Assembly: GCF_022513635.1 (NCBI RefSeq)
Contig: NZ_JAKWBL010000001.1
Coordinates: 1,054,001 to 1,118,000 of the forward strand
DNA length: 64,000 nucleotides
Source: Paraniabella ginsengisoli
Lineage (GTDB): Bacteria > Bacteroidota > Bacteroidia > Chitinophagales > Chitinophagaceae
Direction: 5' to 3'
In this document: piece by piece, positions 1 through 64,000 of the stretch
Layout: the number at the start of each line of letters is the position of its first letter
Numbering within the stretch: position 1 is the stretch's first letter
Program-made: the position numbers and the translations under genes
The notes under the pieces: generated by a model
The model's database searches: none
What the model was told of the DNA's origin: nothing
Seen by the model: only the letters and a program-made list of their open reading frames with translations

Positions 1-1610
1 AACAAAACAAAAGGCGTCGCTTCTTCTGTGGGAAAGTTTGCTTCAGCGTTTGCTTTAGGCGCAGTTGTGATGAAGCGGTTTTATCCTACTTTTGCGGATA
101 GTCTTGTTTCTAAAGCCGTTGCAGCATACGAATACGGAAGAACATACCCGGGCAATACACAAACGCTTTCTGTAAAAGCGCCATACATATACGCAGAAGA
201 TAATTATGCTGATGATATGGAGCTGGCAGCTTTATCGCTTTACCAATTATCAGGTGAGAAAAGGTATCTAACAGATGGATTAATTTATGCGCGCATAGAG
301 CCTGTAACTCCCTGGATGGGCGCGGATTCTGCCAACCATTATCAATGGTATCCTTTTGTAAACCTTGGTCATTACCTGGGCGCTAAGCTGGATAAAAAGC
401 ATAGTTCAGAATATATTTCTTTTATGAAGCGAGGTATAGACAGAGTGGTGGCTCGTGGTGCAAATAATCCATTTCTTATAGGTGTGCCATTTATTTGGTG
501 TTCTAATAACCTGGTTGTTGGCATGCTTACACAAATGAGTTTATATAAACAATTAACAGACGATCATCAGTATGATGAGCAGGAAGCTGCGTTAAGAGAT
601 TGGCTGCTGGGGTGTAATAGTTGGGGGACAAGCATGATTTGTGATTTACCTGAAAATGCCATTTCACCAAAGGATCCGCATTCCGCTTTTACTCATTTAT
701 ATAAGTATAAAATTTCCGGGGGCTTGTAGATGGTCCTGTATATGGCGGTATATGGAATAAATTAATAGGGATCAAACTATATGCTGAAGATGAGTTTCAG
801 GAATTCCAGTCAGATAAAGCGGTTTACCATGATGACTTTGGAGATTACTCAACCAACGAGCCAACGATGGACGGTACAGCAAGCCTGAGCTATTATTTCG
901 CTGCTATGCAAAAGCAATCAGATCGCAACACAATTATCAAAGACTCAGAAGGCGCCATCATCAAACTAAACAGTCATCAAAAAAAGGTATATCTTTTATT
1001 TTCTGGTCATGATCTGGGCGAGGGAGGTATTAGCATCCTGAACACTTTAAAGAAACATAATATTAAAGGCAACTTTTTCTTTACCGGAGATTTTTTAAGA
1101 AACAAAGCATTTCGAGAAATTGTAAAAAGAGTGGTTGATGAAGGACATTATATTGGATCACATTCAGACAAGCATTTGTTATATGCTGACTGGTCTAAAA
1201 GAGAATCCTTGCTTGTTACTAAGGATTCATTTCAGAGAGATCTAAGTCAGTCATTGCAGGAATTAAAAGCAGCGAAAGCAACAACGGGGAAATGGTACTT
1301 ATCGCCATATGAGTGGTACAACAAACAGACTGTTCAATGGTGTAATGAAAATGGATTGGCAGTTATCAACTTTACTACGGGTACCGGAACCAATGCAGAT
1401 TATACATGGCCACAACTCAGCAATTATAGAAATAATGATACTATTTTAACGCGGTTATTTGAGGCCGAAAGAAAAGAAGGCTTAAATGGTAATTTGATTT
1501 TAATACACATAGGAACGGATGAAAGAAGAAAAGAGAAGTTATACAATGAACTGGGTTATATAATTGAGAGGTTACATCAGTCAGGTTATTCAATTGAAAG
1601 ATTGCCATAG
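1..1610 (+). CDS. GH9 glycoside hydrolase fused to NodB-like polysaccharide deacetylase domain (5' partial, frameshifted)
   Basis: The reading frame is open from the first base, so the start lies outside the window. The first ~240 residues match the C-terminal half of the GH9 (alpha/alpha)6 catalytic domain: NPFLIGVPFIWCSNN, then GTSMIC, then DPHSAFTHLY. A break at about 716-722 (GGGGG, one G short) shifts the frame. Restoring it gives SGGLVDGPVY and then DYSTNEPTMDG, whose Glu is the usual GH9 general acid. From about base 970 a second domain follows that resembles CE4/NodB, with the metal-binding HSDKH (HxxxH) motif and a PYEWY motif, but the canonical TFDDG is replaced by FSGHDLGEGG. GH9 cleaves beta-glucans; the deacetylase-like module may act on an acylated or acetylated glycan. 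Likely secreted or periplasmic. The product assignment is firm; the substrate is not. Confidence 0.85.
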
Positions 1611-1637
1611 CAAGAAAAAATTCATTTTTTTTCTTGC
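1610..1637. terminator. AT-rich hairpin after the GH9 gene
   Basis: An 11-bp perfect inverted repeat (GCAAGAAAAAA, then a 6-nt loop, then TTTTTTCTTGC) starts at the last base of the GH9 stop codon. It lies between that stop and the tRNA promoter. There is no T tract after it on the plus strand, so it could equally be an RNA-stabilising 3' hairpin. Confidence 0.5.
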
Positions 1638-1643
1638 AAAAAG

Positions 1644-1675
1644 TTTGGTGCAATAATTTGATACTTCTATATTTG
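1644..1675 (+). promoter_or_regulatory. Promoter of tRNA-Lys (Bacteroidota type)
   Basis: TTTG at 1644-1647 and a perfect TAnnTTTG (TATATTTG) at 1668-1675 are separated by 20 bp, which fits the -33/-7 elements of Bacteroidota primary sigma promoters. The tRNA begins 23 bases after the -7 element. The block containing GTGCAA and GATACTTCTAT is echoed at 2345-2370 and 5624-5648 in front of two lipoprotein-cluster genes. Confidence 0.75.
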
Positions 1676-1698
1676 CACTCCCAAACGGGAACGCGGTT

Positions 1699-1771
1699 GA
1701 TTTCGTAGCTCAGTTGGTAGAGCACATCACTTTTAATGATGGGGCCCTGGGTTCGAGCCCCAGCGGAATCA
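1699..1771 (+). tRNA. tRNA-Lys (anticodon TTT)
   Basis: A 73-nt cloverleaf. The acceptor arms GATTTCG and CGGAATC pair over 7 bp with one G-T, the D arm contains AGCTCAGTTGGTAGAGC, and the anticodon stem CATCA/TGATG encloses the loop CTTTTAA, which gives anticodon TTT. The T arm is CTGGG-TTCGAGC-CCCAG. The discriminator is A and CCA is not encoded. It is flanked by its own promoter and terminator, and is the only RNA gene I find. Confidence 0.96.
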
Positions 1772-1772
1772 C

Positions 1773-1808
1773 AAAGGCACTATTTTATGGTGCCTTTTCT
1801 GTTTTTAT
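1773..1808 (+). terminator. Rho-independent terminator of tRNA-Lys
   Basis: An 8-bp stem AAAGGCAC/GTGCCTTT (1773-1780 and 1790-1797) with a 9-nt AT loop, followed by TCTGTTTTT. It lies directly after the tRNA discriminator base. Confidence 0.85.
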
Positions 1809-1852
1809 ACATTTCATTCAGTCTTTCCCGTTCGAGGTAAGGTGTTCTTTTC

Positions 1853-2110
1853 GTACGCGAATTGATTAAAGAGAATATAGATGAATCCAAATTTCTGGGT
1901 GATTCTAAAAAATTGTTCTTTTGCAAAAGAATAATAGACAGTCAAAAGACAAATATTTAGAATTAGCGACATTAATATTGTCTGGGGAGATGCTTTATTT
2001 TTTGAACTGGCTGTTGTTGGCAATGATGAAGAGGGCTTTTGTATCTATCTTTAAGAAAAGAATATCAACCTATAGAACATCGTTTTAACCCAGTACATGC
2101 CAAAGGTTAA
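1853..2110 (+). pseudogene. 3' remnant of an unknown gene beside tRNA-Lys
   Basis: No intact gene is present, but three consecutive frames read like protein. The first begins VRELIKENIDESKFLGDSKK and ends at a TAG (1958-1960). The second contains IVWGDALFFELAVVGNDEEG, and the third LRKEYQPIEHRFNPVHAKG with a TAA at 2108-2110. Together they look like about 90 residues of the C-terminus of one protein, broken by two indels and lacking any start. I do not recognise the family. Its position directly after the tRNA terminator suggests a deletion or insertion boundary there. Confidence 0.45.
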
Positions 2111-2129
2111 ACAAAACAAACCGCAACTA

Positions 2130-2342
2130 ATGAAAAACAGAACATCCCAAAAAAACAAAAGCTGGTCCTTGCTAATCATCTTCATTGCCGCTTTATCGTT
2201 CGTTATATATTTTGTTGTATTAAATGGCAAGTTAGACTCAATGGGATACGGCATTCTTTACGCCATATTAATAACCATTCTACTGATTGCTTTAATATTG
2301 ATTATCGAAGCCATTTATCTCTACAGAATTATAGCAAGATAA
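2130..2342 (+). CDS. Small two-helix membrane protein (paralogue of the one at 5433)
   Basis: 70 residues from the ATG at 2130; an in-frame ATG at 2097 would add 11 residues but overlaps the preceding remnant. After a short basic, Asn/Lys-rich N-terminus come two hydrophobic helices separated by LNGKLDSMGYG. The protein at 5433-5636 has the same core (LNGKSDPMGYG) and the two genes share their downstream intergenic DNA, so they are duplicates. I do not recognise a function; membrane location is inferred from hydrophobicity. Confidence 0.6.
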   Translation: MKNRTSQKNKSWSLLIIFIAALSFVIYFVVLNGKLDSMGYGILYAILITILLIALILIIEAIYLYRIIAR

Positions 2343-2421
2343 ATTTTTGTGCAACCTGATACTTCTATTTATTATATTATTTTAGTGCTTAACATTTTAT
2401 GGGTAAATGATGAAGAAAATA
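2157..2421 (+). repeat. Diverged direct repeat, copy 1 (membrane gene plus downstream leader)
   Basis: This ~265-bp block covers most of the small membrane gene and the spacer and start of the next gene. It aligns over its whole length with 5420-5700. The shared spacer carries GTGCAACCTGATACT, then CTTAACATTTTATGGGTAAATGATGAAGAAAA or close variants. The duplication therefore carries a coding region together with the likely promoter and start region of the following lipoprotein or secreted gene. Confidence 0.75.
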
Positions 2422-3657
2422 AAACAAGGAAAAAATAAATATATAAAAAGGATCTTATTCTTCATATCCTTTTGTCTGCTGCTGTTTAGCACTACTATTC
2501 ATGCGCAAGTACCCGACACGAAAGTAATGAAAGAAAAGGCTGATAGCTTAAAAGATGAAAAGCAATATGAGGCTGCTGTAACGCTATATGAAGCGCTAAT
2601 AAAAAAAGAACCTACGAATTCTTACTTTTTGGAGAAAGCAGGTTTTTGTTATTTCTTTTTAGAGAATTATCCAAAGGCGAGGGAAAAATATACGCTGTCT
2701 GCTTTGTATCGGGATGCCAATGATGCAACGCTATTGGCCAGCGACTACGCCAACCTTGTTGCCGTATATGCCCGACTTAATATGCCTGAAAAGGAAATGG
2801 AATATTCGCTAAAAGCTTATCAAGCTCATGAAACGCCTTTCTCGCTTTGGAATGCAGTAAGCGCCTTGAATGATAACAACAAATTTGAAGAGGGCTTGAA
2901 GCTTTTAAACAACGCCAATATAGTAAAAGGCCCGGAGTTTGACGGACTTTATGGACTACTCTATTATAAAATGGGCTACTATGATAAAAGCATAGCGATG
3001 TTTGAGCTATTCTTTACCAACTGTGAATATGTAAAAAGCGAATTGGCAAATATTTCTATGGGAGATATGTACGAGTGGGCATGGTATGCACTTACCTATC
3101 CTTTATCTATACAAAATTTTGAGCAACCACTCATAAAGGCAGATAGCGTAAAAATGGTTCGCTGGTTTCAAAAACTAATAGAATATGATGGCATCAACAG
3201 CATAATAGATGGTACAATTAAGCAAATAACTAGCGTCAATAAACATACAAAAGTATATAACCCCATTTATCTACAACTTGCCAATAGTTTGCCGCAGCAA
3301 TATTGCCTGGAAAAGATAGGGATATTGTCTGCTATCAACGACTATGACGCTGCTGCTTTGGTTAAATGTAACGAAAGCGATGTAGCCGAGAAAAAGAAAC
3401 CTTTGTTTCATATCTATCGCTTTAGAATTGATTATAACCAGTTTTTGGTGGATTGGAAAGCAGGAAAAGCAACACTACAAGATGAGCGTTGGCATACGGT
3501 TACCGATTTATTCAGTCATACGTTGGGCAACATCACCAATATTGATAAAGCAATGGTAGAAGGCGGCAACAAAGCCATTGAAGTGCCTTTGTTAGCTGCG
3601 GTTTACGACCTTTTTGAAAAAGGAAAAAAACAGATGCCGACAGAAGACAACTCATGA
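2407..3657 (+). CDS. Secreted TPR-repeat protein
   Basis: 416 residues, intact. A basic N-terminus followed by a hydrophobic stretch ending in IHAQ (residues ~15-33) is a signal peptide. TPR-like helices follow at about residues 40-200, for example KQYEAAVTLYEALIKKEPTN and YYDKSIAMFELFF. The C-terminal half has no motif I recognise. TPR proteins usually scaffold protein contacts in the periplasm or at the envelope. It shares its leader with the gene at 5686 through the duplicated block. Specific role unknown. Confidence 0.75.
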   Translation: MMKKIKQGKNKYIKRILFFISFCLLLFSTTIHAQVPDTKVMKEKADSLKDEKQYEAAVTLYEALIKKEPTNSYFLEKAGFCYFFLENYPKAREKYTLSALYRDANDATLLASDYANLVAVYARLNMPEKEMEYSLKAYQAHETPFSLWNAVSALNDNNKFEEGLKLLNNANIVKGPEFDGLYGLLYYKMGYYDKSIAMFELFFTNCEYVKSELANISMGDMYEWAWYALTYPLSIQNFEQPLIKADSVKMVRWFQKLIEYDGINSIIDGTIKQITSVNKHTKVYNPIYLQLANSLPQQYCLEKIGILSAINDYDAAALVKCNESDVAEKKKPLFHIYRFRIDYNQFLVDWKAGKATLQDERWHTVTDLFSHTLGNITNIDKAMVEGGNKAIEVPLLAAVYDLFEKGKKQMPTEDNS

Positions 3658-3740
3658 ACGCATTATTTGAGAAAAATTTTGAAGCTGCATATAAAGATAA
3701 ATTTATCAACATGATTATTTTTGAACTGCGTGATAAATAG
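3654..3740 (+). pseudogene. Short ORF overlapping the TPR gene stop, probably a gene fragment
   Basis: A 28-residue ORF begins at an ATG that overlaps the TPR stop (ATGA). Its sequence (MNALFEKNFEAAYKDKF and so on) is helical and not signal-like, and it ends 23 bases before the next gene. It resembles the start of a larger protein that has been cut off. Function cannot be inferred. Confidence 0.25.
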
Positions 3741-3763
3741 ATATAAACTAAAAAAACATACGC

Positions 3764-4639
3764 ATGAAACCCCCTTATTTTATAAATATTTTATCCAAAG
3801 CCAGCCTTTTTCTGCTTGCCCTATTACTGGTTATGTGTAAAAATAGGGATACCGATTCGGCTACAAACAAAACGGATAGTACTGTTTTGGTTAAACCGAT
3901 TGCGCAAGATTCGATCAGTGAAGTACCCGAAATAGAAGAAGGCGATGAAGGTAGTGAAGGAAGTTATTATCCAGAAAATATTGTTATTGGCAAAAGCCTG
4001 CCAGCAAACACCACCACGGGCTTTCCGGGTTTAAAATTTGGTGATAAAGTGTATTATGACAGCGAAAATTCTGACGAAAACACCACCGTTTTTTATCTGC
4101 AAAATCCAGAAAAAGTAAAGTTATCCAAATCATACAACGCCCGTGCGGATTATTTTATCCGTGCATCTGACTTGGAAGAATACCAGACAAAATTTTCGCT
4201 CGCTGCATTTACTGCCTTACAACCCGGCGTTAAAAAACTAATTCTTGATAATGATTATAATAATGGAAATGATTACAGCCCCACACAAAATGAGGAACGC
4301 TCCCGAACGGTAGTGGCTTATGGCGATTACGACGCCGACGGCATCAAAGACGTAGCTATTATTTTAGACAATAACGAAAAACAAATTTCTCGGTTGCTAA
4401 TTGCTTGTACTAATAAAGCTACCAAACAACCTTACTTAGCTTTTGCCGAAAATTATAATGATAAAATAAGGATCAACTCGTACAACGTAGGCAGTCGCGT
4501 TTTTATGAATAGCCCAACCTTGGTGGCAGCGCCAATAGACGGATTGATATTAAACGGCGAAGATGTAAAGTTGGCCATTATGTACAACAAAAAATTGCAG
4601 AAATATAAAAGCTATTTTCAGGAAGCGATGGAAGAGTAA
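3764..4639 (+). CDS. Secreted lipoprotein-like protein with acidic DxDxDG loop
   Basis: 291 residues. The N-terminal hydrophobic segment ends in LLLVMCKN, with Cys25 a plausible lipidation site. An acidic low-complexity linker (EIEEGDEGSEGS) follows. Around residue 188 there is DYDADGIKDVAII, a calcium-loop-like pattern as in FG-GAP/VCBS or EF-hand-like repeats. The same motif is seen in lipoproteins at 7730, 11068, 11750 and 13382. It is intact, with no recognised family. Envelope location is inferred from the signal sequence. Confidence 0.65.
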   Translation: MKPPYFINILSKASLFLLALLLVMCKNRDTDSATNKTDSTVLVKPIAQDSISEVPEIEEGDEGSEGSYYPENIVIGKSLPANTTTGFPGLKFGDKVYYDSENSDENTTVFYLQNPEKVKLSKSYNARADYFIRASDLEEYQTKFSLAAFTALQPGVKKLILDNDYNNGNDYSPTQNEERSRTVVAYGDYDADGIKDVAIILDNNEKQISRLLIACTNKATKQPYLAFAENYNDKIRINSYNVGSRVFMNSPTLVAAPIDGLILNGEDVKLAIMYNKKLQKYKSYFQEAMEE

Positions 4640-4709
4640 AAAATACACGTGCGAATATATTAACGATTGTGTAAGAAATGAAATAGCAAGATTTTATATC
4701 CATTTTTAA

Positions 4710-5258
4710 GGTAATGTTGCTGCCATTGTTTGTCAACTTTCAACACAAAATTTTAAAAAAGTAAAAAGTAAACCCATAAAAGGGCTCAAGGAACAATGCG
4801 GAATAACCGCTACCCGAAACGGATTTGAGTTTGCTTGCAATTGGATGCGATCAGGATATCGTTGTCAATTTCGATTTGATAAAAACGCAAAGCGTGTGCG
4901 CCTTATTGGAATGGATCGTTATGAACTTGGCGATGCCACACTAAACGGTAGCGGCGAATCAAGCGTAAATTTACTTACCGGAGATTATATAGGCGATTGG
5001 AATTATTACGACCCTTTAGCGAATAATGAAGCGGGTGAATTGATAAAAATACCCACCATCAAAACCAAAATGTATTTTGGAAAAATTTATTTGGAAGCAT
5101 TTAGTGATGCCGTTTATTATGATTTTGAGGAAAGATGTGCCAAGTTGTATTATCAAGAAAAAGAAAAAGAATGCGAAAATGAAAAAATATCTCATCCTAT
5201 TTGCTCTTGGCTTAACATCTTTTATACTACTGTTTTTGTTTCTATATTATTTTTTTGA
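4710..5258 (+). pseudogene. Truncated paralogue of the 11750 lipoprotein (no start or signal peptide)
   Basis: The frame is open from 4710 with no convincing start codon upstream of the conserved part; an ATG at 4845 begins in mid-domain. The segment RFDKNAKRVRLIGMDRY then SSVNLLTGDYIGDW matches the C-terminal part of the lipoprotein at 11750 (RFDETKKKMKLIGYDTGY then SFNLLTGDYV). The N-terminal signal peptide and DxDxD loop are missing, so this is a 5'-truncated copy. Its last ~80 bases overlap the next membrane protein in another frame, which suggests the true C-terminus is shorter. Confidence 0.55.
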
Positions 5259-5397
5259 GTGGATAACACCCTCAATTACAATGGACGGACATCCTTATGT
5301 GCCGTTTGGTAATATTATAAAATCATCGTTTTTTTCGTTCGTATTTACTTGTGTAATATGTTTTGTGTTCAATAAGTTTTTAAAAAAGTACAAATGA
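5179..5397 (+). CDS. Small membrane protein, two predicted helices
   Basis: 72 residues from the ATG at 5179. One hydrophobic helix runs from about residue 4 to 28 (ending YYFFEW), then a short polar loop (TMDGHPYVPFGN), then a second helix at ~47-66 (FFSFVFTCVICFVF) and a basic tail. Its stop overlaps an ATG of the next frame (ATGA). No family recognised; it lies within the paralogue cluster. Confidence 0.5.
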   Translation: MKKYLILFALGLTSFILLFLFLYYFFEWITPSITMDGHPYVPFGNIIKSSFFSFVFTCVICFVFNKFLKKYK

Positions 5398-5419
5398 AAA
5401 GCAACGCATTCCCATAATA

Positions 5420-5700
5420 CAAAGGTTGGTTCTTGTACCTCTTGCTAAGAATCATTTTTATTGTCGCATTATCGTTCCTTATATATTTCATTGTATTAAA
5501 CGGTAAGTCAGACCCGATGGGATACGGCGCACTTTACGCTATATTGATAGCCGCTCCACTAATCACTTTACTATTGATTATAGAAGCCATTTATCGTTAC
5601 AGAAAAAACAGCGGGATAAATTTTGGTGCAACCTGATACTCGTATTTATTATTTTCATACTATTGTTTAACCTTCTTATGAGCAAATGATGAAGAAAAAA
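5420..5700 (+). repeat. Diverged direct repeat, copy 2 (membrane gene plus downstream leader)
   Basis: Second copy of the block at 2157-2421. It includes the small membrane gene, the GTGCAACCTGATACT spacer and the ATGATGAAGAAAA start of the next gene. The copies differ mainly by substitutions, which suggests an old tandem duplication of a cassette rather than a recent one. Confidence 0.75.
5433..5636 (+). CDS. Small two-helix membrane protein (paralogue of the one at 2130)
   Basis: 67 residues counted from a TTG at 5433. The same frame continues upstream to an ATG at 5394 that overlaps the preceding stop, but an in-frame TAA at 5415-5417 interrupts it. So either a TTG start is used or the N-terminus carries a nonsense change. 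The core (LSFLIYFIVLNGKSDPMGYG then LLIIEAIYRYR) matches the copy at 2130 closely. Function unknown. Confidence 0.5.
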   Translation: MYLLLRIIFIVALSFLIYFIVLNGKSDPMGYGALYAILIAAPLITLLLIIEAIYRYRKNSGINFGAT

Positions 5701-6126
5701 TCAACCAACCACCTCGTATTATGGCCTATGCTCGCACTTGCCTTTGCGTTGCATTCTTGCAAAGATAAAGCACAAGGCGCAAGCCAAAGCCCACAAACCG
5801 AAATTACCGAAACAGTTAACGATACGCTGAAAAGCAGGTTACGACCCAATGAAAAAATCGAACTCGGAAAAATTTATACCGACACCGTAAATTTTGTTGA
5901 GTTCAATGATGGCGGCGATAATTGGCTGCTTTTTGTTGAAAAAAACAAAGACACAATTGGATTAATTTATGACAACGAATATCATTTTATAAGAGGCGAT
6001 GCAATAGCAATCACCTGGAAAAAGGATAGCATCCGTTATGCAGGCGATTCGGAATTTCTGAACTTTACCGAATTTTTAATTTCCGCAAAAACCGTAAAAC
6101 CCCTTTCCTTAACCGATAAAAAGTGA
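5686..6126 (+). CDS. Lipoprotein, short paralogue of the protein at 14325
   Basis: 146 residues. A signal peptide ends in AFALHSCKD (Cys25, lipobox). The segment LLFVEKNKDTIGLIYDN then RGDAIAITWKKDS then GGDSE-like YAGDSEF aligns with residues ~60-130 of the lipoprotein at 14325 (LFITKTTDTIAIVWN, NGAMFYCEW, GGDSEIKY). The 14325 protein is more than twice as long, so this copy is truncated or a short form. The next gene starts at a GTG overlapping the stop, so the two are translationally coupled or were once one frame. Confidence 0.6.
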   Translation: MMKKKSTNHLVLWPMLALAFALHSCKDKAQGASQSPQTEITETVNDTLKSRLRPNEKIELGKIYTDTVNFVEFNDGGDNWLLFVEKNKDTIGLIYDNEYHFIRGDAIAITWKKDSIRYAGDSEFLNFTEFLISAKTVKPLSLTDKK

Positions 6127-6674
6127 AATTCCTTTGGCAGGAAAACCTATACAACGAAGAATATGAAGAAAAATATGAAACAAATATTAACGTCATTGTT
6201 CTTAATGAGGATTTCATCAAAACCATTTCCGAGCCCGAAAAAGCGGCATTGGCGTATGTAGCCACTTTTATCGGCAATGAATGCAGTTGGGACGGAAGCG
6301 CAAACGACGACAGAAGCAATCTGAAATGTAAAATCCTTTCGGCTTTGAACTTGGGTTATCAATGTTCAAATCAGCATTTAGGTTTTCTTCGGCAATGGTT
6401 CAGAAATGACAAAGAGGTTCTGAAAGAACTAGAAAATTGCCCCACAACGCCCGATGGCGCAACCATTCAAGATACGTTTGATGAAATTAATTTGGAAGTA
6501 AAAAACAATCAAATTACAGTTTTTTTCAAAGCAAGCGGCGTAAATTTAAGAGAGGAAAAATTCTGGGAATGGACAGAAAAGCTTCGGTTCGGATTTAAAG
6601 AAAACGAATTAACCTTGGTTGATAAAGAAGTTTCGCCGATAAAGCACAGCAGTTTTGAAATGCAAGAAAATTAA
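6123..6674 (+). CDS. Conserved hypothetical protein (GTG start overlapping previous stop)
   Basis: 183 residues from a GTG that overlaps the upstream stop. It has no signal peptide in this frame. A conserved-looking centre reads AALAYVATFIGNECSWDG, then LNLGYQCSNQHLGFLRQWF, then NCPTTPDGATIQDTFDEI. I recall similar unnamed Bacteroidota proteins that usually carry a secretion signal, so the N-terminus here may have been lost or joined to the preceding lipoprotein by an indel near 6120. Function unknown. Confidence 0.5.
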   Translation: MKFLWQENLYNEEYEEKYETNINVIVLNEDFIKTISEPEKAALAYVATFIGNECSWDGSANDDRSNLKCKILSALNLGYQCSNQHLGFLRQWFRNDKEVLKELENCPTTPDGATIQDTFDEINLEVKNNQITVFFKASGVNLREEKFWEWTEKLRFGFKENELTLVDKEVSPIKHSSFEMQEN

Positions 6675-6684
6675 AAAATATCTT

Positions 6685-7204
6685 ATGAAAAACCTGATTT
6701 TACTTTTCACTGTATTGACGCTGTTTTCAAATTGCAACAACCTACAAGCACAAAAACAAACAGACTTCGTTTTGAGCAATGAAGAAATCATCTATTCTTT
6801 CGAAACAAAAAGCGGCAAAAAGATGGTCTTGGTAAAAGATAAAAACAATGCCTATATGCAATACCGTTTCGGCAGTCAAAACAAAATCGAATTGGAATTT
6901 CCGACAGAAAAAACAAAAGAAAGCTGGCAAAAATTTGAATACAATTCGTATTGGCGAGGCGGCGGCGTAGAAAATTCGGGAATGGAAATCGACAATCTGC
7001 AGTTTAGCAACAACGGCTATACTTATCTTGTTTACAGGACTTATTTTGCGGAAGGTGAAAAAAATGCGGCAGGAATCATCATTACAGACAGCAAAGGAAA
7101 AGAAATACGGATAAACGGAATGCCCGAAACCATACAGGGCTGCATTTGCAACCTTGAACACACCCGGAATGATAGAAAAAACAGATATTGGATTATCTTT
7201 TTAA
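6685..7204 (+). CDS. Lipoprotein of unknown function (C-terminal frame uncertain)
   Basis: Starts at the ATG at 6685 with a signal peptide ending LFSNCNNLQAQ. About 150 residues of beta-rich sequence follow (EIIYSFETKSGKKMVLVKDK, then NNGYTYLVYRTYFAEGEKN). In the uninterrupted frame it runs into the next gene's signal peptide, which is unlikely. A frame change near 7155 gives a natural end, GMIEKTDIGLSF, with a stop at about 7204. No family named. It is one of the small secreted proteins of the cluster. Confidence 0.5.
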
Positions 7205-7227
7205 AGAAAATAAGAAAACAAATTACT

Positions 7228-7655
7228 ATGCGCACACTATTCATAATCTTCCTTTTGGCGGCTGCAACGCAAACATACGCACAGAACCAAAGATTGTACA
7301 AAGGCACCATCAACGGCACACTTAAAGTAACCTTATATCTGGAAGGATTGGACGAAGGAACAAATGCCGACCGGATTTTGGGGGCATATATTTACGAGAA
7401 TCAAAATGAATATATTTTGCTAAATGGCTACCGGAATAAGGATGGCAATATCGTGTTGGTGGAACAAGCTACCGCTAATTTTTCAGGTGTTTTTTAGGAA
7501 CAATGGATAAAAAGCAAATCACGGGAAAATGGACAAGTGCCAATCAAAGTAAAATATATGCGTTTAAGCTGACGCAAATAGCCGCAACAAAAGAAGAAAT
7601 GACCAAATTTCAAAATGCTATGGAAAATAAGGCTAATGAATTTAGCCGCTATTAA
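7228..7655 (+). CDS. Small secreted protein (frameshifted)
   Basis: The ATG at 7228 opens a clear signal peptide (MRTLFIIFLLAAATQTYAQ), followed by YKGTINGTLKVTLYLEG and GAYIYENQNEYILLNG. The frame stops at 7497 in GTTTTTTAG. Adding one T continues as LGTMDKKQITGKWTSANQSK to a TAA at 7653-7655, giving about 142 residues. The pattern of a glycine-rich beta protein resembles other Bacteroidota periplasmic hypothetical proteins. Function unknown. Confidence 0.5.
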
Positions 7656-7729
7656 ACGATGAAAGTTATCCTTTCTTTTTTCTTTCAAATTGCAAAAGCT
7701 GTAAACAAATTAACGCTTAAGAGAATCAA

Positions 7730-8514
7730 ATGAAAAAAATAATTCCCCTAATCATTGCTGCAATAATGTTGATTGCGTGCAATAACACACCCAAAACAGG
7801 TGCAGCATCAAACACAGCTTCAGATACCATAAACAGACAGGGATATACCCAAACGGGGGACAGCGATGAATATATTCACTATGAAAACCCCGAAGAAAAC
7901 AATCCCGAAGAACCCGATATTACCTTTCCAACAACAGGAAACAAGGCTTCTGATTTTCTTCCGAAGCTAAATATTTATGACATTCAGTACGAAGCCGAAG
8001 GCGATTTGAACAATGACGGTTTAGCGGATATTGCCGTTGTTTTGGTTCACAAAAATCTAAAAACAGCCGTAAGGCCAATGCTGATACTATTGCAAAACAA
8101 AGACAAATCGTATTGGTTGGACAAGGTTTCAAATACTGCAATGCCGATAGAATACACCGAAAGTGATTACAAAATCTATGACACGGAAAGCCTTGGTATT
8201 GAAAACGGGGACTTACTATTAAATCCTATGGAACCGGACCGAGCGGCAATCTTTTCAGTACGTTTCGTTATTTTGGTAATGATTTACTGTTGATCCACAT
8301 AGAAACCTACAATATGGGTGCAGGCAGTCATCAAGGGCTTAATTACGATTTGGAAAAAGGTGAACTGACTGAGGAAATAGTCCATACAATGGAAGAAGAT
8401 ATGCCGTCTGAAACGAAAACATTTAAGCTGAAAAAGGAAAAACATTTGTTTGAAGATGCTTCGCCGGATGATATCATAAGCGAAGCATATAAACAGACAG
8501 ATAGTGAATGGTAA
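7730..8514 (+). CDS. Lipoprotein with DLNNDG calcium-loop-like motif (frameshifted)
   Basis: About 261 residues after correction. The lipobox is MLIACNN (Cys17). A Ser/Thr/Asp-rich linker leads to GDLNNDGLADIAVVLVHK at residues ~91-108, an FG-GAP/VCBS-like acidic loop. The frame breaks near 8228; one extra T gives YGTGPSGNLFSTFRYFGND, which joins smoothly to LLLIHIETYNMGAGSHQGL in the second part. Probably anchored in the envelope facing the periplasm or outside. Family known to me only as hypothetical. Confidence 0.6.
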
Positions 8515-8586
8515 AAACTAAAAAGTAGAAGCCAGATGAAAAATCTTCTTACACTAATAAATTGGATAGTTTAGTCAACACAAAAA

Positions 8587-8904
8587 ATGGTAGAAATGCA
8601 ACAAAACACAACAGAAATTAACAAACAGAAAAACAGCAACCTTTCTATTCTGTTTATCGTTGTCAATTTGATTTTGCTTTTAATTTTTGCAAATATAGGA
8701 GACAATGAAGGTGATCAGGAGATAATAAATTATTGTTATTTATCTTTCGGAGCAACGGTTTTGATGGGTTGTTACGCATTCAGTTATCACGGAAAAGGTT
8801 ATCGCATAGCCAAATGGCTTTTCGCTATTTCGCTGATTATCAGTTTAGCATTGTTGGGTTTACTGTTGTATGCCGCAGGCTTGGCTAAGGCATTTCAACA
8901 TTAA
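8587..8904 (+). CDS. Small integral membrane protein, three predicted helices
   Basis: 105 residues with a polar Gln/Asn/Lys N-terminus. Hydrophobic segments lie at about residues 19-37 (ILFIVVNLILLLIFANIG), 50-66 and 75-97 (WLFAISLIISLALLGLLLY). The next gene begins five bases after its stop, so the two are probably co-transcribed. No family recognised. Confidence 0.5.
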   Translation: MVEMQQNTTEINKQKNSNLSILFIVVNLILLLIFANIGDNEGDQEIINYCYLSFGATVLMGCYAFSYHGKGYRIAKWLFAISLIISLALLGLLLYAAGLAKAFQH

Positions 8905-8908
8905 TATT

Positions 8909-9654
8909 ATGAAGCTGAATTTCATCAACAAATTATACATCGCCATGACTTCGATTTTGGTTATGGCTATCGGAATTAAATTTTTTAACTATAAAAGCTG
9001 GGAACAGTATTATTATTTTTCAAGCGTTTGCGCACCAGAAAGTTATCCTATTGCTATTCATAATTCCTATTTTATTTTGGCCGATGGCGACTTGGGCCAT
9101 ATAAAAGATGAAGATGTAGATAATTTCACCTCAAAATGGGGTGAAGAATATTATTACACTGAAAGCAGTCAAAGAGAGCGTTTACCCGTAAAATTGGTTT
9201 TGCAATACGTTTCTTATCGTGATAAAAAGTTTTACAGCGATACTTTAAACCTGCCCGAAAAAGAAATTAAGCAAATTTTTGAATCCGCATTGCGAAACAA
9301 GCAAGCAAAAGAATTACACAGCTATCCAACTGATGTAAAAGGGCTCACTTTTTTAGTCGGAATCGCGAATGATGGTAACGTTGCGGTCTGGTTGCGAGGT
9401 GTTTTTTGGAGCAATTAATCCTAAAGAAAAAGCTAACCGCCAAAGAACCACAAAGCGATGAAATCTATTACGAAATGCGATTATCAAAAGAAGAATACAT
9501 CAAAAAACGTTTCGAAAATTTGGAGGACAGTATAAAATTAAAACTCGATAATGGTTTTGAAGCCAATGCCAATTACATTGATTCGCCAACGCATTACATC
9601 GATAAAAACAGGGAGCTTTGGGAATATCAAAAGAAAAATAAATTTATAGAATAA
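8909..9654 (+). CDS. DUF2931 family protein (frameshifted)
   Basis: Start chosen at the ATG at 8909, which gives a membrane anchor (LYIAMTSILVMAIGIKFF). Family-like features are CAPESYPIAIHNSYFILADG, then the hallmark LPVKLVLQYVSYRDKKFYSDTLNLPEKEIKQIF, then VGIANDGNVAVWLRG. The frame stops at 9418 in a T6 run. With one more T it continues as FLEQLILKKKLTAKE to 9654, giving about 248 residues. DUF2931 proteins are envelope lipoproteins or anchored proteins of unknown role. I recall some of them near secretion-effector loci, which would fit an immunity role, but nothing in this window proves it. Confidence 0.65.
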
Positions 9655-9721
9655 AGCCATAAATTTTGAATTTATAGATAAATTTATCTGTGTTGGTAAC
9701 TGCTTACAATCTATTTGAAAA

Positions 9722-9908
9722 ATGAAAAAATTGCTTACCCTAATCACTTCTACGATAATACTGATTGCCTGCAACAATGCAAGTAAAATGGAAGAAAAAA
9801 TTCAATAGCAGCTTTGAGTCCTTACAATGCAATGGCGACGAGCGCAACCGCTATATACGCGTAGATGATGTATGGTATGATGCCTTTGGAGAAAAGGTAA
9901 AGGATTAA
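9722..9908 (+). pseudogene. Short lipoprotein gene, frameshifted or remnant
   Basis: The ATG at 9722 opens a lipoprotein signal peptide (KKLLTLITSTIILIACNN) that stops after 28 residues. Another frame then continues as FNSSFESLQCNGDERNRY and VDDVWYDAFGEKVKD to a TAA at 9906-9908. The pieces probably belonged to one ~60-residue lipoprotein. No family recognised. Confidence 0.4.
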
Positions 9909-9933
9909 GGAGATTAACAAATTAAAACCAACA

Positions 9934-10962
9934 ATGCTAAAAATAAGACCAATAATTACCTATTTGTTCATTGTACTATCCTTACTGCTTTTGGCAAATT
10001 GTCTGCTGTATTATTATTTTCAGATAAGTTTTGCAGGATATTACAGCGATGTGATTTTATTTTGGCTTTGGTTTTTTACAAGCATTGCAGTTATTGTCCT
10101 CTTCTGGAAAAATAAGATGGCAAAGCTCTTTATTGCTGGCATCCTGTTGGCTTTGGTGGTAAGCATTTTGCCCATGGCATTACCATTTTCTTCCTTTATT
10201 TTTTCGATGACCTCTTTGGGATTAAAACAGGACAAAAATCTGAATGAAAATTACCGTGCTCAAATTGTGGATTATAGCCCAATAATGCATCCTTGGCTTG
10301 AGGTAATAGAGAAAATGGGAATATTTGAACGAAAGGTATTTATGTGTACCGAAATTAATTTGGAGAGCCTTGCAGGCCGAAGTATAGATGTAAAATACGA
10401 CGCACAATTGCGCCACGATGTAAGGATTAGTGAAACCAAAGACATTATTTTTAATAACGAAACCGACTCTACATTAACACTTACCCTATTTTATGGCAGA
10501 CCAAATAAAATAATAACCTTTAATAAAACCAATGGAAAAATAAGTCTAAAAGCAGTGCCTGAAGAAAACGTTGAAGCCAATACGTTTCATTCAGAACGCA
10601 TCAGAGATACCGTTTTTAAAGATGTAATTGAAATTACGGAAAAGCATATAGAAATCAACAATGGCAAATACATTTTCAAAGCAGTTATTCCTAAATCAAC
10701 AGAAACACCTGTTTTGTTTGTTCAAGACCAAGTACCGCTGGATGTATTGCCCGGTATGTACCCCCAATTTAAAAGGCTCATCGTGATTACGCCCAATTGG
10801 ACTTTTTATGATGAAACCTTATCCAATCAACCTAAAGATATTGATTGTGCGGAACCCATTGCCAGTTCGGTTGTTTACGAATTTAACCGAGAAAACGGCA
10901 CTATTCAAAAAGACAGCATAGTGATTATGGGCGGATTTCCTGAAATGAAGTTTAAAAAGTAA
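9934..10962 (+). CDS. Membrane-anchored protein with large extracytoplasmic domain
   Basis: 342 residues, intact. Hydrophobic helices lie at about residues 7-30, 38-60 and 66-95, the last two joined by a short basic turn (WKNKMAK). The remaining ~245 residues are soluble and beta-rich (VKYDAQLRHDVRISETKDI, FKDVIEITEKHIEINNGKY). It is the largest intact gene of the cluster apart from the TPR protein. Function unknown; the topology suggests an envelope sensor or a protective protein. Confidence 0.6.
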   Translation: MLKIRPIITYLFIVLSLLLLANCLLYYYFQISFAGYYSDVILFWLWFFTSIAVIVLFWKNKMAKLFIAGILLALVVSILPMALPFSSFIFSMTSLGLKQDKNLNENYRAQIVDYSPIMHPWLEVIEKMGIFERKVFMCTEINLESLAGRSIDVKYDAQLRHDVRISETKDIIFNNETDSTLTLTLFYGRPNKIITFNKTNGKISLKAVPEENVEANTFHSERIRDTVFKDVIEITEKHIEINNGKYIFKAVIPKSTETPVLFVQDQVPLDVLPGMYPQFKRLIVITPNWTFYDETLSNQPKDIDCAEPIASSVVYEFNRENGTIQKDSIVIMGGFPEMKFKK

Positions 10963-10967
10963 ATCGA

Positions 10968-11075
10968 TGAACCGACATGATTAAAATAATCTTTAATCAC
11001 ACAAAGTAATGATTATTTTAATCATCAAAGATTCCATGTGACCACTAAAAACAATAAAAATAAACACATGAAAAA
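10968..11075 (+). repeat. Intergenic direct repeat, copy 1
   Basis: The spacer before the lipoprotein at 11068 shares an ordered set of blocks with 11627-11726: TGAAmCGA, CATGAT, ATAATC/ATAATA, ATCACACA, AATGATTATT, TTCCATGTG, AACAATAAAAA and TAAACACATGAAAA. It covers the whole leader up to the start codon, so a promoter and ribosome-binding region were duplicated with the gene. Confidence 0.65.
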
Positions 11076-11629
11076 GAATACAACCTTAATCCTATCGATT
11101 TTATTAGCCTTTATCATTTTGAGTTGTCAAAGCGAAAAAAAGAACCTCAAAAAAATGTTAGGACAAATGTGGTGCAATCAAAAGAAGAAATTCAAAACAA
11201 CCCATCAAACAATTAATGACACCATAGCAATATCCCATAAACACCACCCCAATTCAATTTCCTGTGACTTGGATGGAGATCATTTACCCGACACGATAAA
11301 AATTGTTCAAAACACGAAAAATGAAAAATATGGATTGAAAATTATTTTTGGCAACATGCGTGTGGAAATATTTAGGAATGGGAAAAGAAATTTTAGGGCA
11401 AGGCTTTGATGATTTAGAGTGGGTTGGAGTTTTTGAAGTTGCACCGAAAAATGAAATTTACTATAACAATGTAAATGATGATGGGGAAATTATAACCGAA
11501 GAGCAAGTAAAAGAAACCGACAAAATCAAACTTCCCAATGACGGCATTTTTATTCATCAAAAAGAAACTGGCGGTGGCGGGATCATTTATTTGAAAAATG
11601 GGAAATTTGAATGGATTCAGCAAGAATGA
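11068..11629 (+). CDS. Lipoprotein with acidic loop (frameshifted)
   Basis: The ATG at 11068 follows the duplicated leader; the signal peptide ends AFIILSCQS (lipobox). CDLDGDHLPDTIKIVQN is a variant of the DxDxDG loop found in other lipoproteins here. The frame is lost near 11355-11370; the continuing frame reads YLGMGKEILGQGFDDLEWVG and runs to the stop at 11629 (about 187 residues in total). Function unknown. Confidence 0.5.
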
Positions 11630-11726
11630 AACGAGCCATGATAATACTTTTATCACACAGCAAAATGATTATTGGCGAGTTCCATGTGGCAAATGAATAA
11701 CAATAAAAAATAAACACATGAAAATA
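11627..11726 (+). repeat. Intergenic direct repeat, copy 2
   Basis: Second copy of the leader seen at 10968-11075. Here it ends in a nine-codon remnant ORF (an ATG at about 11718 with an early TAG), and the next real gene starts at 11750. So the copy has lost its original gene or was joined to a different one. Confidence 0.65.
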
Positions 11727-11749
11727 ACCAATAGAAATCGATTATAGCA

Positions 11750-12490
11750 ATGAAAAAATATTTTTACATAGTAATATTCACTTTGCTGGCTGCTTGCGGA
11801 CAGACAAATAACAAGACTAACAAAAACAACGCTACAGCAAACAGTGGAAATGACACCCTAAAATCCCAAACTTCTAACGAATCCATTGATACATCACCCA
11901 AAAATTCAGACGAAAAAAATCATTTAACTATTCCTGAAAATTATAGTGAATTAAAAGAAAGTCCATCCAATGGAAGAAAAATGGAAAGGATATTAGCGGA
12001 TTTAGATGATGATAAACTGACGGACACGGCTTTGATAGTTGAAAATACAGCCGATTTCGCCAATTATTTGTTGCTTGTATATCTATCCGGTCAGGATGAA
12101 ACCTTTCAGATGCGATTCTTCAATGAAAATGAAATGAATATGTATCCGGTTCAGCTTGCCGTAAAAAAGAATGTTTTGGAAGTGGGGTATTTTTTGGACG
12201 GAACGGCTGGTTTTGGCCGATTTTTGAAATTGAGATTTGATGAAACGAAAAAGAAAATGAAACTAATTGGTTACGATACGGGGTATAAAAAGGGTGGCGC
12301 AGGGTCGGAACGCCTCGACAAATCTTTCAATTTATTAACTGGTGATTACGTTGTTAAACTTCAAAAATTAGTTCCAAAAATAGCTACCGAAACATTTAAA
12401 GGAAATAAAAAAATAGAATCCATTTATATGGAAGATATAGGTATTGAAACATTACTCAAGCTGGATGAAATTGGCAGTGAATTTGAATAA
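11750..12490 (+). CDS. Lipoprotein, full-length relative of the fragment at 4710
   Basis: 246 residues, intact. The signal peptide ends LLAACGQ (Cys16), followed by an Asn/Thr/Ser-rich linker to about residue 70. ADLDDDKLTDTALIVEN (residues ~83-99) is the acidic loop. A beta-rich domain ends with KLRFDETKKKMKLIG and NLLTGDYVVKLQKLVPK. The C-terminal half matches the truncated copy at 4710-5258. It is probably displayed in the periplasm or outer membrane. Family unnamed. Confidence 0.65.
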   Translation: MKKYFYIVIFTLLAACGQTNNKTNKNNATANSGNDTLKSQTSNESIDTSPKNSDEKNHLTIPENYSELKESPSNGRKMERILADLDDDKLTDTALIVENTADFANYLLLVYLSGQDETFQMRFFNENEMNMYPVQLAVKKNVLEVGYFLDGTAGFGRFLKLRFDETKKKMKLIGYDTGYKKGGAGSERLDKSFNLLTGDYVVKLQKLVPKIATETFKGNKKIESIYMEDIGIETLLKLDEIGSEFE

Positions 12491-12537
12491 ACCTTGTCAT
12501 TAATGTCATTATACAGAACAAGCTAAATATCAGGCTT

Positions 12538-13389
12538 ATGAAAATATCACTTTTACTATTGCTTATCCTTTTTGGCACAGGCTTAAGCGCCCAAACCTTT
12601 TCTGCCAAAACGATTGGCAAGGTGCTGGATTTCAACAAAAAAGAACATGATTATTTGGTTGGCAAAGATTTTGTATTATCTACCCCTAACAACGAAGATG
12701 CCGATGGCAAATTTGTATTTACCAACCCTACAACCAAAGAATGGATGCGGTTGAATTATATTCTAAGCTATGAAAAAGAAGGTGGTCGGCACGCACAGAT
12801 TTTGTACTATCTTAAAAATGAGGTGGACTATAAAAAATTTGTATCAGGCATCAAAGCAAACGGTTATAAATACAGCAAACTAAACAAAGCTTACCTAAAG
12901 CGAGATGGTACTTATCATTCGCAAAAAATTACTGTTCCAAGCTTGACTATTGGCAATGACGGCGAAACTTTTGTGATTGGGTATGAATATCATTTAGGGA
13001 AAGAGTTAAGTGGGGTACCCGGTTCAGAGCCACCCAAGCCCCCGATTATAAAATCAAAAACAGACCGTTCAAATGTTCAACAAAAAACTTGTACCAGCGA
13101 ACATTTGTTGCAGAAAATTTTAGCGCTACCCGAAGTTAAAGAAAGGAGCAAACTGTTAGATTTGTTAACCCAAAAGAAGCAAAACCTTTCTTTTATGATA
13201 GATGAAACAGACAGGCTCTACGAAATAGTGGTAGGCTATAATGGCCCGCTTCGCTGGGAACCTTTCTATCACTTCAAAGCGGATAAAAAGGATTGTGTAC
13301 TCAAAATTATGGATATAGAATCGGGCGAATATATGTCTGTAGAAGCCTGGCGAAAACTGAATGCCGGAAAGAGGGTTGAAAATGAGTAA
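12538..13389 (+). CDS. Secreted hypothetical protein
   Basis: 283 residues with a signal peptide (MKISLLLLLILFGTGLSAQ). The middle holds FVFTNPTTKEWMRLNYILSYEKEGG and YLKNEVDYKKFVSGIKANGYKY, and the C-terminal part NLSFMIDETDRLYEIVVGYNG then ESGEYMSVEAWRKLN. No catalytic motif is visible. The next gene's start overlaps its stop by 8 bases, so the two are probably translated together. Confidence 0.6.
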   Translation: MKISLLLLLILFGTGLSAQTFSAKTIGKVLDFNKKEHDYLVGKDFVLSTPNNEDADGKFVFTNPTTKEWMRLNYILSYEKEGGRHAQILYYLKNEVDYKKFVSGIKANGYKYSKLNKAYLKRDGTYHSQKITVPSLTIGNDGETFVIGYEYHLGKELSGVPGSEPPKPPIIKSKTDRSNVQQKTCTSEHLLQKILALPEVKERSKLLDLLTQKKQNLSFMIDETDRLYEIVVGYNGPLRWEPFYHFKADKKDCVLKIMDIESGEYMSVEAWRKLNAGKRVENE

Positions 13390-14238
13390 AATAGAAGATT
13401 ATGAAAAAATCCTTTTATCATTGTTGCTTTTTCAAATAGTAGTTTCCTGCGGACAAAAACAGTCGAAACCTGCAATGGATGCAGCGGCATCGCCCCCAAC
13501 GGACACCACCTCACTTTGGGTCGATTACCGTATTGGCGAATTACCACCGGAAGGTTATTACGACGCTTTCGATAGCATCATCCGAAAATGGAACATCCGT
13601 TATCAAAGAACAGAAGGCGGTTGCGAAGCCACCCCATCCGAAAAGCAACAACACGAGGCTGGTAACGAAAAATACTTTCGCCAGCTGGAAGCAAAATTTG
13701 GTAAAGACTGGCGCCAGCAATTTGATGCGGAAGTGAAAAAGCTGGACAGCCTGCTTGTCGTACAAAAACAGCTTCGGGCAATAGGCGAAGAAATTCAAGG
13801 CGATTTTGACGGCGATGGGAAACTGGAATTTGCAAAAGCCGTAAAAGTTAAAGAAGGACAGGGGAATCCGGTTGAAGACGGAACACCTGATGAGTATGAG
13901 ATCCAATTCTCAAACCATAAACTTAAACCGATAAAAGCAGGTTGTTGCGACATCCGTTTAGTCAACGAAGGCGACTTGAACAACGACGGCAGCAATGAAT
14001 TTTCCATATTTCAAGCACCCATGAATGGCTGCACTTATACAATGACCACTTATTCTTACAGCAACAAAAGCTGGAAGCAAATCGTAAAACCTTTTTTGTG
14101 CCAACCGCTTGCGATGATTTAGAAGATTCGGATTTACAAAAACTCGTGTTTTCTGAAAACAGTCAGGTGTATTATTATGAAACAGATGTAAGCGATGAGC
14201 CTGTTAAATTAATCAAGAAAAAAGCGATCCCTCAATAG
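13382..14238 (+). CDS. Lipoprotein with two acidic loops (frameshifted)
   Basis: The start at 13382 overlaps the previous stop. The signal peptide ends QIVVSCGQK. Two DxDxDG-like loops are present, GDFDGDGKLEFAKAVKV and EGDLNNDGSNEFSIFQAP, spaced about 50 residues apart, as expected for repeated propeller-type blades. The frame ends at 14122 after a T6 run. Adding one T gives FFVPTACDDLEDSDLQKLVF and a stop at 14238, for about 285 residues. Function unknown. Confidence 0.6.
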
Positions 14239-14324
14239 ACTAATCATAAAGTTTACAATATTTGAACTTGTTTCTGTATGGTCTTTTTATGAACGAAACC
14301 CGACAACACTCAATAAACAAAGCA

Positions 14325-15388
14325 ATGATTTTAAACATACAAAACATAACAGCGCTGCTCTCAATACTCTCGTTATTTACGGCCTGTAACGGAACACAGC
14401 AACAAGAGAAGCCGACAACAACAGTTCAACATACAAGTGAAGCTGTAGCAAATATTCAAAGAGATACTTTACAGTATTTGGCAGATGGAGAAAATGAGGA
14501 CAATCAATACTCGCTTTTTATCACTAAAACAACCGATACGATTGCGATTGTATGGAATAAACCTTCTTCAAATCTGCGCAACGGAGCTATGTTCTATTGC
14601 GAATGGGAAGAAAAAGAAGTTACTTCTGGTGGAGATAGCGAAATCAAATACAAGCAAGCTTTTATGAAGTCCTTCAAACCTTTAAACATCAAACCATTTG
14701 TTAACTTCAATGTAAAACAGGAGACACGCAGATTGAGCTATTTCTTTTATTCCAATGGAGGATTGGTGGGCTACTTTAATGATGGCACTGTGGTGGGCTG
14801 CCCCGCTGCGATCCTACTGCCGGTAGCGTAGAAAATATGTTAAAGATGGAGCCTATGGGCACTTATGTGGTTTTGGATGACGGAAGCTTATTGGTTGACG
14901 GAAACCGTAAGGAATATCCTAAAGAAAAGAAAGAATGGAACGAGTGGATGATTTTTAATTCGGATGCGGAATGGGAAAATTTCATGAACGATAAAGATGA
15001 TTTAACCTCAGAAAGAAATCAACAACATCTGATGCAATTTTTGAACGGTTATATAAAAATGTGCGAACAACAAACGAGCCAGCAAGCAACCATCAATTGG
15101 GTATTGACAAGCGTCGATGTTACCGACGGTTTTAAATCGGCATACCGAAAGTTTTATACGGAAAATCCCGAACCGGATTTTGACCCCGTACTTACCGCAC
15201 AGGATTGTCCGCAAAAAATAGAATTAGAATCTATCGGTTTAACGGATTATTATTTCACATTCAGCTCGTCAGAAATCGATAATTATTTGTTAGTAACAAA
15301 AGTAAAACGTGTAGGAGATATTTGGCTGGTGGATGGCTGTGGCGTAATTAATATTCCTAAAGAAAAAATAAGCCTGGCTAATAAATGA
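14325..15388 (+). CDS. Lipoprotein, long paralogue of the protein at 5686 (frameshifted)
   Basis: The ATG at 14325 gives a signal peptide with lipobox LFTACNG. The N-terminal domain aligns with the 5686 lipoprotein. The frame breaks in a C4 run near 14797-14800. One added C restores GCPRCDPTAGSVENMLKMEP and continues through YVVLDDGSLLVDGNRKEYP and EWMIFNSDAEWENFMND to the stop at 15388 (about 354 residues). An internal ATG at 14837 therefore is not the true start. Unknown family. Confidence 0.6.
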
Positions 15389-15512
15389 ACAGAACGATTT
15401 TAATAAAACCAAACATAGTGTAGTGCTTCCAATGCTTTTGCTACTTATGGCCTGTAGTGGAAAACAGCAGCACCAATTAATTCGAAATATGAAATACACC
15501 ATTAGCTATTAA
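15385..15512 (+). pseudogene. Lipoprotein signal-peptide remnant
   Basis: An ATG overlapping the previous stop (ATGA) opens MNRTILIK. With one added A it continues HSVVLPMLLLLMACSGKQQ, a clear lipobox, and stops at 15510-15512 inside the next gene's start region. No mature domain follows. It looks like the 5' end of a lost lipoprotein gene fused to the next one. Confidence 0.4.
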
Positions 15513-16130
15513 TAGCATTGTATTTACTGGCGGCTTGCACCAGCTCAACGGCAAACAAGGCCGATACTGCGCTAGATAATCCTTATACGACAAGCCAGAT
15601 AACCAACCAAGCCAATAAAAAACAACGGTGAACAGTGTGGGGGCTTTGTAGTGAGCTGTGGCAGCGGATGCGCCATGACTTACCAAGTGAAAAAAATAGA
15701 ACCCACCAACCAGGCATCCATCAAAGTGACATTTGGAGTGGAGCAATATATAGATGAAAAGGTATCTGTAGCATTTGAAGAAACTTATATTTTTCACTAT
15801 GGCAATACAAAAACAATAGAAAGAGTGGGGCCGGAAGGAAAGAACGAAAATATAGCAGAAACGCTACCGCTTAATGCACAGCAATTGTTTGAAGAGTTTG
15901 GCAGCCGCTTAATTAAAACCATCGAAACAAAAGAAACCGCAATAACATTAGAACCGCTCAATGAAGATGCTTTAAATAAAATTTGGGTATTGTTTCTATT
16001 TGGTTTGTATGGTAATCACAGTGTTGTTAAAGGTGTTCCTGAAAATATTAGGATAGACCAGACTTCAATACCTAATGATTTTCTTTTGTCAATCTTAAGA
16101 TCCATTTTTTCCGGGAGTAAAATGGGATAA
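15489..16130 (+). CDS. Lipoprotein of unknown function (two frameshifts)
   Basis: The pieces are an ATG at 15489, then LIALYLLAACTSSTANKADT (lipobox) in another frame, then CGGFVVSCGSGCAMTYQVKK reached by a further shift near 15625. It ends at 16130 after FLLSILRSIFSGSKMG. The mature part, TYQVKKIEPTNQASIKVTFG and YIFHYGNTKTIERVGPEGK, is beta-rich with a cysteine pair. About 213 residues if repaired. The shift at 15625 is a one-base loss in an A6 run; the first needs an extra base near 15503. Function unknown. Confidence 0.45.
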
Positions 16131-16355
16131 ACTTGCCTTACAAGCAGGGAAATTAAAATGAATGGGATAAAATTGTGATAGGGTTTGGAACTCATAAAAT
16201 AGTAATTTAGCTGCTGGAATGGTATTGGTTAATACTGGCAAAAATCGAAGGTGCCAATGAATGTCATGTTGAACAGACCCCCGGTTATTCAAAAACTATC
16301 TTCCTTTCAAAAAAATAATCGTGAAACTTTAAGCCAAAAATTAAAAAAGAGAAAA

Positions 16356-18811
16356 ATGATAATTTCCAAATCATTCTTTTTAGCATTAACCACAACAATT
16401 TCTGTATTGCATTTGCAAGCGCAAAAAGGCGATGTAGAAATTTTGTTTAACAAACCAGCAACCGATTTTACCGAATCACAACCCATTGGAAACGGGCGTG
16501 TGGGTGCTATGTTGTTTGGCCATCCGGTAAATGATTGTATTGCTTTAAACGAAATTTCTATATGGTCGGGTGGGCCACAAAATGGGGACAAAGACAGCGC
16601 TTACATGTATCTGAAACCTATTCAGAATTATTTATTGCAAGGCGAAAATGGAAAGGCACAGCAGCTGTTAATGAAACATTTTGTAGCAAATGGTCCAGGT
16701 TCTGGAAGAGGTAAAGGCGCTGATGAAAAATTTGGATGTTATCAAACAGCAGGCGATCTTATTATAAAATGGAAAGATGCAACACCAAACGTTTCTGATT
16801 ACAAAAGAACGCTTAATGTAGCTACCGCGGTAGCTCAAACAAGCTACAGACGCGATGGTAATGCCATTTTTCAGGAAGCTTTTGCTGATTTTAAAAATGA
16901 TGTAATCTGGATAAAGATGACCAGCGCAAAGCCAGGTAAGTTAAACTTTGATTGCTATTTAGATAGAAAAGAAAGTGTTACCTCAAACGAGGCGAACGGT
17001 AAAGAGATGCTTTTATTGGGCCAGCTGTCTTCGGGAAAAGATAAAGGAATGAAATATGCTATAGCAGCGCAGATAGTAAAATGTGATGGCGAAATTAGCG
17101 CCTCCGGAAAAGCCATTACCATCAGCAATGCAAGCTCCTGCGTTATCGCCATTGCTATGCGTACCAATTATAACTATACTGCTGGCGGACTTTTGACTGT
17201 TGATGTTGAAAAAACAGTACAGAATGATTTGAATCGTTGTTCAAAAAAAGATTATAACAGTTCAAAAGAAAACTCTACAACCATTTATCAGTCTTATTTT
17301 AACCGTTGCCGTTTAACAATGCCTGCAAAAAATGAGTTGACTATAAATAGGCTTACAACAATGGAACGACTAATCCATTTTTCGGAAGGAAAAATGGATG
17401 TGCAGTTGCCGGTTTTATATTTCAATTATGGCAGGTATCTTTTAATCAGTTCTTCGCGTCCTGGCTTGCTTCCGGCTAATTTGCAGGGGCTTTGGGCAGT
17501 AGAGTATCAAACGCCGTGGAATGGCGATTACCACATGAACATTAATGTACAAATGAATTACTGGCTTGCAGAAACTACCAACCTTTCGGCCCTTGCCCAG
17601 CCTTTGTTTCAGTTTACAAACAATCTTGTTGAAAATGGGCGCAAAACAGCTTGGAAATACTATAGGGCAAAAGGCTGGGTGGCGCATGTGATTGCCAACC
17701 CTTGGTTTTTTACTTCGCCGGGCGAAGGTGCAAGATGGGGTTCCACACTTACTGGCGGCGCATGGATGGCAACGCATATATGGGAACATTATAATTATAC
17801 AAAAGATAAGCAGTTTCTTGCGAAATATTATCCGGTTATAAAAGAAGCTGCCGTTTTTTTAGAATCGATTCTTATTAAAGAACCAAAGCATGGCTGGTTA
17901 GTAACGGCTCCTTCCAATTCTCCCGAAAACCAATACATAAAGCCCAACGGGTTTAAAGGAAGTACCTGCATGGGGCCTACAATGGATATGCAGATAAGCC
18001 GAAATATTTTTGAAGCAACGATTAAAGCGGCTGCCATTCTTCATAAAGATGAAGTGTTAGCCAATAGACTAAAAACAATAATAAACCACTTAGCACCTAA
18101 TCAAATAAGCCCAACCAACGGTGGCATACAAGAATGGCTGGATGATTGGGAGGCCGTTGATCCGCATCACAGGCACGTTTCTCACTTGTACGGTTTGCAT
18201 CCGTACGATGAAATCAACCCTTGGGATTCACCAGACTTACTCAATGCAGCTGTTAAAACTTTGGAGTTGCGTGGCGATGATGGCACCGGATGGTCGAAAG
18301 CATGGAAGGTAAGCTTTTGGGCACGCATAGGAGATGGCAATCACGCATTCAAAATGTTGAAGGGTCTTTTAACGCCTGTTTCTAACGATGGCGTAATAAA
18401 GATGAGTAGTGGTGCAGGCTCGTATGCCAACTTATTTGATGCACATCCTCCGTTTCAGATTGATGGTAATTTTGGCGGCGTAGCAGGAATGGCAGAAATG
18501 TTGTTGCAAAGTCATGGTAAAAATAATGTAATAAGATTTTTACCTGCATTGCCAAAAGATGACGCCTGGAAATCCGGATCTGTAAAGGGTTTGAAAGCTC
18601 GTGGAAATTTTGAAGTGGAATTTGACTGGCAAAATCATTTGTTAACTACAGCTACTATTAAAGCTTTATCTGGTGGTTGGTGTAATGTGCAAATACCCAA
18701 AGGAAAAGGTATTTATAATCGAGATAGAAAAAAATAAATATTGAAGTAGAAAAGCAAACGAATATTGCAAAAATTGAACTGGTGAAAGATCAAGAAGTAT
18801 TTATAAGATAA
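16356..18811 (+). CDS. GH95 glycosidase, alpha-L-fucosidase-like (His at the HxNxN site)
   Basis: The start at 16356 gives a signal peptide (MIISKSFFLALTTTISVLHLQAQ). An N-terminal beta-sandwich begins NKPATDFTESQPIGNGRVGAM. The (alpha/alpha)6 domain has NLQGLW, then DYHMNINVQMNYWLAE with the two catalytic-site Asn of NIN preceded by His, then SNSPENQY (general acid Glu) and FQIDGNFGG (Asp). The frame ends at 18737 in an A7 run; one more A continues as INIEVEKQTNIAKIELVKD to 18811. About 818 residues, full length for GH95. Known reaction: inverting hydrolysis of alpha-1,2-L-fucosides. It lies just outside the run with the operator motif. Secreted to the periplasm. Confidence 0.9.
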
Positions 18812-18990
18812 AACACAGTTCAAATACTTTTTTCCTCAAAGAGAAAGAAAAGTCTGACTTAAAAAACGGATGATGTTTTTTTGAATGGCTTGCTTCTTAG
18901 TCACATTGAATACATACTGAATGATAAAAGCTTATTTTAGTGGCACTCTTATGCCAATAAGTGAGAGACTTTATAAGCGTACGCTAAATA

Positions 18991-20404
18991 TCAAGGCTCG
19001 CTAACTGCTGCTGTTTCTCCAACCGATTTCTCAAAGCCGCTAACAATATGCAGGCCTGTACTATCTTTTGGCGCTTCTCCGCTTATAGCAGTTCCCCAAA
19101 CATACACCGTTTTTAAACTTTTTATTTCTTTTAAAATGGGTACGCTGGCTGCGGTAATTTTTGTATTCTTCAAATTGATACTTTCCAGCGCGGGCAATTT
19201 TTTTAGTTGTTGAATGCCTTTATCGGTAATAGGGTTTTCGTCTAACCGAAGCCTTTGCAAATTGGCAAAACTGTTTACAATGCTTAACTGATCGTCGGTA
19301 ATTTGATTACCGGAAATATTGAGCCAGTAAATATTGTTTTTAATACCGTTCAACAATTTTATTTTATCATTTCCCGACACGTCTTTTTTGATGGCAATGT
19401 AACGTCCAACAAATCGGGATTGTAGCTGATTTGTTTGATTACAAAGCCTGCTTTTTTAAATGGATCAAGTGCGTTGTTTTGCAACTTTGGCGCAGGCGTG
19501 TTTAATACAACAGCAGGCTGCTCGCTGCTTTGCGCCTGCTCGCCAGCACCCGAAAGCCCCACCACTTTTTGTATGCCTGCTAATATTTCGGCAGGCGGTT
19601 TGGCAGCGGCCAATTTCATGTCGGGCGCTGCTGCCTGGGTTTCAATCCACCATTTTATAATAGCAGTTTCCTCTTTGGTAAGCGGTGTTTTTCCATCCGT
19701 TGGCATAAATTTTTCATCTGCAGGATCAAGCAACACGCGCTTTATTAATTCACTTTCCAAAGGTTTGCCTGCAATTATTACCGCACCACCTTTTCCACCT
19801 TTTTTATTAATTCCAATGATTCTATCGAAAGTTTTCCTTTCTTTTTATCTGCATTGTGGCAGGCACCGCATTTATCAATCAAAATAGGATGCACGATATC
19901 TTCAAAAACCAATGCTTCATTTACATTGGTTATTTTCTTTTTTTTTTTTTCTTTTTTAAATAGAATATCTGTAGAAAGATAATCGCTGCCGTGTGTAAGG
20001 CTTCCTCCGTAATGCCCGGCAACGCTGATGAAAAACATCATCAGCACCATTAATAAGTTCAATAGTTTTGCGCTATGCACCCATTTAATGCGGATCACTT
20101 TAATACTAAATAGCCATGCTAAAAATGAAATAATCGCTGTGATAATTCCCATCCACATGTGCCAATCAAGCGTTTCCATATTGTAATCGCCGCTAAGCGA
20201 AAGTAGGTATCCTGTAACGCAAGCTATTATTGCGCTAAGGCAGCCAGCAAGCAGCGTAAGTGGAACGGCGGTACGCACACGCCGAAATTTTGGTAAAGCT
20301 CCAGTAAACTGCAACACTGCAGCCAGCAACAAAAAACCGATGGGTAAATGCACCAGCAATGGATGAAATCTTCCCAAAAAAATATCGATGCTCAATAAAA
20401 TCAT
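18991..20404 (-). CDS. DUF2231 membrane protein with planctomycete-type cytochrome c and LRR domains (two frameshifts)
   Basis: Read on the minus strand: four hydrophobic helices of a DUF2231-like domain (FHPLLVHLPIGFLLL onward, residues 1-135), then a haem-binding CGACH motif at ~179-183 (PSCyt-type, FEDIVHPILIDKCGACHNADKKKGKL), then leucine-rich repeats (LQRLRLDENPITDKGIQQL, LESINLKNTKI). Two breaks, near 19798 and 19381, both fall in A6 runs and are repaired by one A each (KKGGKGGAV and SKKDVSGNDK). About 471 residues. Last gene of the minus-strand operon; probably an inner-membrane electron-transfer or scaffold partner of the DUF1553 protein. Confidence 0.8.
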
Positions 20405-20405
20405 T

Positions 20406-21512
20406 TTATACTCTTTCTAATTTTATGGGAGCAGTTTGATTAGCATTCCACTGACATACATAAACGTTCTTGTCATCGTCAACGCATACATCATGTCCGT
20501 GATTGAATATCTTTTCAGATGTTTGAAACATTTGCTGTAACTGGCCATTTACATATTGAGGCTCGGTGCCGCCCGGGTTAGAAACTACTTTATTTGCATT
20601 ATCAAGTATGGTAACAAAGCCCGAATCTTTTGCCTGCTTTTGCCCGTCTTTTTTGTCAGACCAACAAACACCAGCGTAAATATTTTTATCATCAATAACG
20701 GCACGACAAACGTACAAGCCAGGCATGGCAATTGTTTTAATATATTTTCCATCAAGTGTAAAAAACTTAAAACATTGTTCTGATCGGGAAGTACAAACAA
20801 GTACCGGATTGTTTTTGTCTCTGTTATCAATGGCAACACCGTGCGCATTTTTCAAATTATGATCGGGATTGGAGTTATTGTGTCCACCAAAATGCCGGAT
20901 GTATTTACCGCGCGCATCATATTGAATAATATAATCCGATCCATAACCGTCGGCTACATAGATATCGCCATTGGGTGCTACAGCAGTTTCTGTTGGTTGA
21001 AATCTTTCATCGGCTTTATACACGCCTATTGCGTGCGGGTGTCCAAAATTAAAGATCAGTTTTCCGTCAATCGTTGTTTTAAATACTTGCCCCGATTGGC
21101 GTTGCCAGCCGCCGTTTTTATCCTGAAAATATCCGCAATCGGTTATCACTAAAAAATCTGCTTCGCCTTCTTTACCTATTGAAAGGCCGTGCCCGCCGGG
21201 ATATTGTGTGCCCCAAAAATCAAGTAGTTTGCCCGATTTATCAAACACTAAAATATTATTATTGGTATGGTCTCCAATCATAATCAATCTGCCTTTGCTG
21301 TCCATTACCATTTCGTGGCAGTTAAAAAGCGGATTATGAGCCGGACTGATTTTAGCCCAGTTCTTATGCACTTTATATTTAAAGCCTCCATGTCCAATAA
21401 GTACATCATCTTCCAGTTTTAATTTTTTGTTGATGCCAAATGCAGCGGCAGGTTTTGCAGCAATGGCTGTAGTTAGAATGGTTGCTGTTTTTAAAAAGTT
21501 TCTTTTATTCAT
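20406..21512 (-). CDS. Secreted NHL/6-bladed beta-propeller protein
   Basis: 368 residues, intact. The N-terminus (MNKRNFLKTATILTTAIAAKPAAAFG) is a Tat-like secretion signal with KR instead of RR. Propeller blades repeat every ~45 residues: HEMVMDSKGRLIMIGDHTNN, GHGLSIGKEGEADFLVITD, TAVAPNGDIYVADGYGSDY, GHDVCVDDDKNVYVCQWN. Such NHL proteins commonly accompany planctomycete-type DUF1501/1553 pairs. One base separates its stop from the next gene's start, so the two are cotranscribed. Substrate or partner unknown. Confidence 0.8.
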   Translation of the reverse strand: MNKRNFLKTATILTTAIAAKPAAAFGINKKLKLEDDVLIGHGGFKYKVHKNWAKISPAHNPLFNCHEMVMDSKGRLIMIGDHTNNNILVFDKSGKLLDFWGTQYPGGHGLSIGKEGEADFLVITDCGYFQDKNGGWQRQSGQVFKTTIDGKLIFNFGHPHAIGVYKADERFQPTETAVAPNGDIYVADGYGSDYIIQYDARGKYIRHFGGHNNSNPDHNLKNAHGVAIDNRDKNNPVLVCTSRSEQCFKFFTLDGKYIKTIAMPGLYVCRAVIDDKNIYAGVCWSDKKDGQKQAKDSGFVTILDNANKVVSNPGGTEPQYVNGQLQQMFQTSEKIFNHGHDVCVDDDKNVYVCQWNANQTAPIKLERV

Positions 21513-21600
21513 TAGTTGAATAAGTTTGAAAAAAATGTTGTTGAATAGTTATGTCAAAATAGTTCGAGTGAAATAATAGGAGTTTTGGAGATCTTTTTTA

Positions 21601-21649
21601 ATCGCCTGGAGGCGATAGCATAATCGTTCGAGGCGAAGACGCCTCGAAC
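21601..21649. repeat. Pair of REP-like palindromes
   Basis: Two adjacent perfect hairpins share a GGCG/CGCC core: ATCGCC-TGGA-GGCGAT at 21601-21616, and GTTCGAGGCG-AAGA-CGCCTCGAAC at 21626-21649 (10-bp stem). They sit between two genes of the same minus-strand operon, as REP elements often do. No T tract follows on the minus strand, so this is not a simple terminator. I see no other copy in the window. Confidence 0.6.
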
Positions 21650-21663
21650 AACATTAATTATTG

Positions 21664-23171
21664 TTAACTAAGAATCCCTTTTACCACATGGCCCGATACA
21701 TCTGTCAATCTAAATCTTCTACCCTGATATTTATATACAAGCTCTTCATGATTAATTCCAAAAAGATGTAATAATGTAGCATGAAAATCGTGTACATGTA
21801 CCGGATCTTTTACAATATTGTAACCAAAATCATCCGTTTCTCCGTAAGTAAATCCGGGTTTAACGCCGGCACCGGCCATCCACATGGTAAAGCAACGTGG
21901 GTGGTGGTCTCGCCCATAATCATCTGCTGTTAACTTGCCTTGCGAGTAAACAGTTCTGCCAAATTCTCCGCCCCAAACCACCAAAGTATCTTCCAGCAAA
22001 CCTCTTTGTTTTAAATCTTTAATCAGTGCGGCTGTTCCCTGATCTGTTTTTTGGCATTGCGATTTTATGCCGCCGGGTAAGTTGCCATGCTGATCCCATC
22101 CTTGATGATAAAGCTGCACAAACTTTACATCTTTTTCCAACAGCTTTCGCGCCAGCAGGCAATCAGCGTAAGTGCCGGGGTCGCGGCTATCTTCGCCATA
22201 CATATCGTACACCCAATCCGGCTCCTTGCTCATGTCAGTAACTTCCGGAACCGAAGTTTGCATACGATACGCCATTTCATATTGCGCAATGCGCGTATTA
22301 ATTTCCGGATCACCATAACTATCTGCCTGCAGCTTATTCAGCTTTTTAAGATATTCAAGCATTTCGCCTCTATCTTTACCATCATATCCTTCAGGATCAC
22401 TTAAAAATAATACCGGGTCTTTTCCGCCTCTAAACTCCACGCCCTGGTGGCGCGATGGCAGAAACCCATTGCTCCAAAGCCGCGCCATTAAAGGCTGTCC
22501 GCTTCCATTTTTAGATACCAGCACAATAAAAGTGGGCAGATTTTCATTGTCAGACCCTAAGCCGTAACTCATCCAGGCCCCAATTGACGGGCGGCCTGCA
22601 ATTTGATTTCCTGTTTGAAAAAAGTGGTAGCCGGATCGTGATTGATGGCATCTGTATGCATCGATTTAATAAAACATAAATCATCCACCACGCCTGCGGT
22701 GTGAGGCATTAGCTCGCTAACCCATGCTTTAGATTGACCGTATTGTTGAAAATTAAATATTGAAGAAGCAACGGGAAACTCCGACTGGTCGGCACTCATA
22801 CCGGTAAGCCGCTGATCTCCTCTGATGGACGGCGGTAAATCCTGCCCCTGGTATTTATGCAACCCAGGTTTGTAATCGAATAACTCAAATTGAGAAGGCC
22901 CGCCACTTTGAAACAAGTAAACAATTCTTTTGGCCTTTGGTAAATAATTAGGAAATACCGTTTGCGTAACTCCTTCTTCTAAAGGCGCAGCCGCTGCGGT
23001 TATTGCCGATGGCTTGTTGCCACAGGATTTTCCTAACAAAGACCCTAAGGCTAAGGCTCCAAGACCCATGGAGGTTTTGGTAAGAAAAGTTCGTCGGTCT
23101 AATTGTTTTTTAACCTGATCTAAATCTTTATTGAGCGGGTCAAAAGGCGTATCGTGATGATGATTACACAT
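21664..23171 (-). CDS. DUF1501 protein (alkaline phosphatase/sulfatase-like fold) with Tat signal, frameshifted
   Basis: The N-terminus has a twin-arginine motif (LDRRTFLTKTSMGLGALALG, R26-R27). The core reads AKRIVYLFQSGGPSQFELFDYKP, typical of DUF1501. The break near 22618 falls in an A6 run (T6 on the coding strand); one added base gives TFFQTGNQIAGRPSIGAWMSYGLG. Later motifs are VVWGGEFGRT and YGRDHHPRCFTMWMAGAGV, and it ends in SGHVVKGILS. About 502 residues. It follows the DUF1553 gene after 5 bases. DUF1501 belongs to the alkaline-phosphatase-like clan; its chemistry is not established. Confidence 0.85.
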
Positions 23172-23176
23172 ACCAT

Positions 23177-26100
23177 TTATCTTTTAGTGATGCTTGCATC
23201 GGTATTAATAATACTGCTGGCTACTACTGCGTTGGCAGCTAATTTTTCTTTAGGCAGCGTAGAATCTATTTTGTACATACCTGCATTAAGCCAGCCGCTC
23301 ATTTTTGCAGGATGGGTTTTAAACTTTTGATATTGTACTTGCTGAAGCTGTACCAGCAAAGCCAGTTCTTTATTGGTTGGCTTTCTGCCGGTAAGGCTTC
23401 TGAAAGCATAGCTGATGCCGGCTTTATCATTATTCATGCGGGTCATCTTTTCGCCCAAAACTTTGGCGGCTTCCACAAAAGTGGGATCGTTCAGCGTTAT
23501 CAAAGCCTGTAATGGCGTGTTGGTTTTTTGCCTTCTTACCATACAACTGGTTCTGATGCCTACATCAAAAGTTGCCTGTGTGGGGTTGGGCGATGATCTT
23601 CTCCAAACTGTGTATAATCCACGTCTATACACATCGCGACCTTTATCCTGCGGGTAATATGTGCCCGTCATGCGCCACAAATCCGGTGGCTGGTATGGAT
23701 ACACGCTTCTTCCGCCAATTGTATCATTCAATAATTGGGATGCAAACAATGCATTGTCTCTTATCATTTCAGCCGTTAATCTTGATGGTGAAGATCTTGC
23801 TAACAATATATTTTCCGGATCTTTTTCTAATAGCTTTTTATCGATAACCGAACTTTGGCGATAGGTGGCCGACATTACCATCATTTTCAAAAGCGCTTTT
23901 ACATTCCATCCACTTTTTACAAATTGTACCGAAAGCCAATCAAGCAATTCGGGATGTGAAGGTAGCTCGCCCTGGTTGCCGAAATCTTCTGTAGTTTTTA
24001 CAAGCCCTTTGCCGAAAAACAGCTGCCAATAACGGTTTACGGCCACTCTTGCTGTTAACGGATGATCGGGGTGTGTCAACCATTTTGCAAAACCCAGTCT
24101 GTTGCGCGGTAAGTTGGCCTGCATTGGGAAAATAGCTTCGGGTACATCCGGCGTTACTTTTTCCGTAGGCGAATCATATACACCACGGTCTAAAATATAA
24201 GCGGGGCGGGGCTTTTCCATTTCCTGCATAATCATCAGCTCACGTATAGGCTCTACGGTATCGGCCTTGGCCATTCTTATTTCTTTCAGTTCTTCTTTTA
24301 ATTTTTGTATCGTATCGGAAGTATTGGATAAAAAATATTCTTTTAATGCCGTGCGCTCCTGCGCCGTAAGCGTTGAAGGCTCTTTACGAATAATTGTTTC
24401 AAATGTACCCGCATCAGAAAGCTGCTTTACTTCAATACCCGTTAAGGCTCTGTCAAACACAACCACGTCGTTCACTTTTCCGTTGGTAAGTCCTTTGCCT
24501 CTGTCCCACGCACCTATTTGCAATCCCAGCGTTTCGTTGAGCATTATATCTTTATACAAATTATCCTGATCAACGGTGGTTGCTATTTCAGCGCCGTTTA
24601 AAAATACTTTGTAACCGGCTGCTTTACCCGACCCGTCGTAAGTAACGGTAAGTTGTATCCATTTGTCTTTAGGCACGGGCTGTTTAGAAAATTCGATGAT
24701 GGCATTGTACGGCGCGGTATGTGCCATTTTTAACTCTAACAAATGATTGGTTACGCCCAAGCTGAACCCGCGATAATTATACAGTTGCGAAGAAGAGCAA
24801 CGATGAAATATTACGCCGTCTTTTAAAGCTTTAGGAATGTTGACCCAAATGCCAACACTAAACGGTTCGGACTTGCTATAAGTAGCCGTTTTTCCACAAT
24901 CAACCCATGTGTCTCCATTTAACAAAACCGACTTCCCTTTTTCCGTATTAGTAAACACGGGCTTTTCAATTATGGGGCCTCCCAAGCCGCGCCTCATGCT
25001 ACCGGGTTCGCCTTTTTTGACGCTATTGTTTAAATTTCCTTTTAAAGAAAAATGCGCCACCATGTCGTTCGGAAATGTTTTACGCAATCCGTTTTTATAG
25101 CCACCGGTGTTAATCCATGCTTCGGCTTTGCTTGCCTCCTGTTGTTGAACCTGCTTTAGCTGATTTTCTTTTTGAGCAGTTTGATTATTTAGATAAGCAA
25201 TTATTTTATCCTCTTCTTTTGTGGTAAGCAAAAGGGTTGGCACCGGCATGGCATTATCCCAGGATATTTGTCCGGCTTCTTTTACATTATTAAAGAAGCT
25301 GAACATTTGAAAATATTCTTTTTGCGATATAGGATCAAACTTATGATCGTGACAGCGCGCACATTCGGCCGTTAAGGCCATAAATGCCTGCGATGTTGTA
25401 TTGATACGATCGGCTACATATTCTATTCTGAATTCTTCATCCACAATACCGCCTTCCATATTTTGTTGGTGATTGCGGTTAAACGCAGTAGCAATAAGCT
25501 GTTCGCGTGTGGGATTGGGCAATAAATCTCCTGCTAATTGCCAAATAATAAAATCGTTATAAGGAAGATTTTGATTGAAAGATTGAATCACCCAATCGCG
25601 CCAGGGCGACATGTCTCTAATCTGATCGACGGAATACCCGTGCGAATCGGCGTAGCGGCTGCATCTAACCAGTCAACAGCAATGCGTTCGCCATAATGAG
25701 GCGAAGCCATCAACCTATCCACTTGCTTTTCGTAAGCGTTGGCACTTTTATCTTTTAAAAAATCTTCTGTTTCTGCAATGGTGGGCGGCAGGCCGGTAAG
25801 ATCCAAACTTACGCGACGTAGCAAAATGGCTTTGTCGGCTTCGGGCGAAAGACTTAAATTTTCTTGCTCAAGCCTGTTTATTATAAAATTGTCAATCGGA
25901 TTTACAACACGATCTTCATCAGCCACATCCGGAATCTCATGTTCTTCGGGTTTAATAAATGCCCAATGTGGCTTGTATTCGGCACCGTCTTCAATCCATT
26001 TAACCAAAACCGCTTTTTCGTGTGCGCTAAGCGTAAGGTGCGAAGAAGGATCGGGCATTATTAAATCCGGATCGTCGGTAATAATTCTTTTAAACAATTC

Positions 26101-26385
26101 ACTTTTTCTTAAGCTGCCAGGTACAATTGCGCGCTTACCTGGTGTTTCGGGCAGTTCGGCATAAGCGGCATCGGCAATATCGAGCCTCAAACCCGCTTTC
26201 TGACTGGCTTTATCTGGCCCGTGACATGCAAAACATTTATCGGAAAGAATGGGTTTAACGTGTTTATTAAACTCAACTTTTTTGGGCAGCATATTATAAG
26301 CGGTCTCTACATCATCTGGTAAACTTGGCGCACAGGAATACAAAAACGCTGTGCCAACTATTAATATAAAAAGGCGGCAACTCAT
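23177..26385 (-). CDS. PSCyt1-DUF1549-LamG-DUF1553 outer-envelope lipoprotein (frameshifted)
   Basis: About 1069 residues in sum. Lipobox LYSCAPS (Cys18); haem motif CFACH at 51-55 in FNKHVKPILSDKCFACHGPD; DUF1549 with RRVSLDLTGLPPTIAE and HYGERIAVDWLDAARYADSHG. The last of these is recovered by adding one C near 25658. It continues with NTTSQAFMALTAECARCHDHKFDPISQ, a second CxxCH. An inserted LamG-like domain follows (DMVAHFSLKGNLNNSV to VVVFDRALTG), then DUF1553 with NRLGFAKWLTHPDHPLTARVAVNRYWQ and MVRRQKTNTPLQAL. These proteins are typical of planctomycetes and some Bacteroidota and co-occur with sulfatases. First gene of the operon. Probable role in glycan binding or oxidation. Confidence 0.85.
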
Positions 26386-26667
26386 ATAGCAAAATATTTA
26401 TACAAAATAATGATAATATAACTATAAATTATAATCTTAATCCAACGCATCTTTATACATTTTCAATTTTTTAAAATCAACAGTATCAGAAAATCGGCAT
26501 TATGATTTTAAATGAGAATTTATGAACGAGCTCTGACTACTTTTAAACGCAGGCTAGCTGACCTAAATAGTAGCCGGTATTTCAACAATGTGGTACATTC
26601 GTTTTCGAAATTGTATTATATTCTTATATGCAGACAAAACCTGCTTCGCACAAAGAATGAGAATCAA

Positions 26668-28456
26668 CTATTTGATCGGCTCAACAATTATTGATTTTAA
26701 TTTGAATAATTCTTTACCTTTTTGATAAGGCCGTATTGTGACATTAAATAAACCGGGCTTATCTGTTGAGAAAATTGCCACCGCATGCTTAATAAAAAGC
26801 ATTGGTTTCCATGTCTCGTGTTTTGCTGTTCTTAGCGTTTCGAACATAAATTTTTTTCCACCAATTGTCAGAACACCTTCCTGTTTGGAATCTTCATCTG
26901 CACAGGAGTATTCCAAAGTCAGTTTATAATCTCCTGGTTCGGTAATCCGGATTGCAAAAGAGGTGCTATCCTCTGGTGATTTCATATCCGCAACACAGGT
27001 GGTATGATGCCATACACCAAAGTAGCTACTGTGTGTGAACTTTTTCACGTTTGCTTTGCCTGTGGTTTTTGCAAATACGGCATCAATTATATTTTCCGCG
27101 TATTGTGACGAAACGGTTATGGGTTGAGTCGAATTAAGCGCCTGTGGCTTTCCGCTGTATTCCACAACTATAACGGTGTTGGGACTTTTGTTATCTATTA
27201 TCGAAGACATATCAACATCCAAATCTTTCGATTTTTTGGAAAACGGTAATGCTTTCTTGCCAACCAGGGTATATACTTTGCTTACCTGGTTGCTAAATCC
27301 GGGAACCAATACTTTTTCATTAAACGGCCTGTTCCAAACGTGTAAAAATAATTTGCCAGGTTTGGCTGTTGTAACGCCCCAGGTCTGCTTTGGTATAAAG
27401 CCGTAAGTAGAGCCATAAATACTTTCTCCGTTCTTCTTCAGCCATGCTCCGGTTTCTTTCAAATATTTTACAGAATAGTAAGGGAAATTACCTTTTCCGT
27501 CAGGGCCAACATTTAACATAAGGTTGCCGCCTTTTGATGCCACTTCTGATAATATGTGAATAATTTGTTCTGAAGATTTAAAATTAAAATCGTGCTGAAT
27601 ATAACCCCAGGAATCATTATGTGTAAAGATAGATTCCCAAGCGCCGTTAACCGGTGCCGCCGGTATTTCTGAGTCACCAAAATCTACATAATCTCCTAAA
27701 CCATGACCTACCCGGCTACTGAATAAACTTTTTGGTTGTAATACCCGCAGTTCATTAATAAAATTCTGTGTTTGCTGCTTCGTCATACCACCCGGCGTAT
27801 CAAACCAAATGATGCCGAGTGGCCCATAATTGGTAAGTAATTCTTTTAGCTGGGGTATTGCTTTTTGACGATAATATTGTTGATAATCTTTTTGGATTCG
27901 TCAAAGTCCCAACTGTTATTTCCTCCGTTAGGCTCGTTCCAATCCTGAAACTGCGAATAATAAAATCCGAACTGAATACCTTTTTTCTTGCAGCAGCTGA
28001 AAGGGCTTTCATCGGGTCTTTTTTATAAGGCGTTGCTTTGACAATATTAAAATCTGATACTTTTGAATCGTACATCGCAAAGCCATCATGGTGCTTAGCC
28101 GTGATAACCATATATTTCATGCCCGCATCAGCAGCAATCTGAGTCCATTCATCTGCATTAAAATCAACAGGGTTAAAGGTTTTTGTTATCTTACGATATT
28201 CTTTTATAGGAATTTTGCCTCTTTGCATAATCCATTCACCAGATCCATAATAATTTTTACCTTTCCAGTTCCCTGCATAATCTGAATACAGTCCCCAATG
28301 TATGAACATGCCGAATTTGGCATCTTTAAACCACTGAACATTGGTAGGTTCCTGAGCTGCTGTATTTCCCCACATCTCTTCCATTCCTTTTTGCGCTATA
28401 CAGGAGGATACGGACCATCCAAAAACAATAGCAAGTAACATTAATTTGATTTTCAT
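26668..28456 (-). CDS. GH29 alpha-L-fucosidase with C-terminal accessory domain (two frameshifts)
   Basis: Starts with a lipoprotein-type signal (SVSSCIAQKG). The GH29 barrel shows WFKDAKFGMFIHWGLYSDYAG, YMVITAKHHDGFAMYDS and, after repairing two A-run losses near 27990 and 27893, FGFYYSQFQDWNEP and GIIWFDTPGG, whose Asp is the expected nucleophile. GGNLMLNVGPDGKGNFP closes the barrel. A ~200-residue C-terminal beta region follows (ITEPGDYKLTLEYSCADE). About 596 residues. It retains alpha-L-fucose, releasing it from non-reducing ends. Its promoter region at 28547-28607 carries the 20-bp-spaced operator. Divergent from the GH95 at 29085. Confidence 0.9.
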
Positions 28457-28546
28457 ATATGTTAGTAGTTGTTATATAAAAAATGCTGAATTTGCTTTCA
28501 ATAATGTGATTCTTCTTAAAAGGAATTGGGCAAACTAATTCTTGAA

Positions 28547-28607
28547 CAAAGGTTATTATAGAGCAATCACAAAAAGAATGGATTATATGTGTAAATAATG
28601 GATTATG
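28547..28607 (-). promoter_or_regulatory. Candidate operator/promoter for GH29 at 26668-28456
   Basis: On the minus strand two perfect copies of ATAATCCATT (28606-28597 and 28586-28577) start exactly 20 bp apart, and a -7-like AACCTTTG (28554-28547) follows 22 bp later. The start codon is ~90 bp further on. The same arrangement precedes SusC, the second GH95 and the third GH29. Inference: binding site of a locus-specific activator. Confidence 0.65.
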
Positions 28608-28848
28608 CTACGATAAATAGTAAATAATTTTCCGATTTGTCATTTTGCTTGGCCGCTTGATTATATCTCCGCGATAAACTTGCTTTTGAATCTCATCACG
28701 AAAATCTATAATCCTTATTTTAACTCTTGATCACTTTATGCATTTTTGTACTTATAAAGTCGAAAAACATGGAATAACATGCTATATATTATTCGGTGAT
28801 ATTATACCTTATATCTCTTAGGAGAATAATAAGAGATAAGACCATAGA

Positions 28849-28906
28849 ATAATCCATTTTTTTAATCTAAAGTCCATTTTATCTGAATCTCGGTCAAGTA
28901 TCTTTG
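28849..28906 (+). promoter_or_regulatory. Candidate operator/promoter for GH95 at 29085
   Basis: ATAATCCATT (28849-28858) and AAAGTCCATT (28869-28878) are 20 bp apart. Exactly 20 bp later comes a perfect TAnnTTTG -7 element, TATCTTTG (28899-28906). The untranslated leader would be about 170 nt. With the minus-strand site at 28547-28607 it forms a divergent control region; I see no gene in the 628 bp between the two start codons. Confidence 0.7.
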
Positions 28907-29084
28907 AGAGCGCGAATTGATTGTTATTCAGGTAAGATTTTCAGATCGATTAATTGCTATTTTTTGAACCGAACAGACGAAAAATAATTAAACAATATTT
29001 GTCGTGAAGCATTCATTATGAAGATGACTATAAGCATCGTTGAGATGTTTTTTTAAGAATTTTTTACAACCAAGAACTTTTAAA

Positions 29085-31667
29085 ATGATGATAAAAGCCT
29101 GCCTTAATCTGATCCTTTTGTTGTTGGCAACAACAATGTTTAGTCAAACAAACAGCAACTTGTATTATGACAAACCCGCAGAAGTATGGACGGAAGCCCT
29201 GCCCATTGGTAATACCTACATGGGCGGAATGATTTTTGGCGATCCGTTTAAAGAGCATATTCAGTTAAACGAATCCACGCTTTATAGCGGCGACCCAACC
29301 CAAAAGTATGAGAGCTTTAGCATAAGAAAAGATTATAACGAAGTGATGGCGTTATTAGACGAAGGCAAGTACGCCGAAGCCCAATTACTTATTCAAAAAA
29401 CTGGCTGGGCCGCTCGCAAAGCATGTACCAGCCCATGAGCGACCTTTGGATTGAAATGGATCATAAAGGCAAAGTGTCTGATTACAAACGTGTGCTTGAT
29501 CTTTCCAAATCCATTCACAAAGTATCCTACACCATTGGCAATACAAAGTATGAGCGCGAAACTATTGCCAGTTATCCCGATCATATTTTTGCCATTAAGT
29601 TTACCGCAAATGGCTCTGATGCCATGAGCGGCTCTATTTCCTTTTCAACACCTCACGAGCCGGCAATGAAGCTTGGTGGTAAAGGCCACACGTTATATCT
29701 TAATGCGCGCGCTCCGGGCTTTGGAGTTCTAAGAGGAATAGATCAGATAGAAAAATTTGGAGATCAACATAAATATCCTGAAATCTTCAACTTAGATCGC
29801 AGCAGAAAACCGAAGGCAGCACAATTATTATATAATGAAGAGGCCGATAATTTAGGTATGTATTTTCAATCGCGTATTAAAGTAAAGAATACAGATGGAA
29901 AAATAAGTTATGAAAACGGAAAATTGATATTTTCTGATGTATCAGAAATGACCATTTTACTTACCGCTGCTACCAGCTTTACAACAGTTGATGAAAGCCC
30001 GTTGGATAAAGATTTGCCGGAACAACGCACTATTTCTTATTTACAGAAGATAGAAAACGCCGATTATGCAACGATTAAAAACCGACACATTGCAGACTAT
30101 ACCAAGCTTTTCAATCGTGCTGATTTATCCATCAACAACGAAACAAAATATGCCGGCTTGCCAACTGATCAGCGGATTATGCGCTACAAAGAAGGGGGCG
30201 ATGAAAACCTGGCTGCATTGTTTTTTAAATTTGGACGCTATTTAATGATAGCCGGTTCAAGGCCGGGCGGGCAGCCATTAAACCTGCAAGGTATTTGGAA
30301 TGATAAATTGCTTCCACCATGGACAGCGGCTTACACCATTAACATCAATTTAGAAATGAATTATTGGCCTGCCGAGGTTACCAATCTTTCCGAGTGCCAC
30401 GAACCTTACTTTAAAGCGATCAAAGAGTTATCTGTTAACGGTGCTAAACTGGCCAGATCTATGTATGGCCTTGACGGATGGATGGCCAATCACAACACTT
30501 CCATTTGGCGTCATGCCGGCCCGGTTGATAATTGTGCGTGTTCTTTCTGGCCGGTAGCGTCGGGCTGGCTGGTAAGTCATTTTTGGGAACGTTATCTTTT
30601 TACCGGCGATCAAAAATTTTTAAGAGAAGAAGCTTATCCGCTGCTTCGGGGTGCGGTGGTGTTTTATAAAGACTGGCTGAAACCCAATAAAGACGGGTAT
30701 TTGGTAACACCTGTAGGCCATTCACCCGAGCAGAATTTTAAGTATACCGGCGGACAATCAACACAAAGCCCCGGGCCAACAATGGATATGGCGCTTATCA
30801 GAGAAAGTTTTGACCGCTATCTTCAGGCGCTTGATATTTTAGGAATTGAAGATGCCGAACTGCGAAAAGAAATTACAGAAAAGAAAGCCAAGCTGTTACC
30901 TTATCAAATTGGCGAACATGCCCAGCTACAGGAATGGCAGTTTGATTTTAAAGATGGAGATATACGCCATCGCCACATTTCGCATTTGTACCCGTTTCAT
31001 CCCGGCAACCAGATAACGCCTACAACTACACCCGAACTTGCTAAAGCCGTAAAGCAGGTTTTAATAAGAAGGGGAGATGAGGCCACCGGCTGGTCGTTAG
31101 GCTGGAAGGTGAACATGTGGGCGCGCATGTATGATGGCAATCATGCGTTAGGTATTTTAGAAAAACTTATTCGCCTTGTAAAGAAAACGATCCGAAACTG
31201 AAAGGTTCCGGATCTTATCCTAATATGTTTGATGCTTGTCCGCCTTTTCAGATCGATGGCAATTTTGGCGCAACTGCAGGCATAGCCGAAATGCTGTTAC
31301 AATCGCACGATGGCTTTGTGCATATTCTTCCTGCCCTGCCCGAAAGATGGAATAGTGGTAAGGTTTCAGGGCTTAAAGCTCGGGGAGATTTTGAAGTAGA
31401 TATCGAATGGAATAAGCATACTTTAAAGCAGGCAAAAATAATAGTGGGTAAAGATGGTGTGCTTCCTGTTCGCAGCGCGGTTCCATTACGTATAAAAGGG
31501 GGAAAAATAAGGAGCGAAAAAGAACCAAACATTTTATTGTCTCCAATGAATCCCGGTGCATTTCTCGATCATAAAAAACATCTTTTCCTGATCTGCTTGT
31601 TCCAAAATTTTATGAATATCATATTGATGTTAAAGCAGGGGATGAGATCTTATTATATAAAAAGTAA
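29085..31667 (+). CDS. GH95 glycosidase, possible alpha-L-galactosidase (Thr at the HxNxN site; three frameshifts)
   Basis: Signal peptide [22 protein letters not shown]-terminal domain [23 protein letters not shown]. Catalytic domain NLQGIW, then [24 protein letters not shown] (general acid Glu) and [12 protein letters not shown] (Asp). Three one-A losses, near 29400, 31183 and 31578, break it. Repairs give [30 protein letters not shown] and [20 protein letters not shown], ending at 31667; about 861 residues. At the residue two before NIN it has Thr where the other GH95 has His. I recall this change as characteristic of alpha-L-galactosidases of this family, so specificity may differ. Secreted. 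Confidence 0.88.
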
Positions 31668-31756
31668 TAACGGGGTTCGTTTTCGTGAAGGTGCAAAGCA
31701 CGCTGATGTTTGTCTTCCAGTTTAGAAGCGAATAATTGATACTTTACGCCCATAGT

Positions 31757-31814
31757 ATAATCCATTTTTTTATATTATAATCCATTTTTTCGATGTTTTA
31801 CACGTCTACCTTTA
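31757..31814 (+). promoter_or_regulatory. Candidate operator/promoter for the SusC/SusD operon
   Basis: Two perfect ATAATCCATT copies, each followed by a T run (31757-31766 and 31777-31786), are spaced 20 bp apart. TACCTTTA, a 7/8 match to the -7 element, begins at 31807, exactly 20 bp after the second copy, identical spacing to the GH95 promoter. The start codon of SusC is at 31909. Confidence 0.72.
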
Positions 31815-31908
31815 CATTGCTTATAAAACGGTTGTATTGTTCATAGTAGCTCTCTCATCATTCAAGAATAATTATCAATAAAATTTTATAAAATAAAACA
31901 ATTGCTGC

Positions 31909-34900
31909 ATGGAAAAAGAAAATCCTTCATTAGAGGGACGCCTACATTTGTCAGGTAAAACGATACTTTTCTTTTTACTTTTTTGCTTTCAACTTTTTAT
32001 GTTGAAGGACAAGGCCAGACCAAACGCATTACAGGAACAGTAACAGACAACAACGGTACAGCTCTCGCAGGCATTAGCGTAACAGTAAAAGGCGCGCCTG
32101 GCGGAACTACTACGGATAATAAGGGAAATTATTCTATTGATGTTGCATCGGCAGAAGCGGTACTCGTATTTAGCGGTGTTGGTTTTTCAACTATAGAAGA
32201 GACGTTGAGCGGCCGGGAGTCAGTATCCGTAACACTTACAGGACAAGCCAGCGATCTGGAGGAAGTGGTGGTAATTGGTTATGGAACAGCCCAGAAAAAA
32301 GATGTAACGGGTGCCGTTTCCAGAGCTAATCTGAAAGCGTTTAAGGAGTCACCAAATACTAATATTCTTCAATCTCTGCAAGGTTCGGTAGCTGGTTTAA
32401 ATGTTGGAGCAGTAAACAGGGCTGGCGCTACACCGTCTATTTCTATTAGAGGAAGGGTTTCTCTATCCGGTACCAGCGCTCCGTTAATTGTTCTAGACGG
32501 AATTATTTACAGGGGAAACTTAAGCGACATTAATCCGGCTGATATTGCTACTGTAGATATACTTAAAGATGCAAGCGCTGCTGCTATTTATGGTTCGCAA
32601 GCTTCAAATGGTGTATTGTTACTGACTACTAAAACAGGAACGGCAGGTAAGCGGCCAACTGTTTCATTAAATACATCACTCACTTTTCAAAAGATAGGGA
32701 ATGATGATATGTTGCCGTTGGATGCCGAAGGTTACCTGCGGCTGAGGGCTGACCGCTTCCTGACGCAAAGCCGAACAGGCGATGATCTGCTAAGCCCTAA
32801 CCCGTCATGGGATGTATTGAAGGTGGTGCCGGCAGAAGTAGCAACCGGAATTCAGAACGGAACCAATACGAATTGGTGGGATTTACTTACCAACCAAACG
32901 CCGATGATTCAGAACTATGACGTTGGAGTGAGCGGCAGAACAGAGCAATCTTCTTATTACTTTAGCCTGGGTTATACCGATCAGGAGAATGTTGTAATCA
33001 ACGACACCTATAAGCGGTATAGTATGCGGTTAAATCTGGAAAGTAAAATAACTGACTGGCTGAAAATGGGGATTCAGTCTTCGTACAGTATCAACGACTA
33101 CTCCGGAGTTTCTCCCAACTTAGCAAACATATTTACGTTGGCACCCCAAATGGCGTATAAGGACTCGGCAGGGGAGCTTATACGCTTACCTAATCGCGCG
33201 GCATTAAATCCTTTATTAGAGGTAACTCAGGACAATTTTGATAAACGTAATAACCTTTTCGGGCTCGTGTATGCAGATCTGAACATTCCCTTTGTAAAGG
33301 GACTGAATTATCGGGTTAATTTTGGTAACAACTACATTCAGGAAAGGGCGTATAATTTCAATCCTTTCGGACAAAATTTTACCGGCACCGCTTCTAAATC
33401 AAATAGCTCGCGATACAACCAGACGCTTGATAATATTCTGAATTATAAAAGAAGCTTTGGAGATCATGATATCAATGCAACTTTTGTATATGGTTATGAA
33501 ATTAATAAGTTCGATAGTACTGGCGCCAGCGCTGCTGGTTTTGATAATCCTGCGTTAGGATACAATGGTCTTGAATTTGGCAGTGCGGTGTTGCAAAAGG
33601 TGGGTTCCGCTGCATGGAAAGAAACTAGTTTATACCAAATGTATAGGCTTATTTATGGTTTTAAAGATCGCTATGTATTTACCGGAACGCTGCGTAATGA
33701 TGGCTTTTCAGGGTTTGCTCCGGATAATAAGATTGCCAGTTTCCCTTCAGCAGCTTTTGCCTGGAATATCCGCAAGGAATCTTTTATGGACGACCATCTG
33801 ACTGCTTTGGATGAACTGCGGTTGCGGCTTTCCTATGGTGCTAATGGCAACCGTACTGTGGGTCGCTATCAGACGCTTTCAACCCTTACTACATCATTTA
33901 ATAATGGTTATTTGTATGGAGATGGTGGCCTGGCACAACAAGGGCAGAACATTACTCAATTGTCTAATAAAAGCCTGCGCTGGGAAACCACAAGAACTTT
34001 TAATGTGGGAGTAGATTTCGCGTTCTTAAAACATCGAATTTCTGGTGAACTGAATCTTTACAGCGCTAATACTTCAGACCTTTTGTACACCGTGAATATA
34101 CCGTCCGTTAACGGTCTTACTACTATTCCAATGAATATCGGCAAGCTGAGTAATAAAGGTATTGAGCTTGCGTTGAATGCAGATCCTGTTCAGGGAGAAA
34201 ACTTTAACTGGTCTACTTCTGTAAACTTCTCACTAAATCGGAATAAAGTGGTCAGCATTTTGGGTATTGATGCTAACGGTGACGGAAAAGAAGATGACCT
34301 CATTGCATCGAAAATATTTATGAATGAACCTTTTGGTGTTGTTTATGATTACAATATTATAGGTATGTGGCAGGTAGCAGATTATCGTGCAAATATCATC
34401 CCTGCTGGCTTTACCTATGGTACATACAAGGTAGAGGATATGAACGGCGATAATGCGTTTACTGCTGGCGCAGACCGGAAAATCCTGGGTTATACAGATC
34501 CATCCTACCGTATCAGTTGGCTAAATACGGTGAGGTATAAAAACTTTGAGTTAAAAGCTTTTATTAATTCCATACAGGGAGGAAAGAAGTATTACTACGG
34601 GCAGCCGGCTGCAACGGTACCCAACCCGGATAATATGCAAACGAATAATTTCTTTGATTTTGATTACTGGACGCCGGAAAATCCTAATGCCCGCTACCGG
34701 CAATTAGGATTTTATACTACTTCTATTGGGCAGGAGTTTTCACCTTATATTCAGCGCAACTTCATCAGGTTACAGGATCTAACAATGTCTTACGATCTGC
34801 CACAAACAATCGCTAAAAAAGCAGGAATGAAAAGAGCCCGCCTTTTCCTGAATGGCAAAAACCTGTTTACACTAACGGATTGGGATGGTTGGGACCCCGA

Positions 34901-34976
34901 AACCGGTACCGGCCTGGCAACAGGTGCCTATCCGCTGATGAAAAGTTATTCGGTTGGCTTAAGTTTTGATTTTTAA
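31909..34976 (+). CDS. susC: SusC-like TonB-dependent outer-membrane oligosaccharide transporter
   Basis: About 1022 residues from the ATG at 31909 after restoring one T in a T5 run near 31998 (FCFQLFYVEGQGQTKRITG). Otherwise the frame opens only at 31983. A signal-anchor is followed by a carboxypeptidase-regulatory-like domain (ITGTVTDNNGTALAGISVTVKGAPGGTTTDNKGNYSI), the EEVVVIGYGTAQKKDVTGAVS plug start, and a long beta-barrel ending in SYSVGLSFDF with terminal Phe. It forms the outer-membrane pore that, with SusD as lid, imports glycan fragments using TonB energy. It heads the operon with SusD and GH29 and carries the operator upstream. Confidence 0.93.
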
Positions 34977-34987
34977 ATTATTCAGAT

Positions 34988-36711
34988 ATGCAAAAGATTA
35001 TTATTGTTTTAATAGGAATCGCAATTCTTGGCATTTCCTGTAACCGCGATAGATTTTTAGAAGAAGAGCCGCTTGATTTCTATACGCCGGACAACGCCTT
35101 TAACAACGTAGCCGGTTATCAGGCTTCCATTAATTACCTGCACAACCAGATGCGTAGTATCTTATTTGGTGGTTATCACCTGGAGTCCTATTTTCCTTTG
35201 CGGTATGCTACAGATTTTGCAGTAAACGCAACCGATTATAGCCCTCCCGCCAAATTAAATGACTATAAAAATACGATGGTACCAACCTTTATTGTACCGG
35301 AAAAAATTTGGCAGGGTTTGTACCTTATAGTAAGTAATGCCAACGTAGTGATTACCCGTAGCAGAACTTCTACAGCGATTCCTGAAGCAGACCGGATAAA
35401 GTTCAGAACACAGGCGCTGTTCTTTCGCGCATGGGCCTATAACTTCCTTGCCAATTTATATGGCGGCGTACCCTTGGTGCTGGAAGAAACCGTAACACCT
35501 CGTAAAGATTATACAAGGGCTACGCGGGATGAAGTATATATGCAATGCAAAAATGATCTTACAGAGGCTATTACAACTTTGGGCAATGTAGATGCGGTTG
35601 AGGCTGGTGCCGTCAATAAGCAAGCTGCGCAGCATCTTTTGACAGAAGTACTGATCTCATTAAAAGATTATGATGGAGCCATAACGGCAGCCTCTTCGGT
35701 AATATCCTATCCTGGCCTTAGCCTGATGAAGACAAGGTTTGGCCGGCATGCTACCAGGCCGGGTGATGTGTACAAAGATCTTTTTGAATTGAATAACCAG
35801 AACCGTACCAGTGGTAATACCGAAGGGATTTTTATCATTCAGGCTGATTATCAAAACGCCGCAACCATTACCAGAGATGTTATTCAGTGGGCCATCATAC
35901 CTCAACTTGCAAGCCTTCGTGTTTCTACGTCTGTTGGAGGAAAAGCGCCCACCTCGCAACCAGCGATAAAAGGGTTTAATGATAAGCTTGCAGGCAGGGG
36001 AGTAGGCTGGATGCGTCCTTCCATTTTTTTTCTTTACGAGGTTTGGGATGACGCGAATGATATGCGTAACTCTGAATACAACATTGTACGAGATATACGT
36101 CTTGACGGCCCTCCGGCAAACTCGGATGCTTATGGAAAATACTATGTAGCAGATGGGTACAAAGCTAAATCCACCGGCTTTGCTGATACAACAAGAAACT
36201 GGTTTCCAATTCTTAAAAAAGCAACGCTTTCTGAAGGCGATTTTCCACAAGAAGTTTTAGAAAAGAATGCTGCCGGAAACCCAGTGATGGCACCGTTTGG
36301 TGGCATTATGCTGCTGAATTCGAGTGGTGATGTTTATCAGAAAGATGTCTATCTGATGAGGCTTGCCGAAACTTATCTGCTACGGGCGGAAGCCTACATA
36401 AAAAAGGAGACCCCTCAAAGGCTGCAGATGATGTCAATGTAATAAGGGAGAGGGCGAACGCTCATCTGGTAAACACAGGACAGATGAATCTTGATTTCTT
36501 ACTGGATGAACGCCTACGCGAATTGTATGTAGAGGAATTAAGAATGGTAACGCTTTGCAGAATGGGCTTGCTATACGATCGTACTAAACGATACAATGAA
36601 AAATCAGGGCTTACGATAGAGCCTTATCATAATCTTTGGCCCATTCCATATTCTGAAATAGAACGTAACACAGGAGCTTTGTTAGAACAAAATCCGGGGT
36701 ATATTCAATAA
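34988..36711 (+). CDS. susD: SusD/RagB-like outer-membrane glycan-binding lipoprotein (frameshifted)
   Basis: Lipobox ILGISCNRD (Cys18). The N-terminal part LEEEPLDFYTPDNAFNN and the helical region FRTQALFFRAWAYNFLANLYGGVPLVLEE are standard SusD features; the C-terminal part has VYLMRLAETYLLRAEAYI. An A6 run near 36411 lacks one base; the repair gives KKGDPSKAADDVNVIRERAN and continues through LLDERLRELYVEELR to the stop at 36711. About 574 residues. It caps SusC and binds the target glycan at the cell surface. 11 bp separate it from susC. Confidence 0.92.
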
Positions 36712-36723
36712 TCTACCGTTAGT

Positions 36724-37808
36724 ATGAAGATTGAAAAAAACAACACTTCTATTCTGCTTTTTCTTTTGTTTTAATCTGCGTCGGGTGGCCGCGAATGTCA
36801 ATGGCCCAGTCTGATGAGGCGGCGATGAGGAAAAGACAAAATGAGTTTACAAGTTGGAAGTTCGGCATGTTTGTTCATTTTAATATGGGTACTTTTGTGA
36901 ATCGGGAGTGGGCTACAGGTTATGAGGATCCGCTGCTTTTTAGTCCTGCAAAACTAAGTTGCGAGCAATGGGCAAAAGAGGCTAAAAATGCCGGTATGAA
37001 GTATATAGTACTTACCACCAAACATACAGGTGGCTGGTGTCTTTGGGATAGTAAATATACAACCAAGCATGACATTACGGTCTTTAAAAATTATAAAAAT
37101 GGAAAAGGAGACATTGTCCGTGACTTTGTTGATGCTGCCAGAAAATATGGACTTAAAGTAGGTCTTTATTATTGTCTGCCTGGGGATTATTCTCAAAAAT
37201 TAGGAAGCAAAAGAGATCAGACGGTGGGATATAAAATCACTGCACAGCAAGACGATCTGCACGGACTTCCGCCGGAGGCTAGAGGCGATTATGCCGGTTT
37301 TGTTGAGAAGCAGGTGGCCGAGTTGCTTACTAATTATGGCCCAATAGACATGATATGGTTTGATCAATATACCAACAAATACACAGGTAAACACTGGCTG
37401 CAATTAAAAGGCTTAGTGCACAGGCTTCAACCTAAATGTGTTTTGATTGCTAATAACTCTCGCGATTACAAGACAACCGATATTTATAGCTACGAATATC
37501 CTTATCTGGCGAAAAATTCAAAGCCGGGTCCAAGGGCTTTGCCTGGTGAAGACGAAAATAATCCGGGCGAAGTGAGTGATTGCATAGCCACTACAAACTG
37601 GCTTTGGAATAATGAAGTGCCGCTGAAATTGCAAAGCGCAAAAACAATAACCGAACGGTTAAATTTTTGCAACGAGCGAAGCACAAATTATTTGCTTAAC
37701 GTACAGCCAGACAGAGAAGGGTTGATTAGCGGCGATTATTTGAAACGCCTGCGCGAAGTTGGAAAGGTGGTGTTGATGAACCGAAAATCTGGCAAAGAAG
37801 TAGATTAA
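36724..37808 (+). CDS. GH29 alpha-L-fucosidase, second copy (frameshifted signal peptide)
   Basis: The ATG at 36724 and one added A in an A6 run give a signal peptide ending MSMAQS. The frame is then continuous. GH29 motifs: SWKFGMFVHFNMGTFVNREWATG, MKYIVLTTKHTGGWCLWDS, KVGLYYCLPGDYS, and DMIWFDQYTNK, where the Asp is the expected nucleophile. It is a short, single-domain enzyme (~361 residues) without the C-terminal extension of the first GH29. Located 12 bp after SusD, so it is in the same transcript. Probably periplasmic. Confidence 0.88.
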
Positions 37809-38067
37809 GTATTAGTCACTTTGAATGGAGTAATATTAATAACTGTTTATTTTTTAATATGTAGCTACAGACATGGTTTTGTCGGGCCTTAACTAAGAGT
37901 TATAGTCATAAGGTACAGTATTGGCAAGCGTCTCGATGAAATTAGAGATCTTTAAAAATTAATAAATCTAACGATATGTTCAGAATTTTCTTTTCCCCAA
38001 TGATGTGCCGGTAAATATTTAAAATATAAATAAACGATGTTCCCTGGTTTTAAAATAGTATAATATT

Positions 38068-39523
38068 ATGAAGTGTAAGCGCCGCCTGTTATTTTTTCTG
38101 GCCACATTTTTTTTAACGCTACTTATTAATGGACAAAGCGGCAAGCCCAATGTTATTTTTATTATGGCTGATGATATGGGTTATGGCGATGTAGCATGTT
38201 ATAACTCCGAGTCAAAAATTCCAACTCCCAATATGAACCAGCTGGCCAGGGAAGGTATGATGTTTACCGATGCTCATGCGGCGTCATCAGTATGCAGTCC
38301 TTCGCGGTACAGCTTTATTACTGGCAAATATGCCTGGCGTTCCGATTTAAAAAGAGAAGTGTTGTGGTCAACTTTTGATGATCCTTTAATTGATAAATCA
38401 GAAGTAACTATTGCCGATATGTTTCAATCAATGCAATACAAAACAGCAGTTATTGGCAAGTGGCATTTAGGCATTCATTTTTTACAAAATAAGGGGTTTG
38501 GGTATGCGCAAGCTAAAAAGTGGCATGAAAGCGGGGTAAAGGGTACAAAAGATGTCAACTTTATAAACCCATCTTACGGAGGCCCCAACGATCTTGGGTT
38601 TGACTATTCTTTTATTTTGGGCGGAGGTAATAATATGGAACCTTTTGCTTTTATTGAAAACAGATTTACATTGGGTTTGCCCACTGTTTGGCGTGAAAAA
38701 GGAGAACCAACCGTAAAAGGAACATCTGCGTCAGAAGTGCATGAAGGCTGGATGGTAGAAGGATGGGACGATACTAAAATTGGCTCATCCTTTACAGAAA
38801 AATCGCTGGACTTTATTGAAAAAATGCGCAGGCAAATAAATCATTTTTTCTATATCTTCCAACAACGGCGCCGCACAGACCCTGCACTCCGCCCGATTTC
38901 GTAAAGGGCAAAAGCCTGGCTGGCGAACGTGGCGATATGGTAGCTGAATTTGATTGGACAGTAGGGCAGGTGATGAAAAAATTAAAAGAATTGGGGATAG
39001 AAAAAATACGCTTTTAATTATATCGAGCGACAATGGAGCTACAAAAGTTAGTGATGACGGTAAAGATTATGGACATAAAAGCTGCGGAAATTTGCATGGC
39101 TATAAAAGTGCGCTGCACGAAGGCGGACATCGTGTGCCGTTTATAGTAAGATGGCCAAACGTAGTGAAGCCAAATACGAAAACAAATGAGCTGGTAAGTA
39201 TTATGGATATTTATGCAACAGTTGCTGATATTTTGGGCAAGAAAAAACCCGAAGGCGATGGCATTAGTTTTTTACAAATTTTAAAAGATCCCAATGCCGC
39301 ATCTAAAAGAACACAAATGGTGCATCATACTTACTCCGGCGATTATGCATTGCGATATGGTAACTGGAAATTCATTCCTAACCGATCGGGCAAAGACGGC
39401 TCTTGGTCTTATGAATTATACGATCTGAAAAAAGATCCGTACGAAACAAAAAACCTGGCTGATGAAATGAAAGAAAGAACAAAAGAATTGGAAACGATTT
39501 TATTTACGTCGATAAATATGTGA
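38068..39523 (+). CDS. Type I (formylglycine) sulfatase 1 (frameshifted)
   Basis: Signal peptide ending LLINGQ, then the sulfatase start PNVIFIMADDMGYGDV with metal-binding Asp pair. SSVCSPSRYSFITGKY holds the CxPxR motif whose Cys76 is expected to become formylglycine. IGKWHLG is conserved. Losses of one A near 38831 and 39004 break the gene. Repairs give RQNKSFFLYLPTTAPH and EKNTLLIISSDNGA, with further conserved motifs HEGGHRVPFIVRWP and ELYDLKKDPYETKNLA. The true C-terminus may extend to about 39583 after one more T. It removes sulfate esters from the glycan, in the periplasm. 258 bp of gene-free DNA precede it, without the 20-bp operator. Confidence 0.88.
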
Positions 39524-39559
39524 GGCTTGTAGTTAAAGTCAAAAAAACTCAAAACGGTT

Positions 39560-41003
39560 ATGCTGGCAAAAAGAATTTATAGTGTTTTATTATTGGTGTT
39601 TATTTTAGGTTGTAATGTTGCAAAATCCAATAATGTAACTAAAATAAAACAGCCCTAATATCATACTTGTTATGGCTGATGATTTGGTTGGTTTGATGTG
39701 GGCTTTAATGGTAATAAGATTGTAAAGACTCCGAACCTGGATGGTTTGGCTGCTCAAGGTGTTGTTTTAAGTAGGTTTTATTCGGCTTCGGCAGTTTGTT
39801 CTCCCACACGAGGAAGCGTGATGACGGGCAGAAACCCCAACAGAATTGGAATTCCAAACGCTAATGAAGGCCATTTAGATAAGAACGAAATTACTTTGGC
39901 CGAAGTATTAAAAGATAAAGGCTATACAACCGGGCATTTTGGTAAATGGCATTTGGGAACATTTACTACAACAGAAAAAGATGCCAACCGCGGCGGAACC
40001 CCTCAGAATGACAAGCATTTCACAGTGCCATCAGATCATGGTTATCAGGATTATTTAGCTACCGAATCTAAAGTACCTACTTATAACCCAATGGCCAAAC
40101 CGAAAAAATTTGAACAAGGAGAAAGCTTGCGTGATGGCTGGAATGCCAGAACCGATGAGCAGGAAACAGAAGCCTACGGCACATTTTATTGGACCCTCAA
40201 TAATCAAAAAGTAAGTAAAGCACTTGACGGCGATGACTCTAAAATCATTATGGATAGAGTCATCAAGTTTATTGATCAATCAAAGCAGCAAAAAAACCTT
40301 TCTTTTCAACTGTTTGGTTTCATACACCACATTTACCGGTTGCAACTAACGAAGCCTGGCGCAATTTGTATTCGGGTATGAGCTTGTTCGAGCAAAATTA
40401 TTTTGGATCTATCAGCGCAATGGATGAACAGATGGGCAGGTTATGGTCTTATTTAAAAAGTATTGGCGAGGCCGATAATACAATTATTTTTTATTGTAGC
40501 GACAATGGCCCGGAAGAAAAAACACCTGGTAGCGCTGGTAAATTCAGAGCCGATAAACGAGATTTGTATGAAGGCGGTGTAAGGGTACCAGCATTTGTGG
40601 TATGGAAAGATCAATTAAAAGGTGGTCGGTCTATTGATGCACCAATGGTTACTTTGATTATTTTCCAACTATTCTAAACCTGTTAAACATCCCATTACCC
40701 CAAACCAAAAAATATGACGGGATGAATGTATGGGAATTGATTTCCGGTAAACAGCAGTATCGAAATAAACCTATCGGGTTTGTTTATTTACAAAGACGTT
40801 CTTGGGTAACGGATACGTATAAACTGATTTCAGTTGATAATGGTAAAACCTATGAACTATACGACTTGATTAAAGATCCTTCTGAACAAAAAAATATAAT
40901 TGAAAACCATTCGGAGGTAGCGGCAAAAATGATAAAAGAGTTGAACAACTGGTTAAAAGAAATTGAAGGGGAAAGGGCTGTTATAGAAGCTTCCTGGAAA
41001 TGA
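39560..41003 (+). CDS. Type I (formylglycine) sulfatase 2 (several frameshifts)
   Basis: The ATG at 39560 opens a lipoprotein-type signal (VFILGCNVA). After shifts near 39650 and 39688 the sulfatase N-terminus appears ([19 protein letters not shown]). [15 protein letters not shown] is the modification motif. GHFGKWHLG follows. Breaks near 40300 (A6) and 40650 (T3) are repaired to [16 protein letters not shown] and [16 protein letters not shown]. The C-terminus has [16 protein letters not shown]. About 480 residues. Substrate position on the sugar is unknown. It follows sulfatase 1 with almost no spacer. Confidence 0.85.
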
Positions 41004-41039
41004 CCGGCTTATTGCTTACGTCTTTTTTAAATTTATATC

Positions 41040-42541
41040 ATGCAAATCAAATTCATTAAGCGGTTGATTTTTATTTTTTGCGCTATCATTCCCACTTTAG
41101 TATTCACCAGTACATTAAAAGCTCAAAGTAATTCCAAACCTAATATTGTCTTTATTTTAGCCGATGATCAGGCATGGTATACTATACATGCATTGGGTAA
41201 TAATGAAATAGAAACACCTAATTTGGACAGGCTGGTACGTATGGGAAAAAGCTTTACCAATGCTTATAATATGGGTGCCTGGGGAGGAGCTGTTTGTGTT
41301 GCCTCCCGGGCTATGTTTATTTCGGGTAGAACCATTTGGCACGCCAAAGAGTTGGACAATAAGTGGCATCAGGGCCAGGCAATAAATCAAACCTGGGGTA
41401 AGATAATGGAAGAGGGCGGGTATGCTACTTTTATGACGGGTAAATGGCATGTTGAGGTGCCGGCCGAAAAGGTTTTTAATGTAGTAACTGACATACGACC
41501 AGGCATGCCGGAATATAAAACCCCTGCTAAGGCTGCATTACCGGGTAATGTCACAAATAAAAACCTAAATATTCCAGGTTATAACAGGCCTTTGAATGTA
41601 AATGATGATACATGGTCGCCGTACGATACATCCTTTGGCGGCTATTGGGAAGGAGGGGTGCATTGGTCCGTTGTTTTCAAGAATCATTCCTTAGAACACA
41701 TACATGCTGCAGCAAAACAAGATAAACCGTTTTTTCTTTATCTGGCGTCTAATGCGCCACACGATCCGCGTCAATCTCCCAAAGATTATGTAGACCGGTA
41801 TCCTTTGGATAAGATTTCAATGCCAAAAAGTTTTCTTCCTGTCAATCCTTATAAAGATTCCATCGGTAATAGCGCTGGGCTTCGAGATGAAGCATTGGCA
41901 CCGTTTCCCAGAACTGAGCTTGCCATAAAAATGCATACAAGAGAATATTATGCAGCGATCACTTTTTTAGATAAACAAATTGGAGACATTTTAGACGCGC
42001 TCGAAACCACAGGAAAAATGAATAATACCTATATATTTTTTACCGCCGATCATGGCCTTGCTATGGGGCGGCACGGTTTCATGGGTAAGCAAACATTATT
42101 TGAACACAGCATGAAGCCACCACTTATTGTAATTGGGCCTGGTATTCCGAAGAACACTATTTGCAATACCCCTGTTTACATACAAGATATTGTGGCAACA
42201 AGCATTGAACTGGCGCAAGTAAAGAAACCTGCTTATGTAGGGTTTGAATCATTTTTATCATTAGCAAAGGGAAGTTCTCAAAAAAGATTCATGATGCAAT
42301 TTATGGCGCATATATGAATGTTCAGCGAAGCATTCGAAAAGGTCAATACAAGCTTATTGTATTTCCCAAGCTAAATAAAGTACTGTTATTCGATTTAAAT
42401 AATGATCCCGAAGAAATGCATGATTTGGCAGGGATTAAAAAGTATAAATCAAAAGTCAGCGAATTATTTGAAGCGCTGCTTAAAAAGCAACAGCAGATGG
42501 ATGACCCATTAAATATTAGCAATATTGCAAATAATATTTAA
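41040..42541 (+). CDS. Type I sulfatase 3 with CVASR modification motif (frameshifted)
   Basis: Signal peptide ending STLKAQS. NIVFILADDQAWYTIHALGN holds the metal-binding Asp pair. GAVCVASRAMFISGR carries Cys86 in a CxAxR rather than CxPxR context; CxAxR is also a known substrate of some formylglycine-generating enzymes. MTGKWHVE replaces the usual GKWHLG. FTADHGLAMGRHGFMGKQTLFEHSMKPPLIV is typical of choline-sulfatase/heparan-type branches. An A6 run near 42283 lacks one base; the repair gives QKKIHDAIYGAYMNVQRSIR and the end at 42541. About 500 residues, periplasmic. Confidence 0.88.
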
Positions 42542-42591
42542 CGGAGCTTTTTCTTTTAATAACTACAGAGCAACAAAAATAGACAGGCATA

Positions 42592-42649
42592 GAAATCCAG
42601 TAAATAGAATAAGAGTCCATTTTCAGACTGTACAATGGTCTCACCTTTA
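42592..42649 (+). promoter_or_regulatory. Weak fifth operator-like site upstream of the 42.7 kb remnant and sulfatase 4
   Basis: GAAATCCAGT (42592-42601, 7/10 match) and AGAGTCCATT (42612-42621, 8/10) are again 20 bp apart, and CACCTTTA begins 20 bp later. The geometry equals that of the strong sites but the sequence is degenerate. A strong hairpin lies just downstream. Confidence 0.4.
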
Positions 42650-42669
42650 AAATGAAAATTCAATCGTTA

Positions 42670-42719
42670 AAAGTGAAAGAAATGAGGCTATGAACTTACC
42701 GCCTCATTTCTCACTTTTT
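42670..42719 (+). terminator. Rho-independent terminator-like hairpin
   Basis: AAAGTGA-(AA bulge)-GAAATGAGGC pairs with GCCTCATTTCTCACTTT across a 12-nt loop and runs into TTTTT. It lies ~130 bp after sulfatase 3. It could end that operon, or act as a leader hairpin for transcripts starting at the weak promoter just upstream. Confidence 0.7.
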
Positions 42720-42723
42720 GACG

Positions 42724-42967
42724 ATACTCATCTTCAAGGAAGAAGAAGGTACACTATATATCAATGCCGTTCCTGAAGATAATAAGCTAATCTGAAATCG
42801 GCGTATGTAAAAATTGATGCCTTGCAGAAACTGCAGCCCCTATGTGGCAACGAAGATAAAGCGGCTGATACAGGTTATTTTGAAAAGGAGACAAAGATTT
42901 GTCTGCATGGTTTAAAACCGGAGACTATAAAAAATGGGCGCATATTATGTTTGAACTACAAGAATAA
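42724..42967 (+). pseudogene. Remnant C-terminus of an unknown protein
   Basis: Coding-like pieces in alternating frames: ILIFKEEEGTLYINAVPEDNK, then LKSAYVKIDALQKLQPLCGN, then DKDLSAWFKTGDYKKWAHIM ending at a TAA (42965-42967). The joins need a shift near 42790 and one A near 42886. No start or signal peptide is present. I do not recognise the family; it is probably the tail of a deleted enzyme of the locus. Confidence 0.4.
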
Positions 42968-43102
42968 ACGATTAGACAGTGTGTTGAAACAAAGAAAACT
43001 TGCGGAGGATAAACTTGTAAAATCGGTTATTAATTTTTCGGTATCAAAGTGATAGTATGCAAAGTACAATTAAAAAAGATCATTCAATATAAATATCGAA
43101 AC

Positions 43103-44630
43103 ATGTTTAGATTCTCTCTTTTTCTTATTATATCTTTTTATGTCGTATCAGCGGCGGCACAAACGGATCACCCCAATATTATTTTTATTCTTGCCGATGA
43201 TTTGGGTTATGGAGATATAAGCTCGCTGAATGAAGAGGGTAAGATTAAAACTCCAAACGTTGATCGCATCGCCCATGCAGGAATAAGGTTTACAGATGCT
43301 CATACAAGTTCTTCGGTTTGTACACCATCGCGCTACGGAATTTTAACAGGACGATACAATTGGCGCGGAACCCTGAAAAGCGGTGTATTAAGGCCTTACG
43401 AGGCGCCTTTGATAAGGCCCGACAGAACAACAATGGCATCTATGCTAAAACAAAAAGGGTATCAGACAGCCTGCATTGGAAAATGGCATTTAGGCTTTAA
43501 CTGGAAAACGAAGGACGGCGCAAAACCTGTTGACACGGAAAGTAAGAATAACCTCGATTATAAAGCTTCGATCACAGGCGGCCCGGTTGATATTGGGTTT
43601 GATTATTTTTTGGAGTGGATGCGCCCAATTATCCACCTTACACTTTTATACATAACCGCAGTTTGACAGGAAAGCCTGATCAGTTCTTAACATTTGTTGG
43701 CAAGTTGCTGGAGAGCCGGGCTGGTACCGGAGAAAAAACTGGAATTTGGAAGCGGTTATGCCAAAGTTGCAACAAAAAACGGTTAGCTATATTCAAAAAG
43801 CGGCCAAAAGCAAAAAACCATTTTTCCTTTATCTGCCTTTAACGGGCCCGCATACTCCCATTTTGCCCACGCCGGAATTTAAGGGTAAGTCTGGACTCAA
43901 CATTTATGCCGATTTTGTAATGCAGATGGATGGTTATGTGGGCGCGGTGCTGGATGCACTTCAACAAGCCAAAATATCAGAGAACACAATCGTAGTATTT
44001 ACAAGCGACAATGGATGTTCTCCAGTAGCTAATTTCAGCGAGTTGGAAGCCAAAGGCCATGATCCCAGTTATATATTCAGAGGAACAAAGGCGGACATAT
44101 TTGAAGGTGGTCATCGGGTGGCCTGTCTTATGCAATGGCCTGCGGTAATTAAACCCGGCCGCAAAATAAAACAACCCATTTCGATGGTGGATTTTTTTGC
44201 CACATTCGCCCGCATTACAGGGTATGATATTAAAGATAACGAAGCCGAAGATAGCTATGATATGTACGCTGCTATTACTAATCCTAAATTTACCGCTGCT
44301 GTAAGAAATGATATTGTAATGCATTCCATAGATGGCAGCTTTTCCATAAGAAAAGGCAACTGGAAATTAGAATTTTGTCCGGGATCCGGTGGCTGGAGTC
44401 CGCCCAAAAGCAATGAAAAGAACCCCAATCTTCCAGTTATACAATTATACGATTTAGCAAATGATATCGAAGAAAAAAACAACGTTGAAGCGCAGCATCC
44501 CGATATTGTAAAAGAACTAACAACGCTTATGACAAAATATATAAAAGAAGGAAGAAGTACTCCGGGAAAGCCTCAGCAAAACGACGGCGACTTTATTACT
44601 GAACGTATGTTTTTTCTTTCTGATAAATAA
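43103..44630 (+). CDS. Type I (formylglycine) sulfatase 4 (two frameshifts)
   Basis: The ATG at 43103 gives a signal peptide ending VVSAAAQ. NIIFILADDLGYGDISSLN, SSVCTPSRYGILTGRY with the modifiable Cys73, and CIGKWHLGFNWK follow. A T6 loss near 43610 and an A6 loss near 43738 break it; repairs give FDYFFGVDAPNYPPYTFIHNR and GEKNWNLEAVMPKLQ. It ends with VFTSDNGCSP, FEGGHRVACLMQWPAVIKPGR and EEKNNVEAQHPDIVKELT. About 509 residues, periplasmic. It resembles arylsulfatase A/GALNS-type enzymes. Convergent with the GH29 at 44681. Confidence 0.88.
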
Positions 44631-44680
44631 ACAGCCCGTATAGAAATAAAATGAATTAGATCTTATACAAGATATATAGC

Positions 44681-46072
44681 TCACTTCTCGTTTTTCCCGA
44701 TGGAAACACCTTCCATTTTTACTACTATTGGATTGGGCCATGCTCTATCGTCATAAATGCGTTGTGCCCTCATCACCGACATTTCAGAGCCGCCTCCTGC
44801 AACTGATTTTATCGAAGGAGATGGGTCTACTTGCGGTTTGTATTCCAACACCTTCCCATTATGGCCTAATACCGAGACCTTAGTTTTATCAGTAGATCGG
44901 ATTGATGGCAACGCAATTTGTTTTCTTTCTCCAAGCTTCCATCCATCTTCGCAAATAAATGCATAAACAACACCCGCTTTTTTATTTTGCAAATACCAAA
45001 CATTATCATCGCGTACAACCGGGCATGAGGTCGTATTAGTCATGGCTTCCTTATTTATAAACATCCATAAAGAAATCTCATTTAAAACAGCCCATTGTTC
45101 AGGCGGAAAGGAGCCACGTCTATCGGGTCCAAAATTTAATAATAAGTTTCCTCCTTTAGCACGAATCTCAATCAGCTTTTTAATAACCGTATTTGCTGAT
45201 TTGTAGTTTTCGTTGGTGGGTTGGTATTGCCAGGCATGGCCTAGGGTATAACAAGCCTCCCATGGCGATGGCAAAGGCTCTTTAGGTGTCGCTTGTTCCG
45301 GCGTCTTCATAGCACCACGGGTAACCACAGCATCCGGATTAGAAGACCAGCAGATTTTTGCCAGCTCAGTCATTCCGTACTGATCTATTCCATCTAAAAA
45401 GATAATGTCAATTTTACCATAATTGCTCATTAACTCTTTCATCTGTTTTTTTGCATATTCATTCAATGCCGGGTTTTTAGAAGCCGCGGTTTCAGGCCTC
45501 ACACGGGAAACCAGATTGCCCTGGCTCTTAAGAAAATAAAAATCTTCCGGAGAAAAATAAAATCCAATGGCAATGCCGACTTTACGGAAAGCATCCACGA
45601 ACAATTTGGTTATATCTTTACCATACGGTGTGTTCATTATATTGAAAGCGGTTGTTTTAGTATCGAACATGCAAAACCCGTTGTGGTGTTTTGTTGTAAA
45701 TACTGCATATTTCATTCCGGCCATCTTTGCATCCTGAGCCCATTGTTCTGCATCAAATTTATCCGGGTTGAATGTTTTAGGTAACTCGTTAACATAACGG
45801 TTGAAATAATCATCTGATGCGCCAACCAAGCTGTGGCTGATAACAGAACCTAATTGTGCGTCTACACTAAAGTGAATAAACATACCAAAACCAAGTGAGG
45901 TAAACCATTGCTCCCGTTCTTTCTTGTTGAGATTTAACACTCCTGTTTCGGGGTTAATACCTTGCTCTTTTTCTTCTATGTCTTTTTTATTTTGTTGTGA
46001 GATTTGAGCGTTAATAGAAGACGTGTACCCAAGAAAAAGAATAATCAGGATTAAACGAAATACTTGTTTCAT
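44681..46072 (-). CDS. GH29 alpha-L-fucosidase, third copy
   Basis: 463 residues from the start at 46072, which gives a signal peptide (MKQVFRLILIILFLGYTSSINAQ); a frame-open extension upstream would run through the promoter. Motifs are WFTSLGFGMFIHFSVDAQLGS, MKYAVFTTKHHNGFCMFDT, IAIGFYFSPEDFYF, and KIDIIFLDGIDQYG, where the nucleophile-bearing WFD is FLD. KGGNLLLNFGPDRRGSFPPEQW is conserved. Intact, unlike most neighbours. Its promoter at 46126-46184 has the 20-bp operator. Likely periplasmic exo-fucosidase with a specificity different from the other two. Confidence 0.9.
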   Translation of the reverse strand: MKQVFRLILIILFLGYTSSINAQISQQNKKDIEEKEQGINPETGVLNLNKKEREQWFTSLGFGMFIHFSVDAQLGSVISHSLVGASDDYFNRYVNELPKTFNPDKFDAEQWAQDAKMAGMKYAVFTTKHHNGFCMFDTKTTAFNIMNTPYGKDITKLFVDAFRKVGIAIGFYFSPEDFYFLKSQGNLVSRVRPETAASKNPALNEYAKKQMKELMSNYGKIDIIFLDGIDQYGMTELAKICWSSNPDAVVTRGAMKTPEQATPKEPLPSPWEACYTLGHAWQYQPTNENYKSANTVIKKLIEIRAKGGNLLLNFGPDRRGSFPPEQWAVLNEISLWMFINKEAMTNTTSCPVVRDDNVWYLQNKKAGVVYAFICEDGWKLGERKQIALPSIRSTDKTKVSVLGHNGKVLEYKPQVDPSPSIKSVAGGGSEMSVMRAQRIYDDRAWPNPIVVKMEGVSIGKNEK

Positions 46073-46125
46073 TTTTTTGTTTAATGTAGTGATACTGTAG
46101 ATAGTGAATGAGCTGAAGATATCTG

Positions 46126-46184
46126 TAAAAATACGTTGTCGTTCCAACTTTGACAATGGAGTATAATATGAAAACATGGACTAT
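46126..46184 (-). promoter_or_regulatory. Candidate operator/promoter for GH29 at 44681-46072
   Basis: On the minus strand ATAGTCCATG (46184-46175) and ATACTCCATT (46164-46155) start 20 bp apart. TATTTTTA, a 7/8 match to TAnnTTTG, begins 21 bp later (46133-46126). It lies 54-112 bp before the start codon. Fourth instance of the same architecture within 18 kb. Confidence 0.65.
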
Positions 46185-46218
46185 ACTGCGTTCAGTGATG
46201 GAAGGTTCAGTACATCTG

Positions 46219-46671
46219 TCAGCCTTTGATTGTCGAAAGATATGTCCAAATAAGGAACAGAATTTGTAAGGGTATTCTAAACCATAAATAGGCTAAACCA
46301 GGTCCTTCAAAAGTTCCTTTTTGATAGTCAATGTGTTTAATTGCTGCGTATATATTTGCAGGAAGTATCAATATGAAAAATGCGATCAAAAGCCACCCCG
46401 TAACAATCCTGAAATTTGGAATAAGTAGTCCAATCGCTAGTGAAATTTCTATGATACCTGTCAGGTAAACAGTTTCGATTTTAAAAGGAACAAAATGAGG
46501 CAACATCATTGACATTCCTTTAGTAAATGCAAAATGTCCTATTGCAGTAAACATAAGCATTGCCGCCATTGCAATGCTGCCACATAAAGTAAGATCGATG
46601 CTTCCACGAAAAATTTTCATTACTAACAATGAAATGCTAAATACACTTAATAATATTATTAAAGGTTTCAT
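46219..46671 (-). CDS. DoxX-like membrane protein
   Basis: 150 residues from the ATG at 46671 (an upstream in-frame start would add a non-hydrophobic extension). Four hydrophobic helices are visible. FTAIGHFAFTKGMSMMLPHFVPFKIETVYLTGIIEISLAIGLLIP is typical of the DoxX/DUF4260-like family. Located 51 bp after the Crp/Fnr regulator gene on the same strand, so probably controlled by or cotranscribed with it. Proposed roles for DoxX proteins involve redox or thiol metabolism; not proven here. Confidence 0.7.
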   Translation of the reverse strand: MKPLIILLSVFSISLLVMKIFRGSIDLTLCGSIAMAAMLMFTAIGHFAFTKGMSMMLPHFVPFKIETVYLTGIIEISLAIGLLIPNFRIVTGWLLIAFFILILPANIYAAIKHIDYQKGTFEGPGLAYLWFRIPLQILFLIWTYLSTIKG

Positions 46672-46722
46672 TTTTTTGCGACAAAGGTCAAGATAACCGC
46701 ATAGCAAAACAATGAACCTGGG

Positions 46723-47289
46723 TTAATAAATTCGATTCCTTATTCTGCTCAACGCTTGTGGTGTAACTCCAATATAAGATGCAATGTATTTTAATGGGAT
46801 ATGTTGGAGTAGATGAGGCTGTTCTATAAATAAATTTCGATAACGTTGTTCGGCGGTGTCTTTCAGAAGAGAAATTTCTCTTTTAGATTTTTTCAGAAAC
46901 AACTCTTCACTTGCTTGTCGCCCGATTATATTGCCAATTTCAGTTTGGTTATAAATGTCTTGCAGGTCATTATATGTTAGTCTCCAAAGGATACTCTTTG
47001 TCAGGGTTTCTATGTTATAAGTTGATTGTGTTTTGGTTAAGAATGAGTCATAACCACTAACAAAGTTGTTATCAAATGCAAAAGCAAATGTAAGGTCGTT
47101 TTCATCTTTTGGTATGTAAAAACGAATCATGCCCGTTTCGATAAAGGAAAGGTAATTTTCCGTTTGCCCTGTTTTTAAGAGCAAATGATTTTTAGGAAAT
47201 TCTTGTCGTATGAGTTTTGAAGAAAAAAACTGCCAGTCTTTGTCAGTAAGATTCACCGTCTTTTCGAAGTATTGTCGTATTTGTTTCAT
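46723..47289 (-). CDS. Crp/Fnr family transcriptional regulator
   Basis: 188 residues. The cyclic-nucleotide-binding-like N-terminal domain contains LLLKTGQTENYLSFIETGMIRFYI, and the C-terminal helix-turn-helix HIPLKYIASYIGVTPQALSRIRNRIY is typical of the Bacteroidota Crp-like regulators. It lacks the Fnr cysteine cluster. With DoxX it forms a two-gene unit often seen in Bacteroidota. It is not an obvious candidate for the locus operator, because the operator is a direct repeat and Crp sites are palindromes. Confidence 0.85.
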   Translation of the reverse strand: MKQIRQYFEKTVNLTDKDWQFFSSKLIRQEFPKNHLLLKTGQTENYLSFIETGMIRFYIPKDENDLTFAFAFDNNFVSGYDSFLTKTQSTYNIETLTKSILWRLTYNDLQDIYNQTEIGNIIGRQASEELFLKKSKREISLLKDTAEQRYRNLFIEQPHLLQHIPLKYIASYIGVTPQALSRIRNRIY

Positions 47290-47545
47290 TGTATCATTCT
47301 TTCACAATGTGGTTTATTTGATCGCGGTTCGGGCAGGCCTGGCGCAAAAAGTCGAATTTATTACTAAAAGTTCAACTGAAAATTTATCGCTGAGTTTTGC
47401 TTCAACCTGCCTGACGAAAATCAATTGTTACTTGAAATGAATAAAAACATCAACGCTTTGGTGAGGATTTAGTGAATCGGATTTTTATTTAGGTTAACAG
47501 TATGGTACTGATTTTCTTAATAATGTCACCAAAATGATTTTCGCT

Positions 47546-48156
47546 TTAATCAATAGAATTTGGCTGTTTTTTCATCGTCTTAATAATTTTTACTACTACA
47601 GGTATTGTCACCACCAATACAAAAACTGAAATAATATATTTTAACCAGGGCCGTAATATGGGAAGGCTGCCTATGAGGTAACCAATAAGTACATATACTG
47701 AAACAAACATTGCCGATCCGATGACACTTAAAAGAATAAATCGCTGAAACTTCATCTTAATGATTCCTGCTAATACTGGAGCAAATGTTCGGAGAATTGG
47801 TAAAAAATAACCTGCTACTATAGCTATGGGGCCATACTGTTTATAAAAACTTTCAGCAGAGCTTAAATAACTTCGGCGAAAAAAACGCGATTCTGTACGA
47901 GTATAAAAAAATTTCCTGTGCTTCTGCCAATGCCGTAACCCGCCAAACTTCCCAGTATGCCAGAAAGCGTCAGAAGTAAGCAAATAACAGATATGGAAGG
48001 TAGCGCATCATCCGTTGCAGCTAACAGGCCAACTGCAAATAACAAGCCTCCAATTGGTATAAAGAAACAAAAGAATAAACCTACCGAACAAAACACCAGT
48101 ATGCATATCAGCGCAAATCCTCCATATCTCATAATTGATTCTGCATCCATAAACAA
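47546..48156 (-). CDS. DedA/SNARE-associated family membrane protein (frameshifted)
   Basis: Hydrophobic protein with the DedA pattern: FFIPIGGLLFAVGLLAA, then GYGIGRSTGNFFYTR after repair of a T7 run near 47908 by one T, then YKQYGPIAIVAGYFLPILRTFAPVLAGIIKMKFQRF with the family's conserved Arg and Pro, then VGSA-like VIGSAMFVSVYVLIGYLIG. About 203 residues. DedA proteins are polyprenyl-phosphate or phospholipid flippase-like inner-membrane proteins. Stands alone. Confidence 0.82.
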
Positions 48157-48248
48157 TATTATACAGTTAAACCCAAAGATGTTTAAATCTGATACTAATT
48201 TTTTTAATGAAATTGAATTTAGACTGAATTAAAAATATAAACTACTGG

Positions 48249-49018
48249 TTACTTCTCCTGAAGATGGTAAAGTGCTGTTGCATGAGCTATCAATTCCTTT
48301 TTCAGGACGGAACTCCTGGCTGCTTTTAAGAAAATCCATTTATTATTTTCCTTTTGTAAAGCGAGGACTTCATTTTTTTCATTAGATATGATACAGAGGT
48401 CAGGTCCGCTATCCGATGTATAAAAGGCAAAATGATATTTTCTATTACCAACCTTCATATCAGCCGTTATTTTAGTCGGTTCATCTTTGATTTTTTGGGT
48501 AGATGTTTTTTGGGCACCCTGTATCAAGTTCTTTTTTTCGGATAATTAAGCTTAATAGATTTGGGATCATAATTTGGCACCATAAGGCCGATTGTTCTGC
48601 TGAGGTCTGTACCAAAAATGTCTTCTTCTTTTGCAAATTTATCTTTGAATTTTTGAAGCATTGTTCCTCCTGAAGTTTGCTTGATGATAAACCTCCCTTT
48701 CAAGAGTTTTCCATTCAGGATGAATGAGAATGATTTTTTCTTTAAGCCTTCCTTCACTTTCTTTTCGACAGCGGCTTTATCGTCAGCTTTGTTAACTGTA
48801 TAGGAGCCCTTATCATAAATTTGTTTTAGGGGAATTTTTTCCGGAATGATCGCCTTTAGCCGGGCTATTTTTCGCGCGAAGCGGTTATCCTGGCTAGGCG
48901 GATAATTGCTCCACCATACATAATAAGTATTCCCCACTTCCAGGCAAATATGGAATATCTTAGGATCGGGCTGATAAACGAGGAACTGTGGTAGGTCTGG
49001 CTTTGTTATGGCTTTCAA
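48249..49018 (-). CDS. LigD 3'-phosphoesterase-domain-like protein (frameshifted)
   Basis: About 256 residues. The N-terminal part includes FLVYQPDPKIFHICLEVG and IYDKGSYTV, then FSFILNGKLLKGRFIIKQTSGGTMLQKFKDKFA, similar to the KG-x-F module of the LigD-type 3'-phosphoesterase domain. An A7 run (T7 on the plus strand) near 48535 lacks one base; the repair gives YPKKKNLIQGAQKTSTQK and the end at 48249. It may act with end-joining or repair proteins; the endonuclease VIII gene lies 468 bp away. Assignment by similarity of pattern only. Confidence 0.5.
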
Positions 49019-49222
49019 ATTTTAAAGTTCGATTACTTGATAACTACTTATTGATAAGAGCAATAACTATTCCATACATTTAGATCAATAATCTGATTTT
49101 AAGTAAAAAGTCGCTAAATAATTTTAACTTATATTTCTTTAAGAGGCATTTCTATTGTAGGCCAATCACAAATTTACTTAAGGTTAAAATCGGATTAACT
49201 AGTTGGTAATAAATTTATTTAT

Positions 49223-49465
49223 ATGCAACAATTTCCTGATCTCACATATAATCAAGTTGCACTAATGCGGGTGGATAAAAAGAACGGTAATATAGTCAAT
49301 GAAGATTTTGATTTAGCATTAAAAGATGATCATGTAGTGTTTACTGTATTTAATTCCTTTGAAGAGGCAAAGGATTGTGCCGATGCGATTACGAGTTTTA
49401 ATGAAAAAGTGGATGTGATTATTTATTCAGGAAGGCGAGAGGTCCTTTATCGTTCAAATTCATAG
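49223..49465 (+). CDS. Small hypothetical protein
   Basis: 80 residues, no signal peptide. It starts MQQFPDLTYNQVALMRVDKKNG, and FNSFEEAKDCADAITSFNEKVDVIIYS resembles a small alpha/beta fold that could accompany a repair or stress protein. Convergent with the endonuclease VIII gene, whose stop is 20 bases away. No family recognised. Confidence 0.5.
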   Translation: MQQFPDLTYNQVALMRVDKKNGNIVNEDFDLALKDDHVVFTVFNSFEEAKDCADAITSFNEKVDVIIYSGRREVLYRSNS

Positions 49466-49485
49466 ACGGAGATTTCGAAATAATC

Positions 49486-50216
49486 TTAGTCATAACGTTT
49501 CTGGCATTGAGGACAAAAAAAGTTCGCCGGTTTGTAAAGCCAAGATATTCCTTAACAATTGGACCATGGCAGCGAATACAGGTTTTTTTTGTGTGGGCTA
49601 GCCAATGCTTTTTCAGAACGAAATCTTTTTTCCATTTTAAAAAGTCAAAGCTGTATGTGCGCGTTTCATTGATCATTGCTGTCAGCTTTTTAGCTGGTAA
49701 TGATCCCACCTTGCTTAAAGGATCCACCTTGATACGATACAATATTTCGTTTTTTATTATGTTGCCTGATCCTGCAAATACGTTCTGATCAAGAAGCGCA
49801 TCACAACAAAACATATTAGGCTTTGCTTTAAGTTTTTTTCTTGCCGCTTTTGGATCCCAATAGTCAGACATTACATCGGCACTCCAGTCGTAAATCTCAT
49901 CTAATGGCTCATCAATAATCTGAACTGAACAGGAATAAAAATAAATAACTCCGTTTTTGAACTGCAACGTCAAGCGTGAAGCAGTATCTTTTTGTTCGTT
50001 GATGCGATAGGAACCAAACAAGAGAAAATGAATACGTATAGTAAAGCCCCGGAAACAAATCAGAAAATGCTTACCCCAACTTTGAAAAGAGACGACTACT
50101 TTACCTTTAGCACGGTCGATAGGCATTTTGCTGTTTCCCAATACTGACAGTACTTTCTTTCCAGAGAATTGCTCTGTCAGTTCCTTGAGAATTACAATTG
50201 AAGGTCCTTCAGGCAT
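49486..50216 (-). CDS. nei: Endonuclease VIII-like DNA glycosylase (frameshifted at the zinc finger)
   Basis: The start at 50216 gives the family N-terminus MPEGPSIVILKELTEQF, in which Pro2 and Glu3 are the catalytic residues after Met removal. GKHFLICF and IRIHFLLFGSYRINE follow, with the H2TH region FCCDALLDQNVFAGSGNIIKNEILYRIKVDP. The zinc finger CIRCHGPIVKEYLGFTNRRTFFCPQCQ is completed by one added T in a T7 run near 49516. About 243 residues. It excises oxidised pyrimidines and nicks the strand. Confidence 0.85.
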
Positions 50217-50338
50217 TTTTCTATTTGAATATAATAAAATTAACGGCCTGGAATTATCATACTTATCTCGGTGCAAAATGGGTCACTACCTATTTCCTTT
50301 TTTAGTTTCCCTCTATTCTTATAGTATAATAAATCTAT

Positions 50339-51322
50339 TTAGTTGACCCGGCTTGCAAACATTTTGACAGCAGCCAGACAAACTATTCCTGCTAACGTCA
50401 GCTTTAGAACTTTAGGTGCTGATGGTAATAGTGTTTTACCATGTATTCCCATATTCCCGGTTGAAGATTGCAATACATTTCCGGATGTATTAGTATCCTT
50501 ATTGCTAATTTTCATAACCTGCCTCATAAGGGCTGATGATGAATTGCGAATAACTCGGGGAAAAATCTGATATAAATTTTTAAATATTATAGAAAACCAA
50601 TCAGGATAATTGGCCTCGCCTGGCCGCTGTGCTACTTTAACCATGGCGGCAGCAAGTTCATTTGGATCAAATGCCGGAGGTGGTGTGCTTAATTTTATGC
50701 CTGAAAAATTAGCGGCATGTTCTATGCCGGCAGATTTCTGAAAGCCCGGATACATGGCACATATATGAATATTGGAATAGTCAGAAACCTCGCCTTGTAA
50801 TCCTTCAACCAATCCACGAATACCAAATTTCGAAGCCGTATAAGCTGTTCCATACGGCGCTGGCATCCAGCCACCAATAGAAATATTATTGATTAATACA
50901 CCTTCTTCCTGCTTTTTAAAAACCGGCAGAACTGCATGCGCAGCATGCATATAGCCCAACAGGTTGGTTTTGACGATCTGATCGACGACTTCAATTGGCG
51001 TTTCTTCAAATTTGCCGAAGGATAAAACACCGGCATTGTTGATCCAGTAGTCGATGCGATTGTTAAACGTTAAAGCTTCTGTTACAAGGTGGTGTACTTG
51101 TGCTGCAACAGAAACATCAGTTGGAACCGCTTTTGCCTTCACTCCGAACAAACGGCATGTTGCTGCCGTTGCTTCCAGGGCTTGTTGGCCACGTGCAGCA
51201 AGAATTAAATTCGCACCTTGTTTCGCAAATGCTTCAGCTGTAGCTTTTCCAATACCGCTAGAGGCGCCTGTAATTACAACTGTTTTATTTCGGAGCGATA
51301 ATGATTTTTTAGGATGCTTCAT
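50339..51322 (-). CDS. Short-chain dehydrogenase/reductase
   Basis: 327 residues. Rossmann motif TGASSGIG (NAD(P) binding), NNAG, and the catalytic Ser and YTASK (Tyr-x-x-x-Lys) are all present (ISIGGWMPAPYGTAYTASK). It has a C-terminal extension ending in a hydrophobic helix (KLTLAGIVCLAAVKMFA), unusual for simple SDRs, so it may be membrane-associated. Substrate unknown. Monocistronic. Confidence 0.85.
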   Translation of the reverse strand: MKHPKKSLSLRNKTVVITGASSGIGKATAEAFAKQGANLILAARGQQALEATAATCRLFGVKAKAVPTDVSVAAQVHHLVTEALTFNNRIDYWINNAGVLSFGKFEETPIEVVDQIVKTNLLGYMHAAHAVLPVFKKQEEGVLINNISIGGWMPAPYGTAYTASKFGIRGLVEGLQGEVSDYSNIHICAMYPGFQKSAGIEHAANFSGIKLSTPPPAFDPNELAAAMVKVAQRPGEANYPDWFSIIFKNLYQIFPRVIRNSSSALMRQVMKISNKDTNTSGNVLQSSTGNMGIHGKTLLPSAPKVLKLTLAGIVCLAAVKMFASRVN

Positions 51323-51700
51323 ATCTATCAGACTTCAAAAGTCAGACCATAAACCTATAGTGTGATCAATGCTGGGCGTGATGCACCTATTCAGTTAATA
51401 AATAGACGCCCATACCGGCCTTATGTTAAACAAGACAGTTGGGAGGTGATGAAGACAAGGCAAACACGGTATTATTAATAATTCAGGTTCTGAAAAAGCG
51501 GAACTAGTTTACTGGATTAAAAAATAATATGAGGCCCTGTATGAACCAAGAAAATAGTTGTCAAGTAAAGATTATTTAAAATAATAAGCTACTTCTTTTT
51601 AAATACTTCTTATTGCCAAAAAAATACCTTAATCGTAGTAAGAAAAAACAATTATCCATACATTAGAATCTGATGTATCTATTTTTCCCCTGAGTTTTAT
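51323..51700. other. Gene-free stretch between SDR and LRR genes
   Basis: 378 bp with no coding-like frame longer than about 30 residues and no strong hairpin. It presumably holds divergent promoters, but I cannot pick one with confidence. Confidence 0.5.
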
Positions 51701-52254
51701 ATGTATATTTATTGGCGTGAACTCTATTATGAATTTTGTATGGAATTGCTGTCGGATGCAATAAAATGTATTCAATTTTATGAAACTCAAAGGAAAAGAA
51801 AAATTTTTTGGGAAAGAAATTTCGGTATTAAAAATGTGGCTGCTATTCCTTCTGAAATAGACGGTGTTACCGGAATAGACTCCGAACATGACGACGATTT
51901 TTTTTCTATCTCAGTTCACGGATTGCAAGCGTTGGAGAAATCCATTTGCGATGTACGAATGTAACAGATTACGGGGTGAAGTATATCAGCAAATTGAAAG
52001 ATCTGAAAGAACTAACGTTAAAAGATCACAGGCATATTACAAAGGCTTGCTTACCTAATATTAATAAGCTAACCGATTTGGAATATTTGGATATTTCAAA
52101 AAATAGTATGTTACCAGAAGACCTTTTTGTATTAACCGATCTGCATAAATTGAAACAACTTTTTATATCGACTGATAAATCGGAAATCGAATTTGCTGAT
52201 GAACTTCAAAAATTAAAAGATCATTTTCCTGATTGCGATATAACGGTTTACTAA
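51701..52254 (+). CDS. Small leucine-rich-repeat-like protein (frameshifted)
   Basis: About 184 residues. The N-terminal part (ELLSDAIKCIQFYETQRKRK) is helical. After one added A near 51942, LEKIHLRCTNVTDYGVKYISKL leads into repeats of the form LKELTLKDHRHITKACLPNI, LEYLDISKNSMLPEDLF, LKQLFISTDKSE. No signal peptide, so probably cytoplasmic. Protein-protein contact is the usual role of LRRs. Confidence 0.6.
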
Positions 52255-52654
52255 GTGTACATATCTGGTTGGTCATTACGTTTTCAAAAAACTTCACGGT
52301 CGCCTTGTCAAAGACATGAAACCTTACACCTTTCAAGGTATATTCCTAATAAACTTTAAAACTAAGAATTTGATAAAACGGATTTTTGGTTATTTTTTGT
52401 GAAGAAGAAAATCATTTGGCAAGAAAAATATGGGATACATTCAAGATTGCAAAGATTACATCAGTTGGCCTTCATAATAAAAAGTGCATATAATCTTTTC
52501 AATAGAACTATATTAGCTAACATTGGTTTGTTATGTAAAATTGACATTTTTCGGCATCGTACATGAGTAAATTTGTCGTGCAATGGATATTTTTGGATAT
52601 ATCGTTTTTAGTATTGATTTTACTGTTTTTTAGACCATTGAGAAACTACAATAT
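52255..52654. other. Gene-free stretch before the PAS sensor gene
   Basis: About 400 bp, AT-rich, with no coding-like frame. A TTTG...TATTTTTG pair near 52572-52595 has too short a spacing (12 bp) to call a standard promoter. Confidence 0.5.
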
Positions 52655-54741
52655 ATGAAGCGCAGGATATTGGTTATTGAGCAAGATGTTCAAATATTTG
52701 AACAGGTATTGGCAGCCCTGCTGAATGCTGGTTTTAATGAAGATGTTATTGATAGGAAATCGAAATTGGATAGTGTAGAAGTGGAAGGCGGAGATTGGGG
52801 CTTGACTATTATTTGTATTCATACCGAGATGGAGTTTGAAGTGATTCAATCAGCGCCGGAAATACGTCCGCGATTAATCATCTTATCTGATGCGTTGATG
52901 CCAGACTTACTTGAAGCAAAAGGATGGAATTGTCTCCAGCTAAGGGAGTTACAGTCGCGCCGGCGAAAGTACTTCTTAAGCAAATAAGGGAAATGAACGA
53001 ACATTATGTTAAAAAGGATAAATTAAATACGGAAGTATTCGACTTTTGGGAAATAGTTTTTCATAATCCCATTCCAATGTGGATATATGACCGACATACC
53101 TATCAATTTCTTTACGTTAATCAGGCTGCCATCAATATGTATGGTTATACAGCTGCTGAATTTGAAAGCATGACTATAAAGGATATACGGCCAGAAGAAG
53201 ATGTTGACATGCTAGTTTCAAATATCCGAAATAAACTTGGTCAAAGACGTTGGCGGCACAGAAACAAATCAGGTGATGTGTTTTATGTGGATGTCTTAGC
53301 CTGCGATCTTAACTATAAGCAAAGAGATATAGCCCTGGTTACTGTAATTGATATTAACGAAAAGGTTCTTGCTGCTGCTAAAAACGAACAACTGTTACAG
53401 ACTGTCAATAATCAAAAGGAGCAGCTGGATGAACTACTCACTAATATGAATGAAGTAGTCTGGCAAACAAGAGCTGACAACTTCCAACTGCTATACACCA
53501 ATCCTGCGTGTGTCAGAGTTTATGGCTATACACCGCAGGAAATGATGGCCGACCCCAATATATTTATAAACTCTATTGTTGATGAGGATAAGGAAAGATT
53601 TGAGGCATCGATTAAACAGGTACTGACTGAAGGTAAAACAAAATCCGAATTCAGTATACGTCATAGAGATGGATCCATCAAGTATTTGAGCGGGAATGCT
53701 GTGTTGAAGAAGGGCAATGGCTGTATCCCTGATACATTAAGTGGATTGACTATTGATATTACAGATATGGTGTTATCTCAAAATGCCCTATTGGCTAAAT
53801 CGAGGGAACTTGAAAATATTCTGGAAAGCATTACGGATGGTTTTTGCACCATTGATAGGGATTGGCGTTTAACCTATGTGAATAAAGCATTTGAAAAAAT
53901 GTTCTCAATCGAAAGATCAAATTCTCTTTACAAAAATATTTGGAAAGTGTTTCCACATTTAAAGGATTCCGTTTTTTATAAAGATTTAATGAGGGCAATG
54001 AACAGTCGAATAGCTGCTCATTCCGAAGGTTATCCACTTGCTTCTCAAAAATGGCTTTCAGTTTCTGTTTACCCTACAGAGAATGAGCTGGTCTTATATT
54101 TTTCAGATCGTACAGAAGAAAGGTCGCTAAAAGAGATGGTTGAAGAAAATGAACGTAGACTTAGGGCATTGATTGATAATACCAGCGACCTGATATGGTC
54201 TGTGAATAGAGACCTGATACTTACCGCAGCCAACCGAGCTTATATACATGCGAAACATCAGTTCACAGGAGTGTACCCTCATATTGGAGAAAGTGTAATG
54301 GGAAAGATAGCAAGGACAAAACAGGTAGAAGCGTGGGAACAACAATATAAGCGTGCTCTAAACGGAGAAGCTTTTAACGTTATTCAAAAATACGAAATGA
54401 ATGGTGAACAAAAAATTGGTGAAACGAGATTTAATCCTGTCTATAATGATAGGAGTGATATTATTGGAGTAAGTTGCTTTAGCCGTGACATAACAGAGCG
54501 AACAACTCATTTATTAAAAATAGAGCAACAGAATGAGCGCCTGCGAGAAATAGCCTGGATTCAATCACATAAAGTTCGTAGTCATGTAGCTGCAATTATG
54601 GGACTTGTTGAGGTTTTAAATCTTGAAGATATTTCTGACATCAATAATGTTGAAACATTGCAACATATCTTAAATGTATCGCACGACTTAGACAACACAA
54701 TTAAGGACATAAACGATAAAACCAAGGCAATTGATGAATAG
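52655..54741 (+). CDS. Multi-PAS sensor protein ending in a HisKA-like helix, no ATPase domain (frameshifted)
   Basis: About 695 residues. The N-terminal ~90 residues resemble a degenerate receiver (RRILVIEQDVQIFEQVL). One added A near 52919 joins it to the rest. PAS domains follow: FHNPIPMWIYDRHTYQFLYVNQAAINMYGYTAAEFE; WQTRADNFQLLYTNPACVRVYGYTPQEM; ITDGFCTIDRDWRLTYVNKAFEKMF; and DNTSDLIWSVNRDLILTAANRA. The C-terminus IAWIQSHKVRSHVAAIMGLVEVL resembles a dimerisation/phosphoacceptor helix, but no N, G1 or G2 boxes follow before the stop. It could be a signalling adaptor rather than an active kinase. Confidence 0.8.
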
Positions 54742-54812
54742 CATATTCAGAATAAATTGAATCCAACGAATTTTAAGGCACAGATATTGTTAATAGATTA
54801 AAAACTAAGATC

Positions 54813-54997
54813 ATGAACGTGAAACGTATTTTCGGAACTGTGCTCACCATTTTAGGTACTATTGGCTTAATTTATACGGGATATGAATTAATCAATAAAA
54901 ATACCAGTTATACCTCACTTACTGTAATAGGTGTTATTGCATTAATCTTTTTTTCTCGGGTATAGGGTTGGTTAAAAATACAAAAGACGAAGCCTGA
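54813..54997 (+). CDS. Small two-helix membrane protein (frameshifted)
   Basis: 61 residues after adding one T in a T7 run near 54952: MNVKRIFGTVLTILGTIGLI, then YTSLTVIGVIALIFFFSGIG and a polar tail LVKNTKDEA. Without the repair it stops at 54965. Similar small proteins are common in Bacteroidota near stress genes; function unknown. It lies between the PAS sensor and the convergent CsbD gene. Confidence 0.5.
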
Positions 54998-55107
54998 ACT
55001 AATGGATGAACAATAGGTTTTAGATAAATGTAAGCGAGAGGGATTGCTTTATTTATCTCAACTGTCTGAAATCATTAGTCTATTTAATGATACTTTGATA
55101 ATACACA

Positions 55108-55134
55108 ACAAACCCCTTTTAAAAAGGGGTTTGT
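55108..55134. terminator. Bidirectional terminator
   Basis: ACAAACCCC-TTTT and AAAA-GGGGTTTGT form a near-perfect 13-bp stem, with A and T runs on both sides. It lies between convergent genes and can end transcripts from both. Confidence 0.85.
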
Positions 55135-55164
55135 TTATAATAGGTGTTTATTGTAATCTGATCT

Positions 55165-55365
55165 TTAATCAAATTTGAGGTCATCAATGAAGCGATTAAC
55201 ATTTTCTTTTGTTTCGCCAGTACGTTTCTGAATACGGCCAATAACTTCATCTTCCTTACCTTCTTCGTACAATAAATCATCATCTGTAAGGTCAGCCCAT
55301 TTCTGCTTCAAATTACCTTTTACTATATTCCAGTTACCTTTTACTTGATCATTAAACTTACTCAT
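55165..55365 (-). CDS. CsbD family stress protein
   Basis: 66 residues with the full CsbD pattern: NDQVKGNWNIVKGNLKQKWADLTDDDLLYEEGKEDEVIGRIQKRTGETKENVNRFI. Cytoplasmic, small, highly charged; members are induced by general stress in other bacteria. Intact. Confidence 0.9.
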   Translation of the reverse strand: MSKFNDQVKGNWNIVKGNLKQKWADLTDDDLLYEEGKEDEVIGRIQKRTGETKENVNRFIDDLKFD

Positions 55366-55461
55366 AATTTAATATTTTAATGGTTAAAAATAATTTTATT
55401 GATAATGGTAAATCAAGTACTGTACCACAACACAACAGTTCACAGTAATTAACATTCATTT

Positions 55462-56237
55462 TTATTTCTTTATAAATTTTTTAAGCATCTTTAAATTTTC
55501 TAATGCATTTCCCATTGTATTATTAAAGTAAACATACACAACCTTGCCCGATTCAAGCCATTCGGAAATATATCCTGCATATTCATATAAAAACCCTTCG
55601 TCATAGCTGCCTTTGTAATCTCCGGCAGGCCCGTGAAACCTTAAATATATGTAATTGGAATCCAGATCAGGCTGCGGTGGCTCGCTTCCTGTTTTATCAT
55701 GAAAAACCATGGTTGCATTATGTGCATTCAGCAATTCATAAGTTGCTTCGTTATACCATGATTTATTTCGGAACTCTAATGCTATCGGCCATTTATCACG
55801 ATTTACAATTTTTAATTGAGACAGTAACGATTTCAGTTTCTTTAACATTAAATAATTTATCGAAGGCGGAAATTGCAGAAGTACGAGACCTCCTTTTTTC
55901 TGGCCGGTGCAATCACCTCAAAGAACTTTTTTAAATCCTCACGTTTAAAATTTAACGATGGACTATGTGTAATTTCTTTCCAAAGTTTGAACGTAAATTG
56001 AAAGTCGTCACCTACCATTTCTGCCCATTGAGCGATTGTTGAAGCGCGGGGAAGCTTGTAAAAGATGGAATTAATTTCAATGGAGTTGAATAATGTACCA
56101 TATACATTAAGGCGGCTTTTCCCTGCCAGGTCAGGCGGGTAGGCCAGTTTATTTTTATAAGGCAGAACCAGCCCGCTTGTTCCTGTATATAATGATTTCC
56201 TTCCATCCATTTTAGTATCGGTACTATTTAAGTACAA
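55462..56237 (-). CDS. DUF72 (YecE-like) protein (frameshifted)
   Basis: About 259 residues. SLYTGTSGLVLPYKNK resembles the DUF72 start; FNSIEINSIFYKLPRASTIAQWAEMVGDDFQFTFKLWKEITHS is characteristic. One A missing from an A6 run near 55885 is repaired to RKKGGLVLLQFPPSINYLMLKKL. WPIALEFRNKSWYNEATYELLNAHNATMVFHD and YIYLRFHGPAGDYKGSYDEG follow. TIM-barrel-like protein of unknown reaction. The start may be at 56237 or 56210. Confidence 0.82.
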
Positions 56238-56267
56238 TCATGCAAATACCGCTCCATCCAATTGATA

Positions 56268-57041
56268 TTAATCATCAAGCAACAGCCAAACCGGTGCATG
56301 GTCGCTTGTTTTCTTCCAACCTCTAACATGCGAGTCAACTCCTGCTGCTGAAAGTCTGTAAGATAGTTGCGGGCTTAACAAAAAATGATCAAGCCTCAAG
56401 CTAGCGTTACGCTCATAAGATTTATAGAAATAATCCCAAAATGTATAAACACGCTGTTCAGGATGTAAATGTCGAATGGCATCTAACCAGCCTTGGGCGA
56501 TCAAAGCTTTGTAAGCACGCCTGGGTTCTTGTCTGAAGAGGGCATTGGTGCGCCAGCGTTCGGGCTTGTACACATCCAGTTCTGTAGGAATAACATTGTA
56601 ATCTCCTGCAAGAATAACCGGAACGTTTTCTGAAAGAAGATATTTTGCATGTTTTTTCAGGCGTTGGAACCATTTCATTTTATAGTCAAATTTTTCGCCT
56701 GGAGCCGGGTTCCCATTAGGCAGGTAAAGATTCCCCACAAGCATTTGAGCAACGATCACTTCAATATACCGGCTATGAATATCTTTTCTGTCGCCTGGTA
56801 AACGATCGCGAACTATTTGCATTGGTAGTCCTTTAGAAAGAATGGCTACACCATTCCAGCTTTTCTGTCCATTCCAAACTGCTTCATATCCAAGTCGCTC
56901 AATTTCTTTAATTGGAAACTTTTCCTGTACGCTTTTAAGTTCCTGCAAGCAAACAATATCAGGCTTTGCTTCTTTAAGCCATTTAAGTAAAACAGGTAAG
57001 CGGCCGTTAATGCCATTGATATTGTATGTTGCTATTTTCAT
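56268..57041 (-). CDS. xth: Exodeoxyribonuclease III
   Basis: 257 residues, intact. Motifs MKIATYNINGINGRLP, IVCLQELKS (catalytic Glu34), GDYNVIPTELDVYKP, WRTNALFRQEPRRAYKALIAQGWLDAIRHLHP and TSDHAPVWLLL (Asp-His of the active site) all match xth. It cleaves at abasic sites and degrades 3' ends in base-excision repair. 30 bp upstream of the DUF72 gene on the same strand, so the two may form an operon. Confidence 0.92.
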   Translation of the reverse strand: MKIATYNINGINGRLPVLLKWLKEAKPDIVCLQELKSVQEKFPIKEIERLGYEAVWNGQKSWNGVAILSKGLPMQIVRDRLPGDRKDIHSRYIEVIVAQMLVGNLYLPNGNPAPGEKFDYKMKWFQRLKKHAKYLLSENVPVILAGDYNVIPTELDVYKPERWRTNALFRQEPRRAYKALIAQGWLDAIRHLHPEQRVYTFWDYFYKSYERNASLRLDHFLLSPQLSYRLSAAGVDSHVRGWKKTSDHAPVWLLLDD

Positions 57042-57387
57042 AGAAGTGTCATCGTGCGTTATTTTTTCAAGATATCTTTTCTGCGTTCATTTAGCCAGGA
57101 TTTTGTTGTAGACAGGTTTGTATTAAGCTTCATAGACTGTTTTTTGTTCCAGCAAAAGATCCTGTTATCGATTTTAAAGACAAACTGAAGCATTATTCCA
57201 AAGCTACTTTGAAGTATTTAAATTAGCCATTTTTGTATATCTAAAAAGATCTGAACTTTAATTGTCGTATAAATGATACTTTATTATACTATTGTAAATT
57301 CATTTAATAAGTTGGCCCGGCTAAATACGCAGTTAAACCCTAATGATAAATATATATTTAGTTACAAATTTTAACTAGCTTTATTTT
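57042..57387. other. Gene-free stretch between xth and the histidine kinase gene
   Basis: About 345 bp between divergently transcribed genes, with no coding-like frame and no marked repeat. It must hold both promoters, but no close TAnnTTTG match with a good -33 partner stood out. Confidence 0.5.
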
Positions 57388-58869
57388 ATGAGGTATCCGG
57401 AGATTATATTGTTAGAAGAAAAGCAGGCTTTACTTGCTTCTATTGTTGATTCTTCCGAAGATGCTATTATAAGCAAGACGTTGCAGGGTATTATTACCAG
57501 TTGGAATCCCGCTGCTGAAAGAATGTTTGGATATAAAGAAGCTGAAATCATTGGGCAACATATCTCATGTATCATACCTGTTGATCGGCTGCATGAAGAA
57601 GAATTTATTATTGGAGAAGTTAGCAATGGCCGTCGTATTGAGCATTTTGAAACGATAAGGAAAAGTAAATCAGGCAACGAAATTGCTCTTTCATTATCTA
57701 TATCGCCTGTTAAAAATAAAGACGGACAAATTATTGGAGCTTCTAAAATTGCCCGTGATATTAGCGTGTATAAGAAGACTGCCGAAAAACAAGATAGGTT
57801 AGCCGCAATCGTCAATAATTCTGATGATGCTATCATTAGTAAAACTTTAAATGGAATTATTACAAGTTGGAATAAAGCGGCTGAAAGATTATTTGGGTTT
57901 TCAGAGGCAGACGCCTTGAATCGCCATATTTCATTGATAATTCCGGAAGATAGGCTGGCTGAAGAGGAATACATCATTAATGAAATAAGCATGGGTAATA
58001 GTGTGGCTCATTTTGAAACCATCAGAATGACCAAGGATGGTCTTCGAATTCCTATATCGCTAACTATTTCACCAATTATCAGCCAGGATGGAAAGATAAT
58101 AGGTGCGTCAAAAATTGCCAGAGACATTTCAGAAAAGATCGCTATTCAGGAAGAAAAAGAACGACTTTATAATGAGGTGAAATTGCTAAGCGAAAAGAAA
58201 GACGAATTCATTGCTATGACAACCCATGAACTAAAAACGCCTATTACATCATTAAGTGGTTTTCTACAGCTACTTGAAATGTATTATAGCAGCGATACTA
58301 AAAATGCCAGCATCGTACGTCGATGTATTAAACAGACGGATAAATTATCTCTTCTCATTAATGACCTTTTGGAGTTTTCAAAAATGAGGGCTGGCAAACT
58401 TAGGCTGCGCTATGAAACTTTTGATATGGTTCAGTTAGTTACAGAGGTGTTGGAAGCTTACAAAGAGTCGGAATGCCATCATTTTGTAGTGAACACAAAA
58501 GGACAAATTCTCATACATGCCGATCCTCTTAGAATTGAACAGGTTGTTGTAAACTTAGTAATTAATGCTATCAAGTACTCTCCGGCAGGAGGAAATATAG
58601 AAATTTCCATTTGGGAAAAAGAAGGCAACGTTTTTGCTTCAGTTAAAGATTATGGTATTGGGATTAGCCAGGAACTTATAGATAATTTATTTAGCCAGTT
58701 TTATAGAGCTGTCGAACCAAATTATAATATACCAGGGCTGGGAATGGGATTATATATAAGCAAGCAAATTATTGAGCGGCATAATGGAACGATTAATGTG
58801 AAAAGCGAGATATCTAAAGGTTCTACATTTGAGTTCATGCTTCCTGTATCGAAAGTTGAGGAAATATAA
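57388..58869 (+). CDS. Sensor histidine kinase with two PAS domains
   Basis: 493 residues, intact, no membrane segment, so probably cytoplasmic. Two near-identical PAS domains (SSEDAIISKTLQGIITSWNPAAERMFGY and NSDDAIISKTLNGIITSWNKAAERLFGF) each end in a PAC segment IIGASKIARDIS. The HisKA box FIAMTTHELKTPITSL carries His280, and the ATPase domain has NLVINAIKYSP, DYGIGIS and GLGMGLYISKQI. The two PAS domains come from an internal duplication. Partner: the receiver protein 7 bp downstream. Confidence 0.92.
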   Translation: MRYPEIILLEEKQALLASIVDSSEDAIISKTLQGIITSWNPAAERMFGYKEAEIIGQHISCIIPVDRLHEEEFIIGEVSNGRRIEHFETIRKSKSGNEIALSLSISPVKNKDGQIIGASKIARDISVYKKTAEKQDRLAAIVNNSDDAIISKTLNGIITSWNKAAERLFGFSEADALNRHISLIIPEDRLAEEEYIINEISMGNSVAHFETIRMTKDGLRIPISLTISPIISQDGKIIGASKIARDISEKIAIQEEKERLYNEVKLLSEKKDEFIAMTTHELKTPITSLSGFLQLLEMYYSSDTKNASIVRRCIKQTDKLSLLINDLLEFSKMRAGKLRLRYETFDMVQLVTEVLEAYKESECHHFVVNTKGQILIHADPLRIEQVVVNLVINAIKYSPAGGNIEISIWEKEGNVFASVKDYGIGISQELIDNLFSQFYRAVEPNYNIPGLGMGLYISKQIIERHNGTINVKSEISKGSTFEFMLPVSKVEEI

Positions 58870-58876
58870 AACAATA

Positions 58877-59230
58877 ATGATGAAGTATAAAAATGTTCTG
58901 ATAGTTGAAGATGATATAGATATTAGAGAAGTTATTTCACTTGTTCTTACTGGCGATTACCAATTGACGATGTGTTCAAGCGCCCGTGCTTTGAATGCTG
59001 AGATATCTAAAGCGTTACCTGATGTAATCGTACTTGATATTATGCTTCCTGATGGAAATGGAGTTGATTTGTGCCAAAGGATAAAAAGTGACCCGCTATC
59101 TAAACATGTACCTATTTTGCTAATGTCCGCTCATAAAAATGAATCTACTTTGGAAAGCGGCGCTGACGCATTTATTGCCAAACCCTTTAATATTAAAAGT
59201 TTCCGATCACTAGTGGAAAGTTTTCTTTAG
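58877..59230 (+). CDS. Single-domain response regulator
   Basis: 117 residues from the ATG at 58877. Acidic pair VEDD near the N-terminus, phosphoacceptor Asp54 in VIVLDIMLPDGNG, and Lys in FIAKPF. No output domain, so it likely signals by protein contact or phosphorelay. 7 bp after its kinase gene, almost certainly cotranscribed. Confidence 0.9.
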   Translation: MMKYKNVLIVEDDIDIREVISLVLTGDYQLTMCSSARALNAEISKALPDVIVLDIMLPDGNGVDLCQRIKSDPLSKHVPILLMSAHKNESTLESGADAFIAKPFNIKSFRSLVESFL

Positions 59231-59359
59231 TGTGAAGCCTGGCCAACCTAAAATCTGTATTAAGGTCAAACTTTCGTCACTCTTTTGCAATTAGGTTAAC
59301 AGAAATAGATCTAAAATGAAGGCCATAGCTGGAGTATGACCTTCTTTAATCTAAAAATT

Positions 59360-59935
59360 CTATATAGCACTGATATTTATATCAGCTTTTGCCAGTTCAG
59401 TGAGCGTTTCGTCGCAGGCCTTCTCCTGCTGAAGTATTTTAAGAAGATTGTTCAACGCGTTTTTTTCATTGAGCGCCTTTGCATAAGTGGCTAAAGTGCC
59501 ATAAGTGGCAATTTCATAATGTTCTACCTTTTGAGCTGCGCCAATAATAGCCGCATCTCTAACGGCACCTGGTGTTGTTTCTTCAAGAATACCATCGGCC
59601 TCCTCTATAAGCCCCTGCATGGCGTCGCATTTTTTCGCTTTTGCTTTTTTGCCTAAAGATTTGAAAACGTCTTCTAATATTGCTACATGCCCCTGAGTTT
59701 CCTTCTGGTGTTTATCTACCGCTACTTTCAGATCAGGTGAAGAGGTGTTTTTGGATAGTTTAGTCAATGCTTTAACTAAGGCTTTTTCTGCCCAATAAAT
59801 GTCTTGTAAACCATGTTCTAAAAGATCTGCCAATTGCGTTGCTGCATCTTTTTTAGGAGCTACTTTTTTAGAGGTTGATTTTTTTGCAGGCGCCTTTTTA
59901 GGAGCCACTTTTTTAAGATTCTGTGCTTTTGCCAT
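59360..59935 (-). CDS. DUF892 (YciF-like) ferritin-fold stress protein with Lys/Ala-rich tail
   Basis: 191 residues. The first ~32 residues are histone-H1-like (KKVAPKKAPAKKSTSKK), which could bind DNA or polyphosphate. The rest is a four-helix DUF892 bundle: QLADLLEHGLQDIYWAEKALVKAL, VDKHQKETQGHVAILEDVFKSLG, DAAIIGAAQKVEHYEIATYGTL, with Glu/His residues suited to a di-metal site. Typically stress-induced. Intact. Confidence 0.88.
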   Translation of the reverse strand: MAKAQNLKKVAPKKAPAKKSTSKKVAPKKDAATQLADLLEHGLQDIYWAEKALVKALTKLSKNTSSPDLKVAVDKHQKETQGHVAILEDVFKSLGKKAKAKKCDAMQGLIEEADGILEETTPGAVRDAAIIGAAQKVEHYEIATYGTLATYAKALNEKNALNNLLKILQQEKACDETLTELAKADINISAI

Positions 59936-60346
59936 AAAAAATGGGTTTAAGGGTTAAGATTTTTATAATAGATATTTAGAGTTTATATTAACTGGGCCAA
60001 TAACATATTGCTTCGAAACATTATGGATAATTATTTCATTTGGCTGTTAGAGTAGTTCAATTTGCGTACAAAAAAATAATATGCGAAAGTTTCTAAAGAA
60101 ATGGAAAGATGGACAGCTGAAAGGGAAAGAGTTTCAGTTTTTAAAATAGCTACTCTTAAATTCTATGTTTGTAGTAACAGCAGGCGAAAATGATAAAGAA
60201 TAGAACTGCTGCTTACAGGACGTCATTCCCTTCACTTTAGATCTGTATTTAACAGATACTGATATTTATTTATAATTTTGGACGAAATTGACGAGCGATG
60301 AGATCATGGAAAAATGAATTTTCTTTGTTATAAAACATATCTATTT
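59936..60346. other. Gene-free stretch before the HD-PycTM gene
   Basis: About 410 bp. It contains only a 22-codon ORF at 60081-60149 (MRKFLKKWKDGQL) with no supporting features. No repeat or hairpin of note. Confidence 0.5.
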
Positions 60347-61535
60347 ATGGACCTAAAATCAATACAGCAGGCTATTGGCGAGTACGTATCCAACTATTTT
60401 GACGAGCAGCATTCCGAAGATTTTTCGTACCATAATTTAGAACATACAACTGGCGTGGTGGCAGCAACAGCAGAATTGAGCGATCACTACAACTTGTCTG
60501 AACGGGAAAAGTTTATTGCTCAGGCGGCAGCCTGGTTTCATGATTTAGGTTATTTCGTTGATGCTGACAATCACGAAGCGGAGAGCATGATAATGGCAGC
60601 GAATTTCTTACGGGAAAAAAATGTGGATGGGGTGACAATAGAGGAAGTCAAAAGTTGTATAAAGGCAACGAAAATGCCCCAGAAGCCAAAGAACCTGCTG
60701 GAGCAGATTGTTTGTGATGCAGACATGTCACATTTCTCCACAAATTCTTTCTCTGATAAAAGCAAGCGATTGCGAAAAGAACTTCAATCCAGATGTGGCC
60801 TGGCGATCAGCAAAGATGCATGGCGGCATCAAACAATTTGCCTCCTTGAAGTACACAAGTATCATACAGATTATGCACGCGATAATTGGAATGTAAAAAA
60901 ATGGAAAATTTATTAGATCAGCAAAAAAAGGATCAAAAGACTAAAGATTATTTCCCTGATACAAATGAACCCACTGGTGGCAAGAAAAACAAAAAGGGAA
61001 ATGGTGAGCGTCCTGAAAAAGGCATAGAAACAATGTTTCGCATTACATCTACCAATAACCAGCGCTTAAGTGATATGGCTGATAAAAAAGCAGATATTCT
61101 TATTACGGTTAATTCTATTTTGTTATCGGCCATATTAAGTTTATTGATTCGAAGACTGGAAAGCAATACTCATTTGATTATTCCAACCATTCTTATTTTA
61201 ATCGTTTCGGCTATTACTTTGATTTACGCAATCCTTGCGACGAGACCTAAAATACCAAATGGCGTATTTAGTAAGCAGGATGTTGAAGACAAAAATGTGA
61301 ACTTGCTTTTTTTGGAAATTTTTATAAAATGAATTTTGAAGAATATAGAGATGGTATGTGGAAAGTAATGGAGGATAGAGACTTTTTGTACGGCTCGTTG
61401 GTAAGAGATGTGTATTCGCAAGGTATTGTGTTGGGCCGTAAGTATAAGCTATTGCGTGTTGCATATAATGTATTCATGTTTGGATTAATAGCATCCATAC
61501 TGGCTTTTGTTATTGCAATTTTTTCAGTAGTTTAA
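60347..61535 (+). CDS. HD-domain plus PycTM (DUF5706, Pycsar-effector-like) protein (two frameshifts)
   Basis: About 396 residues from the ATG at 60347. The N-terminal HD phosphohydrolase domain has YHNLEHTTGVV, AAWFHDLGY (His-Asp) and CDADMSHF. Two one-base losses, in an A7 run near 60895 and a T7 run near 61309, are repaired to VKKMENLLDQQKKDQ and LLFFGNFYKMNFEEY. The C-terminal half is the PycTM domain: IETMFRITSTNNQRLSDMADKKADILI, a helix pair, YAILATRPKIPNG, and DFLYGSLVRDVYSQGIVLGRKYKLLRVAYNVF. In Pycsar, such TM proteins respond to cyclic pyrimidine nucleotides. No cyclase is present here; ppk1 follows after 10 bp. Confidence 0.85.
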
Positions 61536-61545
61536 ATAATTTAGG

Positions 61546-63549
61546 ATGCAACTAAAAGGAAGGGATATTAGTTGGCTGGAGTTTAATGAACGCTTATTAG
61601 ATGAAGCGTCCGACGAAACAGTTCCATTAGCAGAACGTTTAAAGTTTCTGTCTATTTACTCTTCTAACCTGGATGAATTTTCGCGAGTGCGTATTCCTAC
61701 TATTATTGCGTTGGGAAAAGTTCAAAAGCAAACAAAAGTTGAGTCGGCAAAGAAAATAACAGACATTATCAATCGTCAACTGGAACGGTTCGGAAGCATT
61801 ATTAAAAATGTTATCAATGGTTTAAAGGAACGCAACGTTCATATTGTATATAATGAACCTATTCCGAAGGAGGTAGCCCGGCAAACAGATGATTATTTTT
61901 TCGCACAGATAGCTGCATTTTTAAGGATTTATTATCCAAAGTCCGAAGATGATTTTTTTCCTGAGAACAATCATATTTATTTGGCGGTTCATTTGCAAAA
62001 GAACAATGCCAAGCAGTTAGCAGTAATAACGATTCCATCGGATTTCTTACCTCGTTTTCTTTCTGTAAATGAAAACGGAGTGCAATATGCTATTCCCATC
62101 GAAGACATTATCAAATTGAAACTTGCTTTTTTATGGCCTGATATTATTGCTCAAAAAGCGTATAGTTTTAAAGTAACCCGTGATGCAGAATTAGATCTTG
62201 AAGATGAATTTAAAGGTAATCTGGCGCAAAAAATTGCTACGCAGATCGCAAAGAGAGATTTTGGTTTGGTAACAAGATTGTTGTATGATAAAGAAATGCC
62301 TACAGAATTGCTCGAACAATTGGTGCATAGTTTTAATCTGCAAAACGCAATGGTAACACCGGGAGGCACTTACCACAATCTGAAAGATCTTTCAGCAATT
62401 TCAATTGCTGATCCTTCTTTGAAAGATGAACCCTGGCCTGCTATATCTTATCCATTAGCGAAAGATCGCTTATTACAGAATATATTGCAACGCGATATAT
62501 TACTGCATTTGCCTTTCCATAATTATGATATTGTGTTAAGATTTTTCAATGAAGCTGCTCTTGACGCAAACGTTGAAGAGATCAGTATGACTATGTATCG
62601 TATATCGGGTACTTCACGCATTGCTGAAGCGTTGATCACAGCTGCGATGAGCGGAAAGAAAGTTACTGTTTTTGTAGAATTGAAGGCGCGGTTTGATGAA
62701 GCTAATAACATTAGCTGGGCTAAGAAAATGAAGAAAGCTGGTGTGCGTATTATTTACAGCATACCTCAAATGAAAGTACATGCTAAAGTTGTACTGATCA
62801 AAAGAAAGGATAAAGGAAAGTTGCAATATATTGGATTGTTGGGCACAGGTAATTTTAATGAAGTGACTGCAAGATTTTATACAGATCAAATGTTGATGAC
62901 GAGTAATACTGATTTGTTGAAAGACTTAGACCAATTATTTGAATTATTAAAGAAGAAAAATAAGGCTTTAGCCGCAGATGCGCTCCTTCCAAAATATTTA
63001 TTGATTGCTCCGTTCAATTTGCAGAGTCGTTTTGAAGCTTTAATTGACAGAGAAATCGGTTATGCTAAATCAGGTAGCAAAGCAAAAATGATTATCAAGA
63101 TCAATAATCTCGAAGATGAAAAAATGATAATGAAATTGTATGAAGCTTCTAATGAAGGAGTCGAAATACAATTAATTGTTCGGGGCATTTGTAGATTAAT
63201 GCCTGGTGTTAAAGCGCAAAGTGAAAATATTAAAGTAATCAGAGTTGTTGATCGTTATCTTGAACACGGGCGTATTTTCTGGTTTTATAATAATGGAGAA
63301 GACGAAGTGTATCTGGGCTCGGCTGATTGGATGACCAGAAATTTATATCGACGAATAGAAGTTTGTTTTCCTGTTTTAGACCCTTCGGCCAAAACATCTT
63401 TAAAGCATGTGCTTGAAATTTATTTAAACGATACAACCAAAGAAATATCAAGTACAGCAGGACGTAATAATATTCCTGTAACGAAAGGAAAAGCCAGGCG
63501 AGCTCAGGCAGAAATGTATCAGTGGGTAAAAGAACAATTGCATGTATAA
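61546..63549 (+). CDS. ppk1: Polyphosphate kinase 1
   Basis: 667 residues, intact. N-terminal RDISWLEFNERLLDEA and SSNLDEFSRVRIPTI are family signatures. PQMKVHAKVVLIKRK has His412 and LEHGRIFWFYNNG has His574, the two active-site histidines of the HKD-like domains. GLLGTGNFNEVTARFYTDQMLMT and YLGSADWMTRNLYRRIEVCFPV are conserved. It reversibly transfers the ATP gamma-phosphate to polyphosphate. 10 bp after the HD-PycTM gene, so coexpressed with it. Confidence 0.96.
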   Translation: MQLKGRDISWLEFNERLLDEASDETVPLAERLKFLSIYSSNLDEFSRVRIPTIIALGKVQKQTKVESAKKITDIINRQLERFGSIIKNVINGLKERNVHIVYNEPIPKEVARQTDDYFFAQIAAFLRIYYPKSEDDFFPENNHIYLAVHLQKNNAKQLAVITIPSDFLPRFLSVNENGVQYAIPIEDIIKLKLAFLWPDIIAQKAYSFKVTRDAELDLEDEFKGNLAQKIATQIAKRDFGLVTRLLYDKEMPTELLEQLVHSFNLQNAMVTPGGTYHNLKDLSAISIADPSLKDEPWPAISYPLAKDRLLQNILQRDILLHLPFHNYDIVLRFFNEAALDANVEEISMTMYRISGTSRIAEALITAAMSGKKVTVFVELKARFDEANNISWAKKMKKAGVRIIYSIPQMKVHAKVVLIKRKDKGKLQYIGLLGTGNFNEVTARFYTDQMLMTSNTDLLKDLDQLFELLKKKNKALAADALLPKYLLIAPFNLQSRFEALIDREIGYAKSGSKAKMIIKINNLEDEKMIMKLYEASNEGVEIQLIVRGICRLMPGVKAQSENIKVIRVVDRYLEHGRIFWFYNNGEDEVYLGSADWMTRNLYRRIEVCFPVLDPSAKTSLKHVLEIYLNDTTKEISSTAGRNNIPVTKGKARRAQAEMYQWVKEQLHV

Positions 63550-63562
63550 AACGCTACAACAA

Positions 63563-64000
63563 ATGAGGTATAAAATTGCATGTATAAGCTTTGTAGTATT
63601 GTCTATTACGTTATTAGCTTGTGGACAAAAAAGGGAGGAGCAGCATTTGTCTCCTCCTGGTTATGATTTGTCTGTTTTCGAAAAAATATTAATAGGAGAT
63701 GACCTGTTAGAAATTTCCGGAATCGCCTTTGCTCCAGGTAAATTTGACACATTGTATGCGCACCAGGATGAGGAAGCTGCCTTGTTTAAAGTAGGCATTC
63801 CCTCCGGTAAATATAAAAGGATAGACTTCGGCGGCGCTGGTGATTTTGAAGATATTGCTATCAAATCTGATACGATATTGATGCTTGAATCCAAAGGTTC
63901 TTTTAATGGGCTTTTGTTGGATAGTATAAATGGCAAGGAAACTATACCATTTGCAAGCTGGGAAAAAATATTGCCCAAAGGTGAATATGAAGGCCTTTTC
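63563..64000 (+). CDS. Lipoprotein, SdiA-regulated/esterase-like beta-propeller domain (3' partial)
   Basis: The frame opens at an ATG at 63542 overlapping ppk1; the ATG at 63563 gives a cleaner signal peptide with lipobox ITLLACGQK. It then reads GYDLSVFEKILIGDDLLEISGIAFAPGKFDTLYAHQDEEAALFKV and GAGDFEDIAIKSDTILMLESKGSFNG. This is the pattern of SdiA-regulated/DUF-type propeller domains that often bind or hydrolyse sugars or act as envelope sensors. The gene is cut by the window edge. Confidence 0.7.
   Translation, partial: MRYKIACISFVVLSITLLACGQKREEQHLSPPGYDLSVFEKILIGDDLLEISGIAFAPGKFDTLYAHQDEEAALFKVGIPSGKYKRIDFGGAGDFEDIAIKSDTILMLESKGSFNGLLLDSINGKETIPFASWEKILPKGEYEGLF

Follow-up and report, generated by a model that had tools for sequence, protein, structure and literature searches.

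Four promoters of one glycan locus in Paraniabella ginsengisoli share a direct repeat of two 10-bp words, with 10 bp separating the copies and a period of exactly 20 bp (4/4 sites), and judging from the sequence these sites are probably the operators of one locus-specific AraC-type activator encoded elsewhere in the genome. The genes downstream of P1 to P4 are, in order, GH29, GH95, SusC and GH29. The whole stretch of DNA analysed (hereafter the window) spans 64,000 nucleotides, and the four word pairs that the initial annotation had described as lying 20 bp apart were all recovered in place and orientation with an exact 10-bp gap (mismatches scored over 20 fixed letters, i.e., two 10-bp words):

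28577..28606, minus strand: P1 operator, upstream of GH29a; ATAATCCATT-N10-ATAATCCATT, 0 mismatches
28849..28878, plus strand: P2 operator, upstream of GH95a; ATAATCCATT-N10-AAAGTCCATT, 2 mismatches
31757..31786, plus strand: P3 operator, upstream of SusC; ATAATCCATT-N10-ATAATCCATT, 0 mismatches
46155..46184, minus strand: P4 operator, upstream of GH29b; ATAGTCCATG-N10-ATACTCCATT, 3 mismatches

A shared direct repeat in promoter register

The pattern described in the initial annotation is real, and chance falls far short of explaining it. Within the window, ATAATCCATT-N10-ATAATCCATT with at most 3 mismatches has 5 matches versus 0.03 expected, and 0/100 shuffles reach 5; the fifth match (28227, plus strand, 3 mismatches) has a poor second half and falls within a GH29 reading frame. 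When gaps of 8-13 bp were compared, only 10 bp yielded window matches with at most 3 mismatches. The window contains 7 copies of the 10-mer ATAATCCATT, 5 of which belong to operators, whereas 284,009 bases from other stretches of the same genome contain none. The motif was chosen after being seen, which would favour a chance pattern picked by eye in A+T-rich sequence, but this explanation is refuted for practical purposes and retains a negligible probability: a motif-free search of the window (any 10-mer exactly repeated with a period between 16 and 26, ignoring simple words, further places of each 10-mer counted at up to 3 mismatches) ranks the operator family top at 5 places, one of them 28227, versus a best of 2 places in 12 Markov resamples of the window, and every perfect consensus site in the genome falls in one locus (see below). 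It is also very improbable, and already disfavoured, that copies of one promoter simply spread with paralogous fucosidase genes, with no shared regulator. GH29a and GH29b do both match PF01120, but mean column identity across the four promoters is 0.875 in the 30-bp site versus 0.54 upstream and 0.575 downstream, and as the identity is confined to the site, the four sites are not copies of one promoter; GH95 and SusC, moreover, are unrelated genes.

The TAnnTTTG-like -7 element that the initial annotation placed 20-22 bp downstream of each operator is present at 4/4 sites, an alignment reached by 0/2000 resamples (the local background for a -7 match with at most 1 mismatch in the three offsets is 3.4%). 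Those of P1, P3 and P4 deviate from the consensus at a single base:

28547..28554, minus strand: P1 -7-like element AACCTTTG, 22 bp past the proximal copy
28899..28906, plus strand: P2 -7 element TATCTTTG, exact TAnnTTTG, 20 bp past the proximal copy
31807..31814, plus strand: P3 -7-like element TACCTTTA, 20 bp past the proximal copy
46126..46133, minus strand: P4 -7-like element TATTTTTA, 21 bp past the proximal copy

The proximal word is thereby predicted to occupy roughly the position of a -33 element, from which contact with RNA polymerase would be feasible. At P1, TTTG comes after the proximal word, and so this promoter may have a -33 element. The genes and units behind the four sites are:

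19778..28456, minus strand: likely P1 transcription unit, extent judged from strand and order only
27800-28456 and 26668-27786, minus strand: GH29a, first gene of the P1 unit, in two frames
29085..31725, plus strand: GH95a behind P2, in more than one frame; putative start at the signal-peptide-like MMIKACLNL
31910..34976, plus strand: SusC behind P3, lacking an STN domain; its main frame is 31983-34976
34988..44630, plus strand: SusD, GH29c and sulfatase genes, on the same strand behind SusC
44681..46072, minus strand: GH29b behind P4, putative ATG at 46072

After GH29a, the P1 unit continues with a PSCyt1/PSCyt2/PSD1 protein, a DUF1501 protein, an NHL-repeat protein and one further ORF. The likely ATG of SusC (31910) falls in a frame other than the main one, and the sulfatase genes number about four, several of them spread over more than one frame.

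Distribution of the operator and wiring of related loci

In the 4.53-Mb genome, the consensus AWANTCCATK-N10-AWANTCCATK has four perfect sites, 4/4 in the fucosidase/sulfatase locus, none with 1 mismatch and seven further sites with 2 mismatches (control matches, 6), all seven overlapping open frames of at least 80 codons. The confinement of all perfect sites to one locus supports a shared locus-specific operator. Outside this genome, the operator (up to 2 mismatches) was not found in 9 other genomes of the genus, one of them holding the orthologous locus, so that conservation gives no footprint, and it was not seen in a promoter setting in any other genome examined. The sole close ortholog of the locus found in the genus is that of Niabella aurantiaca (L082), with SusC 76%, SusD 85% and GH95 62% identical in a SusCD/sulfatase/GH95 locus; the operator was not found in L082 (23 kb) or in L100 (6 kb). 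Loss of the spaced repeats in a close relative, which the initial annotation had listed as a refuting outcome, is thus formally seen in N. aurantiaca and counts to that extent against the proposed reading; there, however, another type of regulator, an ECF sigma/FecR pair, stands in front of the locus. A loose direct-repeat search in 16 loci gave noise only. Within the P. ginsengisoli genome, the SusC upstream regions of five paralogous PULs, searched from rough start points, yielded one period-21 repeat (L111) without an in-register -7.

The locus appears to be wired differently from its N. aurantiaca sister. There, the orthologous SusC bears an STN domain and lies behind the ECF sigma/FecR pair, i.e., a trans-envelope signalling module upstream of the SusCD/sulfatase/GH95 genes, whereas the window locus is without STN, ECF sigma and FecR and has operators at four promoters instead. 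No PF07660 (STN) match was obtained on the window SusC, for which only about 220 bp separate the P3 -7 from the CarbopepD domain, and tblastn with the L082 sigma and FecR queries (E up to 1e-4) found no relatives in the window. Of 16 SusC loci, 8 combine STN with ECF/FecR and the other 8 have neither, with no exceptions (left out of the count: L086, whose contig begins at SusC, and L098, at 27%; L101 and L102 were dropped as not orthologous, being 46-47% identical with a branch length of 1.01, and L097, with its broken frame, was excluded from the tree). STN domains on SusCs controlled by ECF/anti-sigma pairs are already described in PMC7782687. A hybrid two-component system (HTCS) is adjacent to SusC in 4/8 STN-less loci, and these are all the STN-less loci (n = 4) in which the queries used found any regulator next to SusC. 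The same four carry a different direct repeat, ATGWAACA with a period of 22, in the HTCS-SusC gap (the pattern was written after the sequences had been seen); this Bacteroides repeat differs from the operator in word, period and distance to the -7, the second L097 repeat lying about 31 bp from it as counted by hand. Three STN-less Chitinophaga loci have no HTCS beside SusC and an AraC-type HTH frame 8-9 kb downstream (3/3, with a Pfam check covering L083 only), and L085 has an additional AraC-type HTH frame about 2 kb upstream of SusC, seen with the degraded HTH profile only. That profile was built from 30 stretches, part of them read on the wrong strand, hence its degradation; its results for L049, L083-L085 and the Bacteroides HTCS genes were seen again by Pfam or tblastn.

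A probable AraC-type activator and its rivals

From these patterns we infer protein binding, the AraC type, the activator role, the signal and the operon extents. The activator would respond to a sugar, probably released from a sulfated glycan that contains fucose; two DNA-binding domains would then dock on the same helix face, one per 10-bp word and two turns apart. With the proximal word near the expected -33, the activator could touch RNA polymerase directly, and since each unit carries its own operator, the cell would turn on the three fucosidase units (GH29a, GH95a and GH29b) together with the SusCD/sulfatase unit. The AraC/HTCS reading proposed in the initial annotation is supported because of the published HTCS motif architecture (PMC3878776), the missing STN/ECF/FecR module and the presence of HTCS in 4/8 STN-less loci. 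An HTCS is the likeliest form of the activator, although taken alone this form is close to an even call.

The direct-repeat architecture itself is known from published HTCS (AraC-type) motifs. Those given in PMC3878776 have a mean period of 21 bp, one being 14+6 = 20 bp (HTCS_Rgu-2), and, as here, the B. thetaiotaomicron regulons HTCS_Rgu-2 and HTCS_Man feature a two-word direct repeat about two turns apart at SusC/SusD glycan-locus promoters; HTCS output domains are described as being of the AraC/XylS type (PMC11253607). Unlike in typical HTCS regulons, the regulator gene here is outside the locus and the sites are confined to one locus. The E. coli AraC protein at araI1-I2 likewise occupies a pair of direct half-sites separated by two helical turns, of which the proximal half-site overlaps the -35, at a promoter with sigma-70 elements as opposed to the Bacteroidota -33/-7 here.

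The same operator could be read by a one-component cytoplasmic AraC-family activator instead of an HTCS, an unlikely but credible variant to which several observations lend weight: 23 of the 31 HTH_18 matches in the genome are without an over-cut-off Y_Y_Y partner, and the STN-less Chitinophaga loci described above combine downstream AraC-type HTH frames with the lack of an HTCS at SusC, with a second such frame upstream in L085. On the other hand, an HTCS is the regulator in all 4 STN-less loci with one found beside SusC, and no single one-component candidate stands out. Binding of the repeats by a LytTR-type response regulator is improbable. The genome does hold 8 LytTR matches, but 0/8 lie within 400 kb of the locus, and LytTR is not known as a usual PUL regulator. 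The LytTR sites described in PMC6193735 are, as here, direct repeats upstream of the promoter (9-bp words separated mostly by 12 bp, range 11-13, with a period of 20-22, ahead of the -35), but the words differ and the repeats tend to end about 10 bp before the -35 (4-11 bp in S. mutans), more distal than here. Measured against this rule, the period of the operator fits and the distance differs, its proximal copy ending 20-22 bp before the -7. Little probability also attaches to a repressor that would sit over the -33 region and block the four promoters until an inducer appears. The position of the proximal word near the expected -33 suits repression too, but ATAATCCATT is non-palindromic, whereas the LacI, GntR and ROK repressors of sugar genes mostly use inverted repeats, and 3/4 -7 elements are imperfect, suiting activator-dependent promoters; these points against a repressor are not decisive.

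Where the regulator may be encoded

According to the initial annotation, the putative AraC-type activator is not encoded in the window, and no HTH_18 match was found within it. Genome-wide there are 31 HTH_18 matches; each of the 8 Y_Y_Y matches above cut-off lies 1.5-1.8 kb from one of them, which leaves 23/31 HTH_18 matches unpaired. The nearest HTH_18 match, looked for as the initial annotation had suggested, lies 43 kb off (C1:1038884-1039456), without PUL context: its neighbours are an HMA/MauE-domain gene, DNA polymerase III delta, anhydro-MurNAc kinase and two Pfam-less frames, and it was dropped for having no visible link to the locus. An HTCS-query match at 58186-59227, in and beside a PAS histidine kinase frame, has no HTH_18 there and was not taken as the regulator. 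A Crp-like gene at 46723-47289 matches solely in its cNMP-binding domain and was likewise rejected; Crp sites are inverted repeats. Fucose-isomerase-domain genes, tried as a pointer to a fucose regulator, occur in two places, neither beside an HTH_18 (closest, 9 kb apart).

HTCS genes are usually located within their own locus. Distant targets are, however, also included in the HTCS regulons presented in PMC3878776. Orthology to the four Bacteroides HTCS gave no clear best match, several paralogs having HTH identities of 31-39%; when scores are summed over the whole protein, the gene at C2:575-579 kb leads for 3/4 and the second-PUL gene for 1/4. The C2 HTCS has sulfatase genes on either side and was demoted, as its first 392 residues are matched at 54-74% identity in 7/16 other genomes of the genus, one of which (G022) yet lacks any SusC match at E 1e-200. 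A weak lead is the HTCS encoded at a second GH95/sulfatase PUL (C1:1845.6-1849.9 kb, about 750 kb from the window locus). The sensor part of this HTCS is found at E 1e-60 in 2/17 genus genomes (this one plus a partial 50% match), and the SusC promoter of that PUL has one of the two half-sites only, ATAATCC, followed 21 bp after the tenth base by an exact TATTTTTG, in operator register. This half-site precedes the likely start of SusC but falls within its stop-to-stop frame. A pattern combining half-site and -7, written after this promoter had been seen, has 6 exact genome matches versus 1 in the control; 4 overlap reading frames, and the two that look non-coding are the second-PUL SusC promoter and C1:1009400. 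The window PUL might have been rewired as a whole, its N. aurantiaca sister sensing substrate via the transporter (STN domain, FecR and ECF sigma), and one sensor might drive two PULs, the four AraC-type operators being read in trans by the second-PUL HTCS, a tentative idea that we hold to be rather doubtful.

In the literature searched, not aimed at this question alone, no Chitinophagaceae operator was described. The novelty lies in a pair of orthologous transporters within a single genus, 76% identical, that appear to be coupled to two distinct signalling systems, one having its operators spread over four units. The operator is a ready bait for finding the regulator, and the two loci would make a tractable pair in which to study both the uncoupling of a transporter from sensing and the acquisition of a new operator at every promoter of a locus.

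Predicted operator copies in the window

Pfam confirms GH29, GH95, SusC, SusD and sulfatase genes across 26.7-46.2 kb of the window (C1:1054001-1118000), in a genome of 4.53 Mb in five contigs (completeness given as 91.98%), and four promoters of this locus carry a predicted operator of two 10-bp words with a period of 20 bp:

28577 (minus strand), P1, GH29 gene GH29a
28849 (plus strand), P2, GH95 gene GH95a
31757 (plus strand), P3, SusC gene
46155 (minus strand), P4, GH29 gene GH29b

These four sites, named by the initial annotation, were borne out: with up to three mismatches, ATAATCCATT-N10-ATAATCCATT is matched five times in the window versus 0.03 expected, the fifth match (28227) lying within a GH29 frame. 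When gaps of 8-13 bp between the words were tried in the window, 10 bp alone yielded a match at this threshold. A motif-free search of the window (exact 10-mer repeats, periods 16-26) ranks the operator family first, at five places, against at most two in 12 Markov resamples. The -7-like elements described earlier also hold, in register at 4/4 sites (offsets 22, 20, 20 and 21), and none of 2000 resamples aligns four. Beyond the 30-bp site, the four promoters show no likeness.

An extra perfect ATAATCCATT at 28227-28236 (plus strand) is antisense in the GH29a frame, with TACCTTTC 21 bp downstream and no partner 20 bp upstream. The neighbours of GH29a behind P1 include, in this Bacteroidota fucosidase/sulfatase locus, a DUF1501 protein and cytochrome proteins of Planctomycete type (PSCyt1, PSCyt2, PSD1), at 19778-26385 (minus strand); NHL-repeat genes are also part of the run facing P1, and past the end of the P1 unit lies a second GH95 gene (16251-18737, plus strand) without an operator copy. 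Many window genes are split into adjacent frames (e.g., near 22570, 25600, 27790, 29423, 38930 and 43700), as with uncorrected long-read indels.

Distribution in the genome and the family

Scanned across the genome at up to three mismatches, the literal pattern of the initial annotation gives six matches versus none in the control: those five already seen in the window, plus a site at 905623 overlapping reading frames. The looser AWANTCCATK-N10-AWANTCCATK (up to two mismatches) gives 11 matches versus six in the control. Given that all four perfect sites fall in the window locus, and that the remaining seven, with two mismatches each, overlap open frames (7/7), the operator is specific to this locus.

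Among 394 family genomes (own included), 32 have a match to the literal pattern at up to two mismatches, more than two matches being found in our genome only, and the nine other same-genus genomes of this sample have none. We inspected 30 of the 34 places listed in other genomes (29 loci): 24 lie within frames of at least 100 codons, and none of the other six has an in-register -7 element at up to one mismatch. The site is thus not conserved past this genome, in what could be sampled.

Kind of switch and candidate regulator

The proximal copy may stand in for a -33 element, although at P1 TTTG directly follows the proximal word, so this promoter may have such an element of its own. E. coli AraC at araI1-I2 offers a further comparison. 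The motifs described for 16 hybrid two-component system (HTCS) regulators in PMC3878776 are all direct repeats with a mean period of 21 bp (examples are 16+5, 12+9 and 14+6 bp), and HTCS output domains are assigned to the AraC/XylS family in PMC11253607. SusR-like sites, with a period of 67 or 77 bp in PMC3878776, do not fit. LytTR sites share a period of 20-22 but, in the account of PMC6193735, tend to end ca. 10 bp before the -35 element, whereas the proximal copy here ends 20-22 bp before the -7 element, i.e., nearer the promoter. The proposed AraC-type or HTCS activator fits the direct-repeat architecture of the HTCS motifs reported in PMC3878776. We consider this a real, locus-specific predicted operator of four promoters, of the known AraC/HTCS direct-repeat kind.

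The regulator had been placed outside the window, and indeed the window contains no match to HTH_18, the AraC-type HTH profile. The genome holds 31 HTH_18 and 10 Y_Y_Y matches; eight of the latter are over the cut-off, each less than 2 kb from an HTH_18 match, and 23 HTH_18 matches are unpaired. The regulator was sought along three lines, namely neighbourhood, orthology to the HTCS of Bacteroides and occurrence across the genus, the last for two of the eight HTCS genes (those of L116 and L110). The remaining candidate, a weak lead, is the HTCS at C1:1845.6-1849.9 kb, immediately upstream of SusC in a second PUL with GH95, SusD and sulfatase matches (L116, G000:C1:1842000-1858000). At E 1e-60, its sensor part occurs in 2/17 genus genomes, its own and one other in which the match is partial (50%). 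The SusC promoter of L116 has one half-site in register, ATAATCC-N24-TATTTTTG, a pattern composed after this promoter was noticed, with six exact genome matches versus one in the control; the second half-site is missing (7/10 mismatches).

At L110 (G000:C2:571000-587000), sulfatase genes flank the HTCS gene on both sides, with no SusC match in 16 kb, and its first 392 residues are kept at 54-74% in 7/16 other genus genomes. Within the window, a PAS histidine kinase frame is followed by an HTCS-like frame without an AraC-type HTH match (57388-59227, plus strand).

Signalling systems across related SusC loci

The nearest relative found at the locus is that of Niabella aurantiaca DSM 17617 (L082), whose SusC is 76% identical and sister to the window SusC in the tree (support 100/100). 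The operator, looked for there as a repeat kept in a close relative's orthologous locus, was not found (up to four mismatches, gaps 8-13). This SusC bears an STN domain and lies downstream of genes for a sigma-70-family protein and for FecR. Locus L100, in a genome listed as same-genus (G277), shares its STN and FecR parts with L082 at 100% identity, which makes it likely that the window genome belongs to Niabella. We compared 16 loci of one SusC family (the window and 15 of 17 relatives, leaving out L086, where the contig starts at SusC, and L098, 27% identical), scoring STN by Pfam and the upstream ECF/FecR pair by tblastn. Both were present in 8/16 and both absent in 8/16:

L082, L087, L089-L091, L094-L096: STN and ECF/FecR both present
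L083-L085, L088, L092, L093, L097 and the window: both absent

That STN-bearing SusC proteins go with ECF/anti-sigma control is already described in PMC7782687. Among the eight loci without STN, the four from Bacteroides/Phocaeicola carry an HTCS gene whose end lies directly upstream of SusC, and in three Chitinophaga loci and the window tblastn found no HTCS adjoining SusC. In the Chitinophaga loci, a frame with an AraC-type HTH lies 8-9 kb downstream (Pfam-checked in one locus). The HTCS-SusC gap of all four HTCS-linked loci holds a mismatch-free ATGWAACA-N14-WTGWAACA of period 22, a pattern composed after the sequences were seen (its reversed control, up to two mismatches, matches once, in 1/4 loci):

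L088, 9789-9818: period-22 repeat
L092, 9793-9822: period-22 repeat
L093, 9832-9861: period-22 repeat
L097, 9825-9854: period-22 repeat

Since its word, period and distance to the -7 element differ from those of the window operator, this repeat supports the architecture but not the identity of the regulator.

The more interesting point is that, in the nearest relative found, a wholly different signalling system precedes the orthologous locus. The SusC tree calls for two or more changes in STN presence across its labelled rows (the Chitinophaga rows are unlabelled and L097 is outside the tree), so this transporter family has probably changed its mode of regulation more than once.
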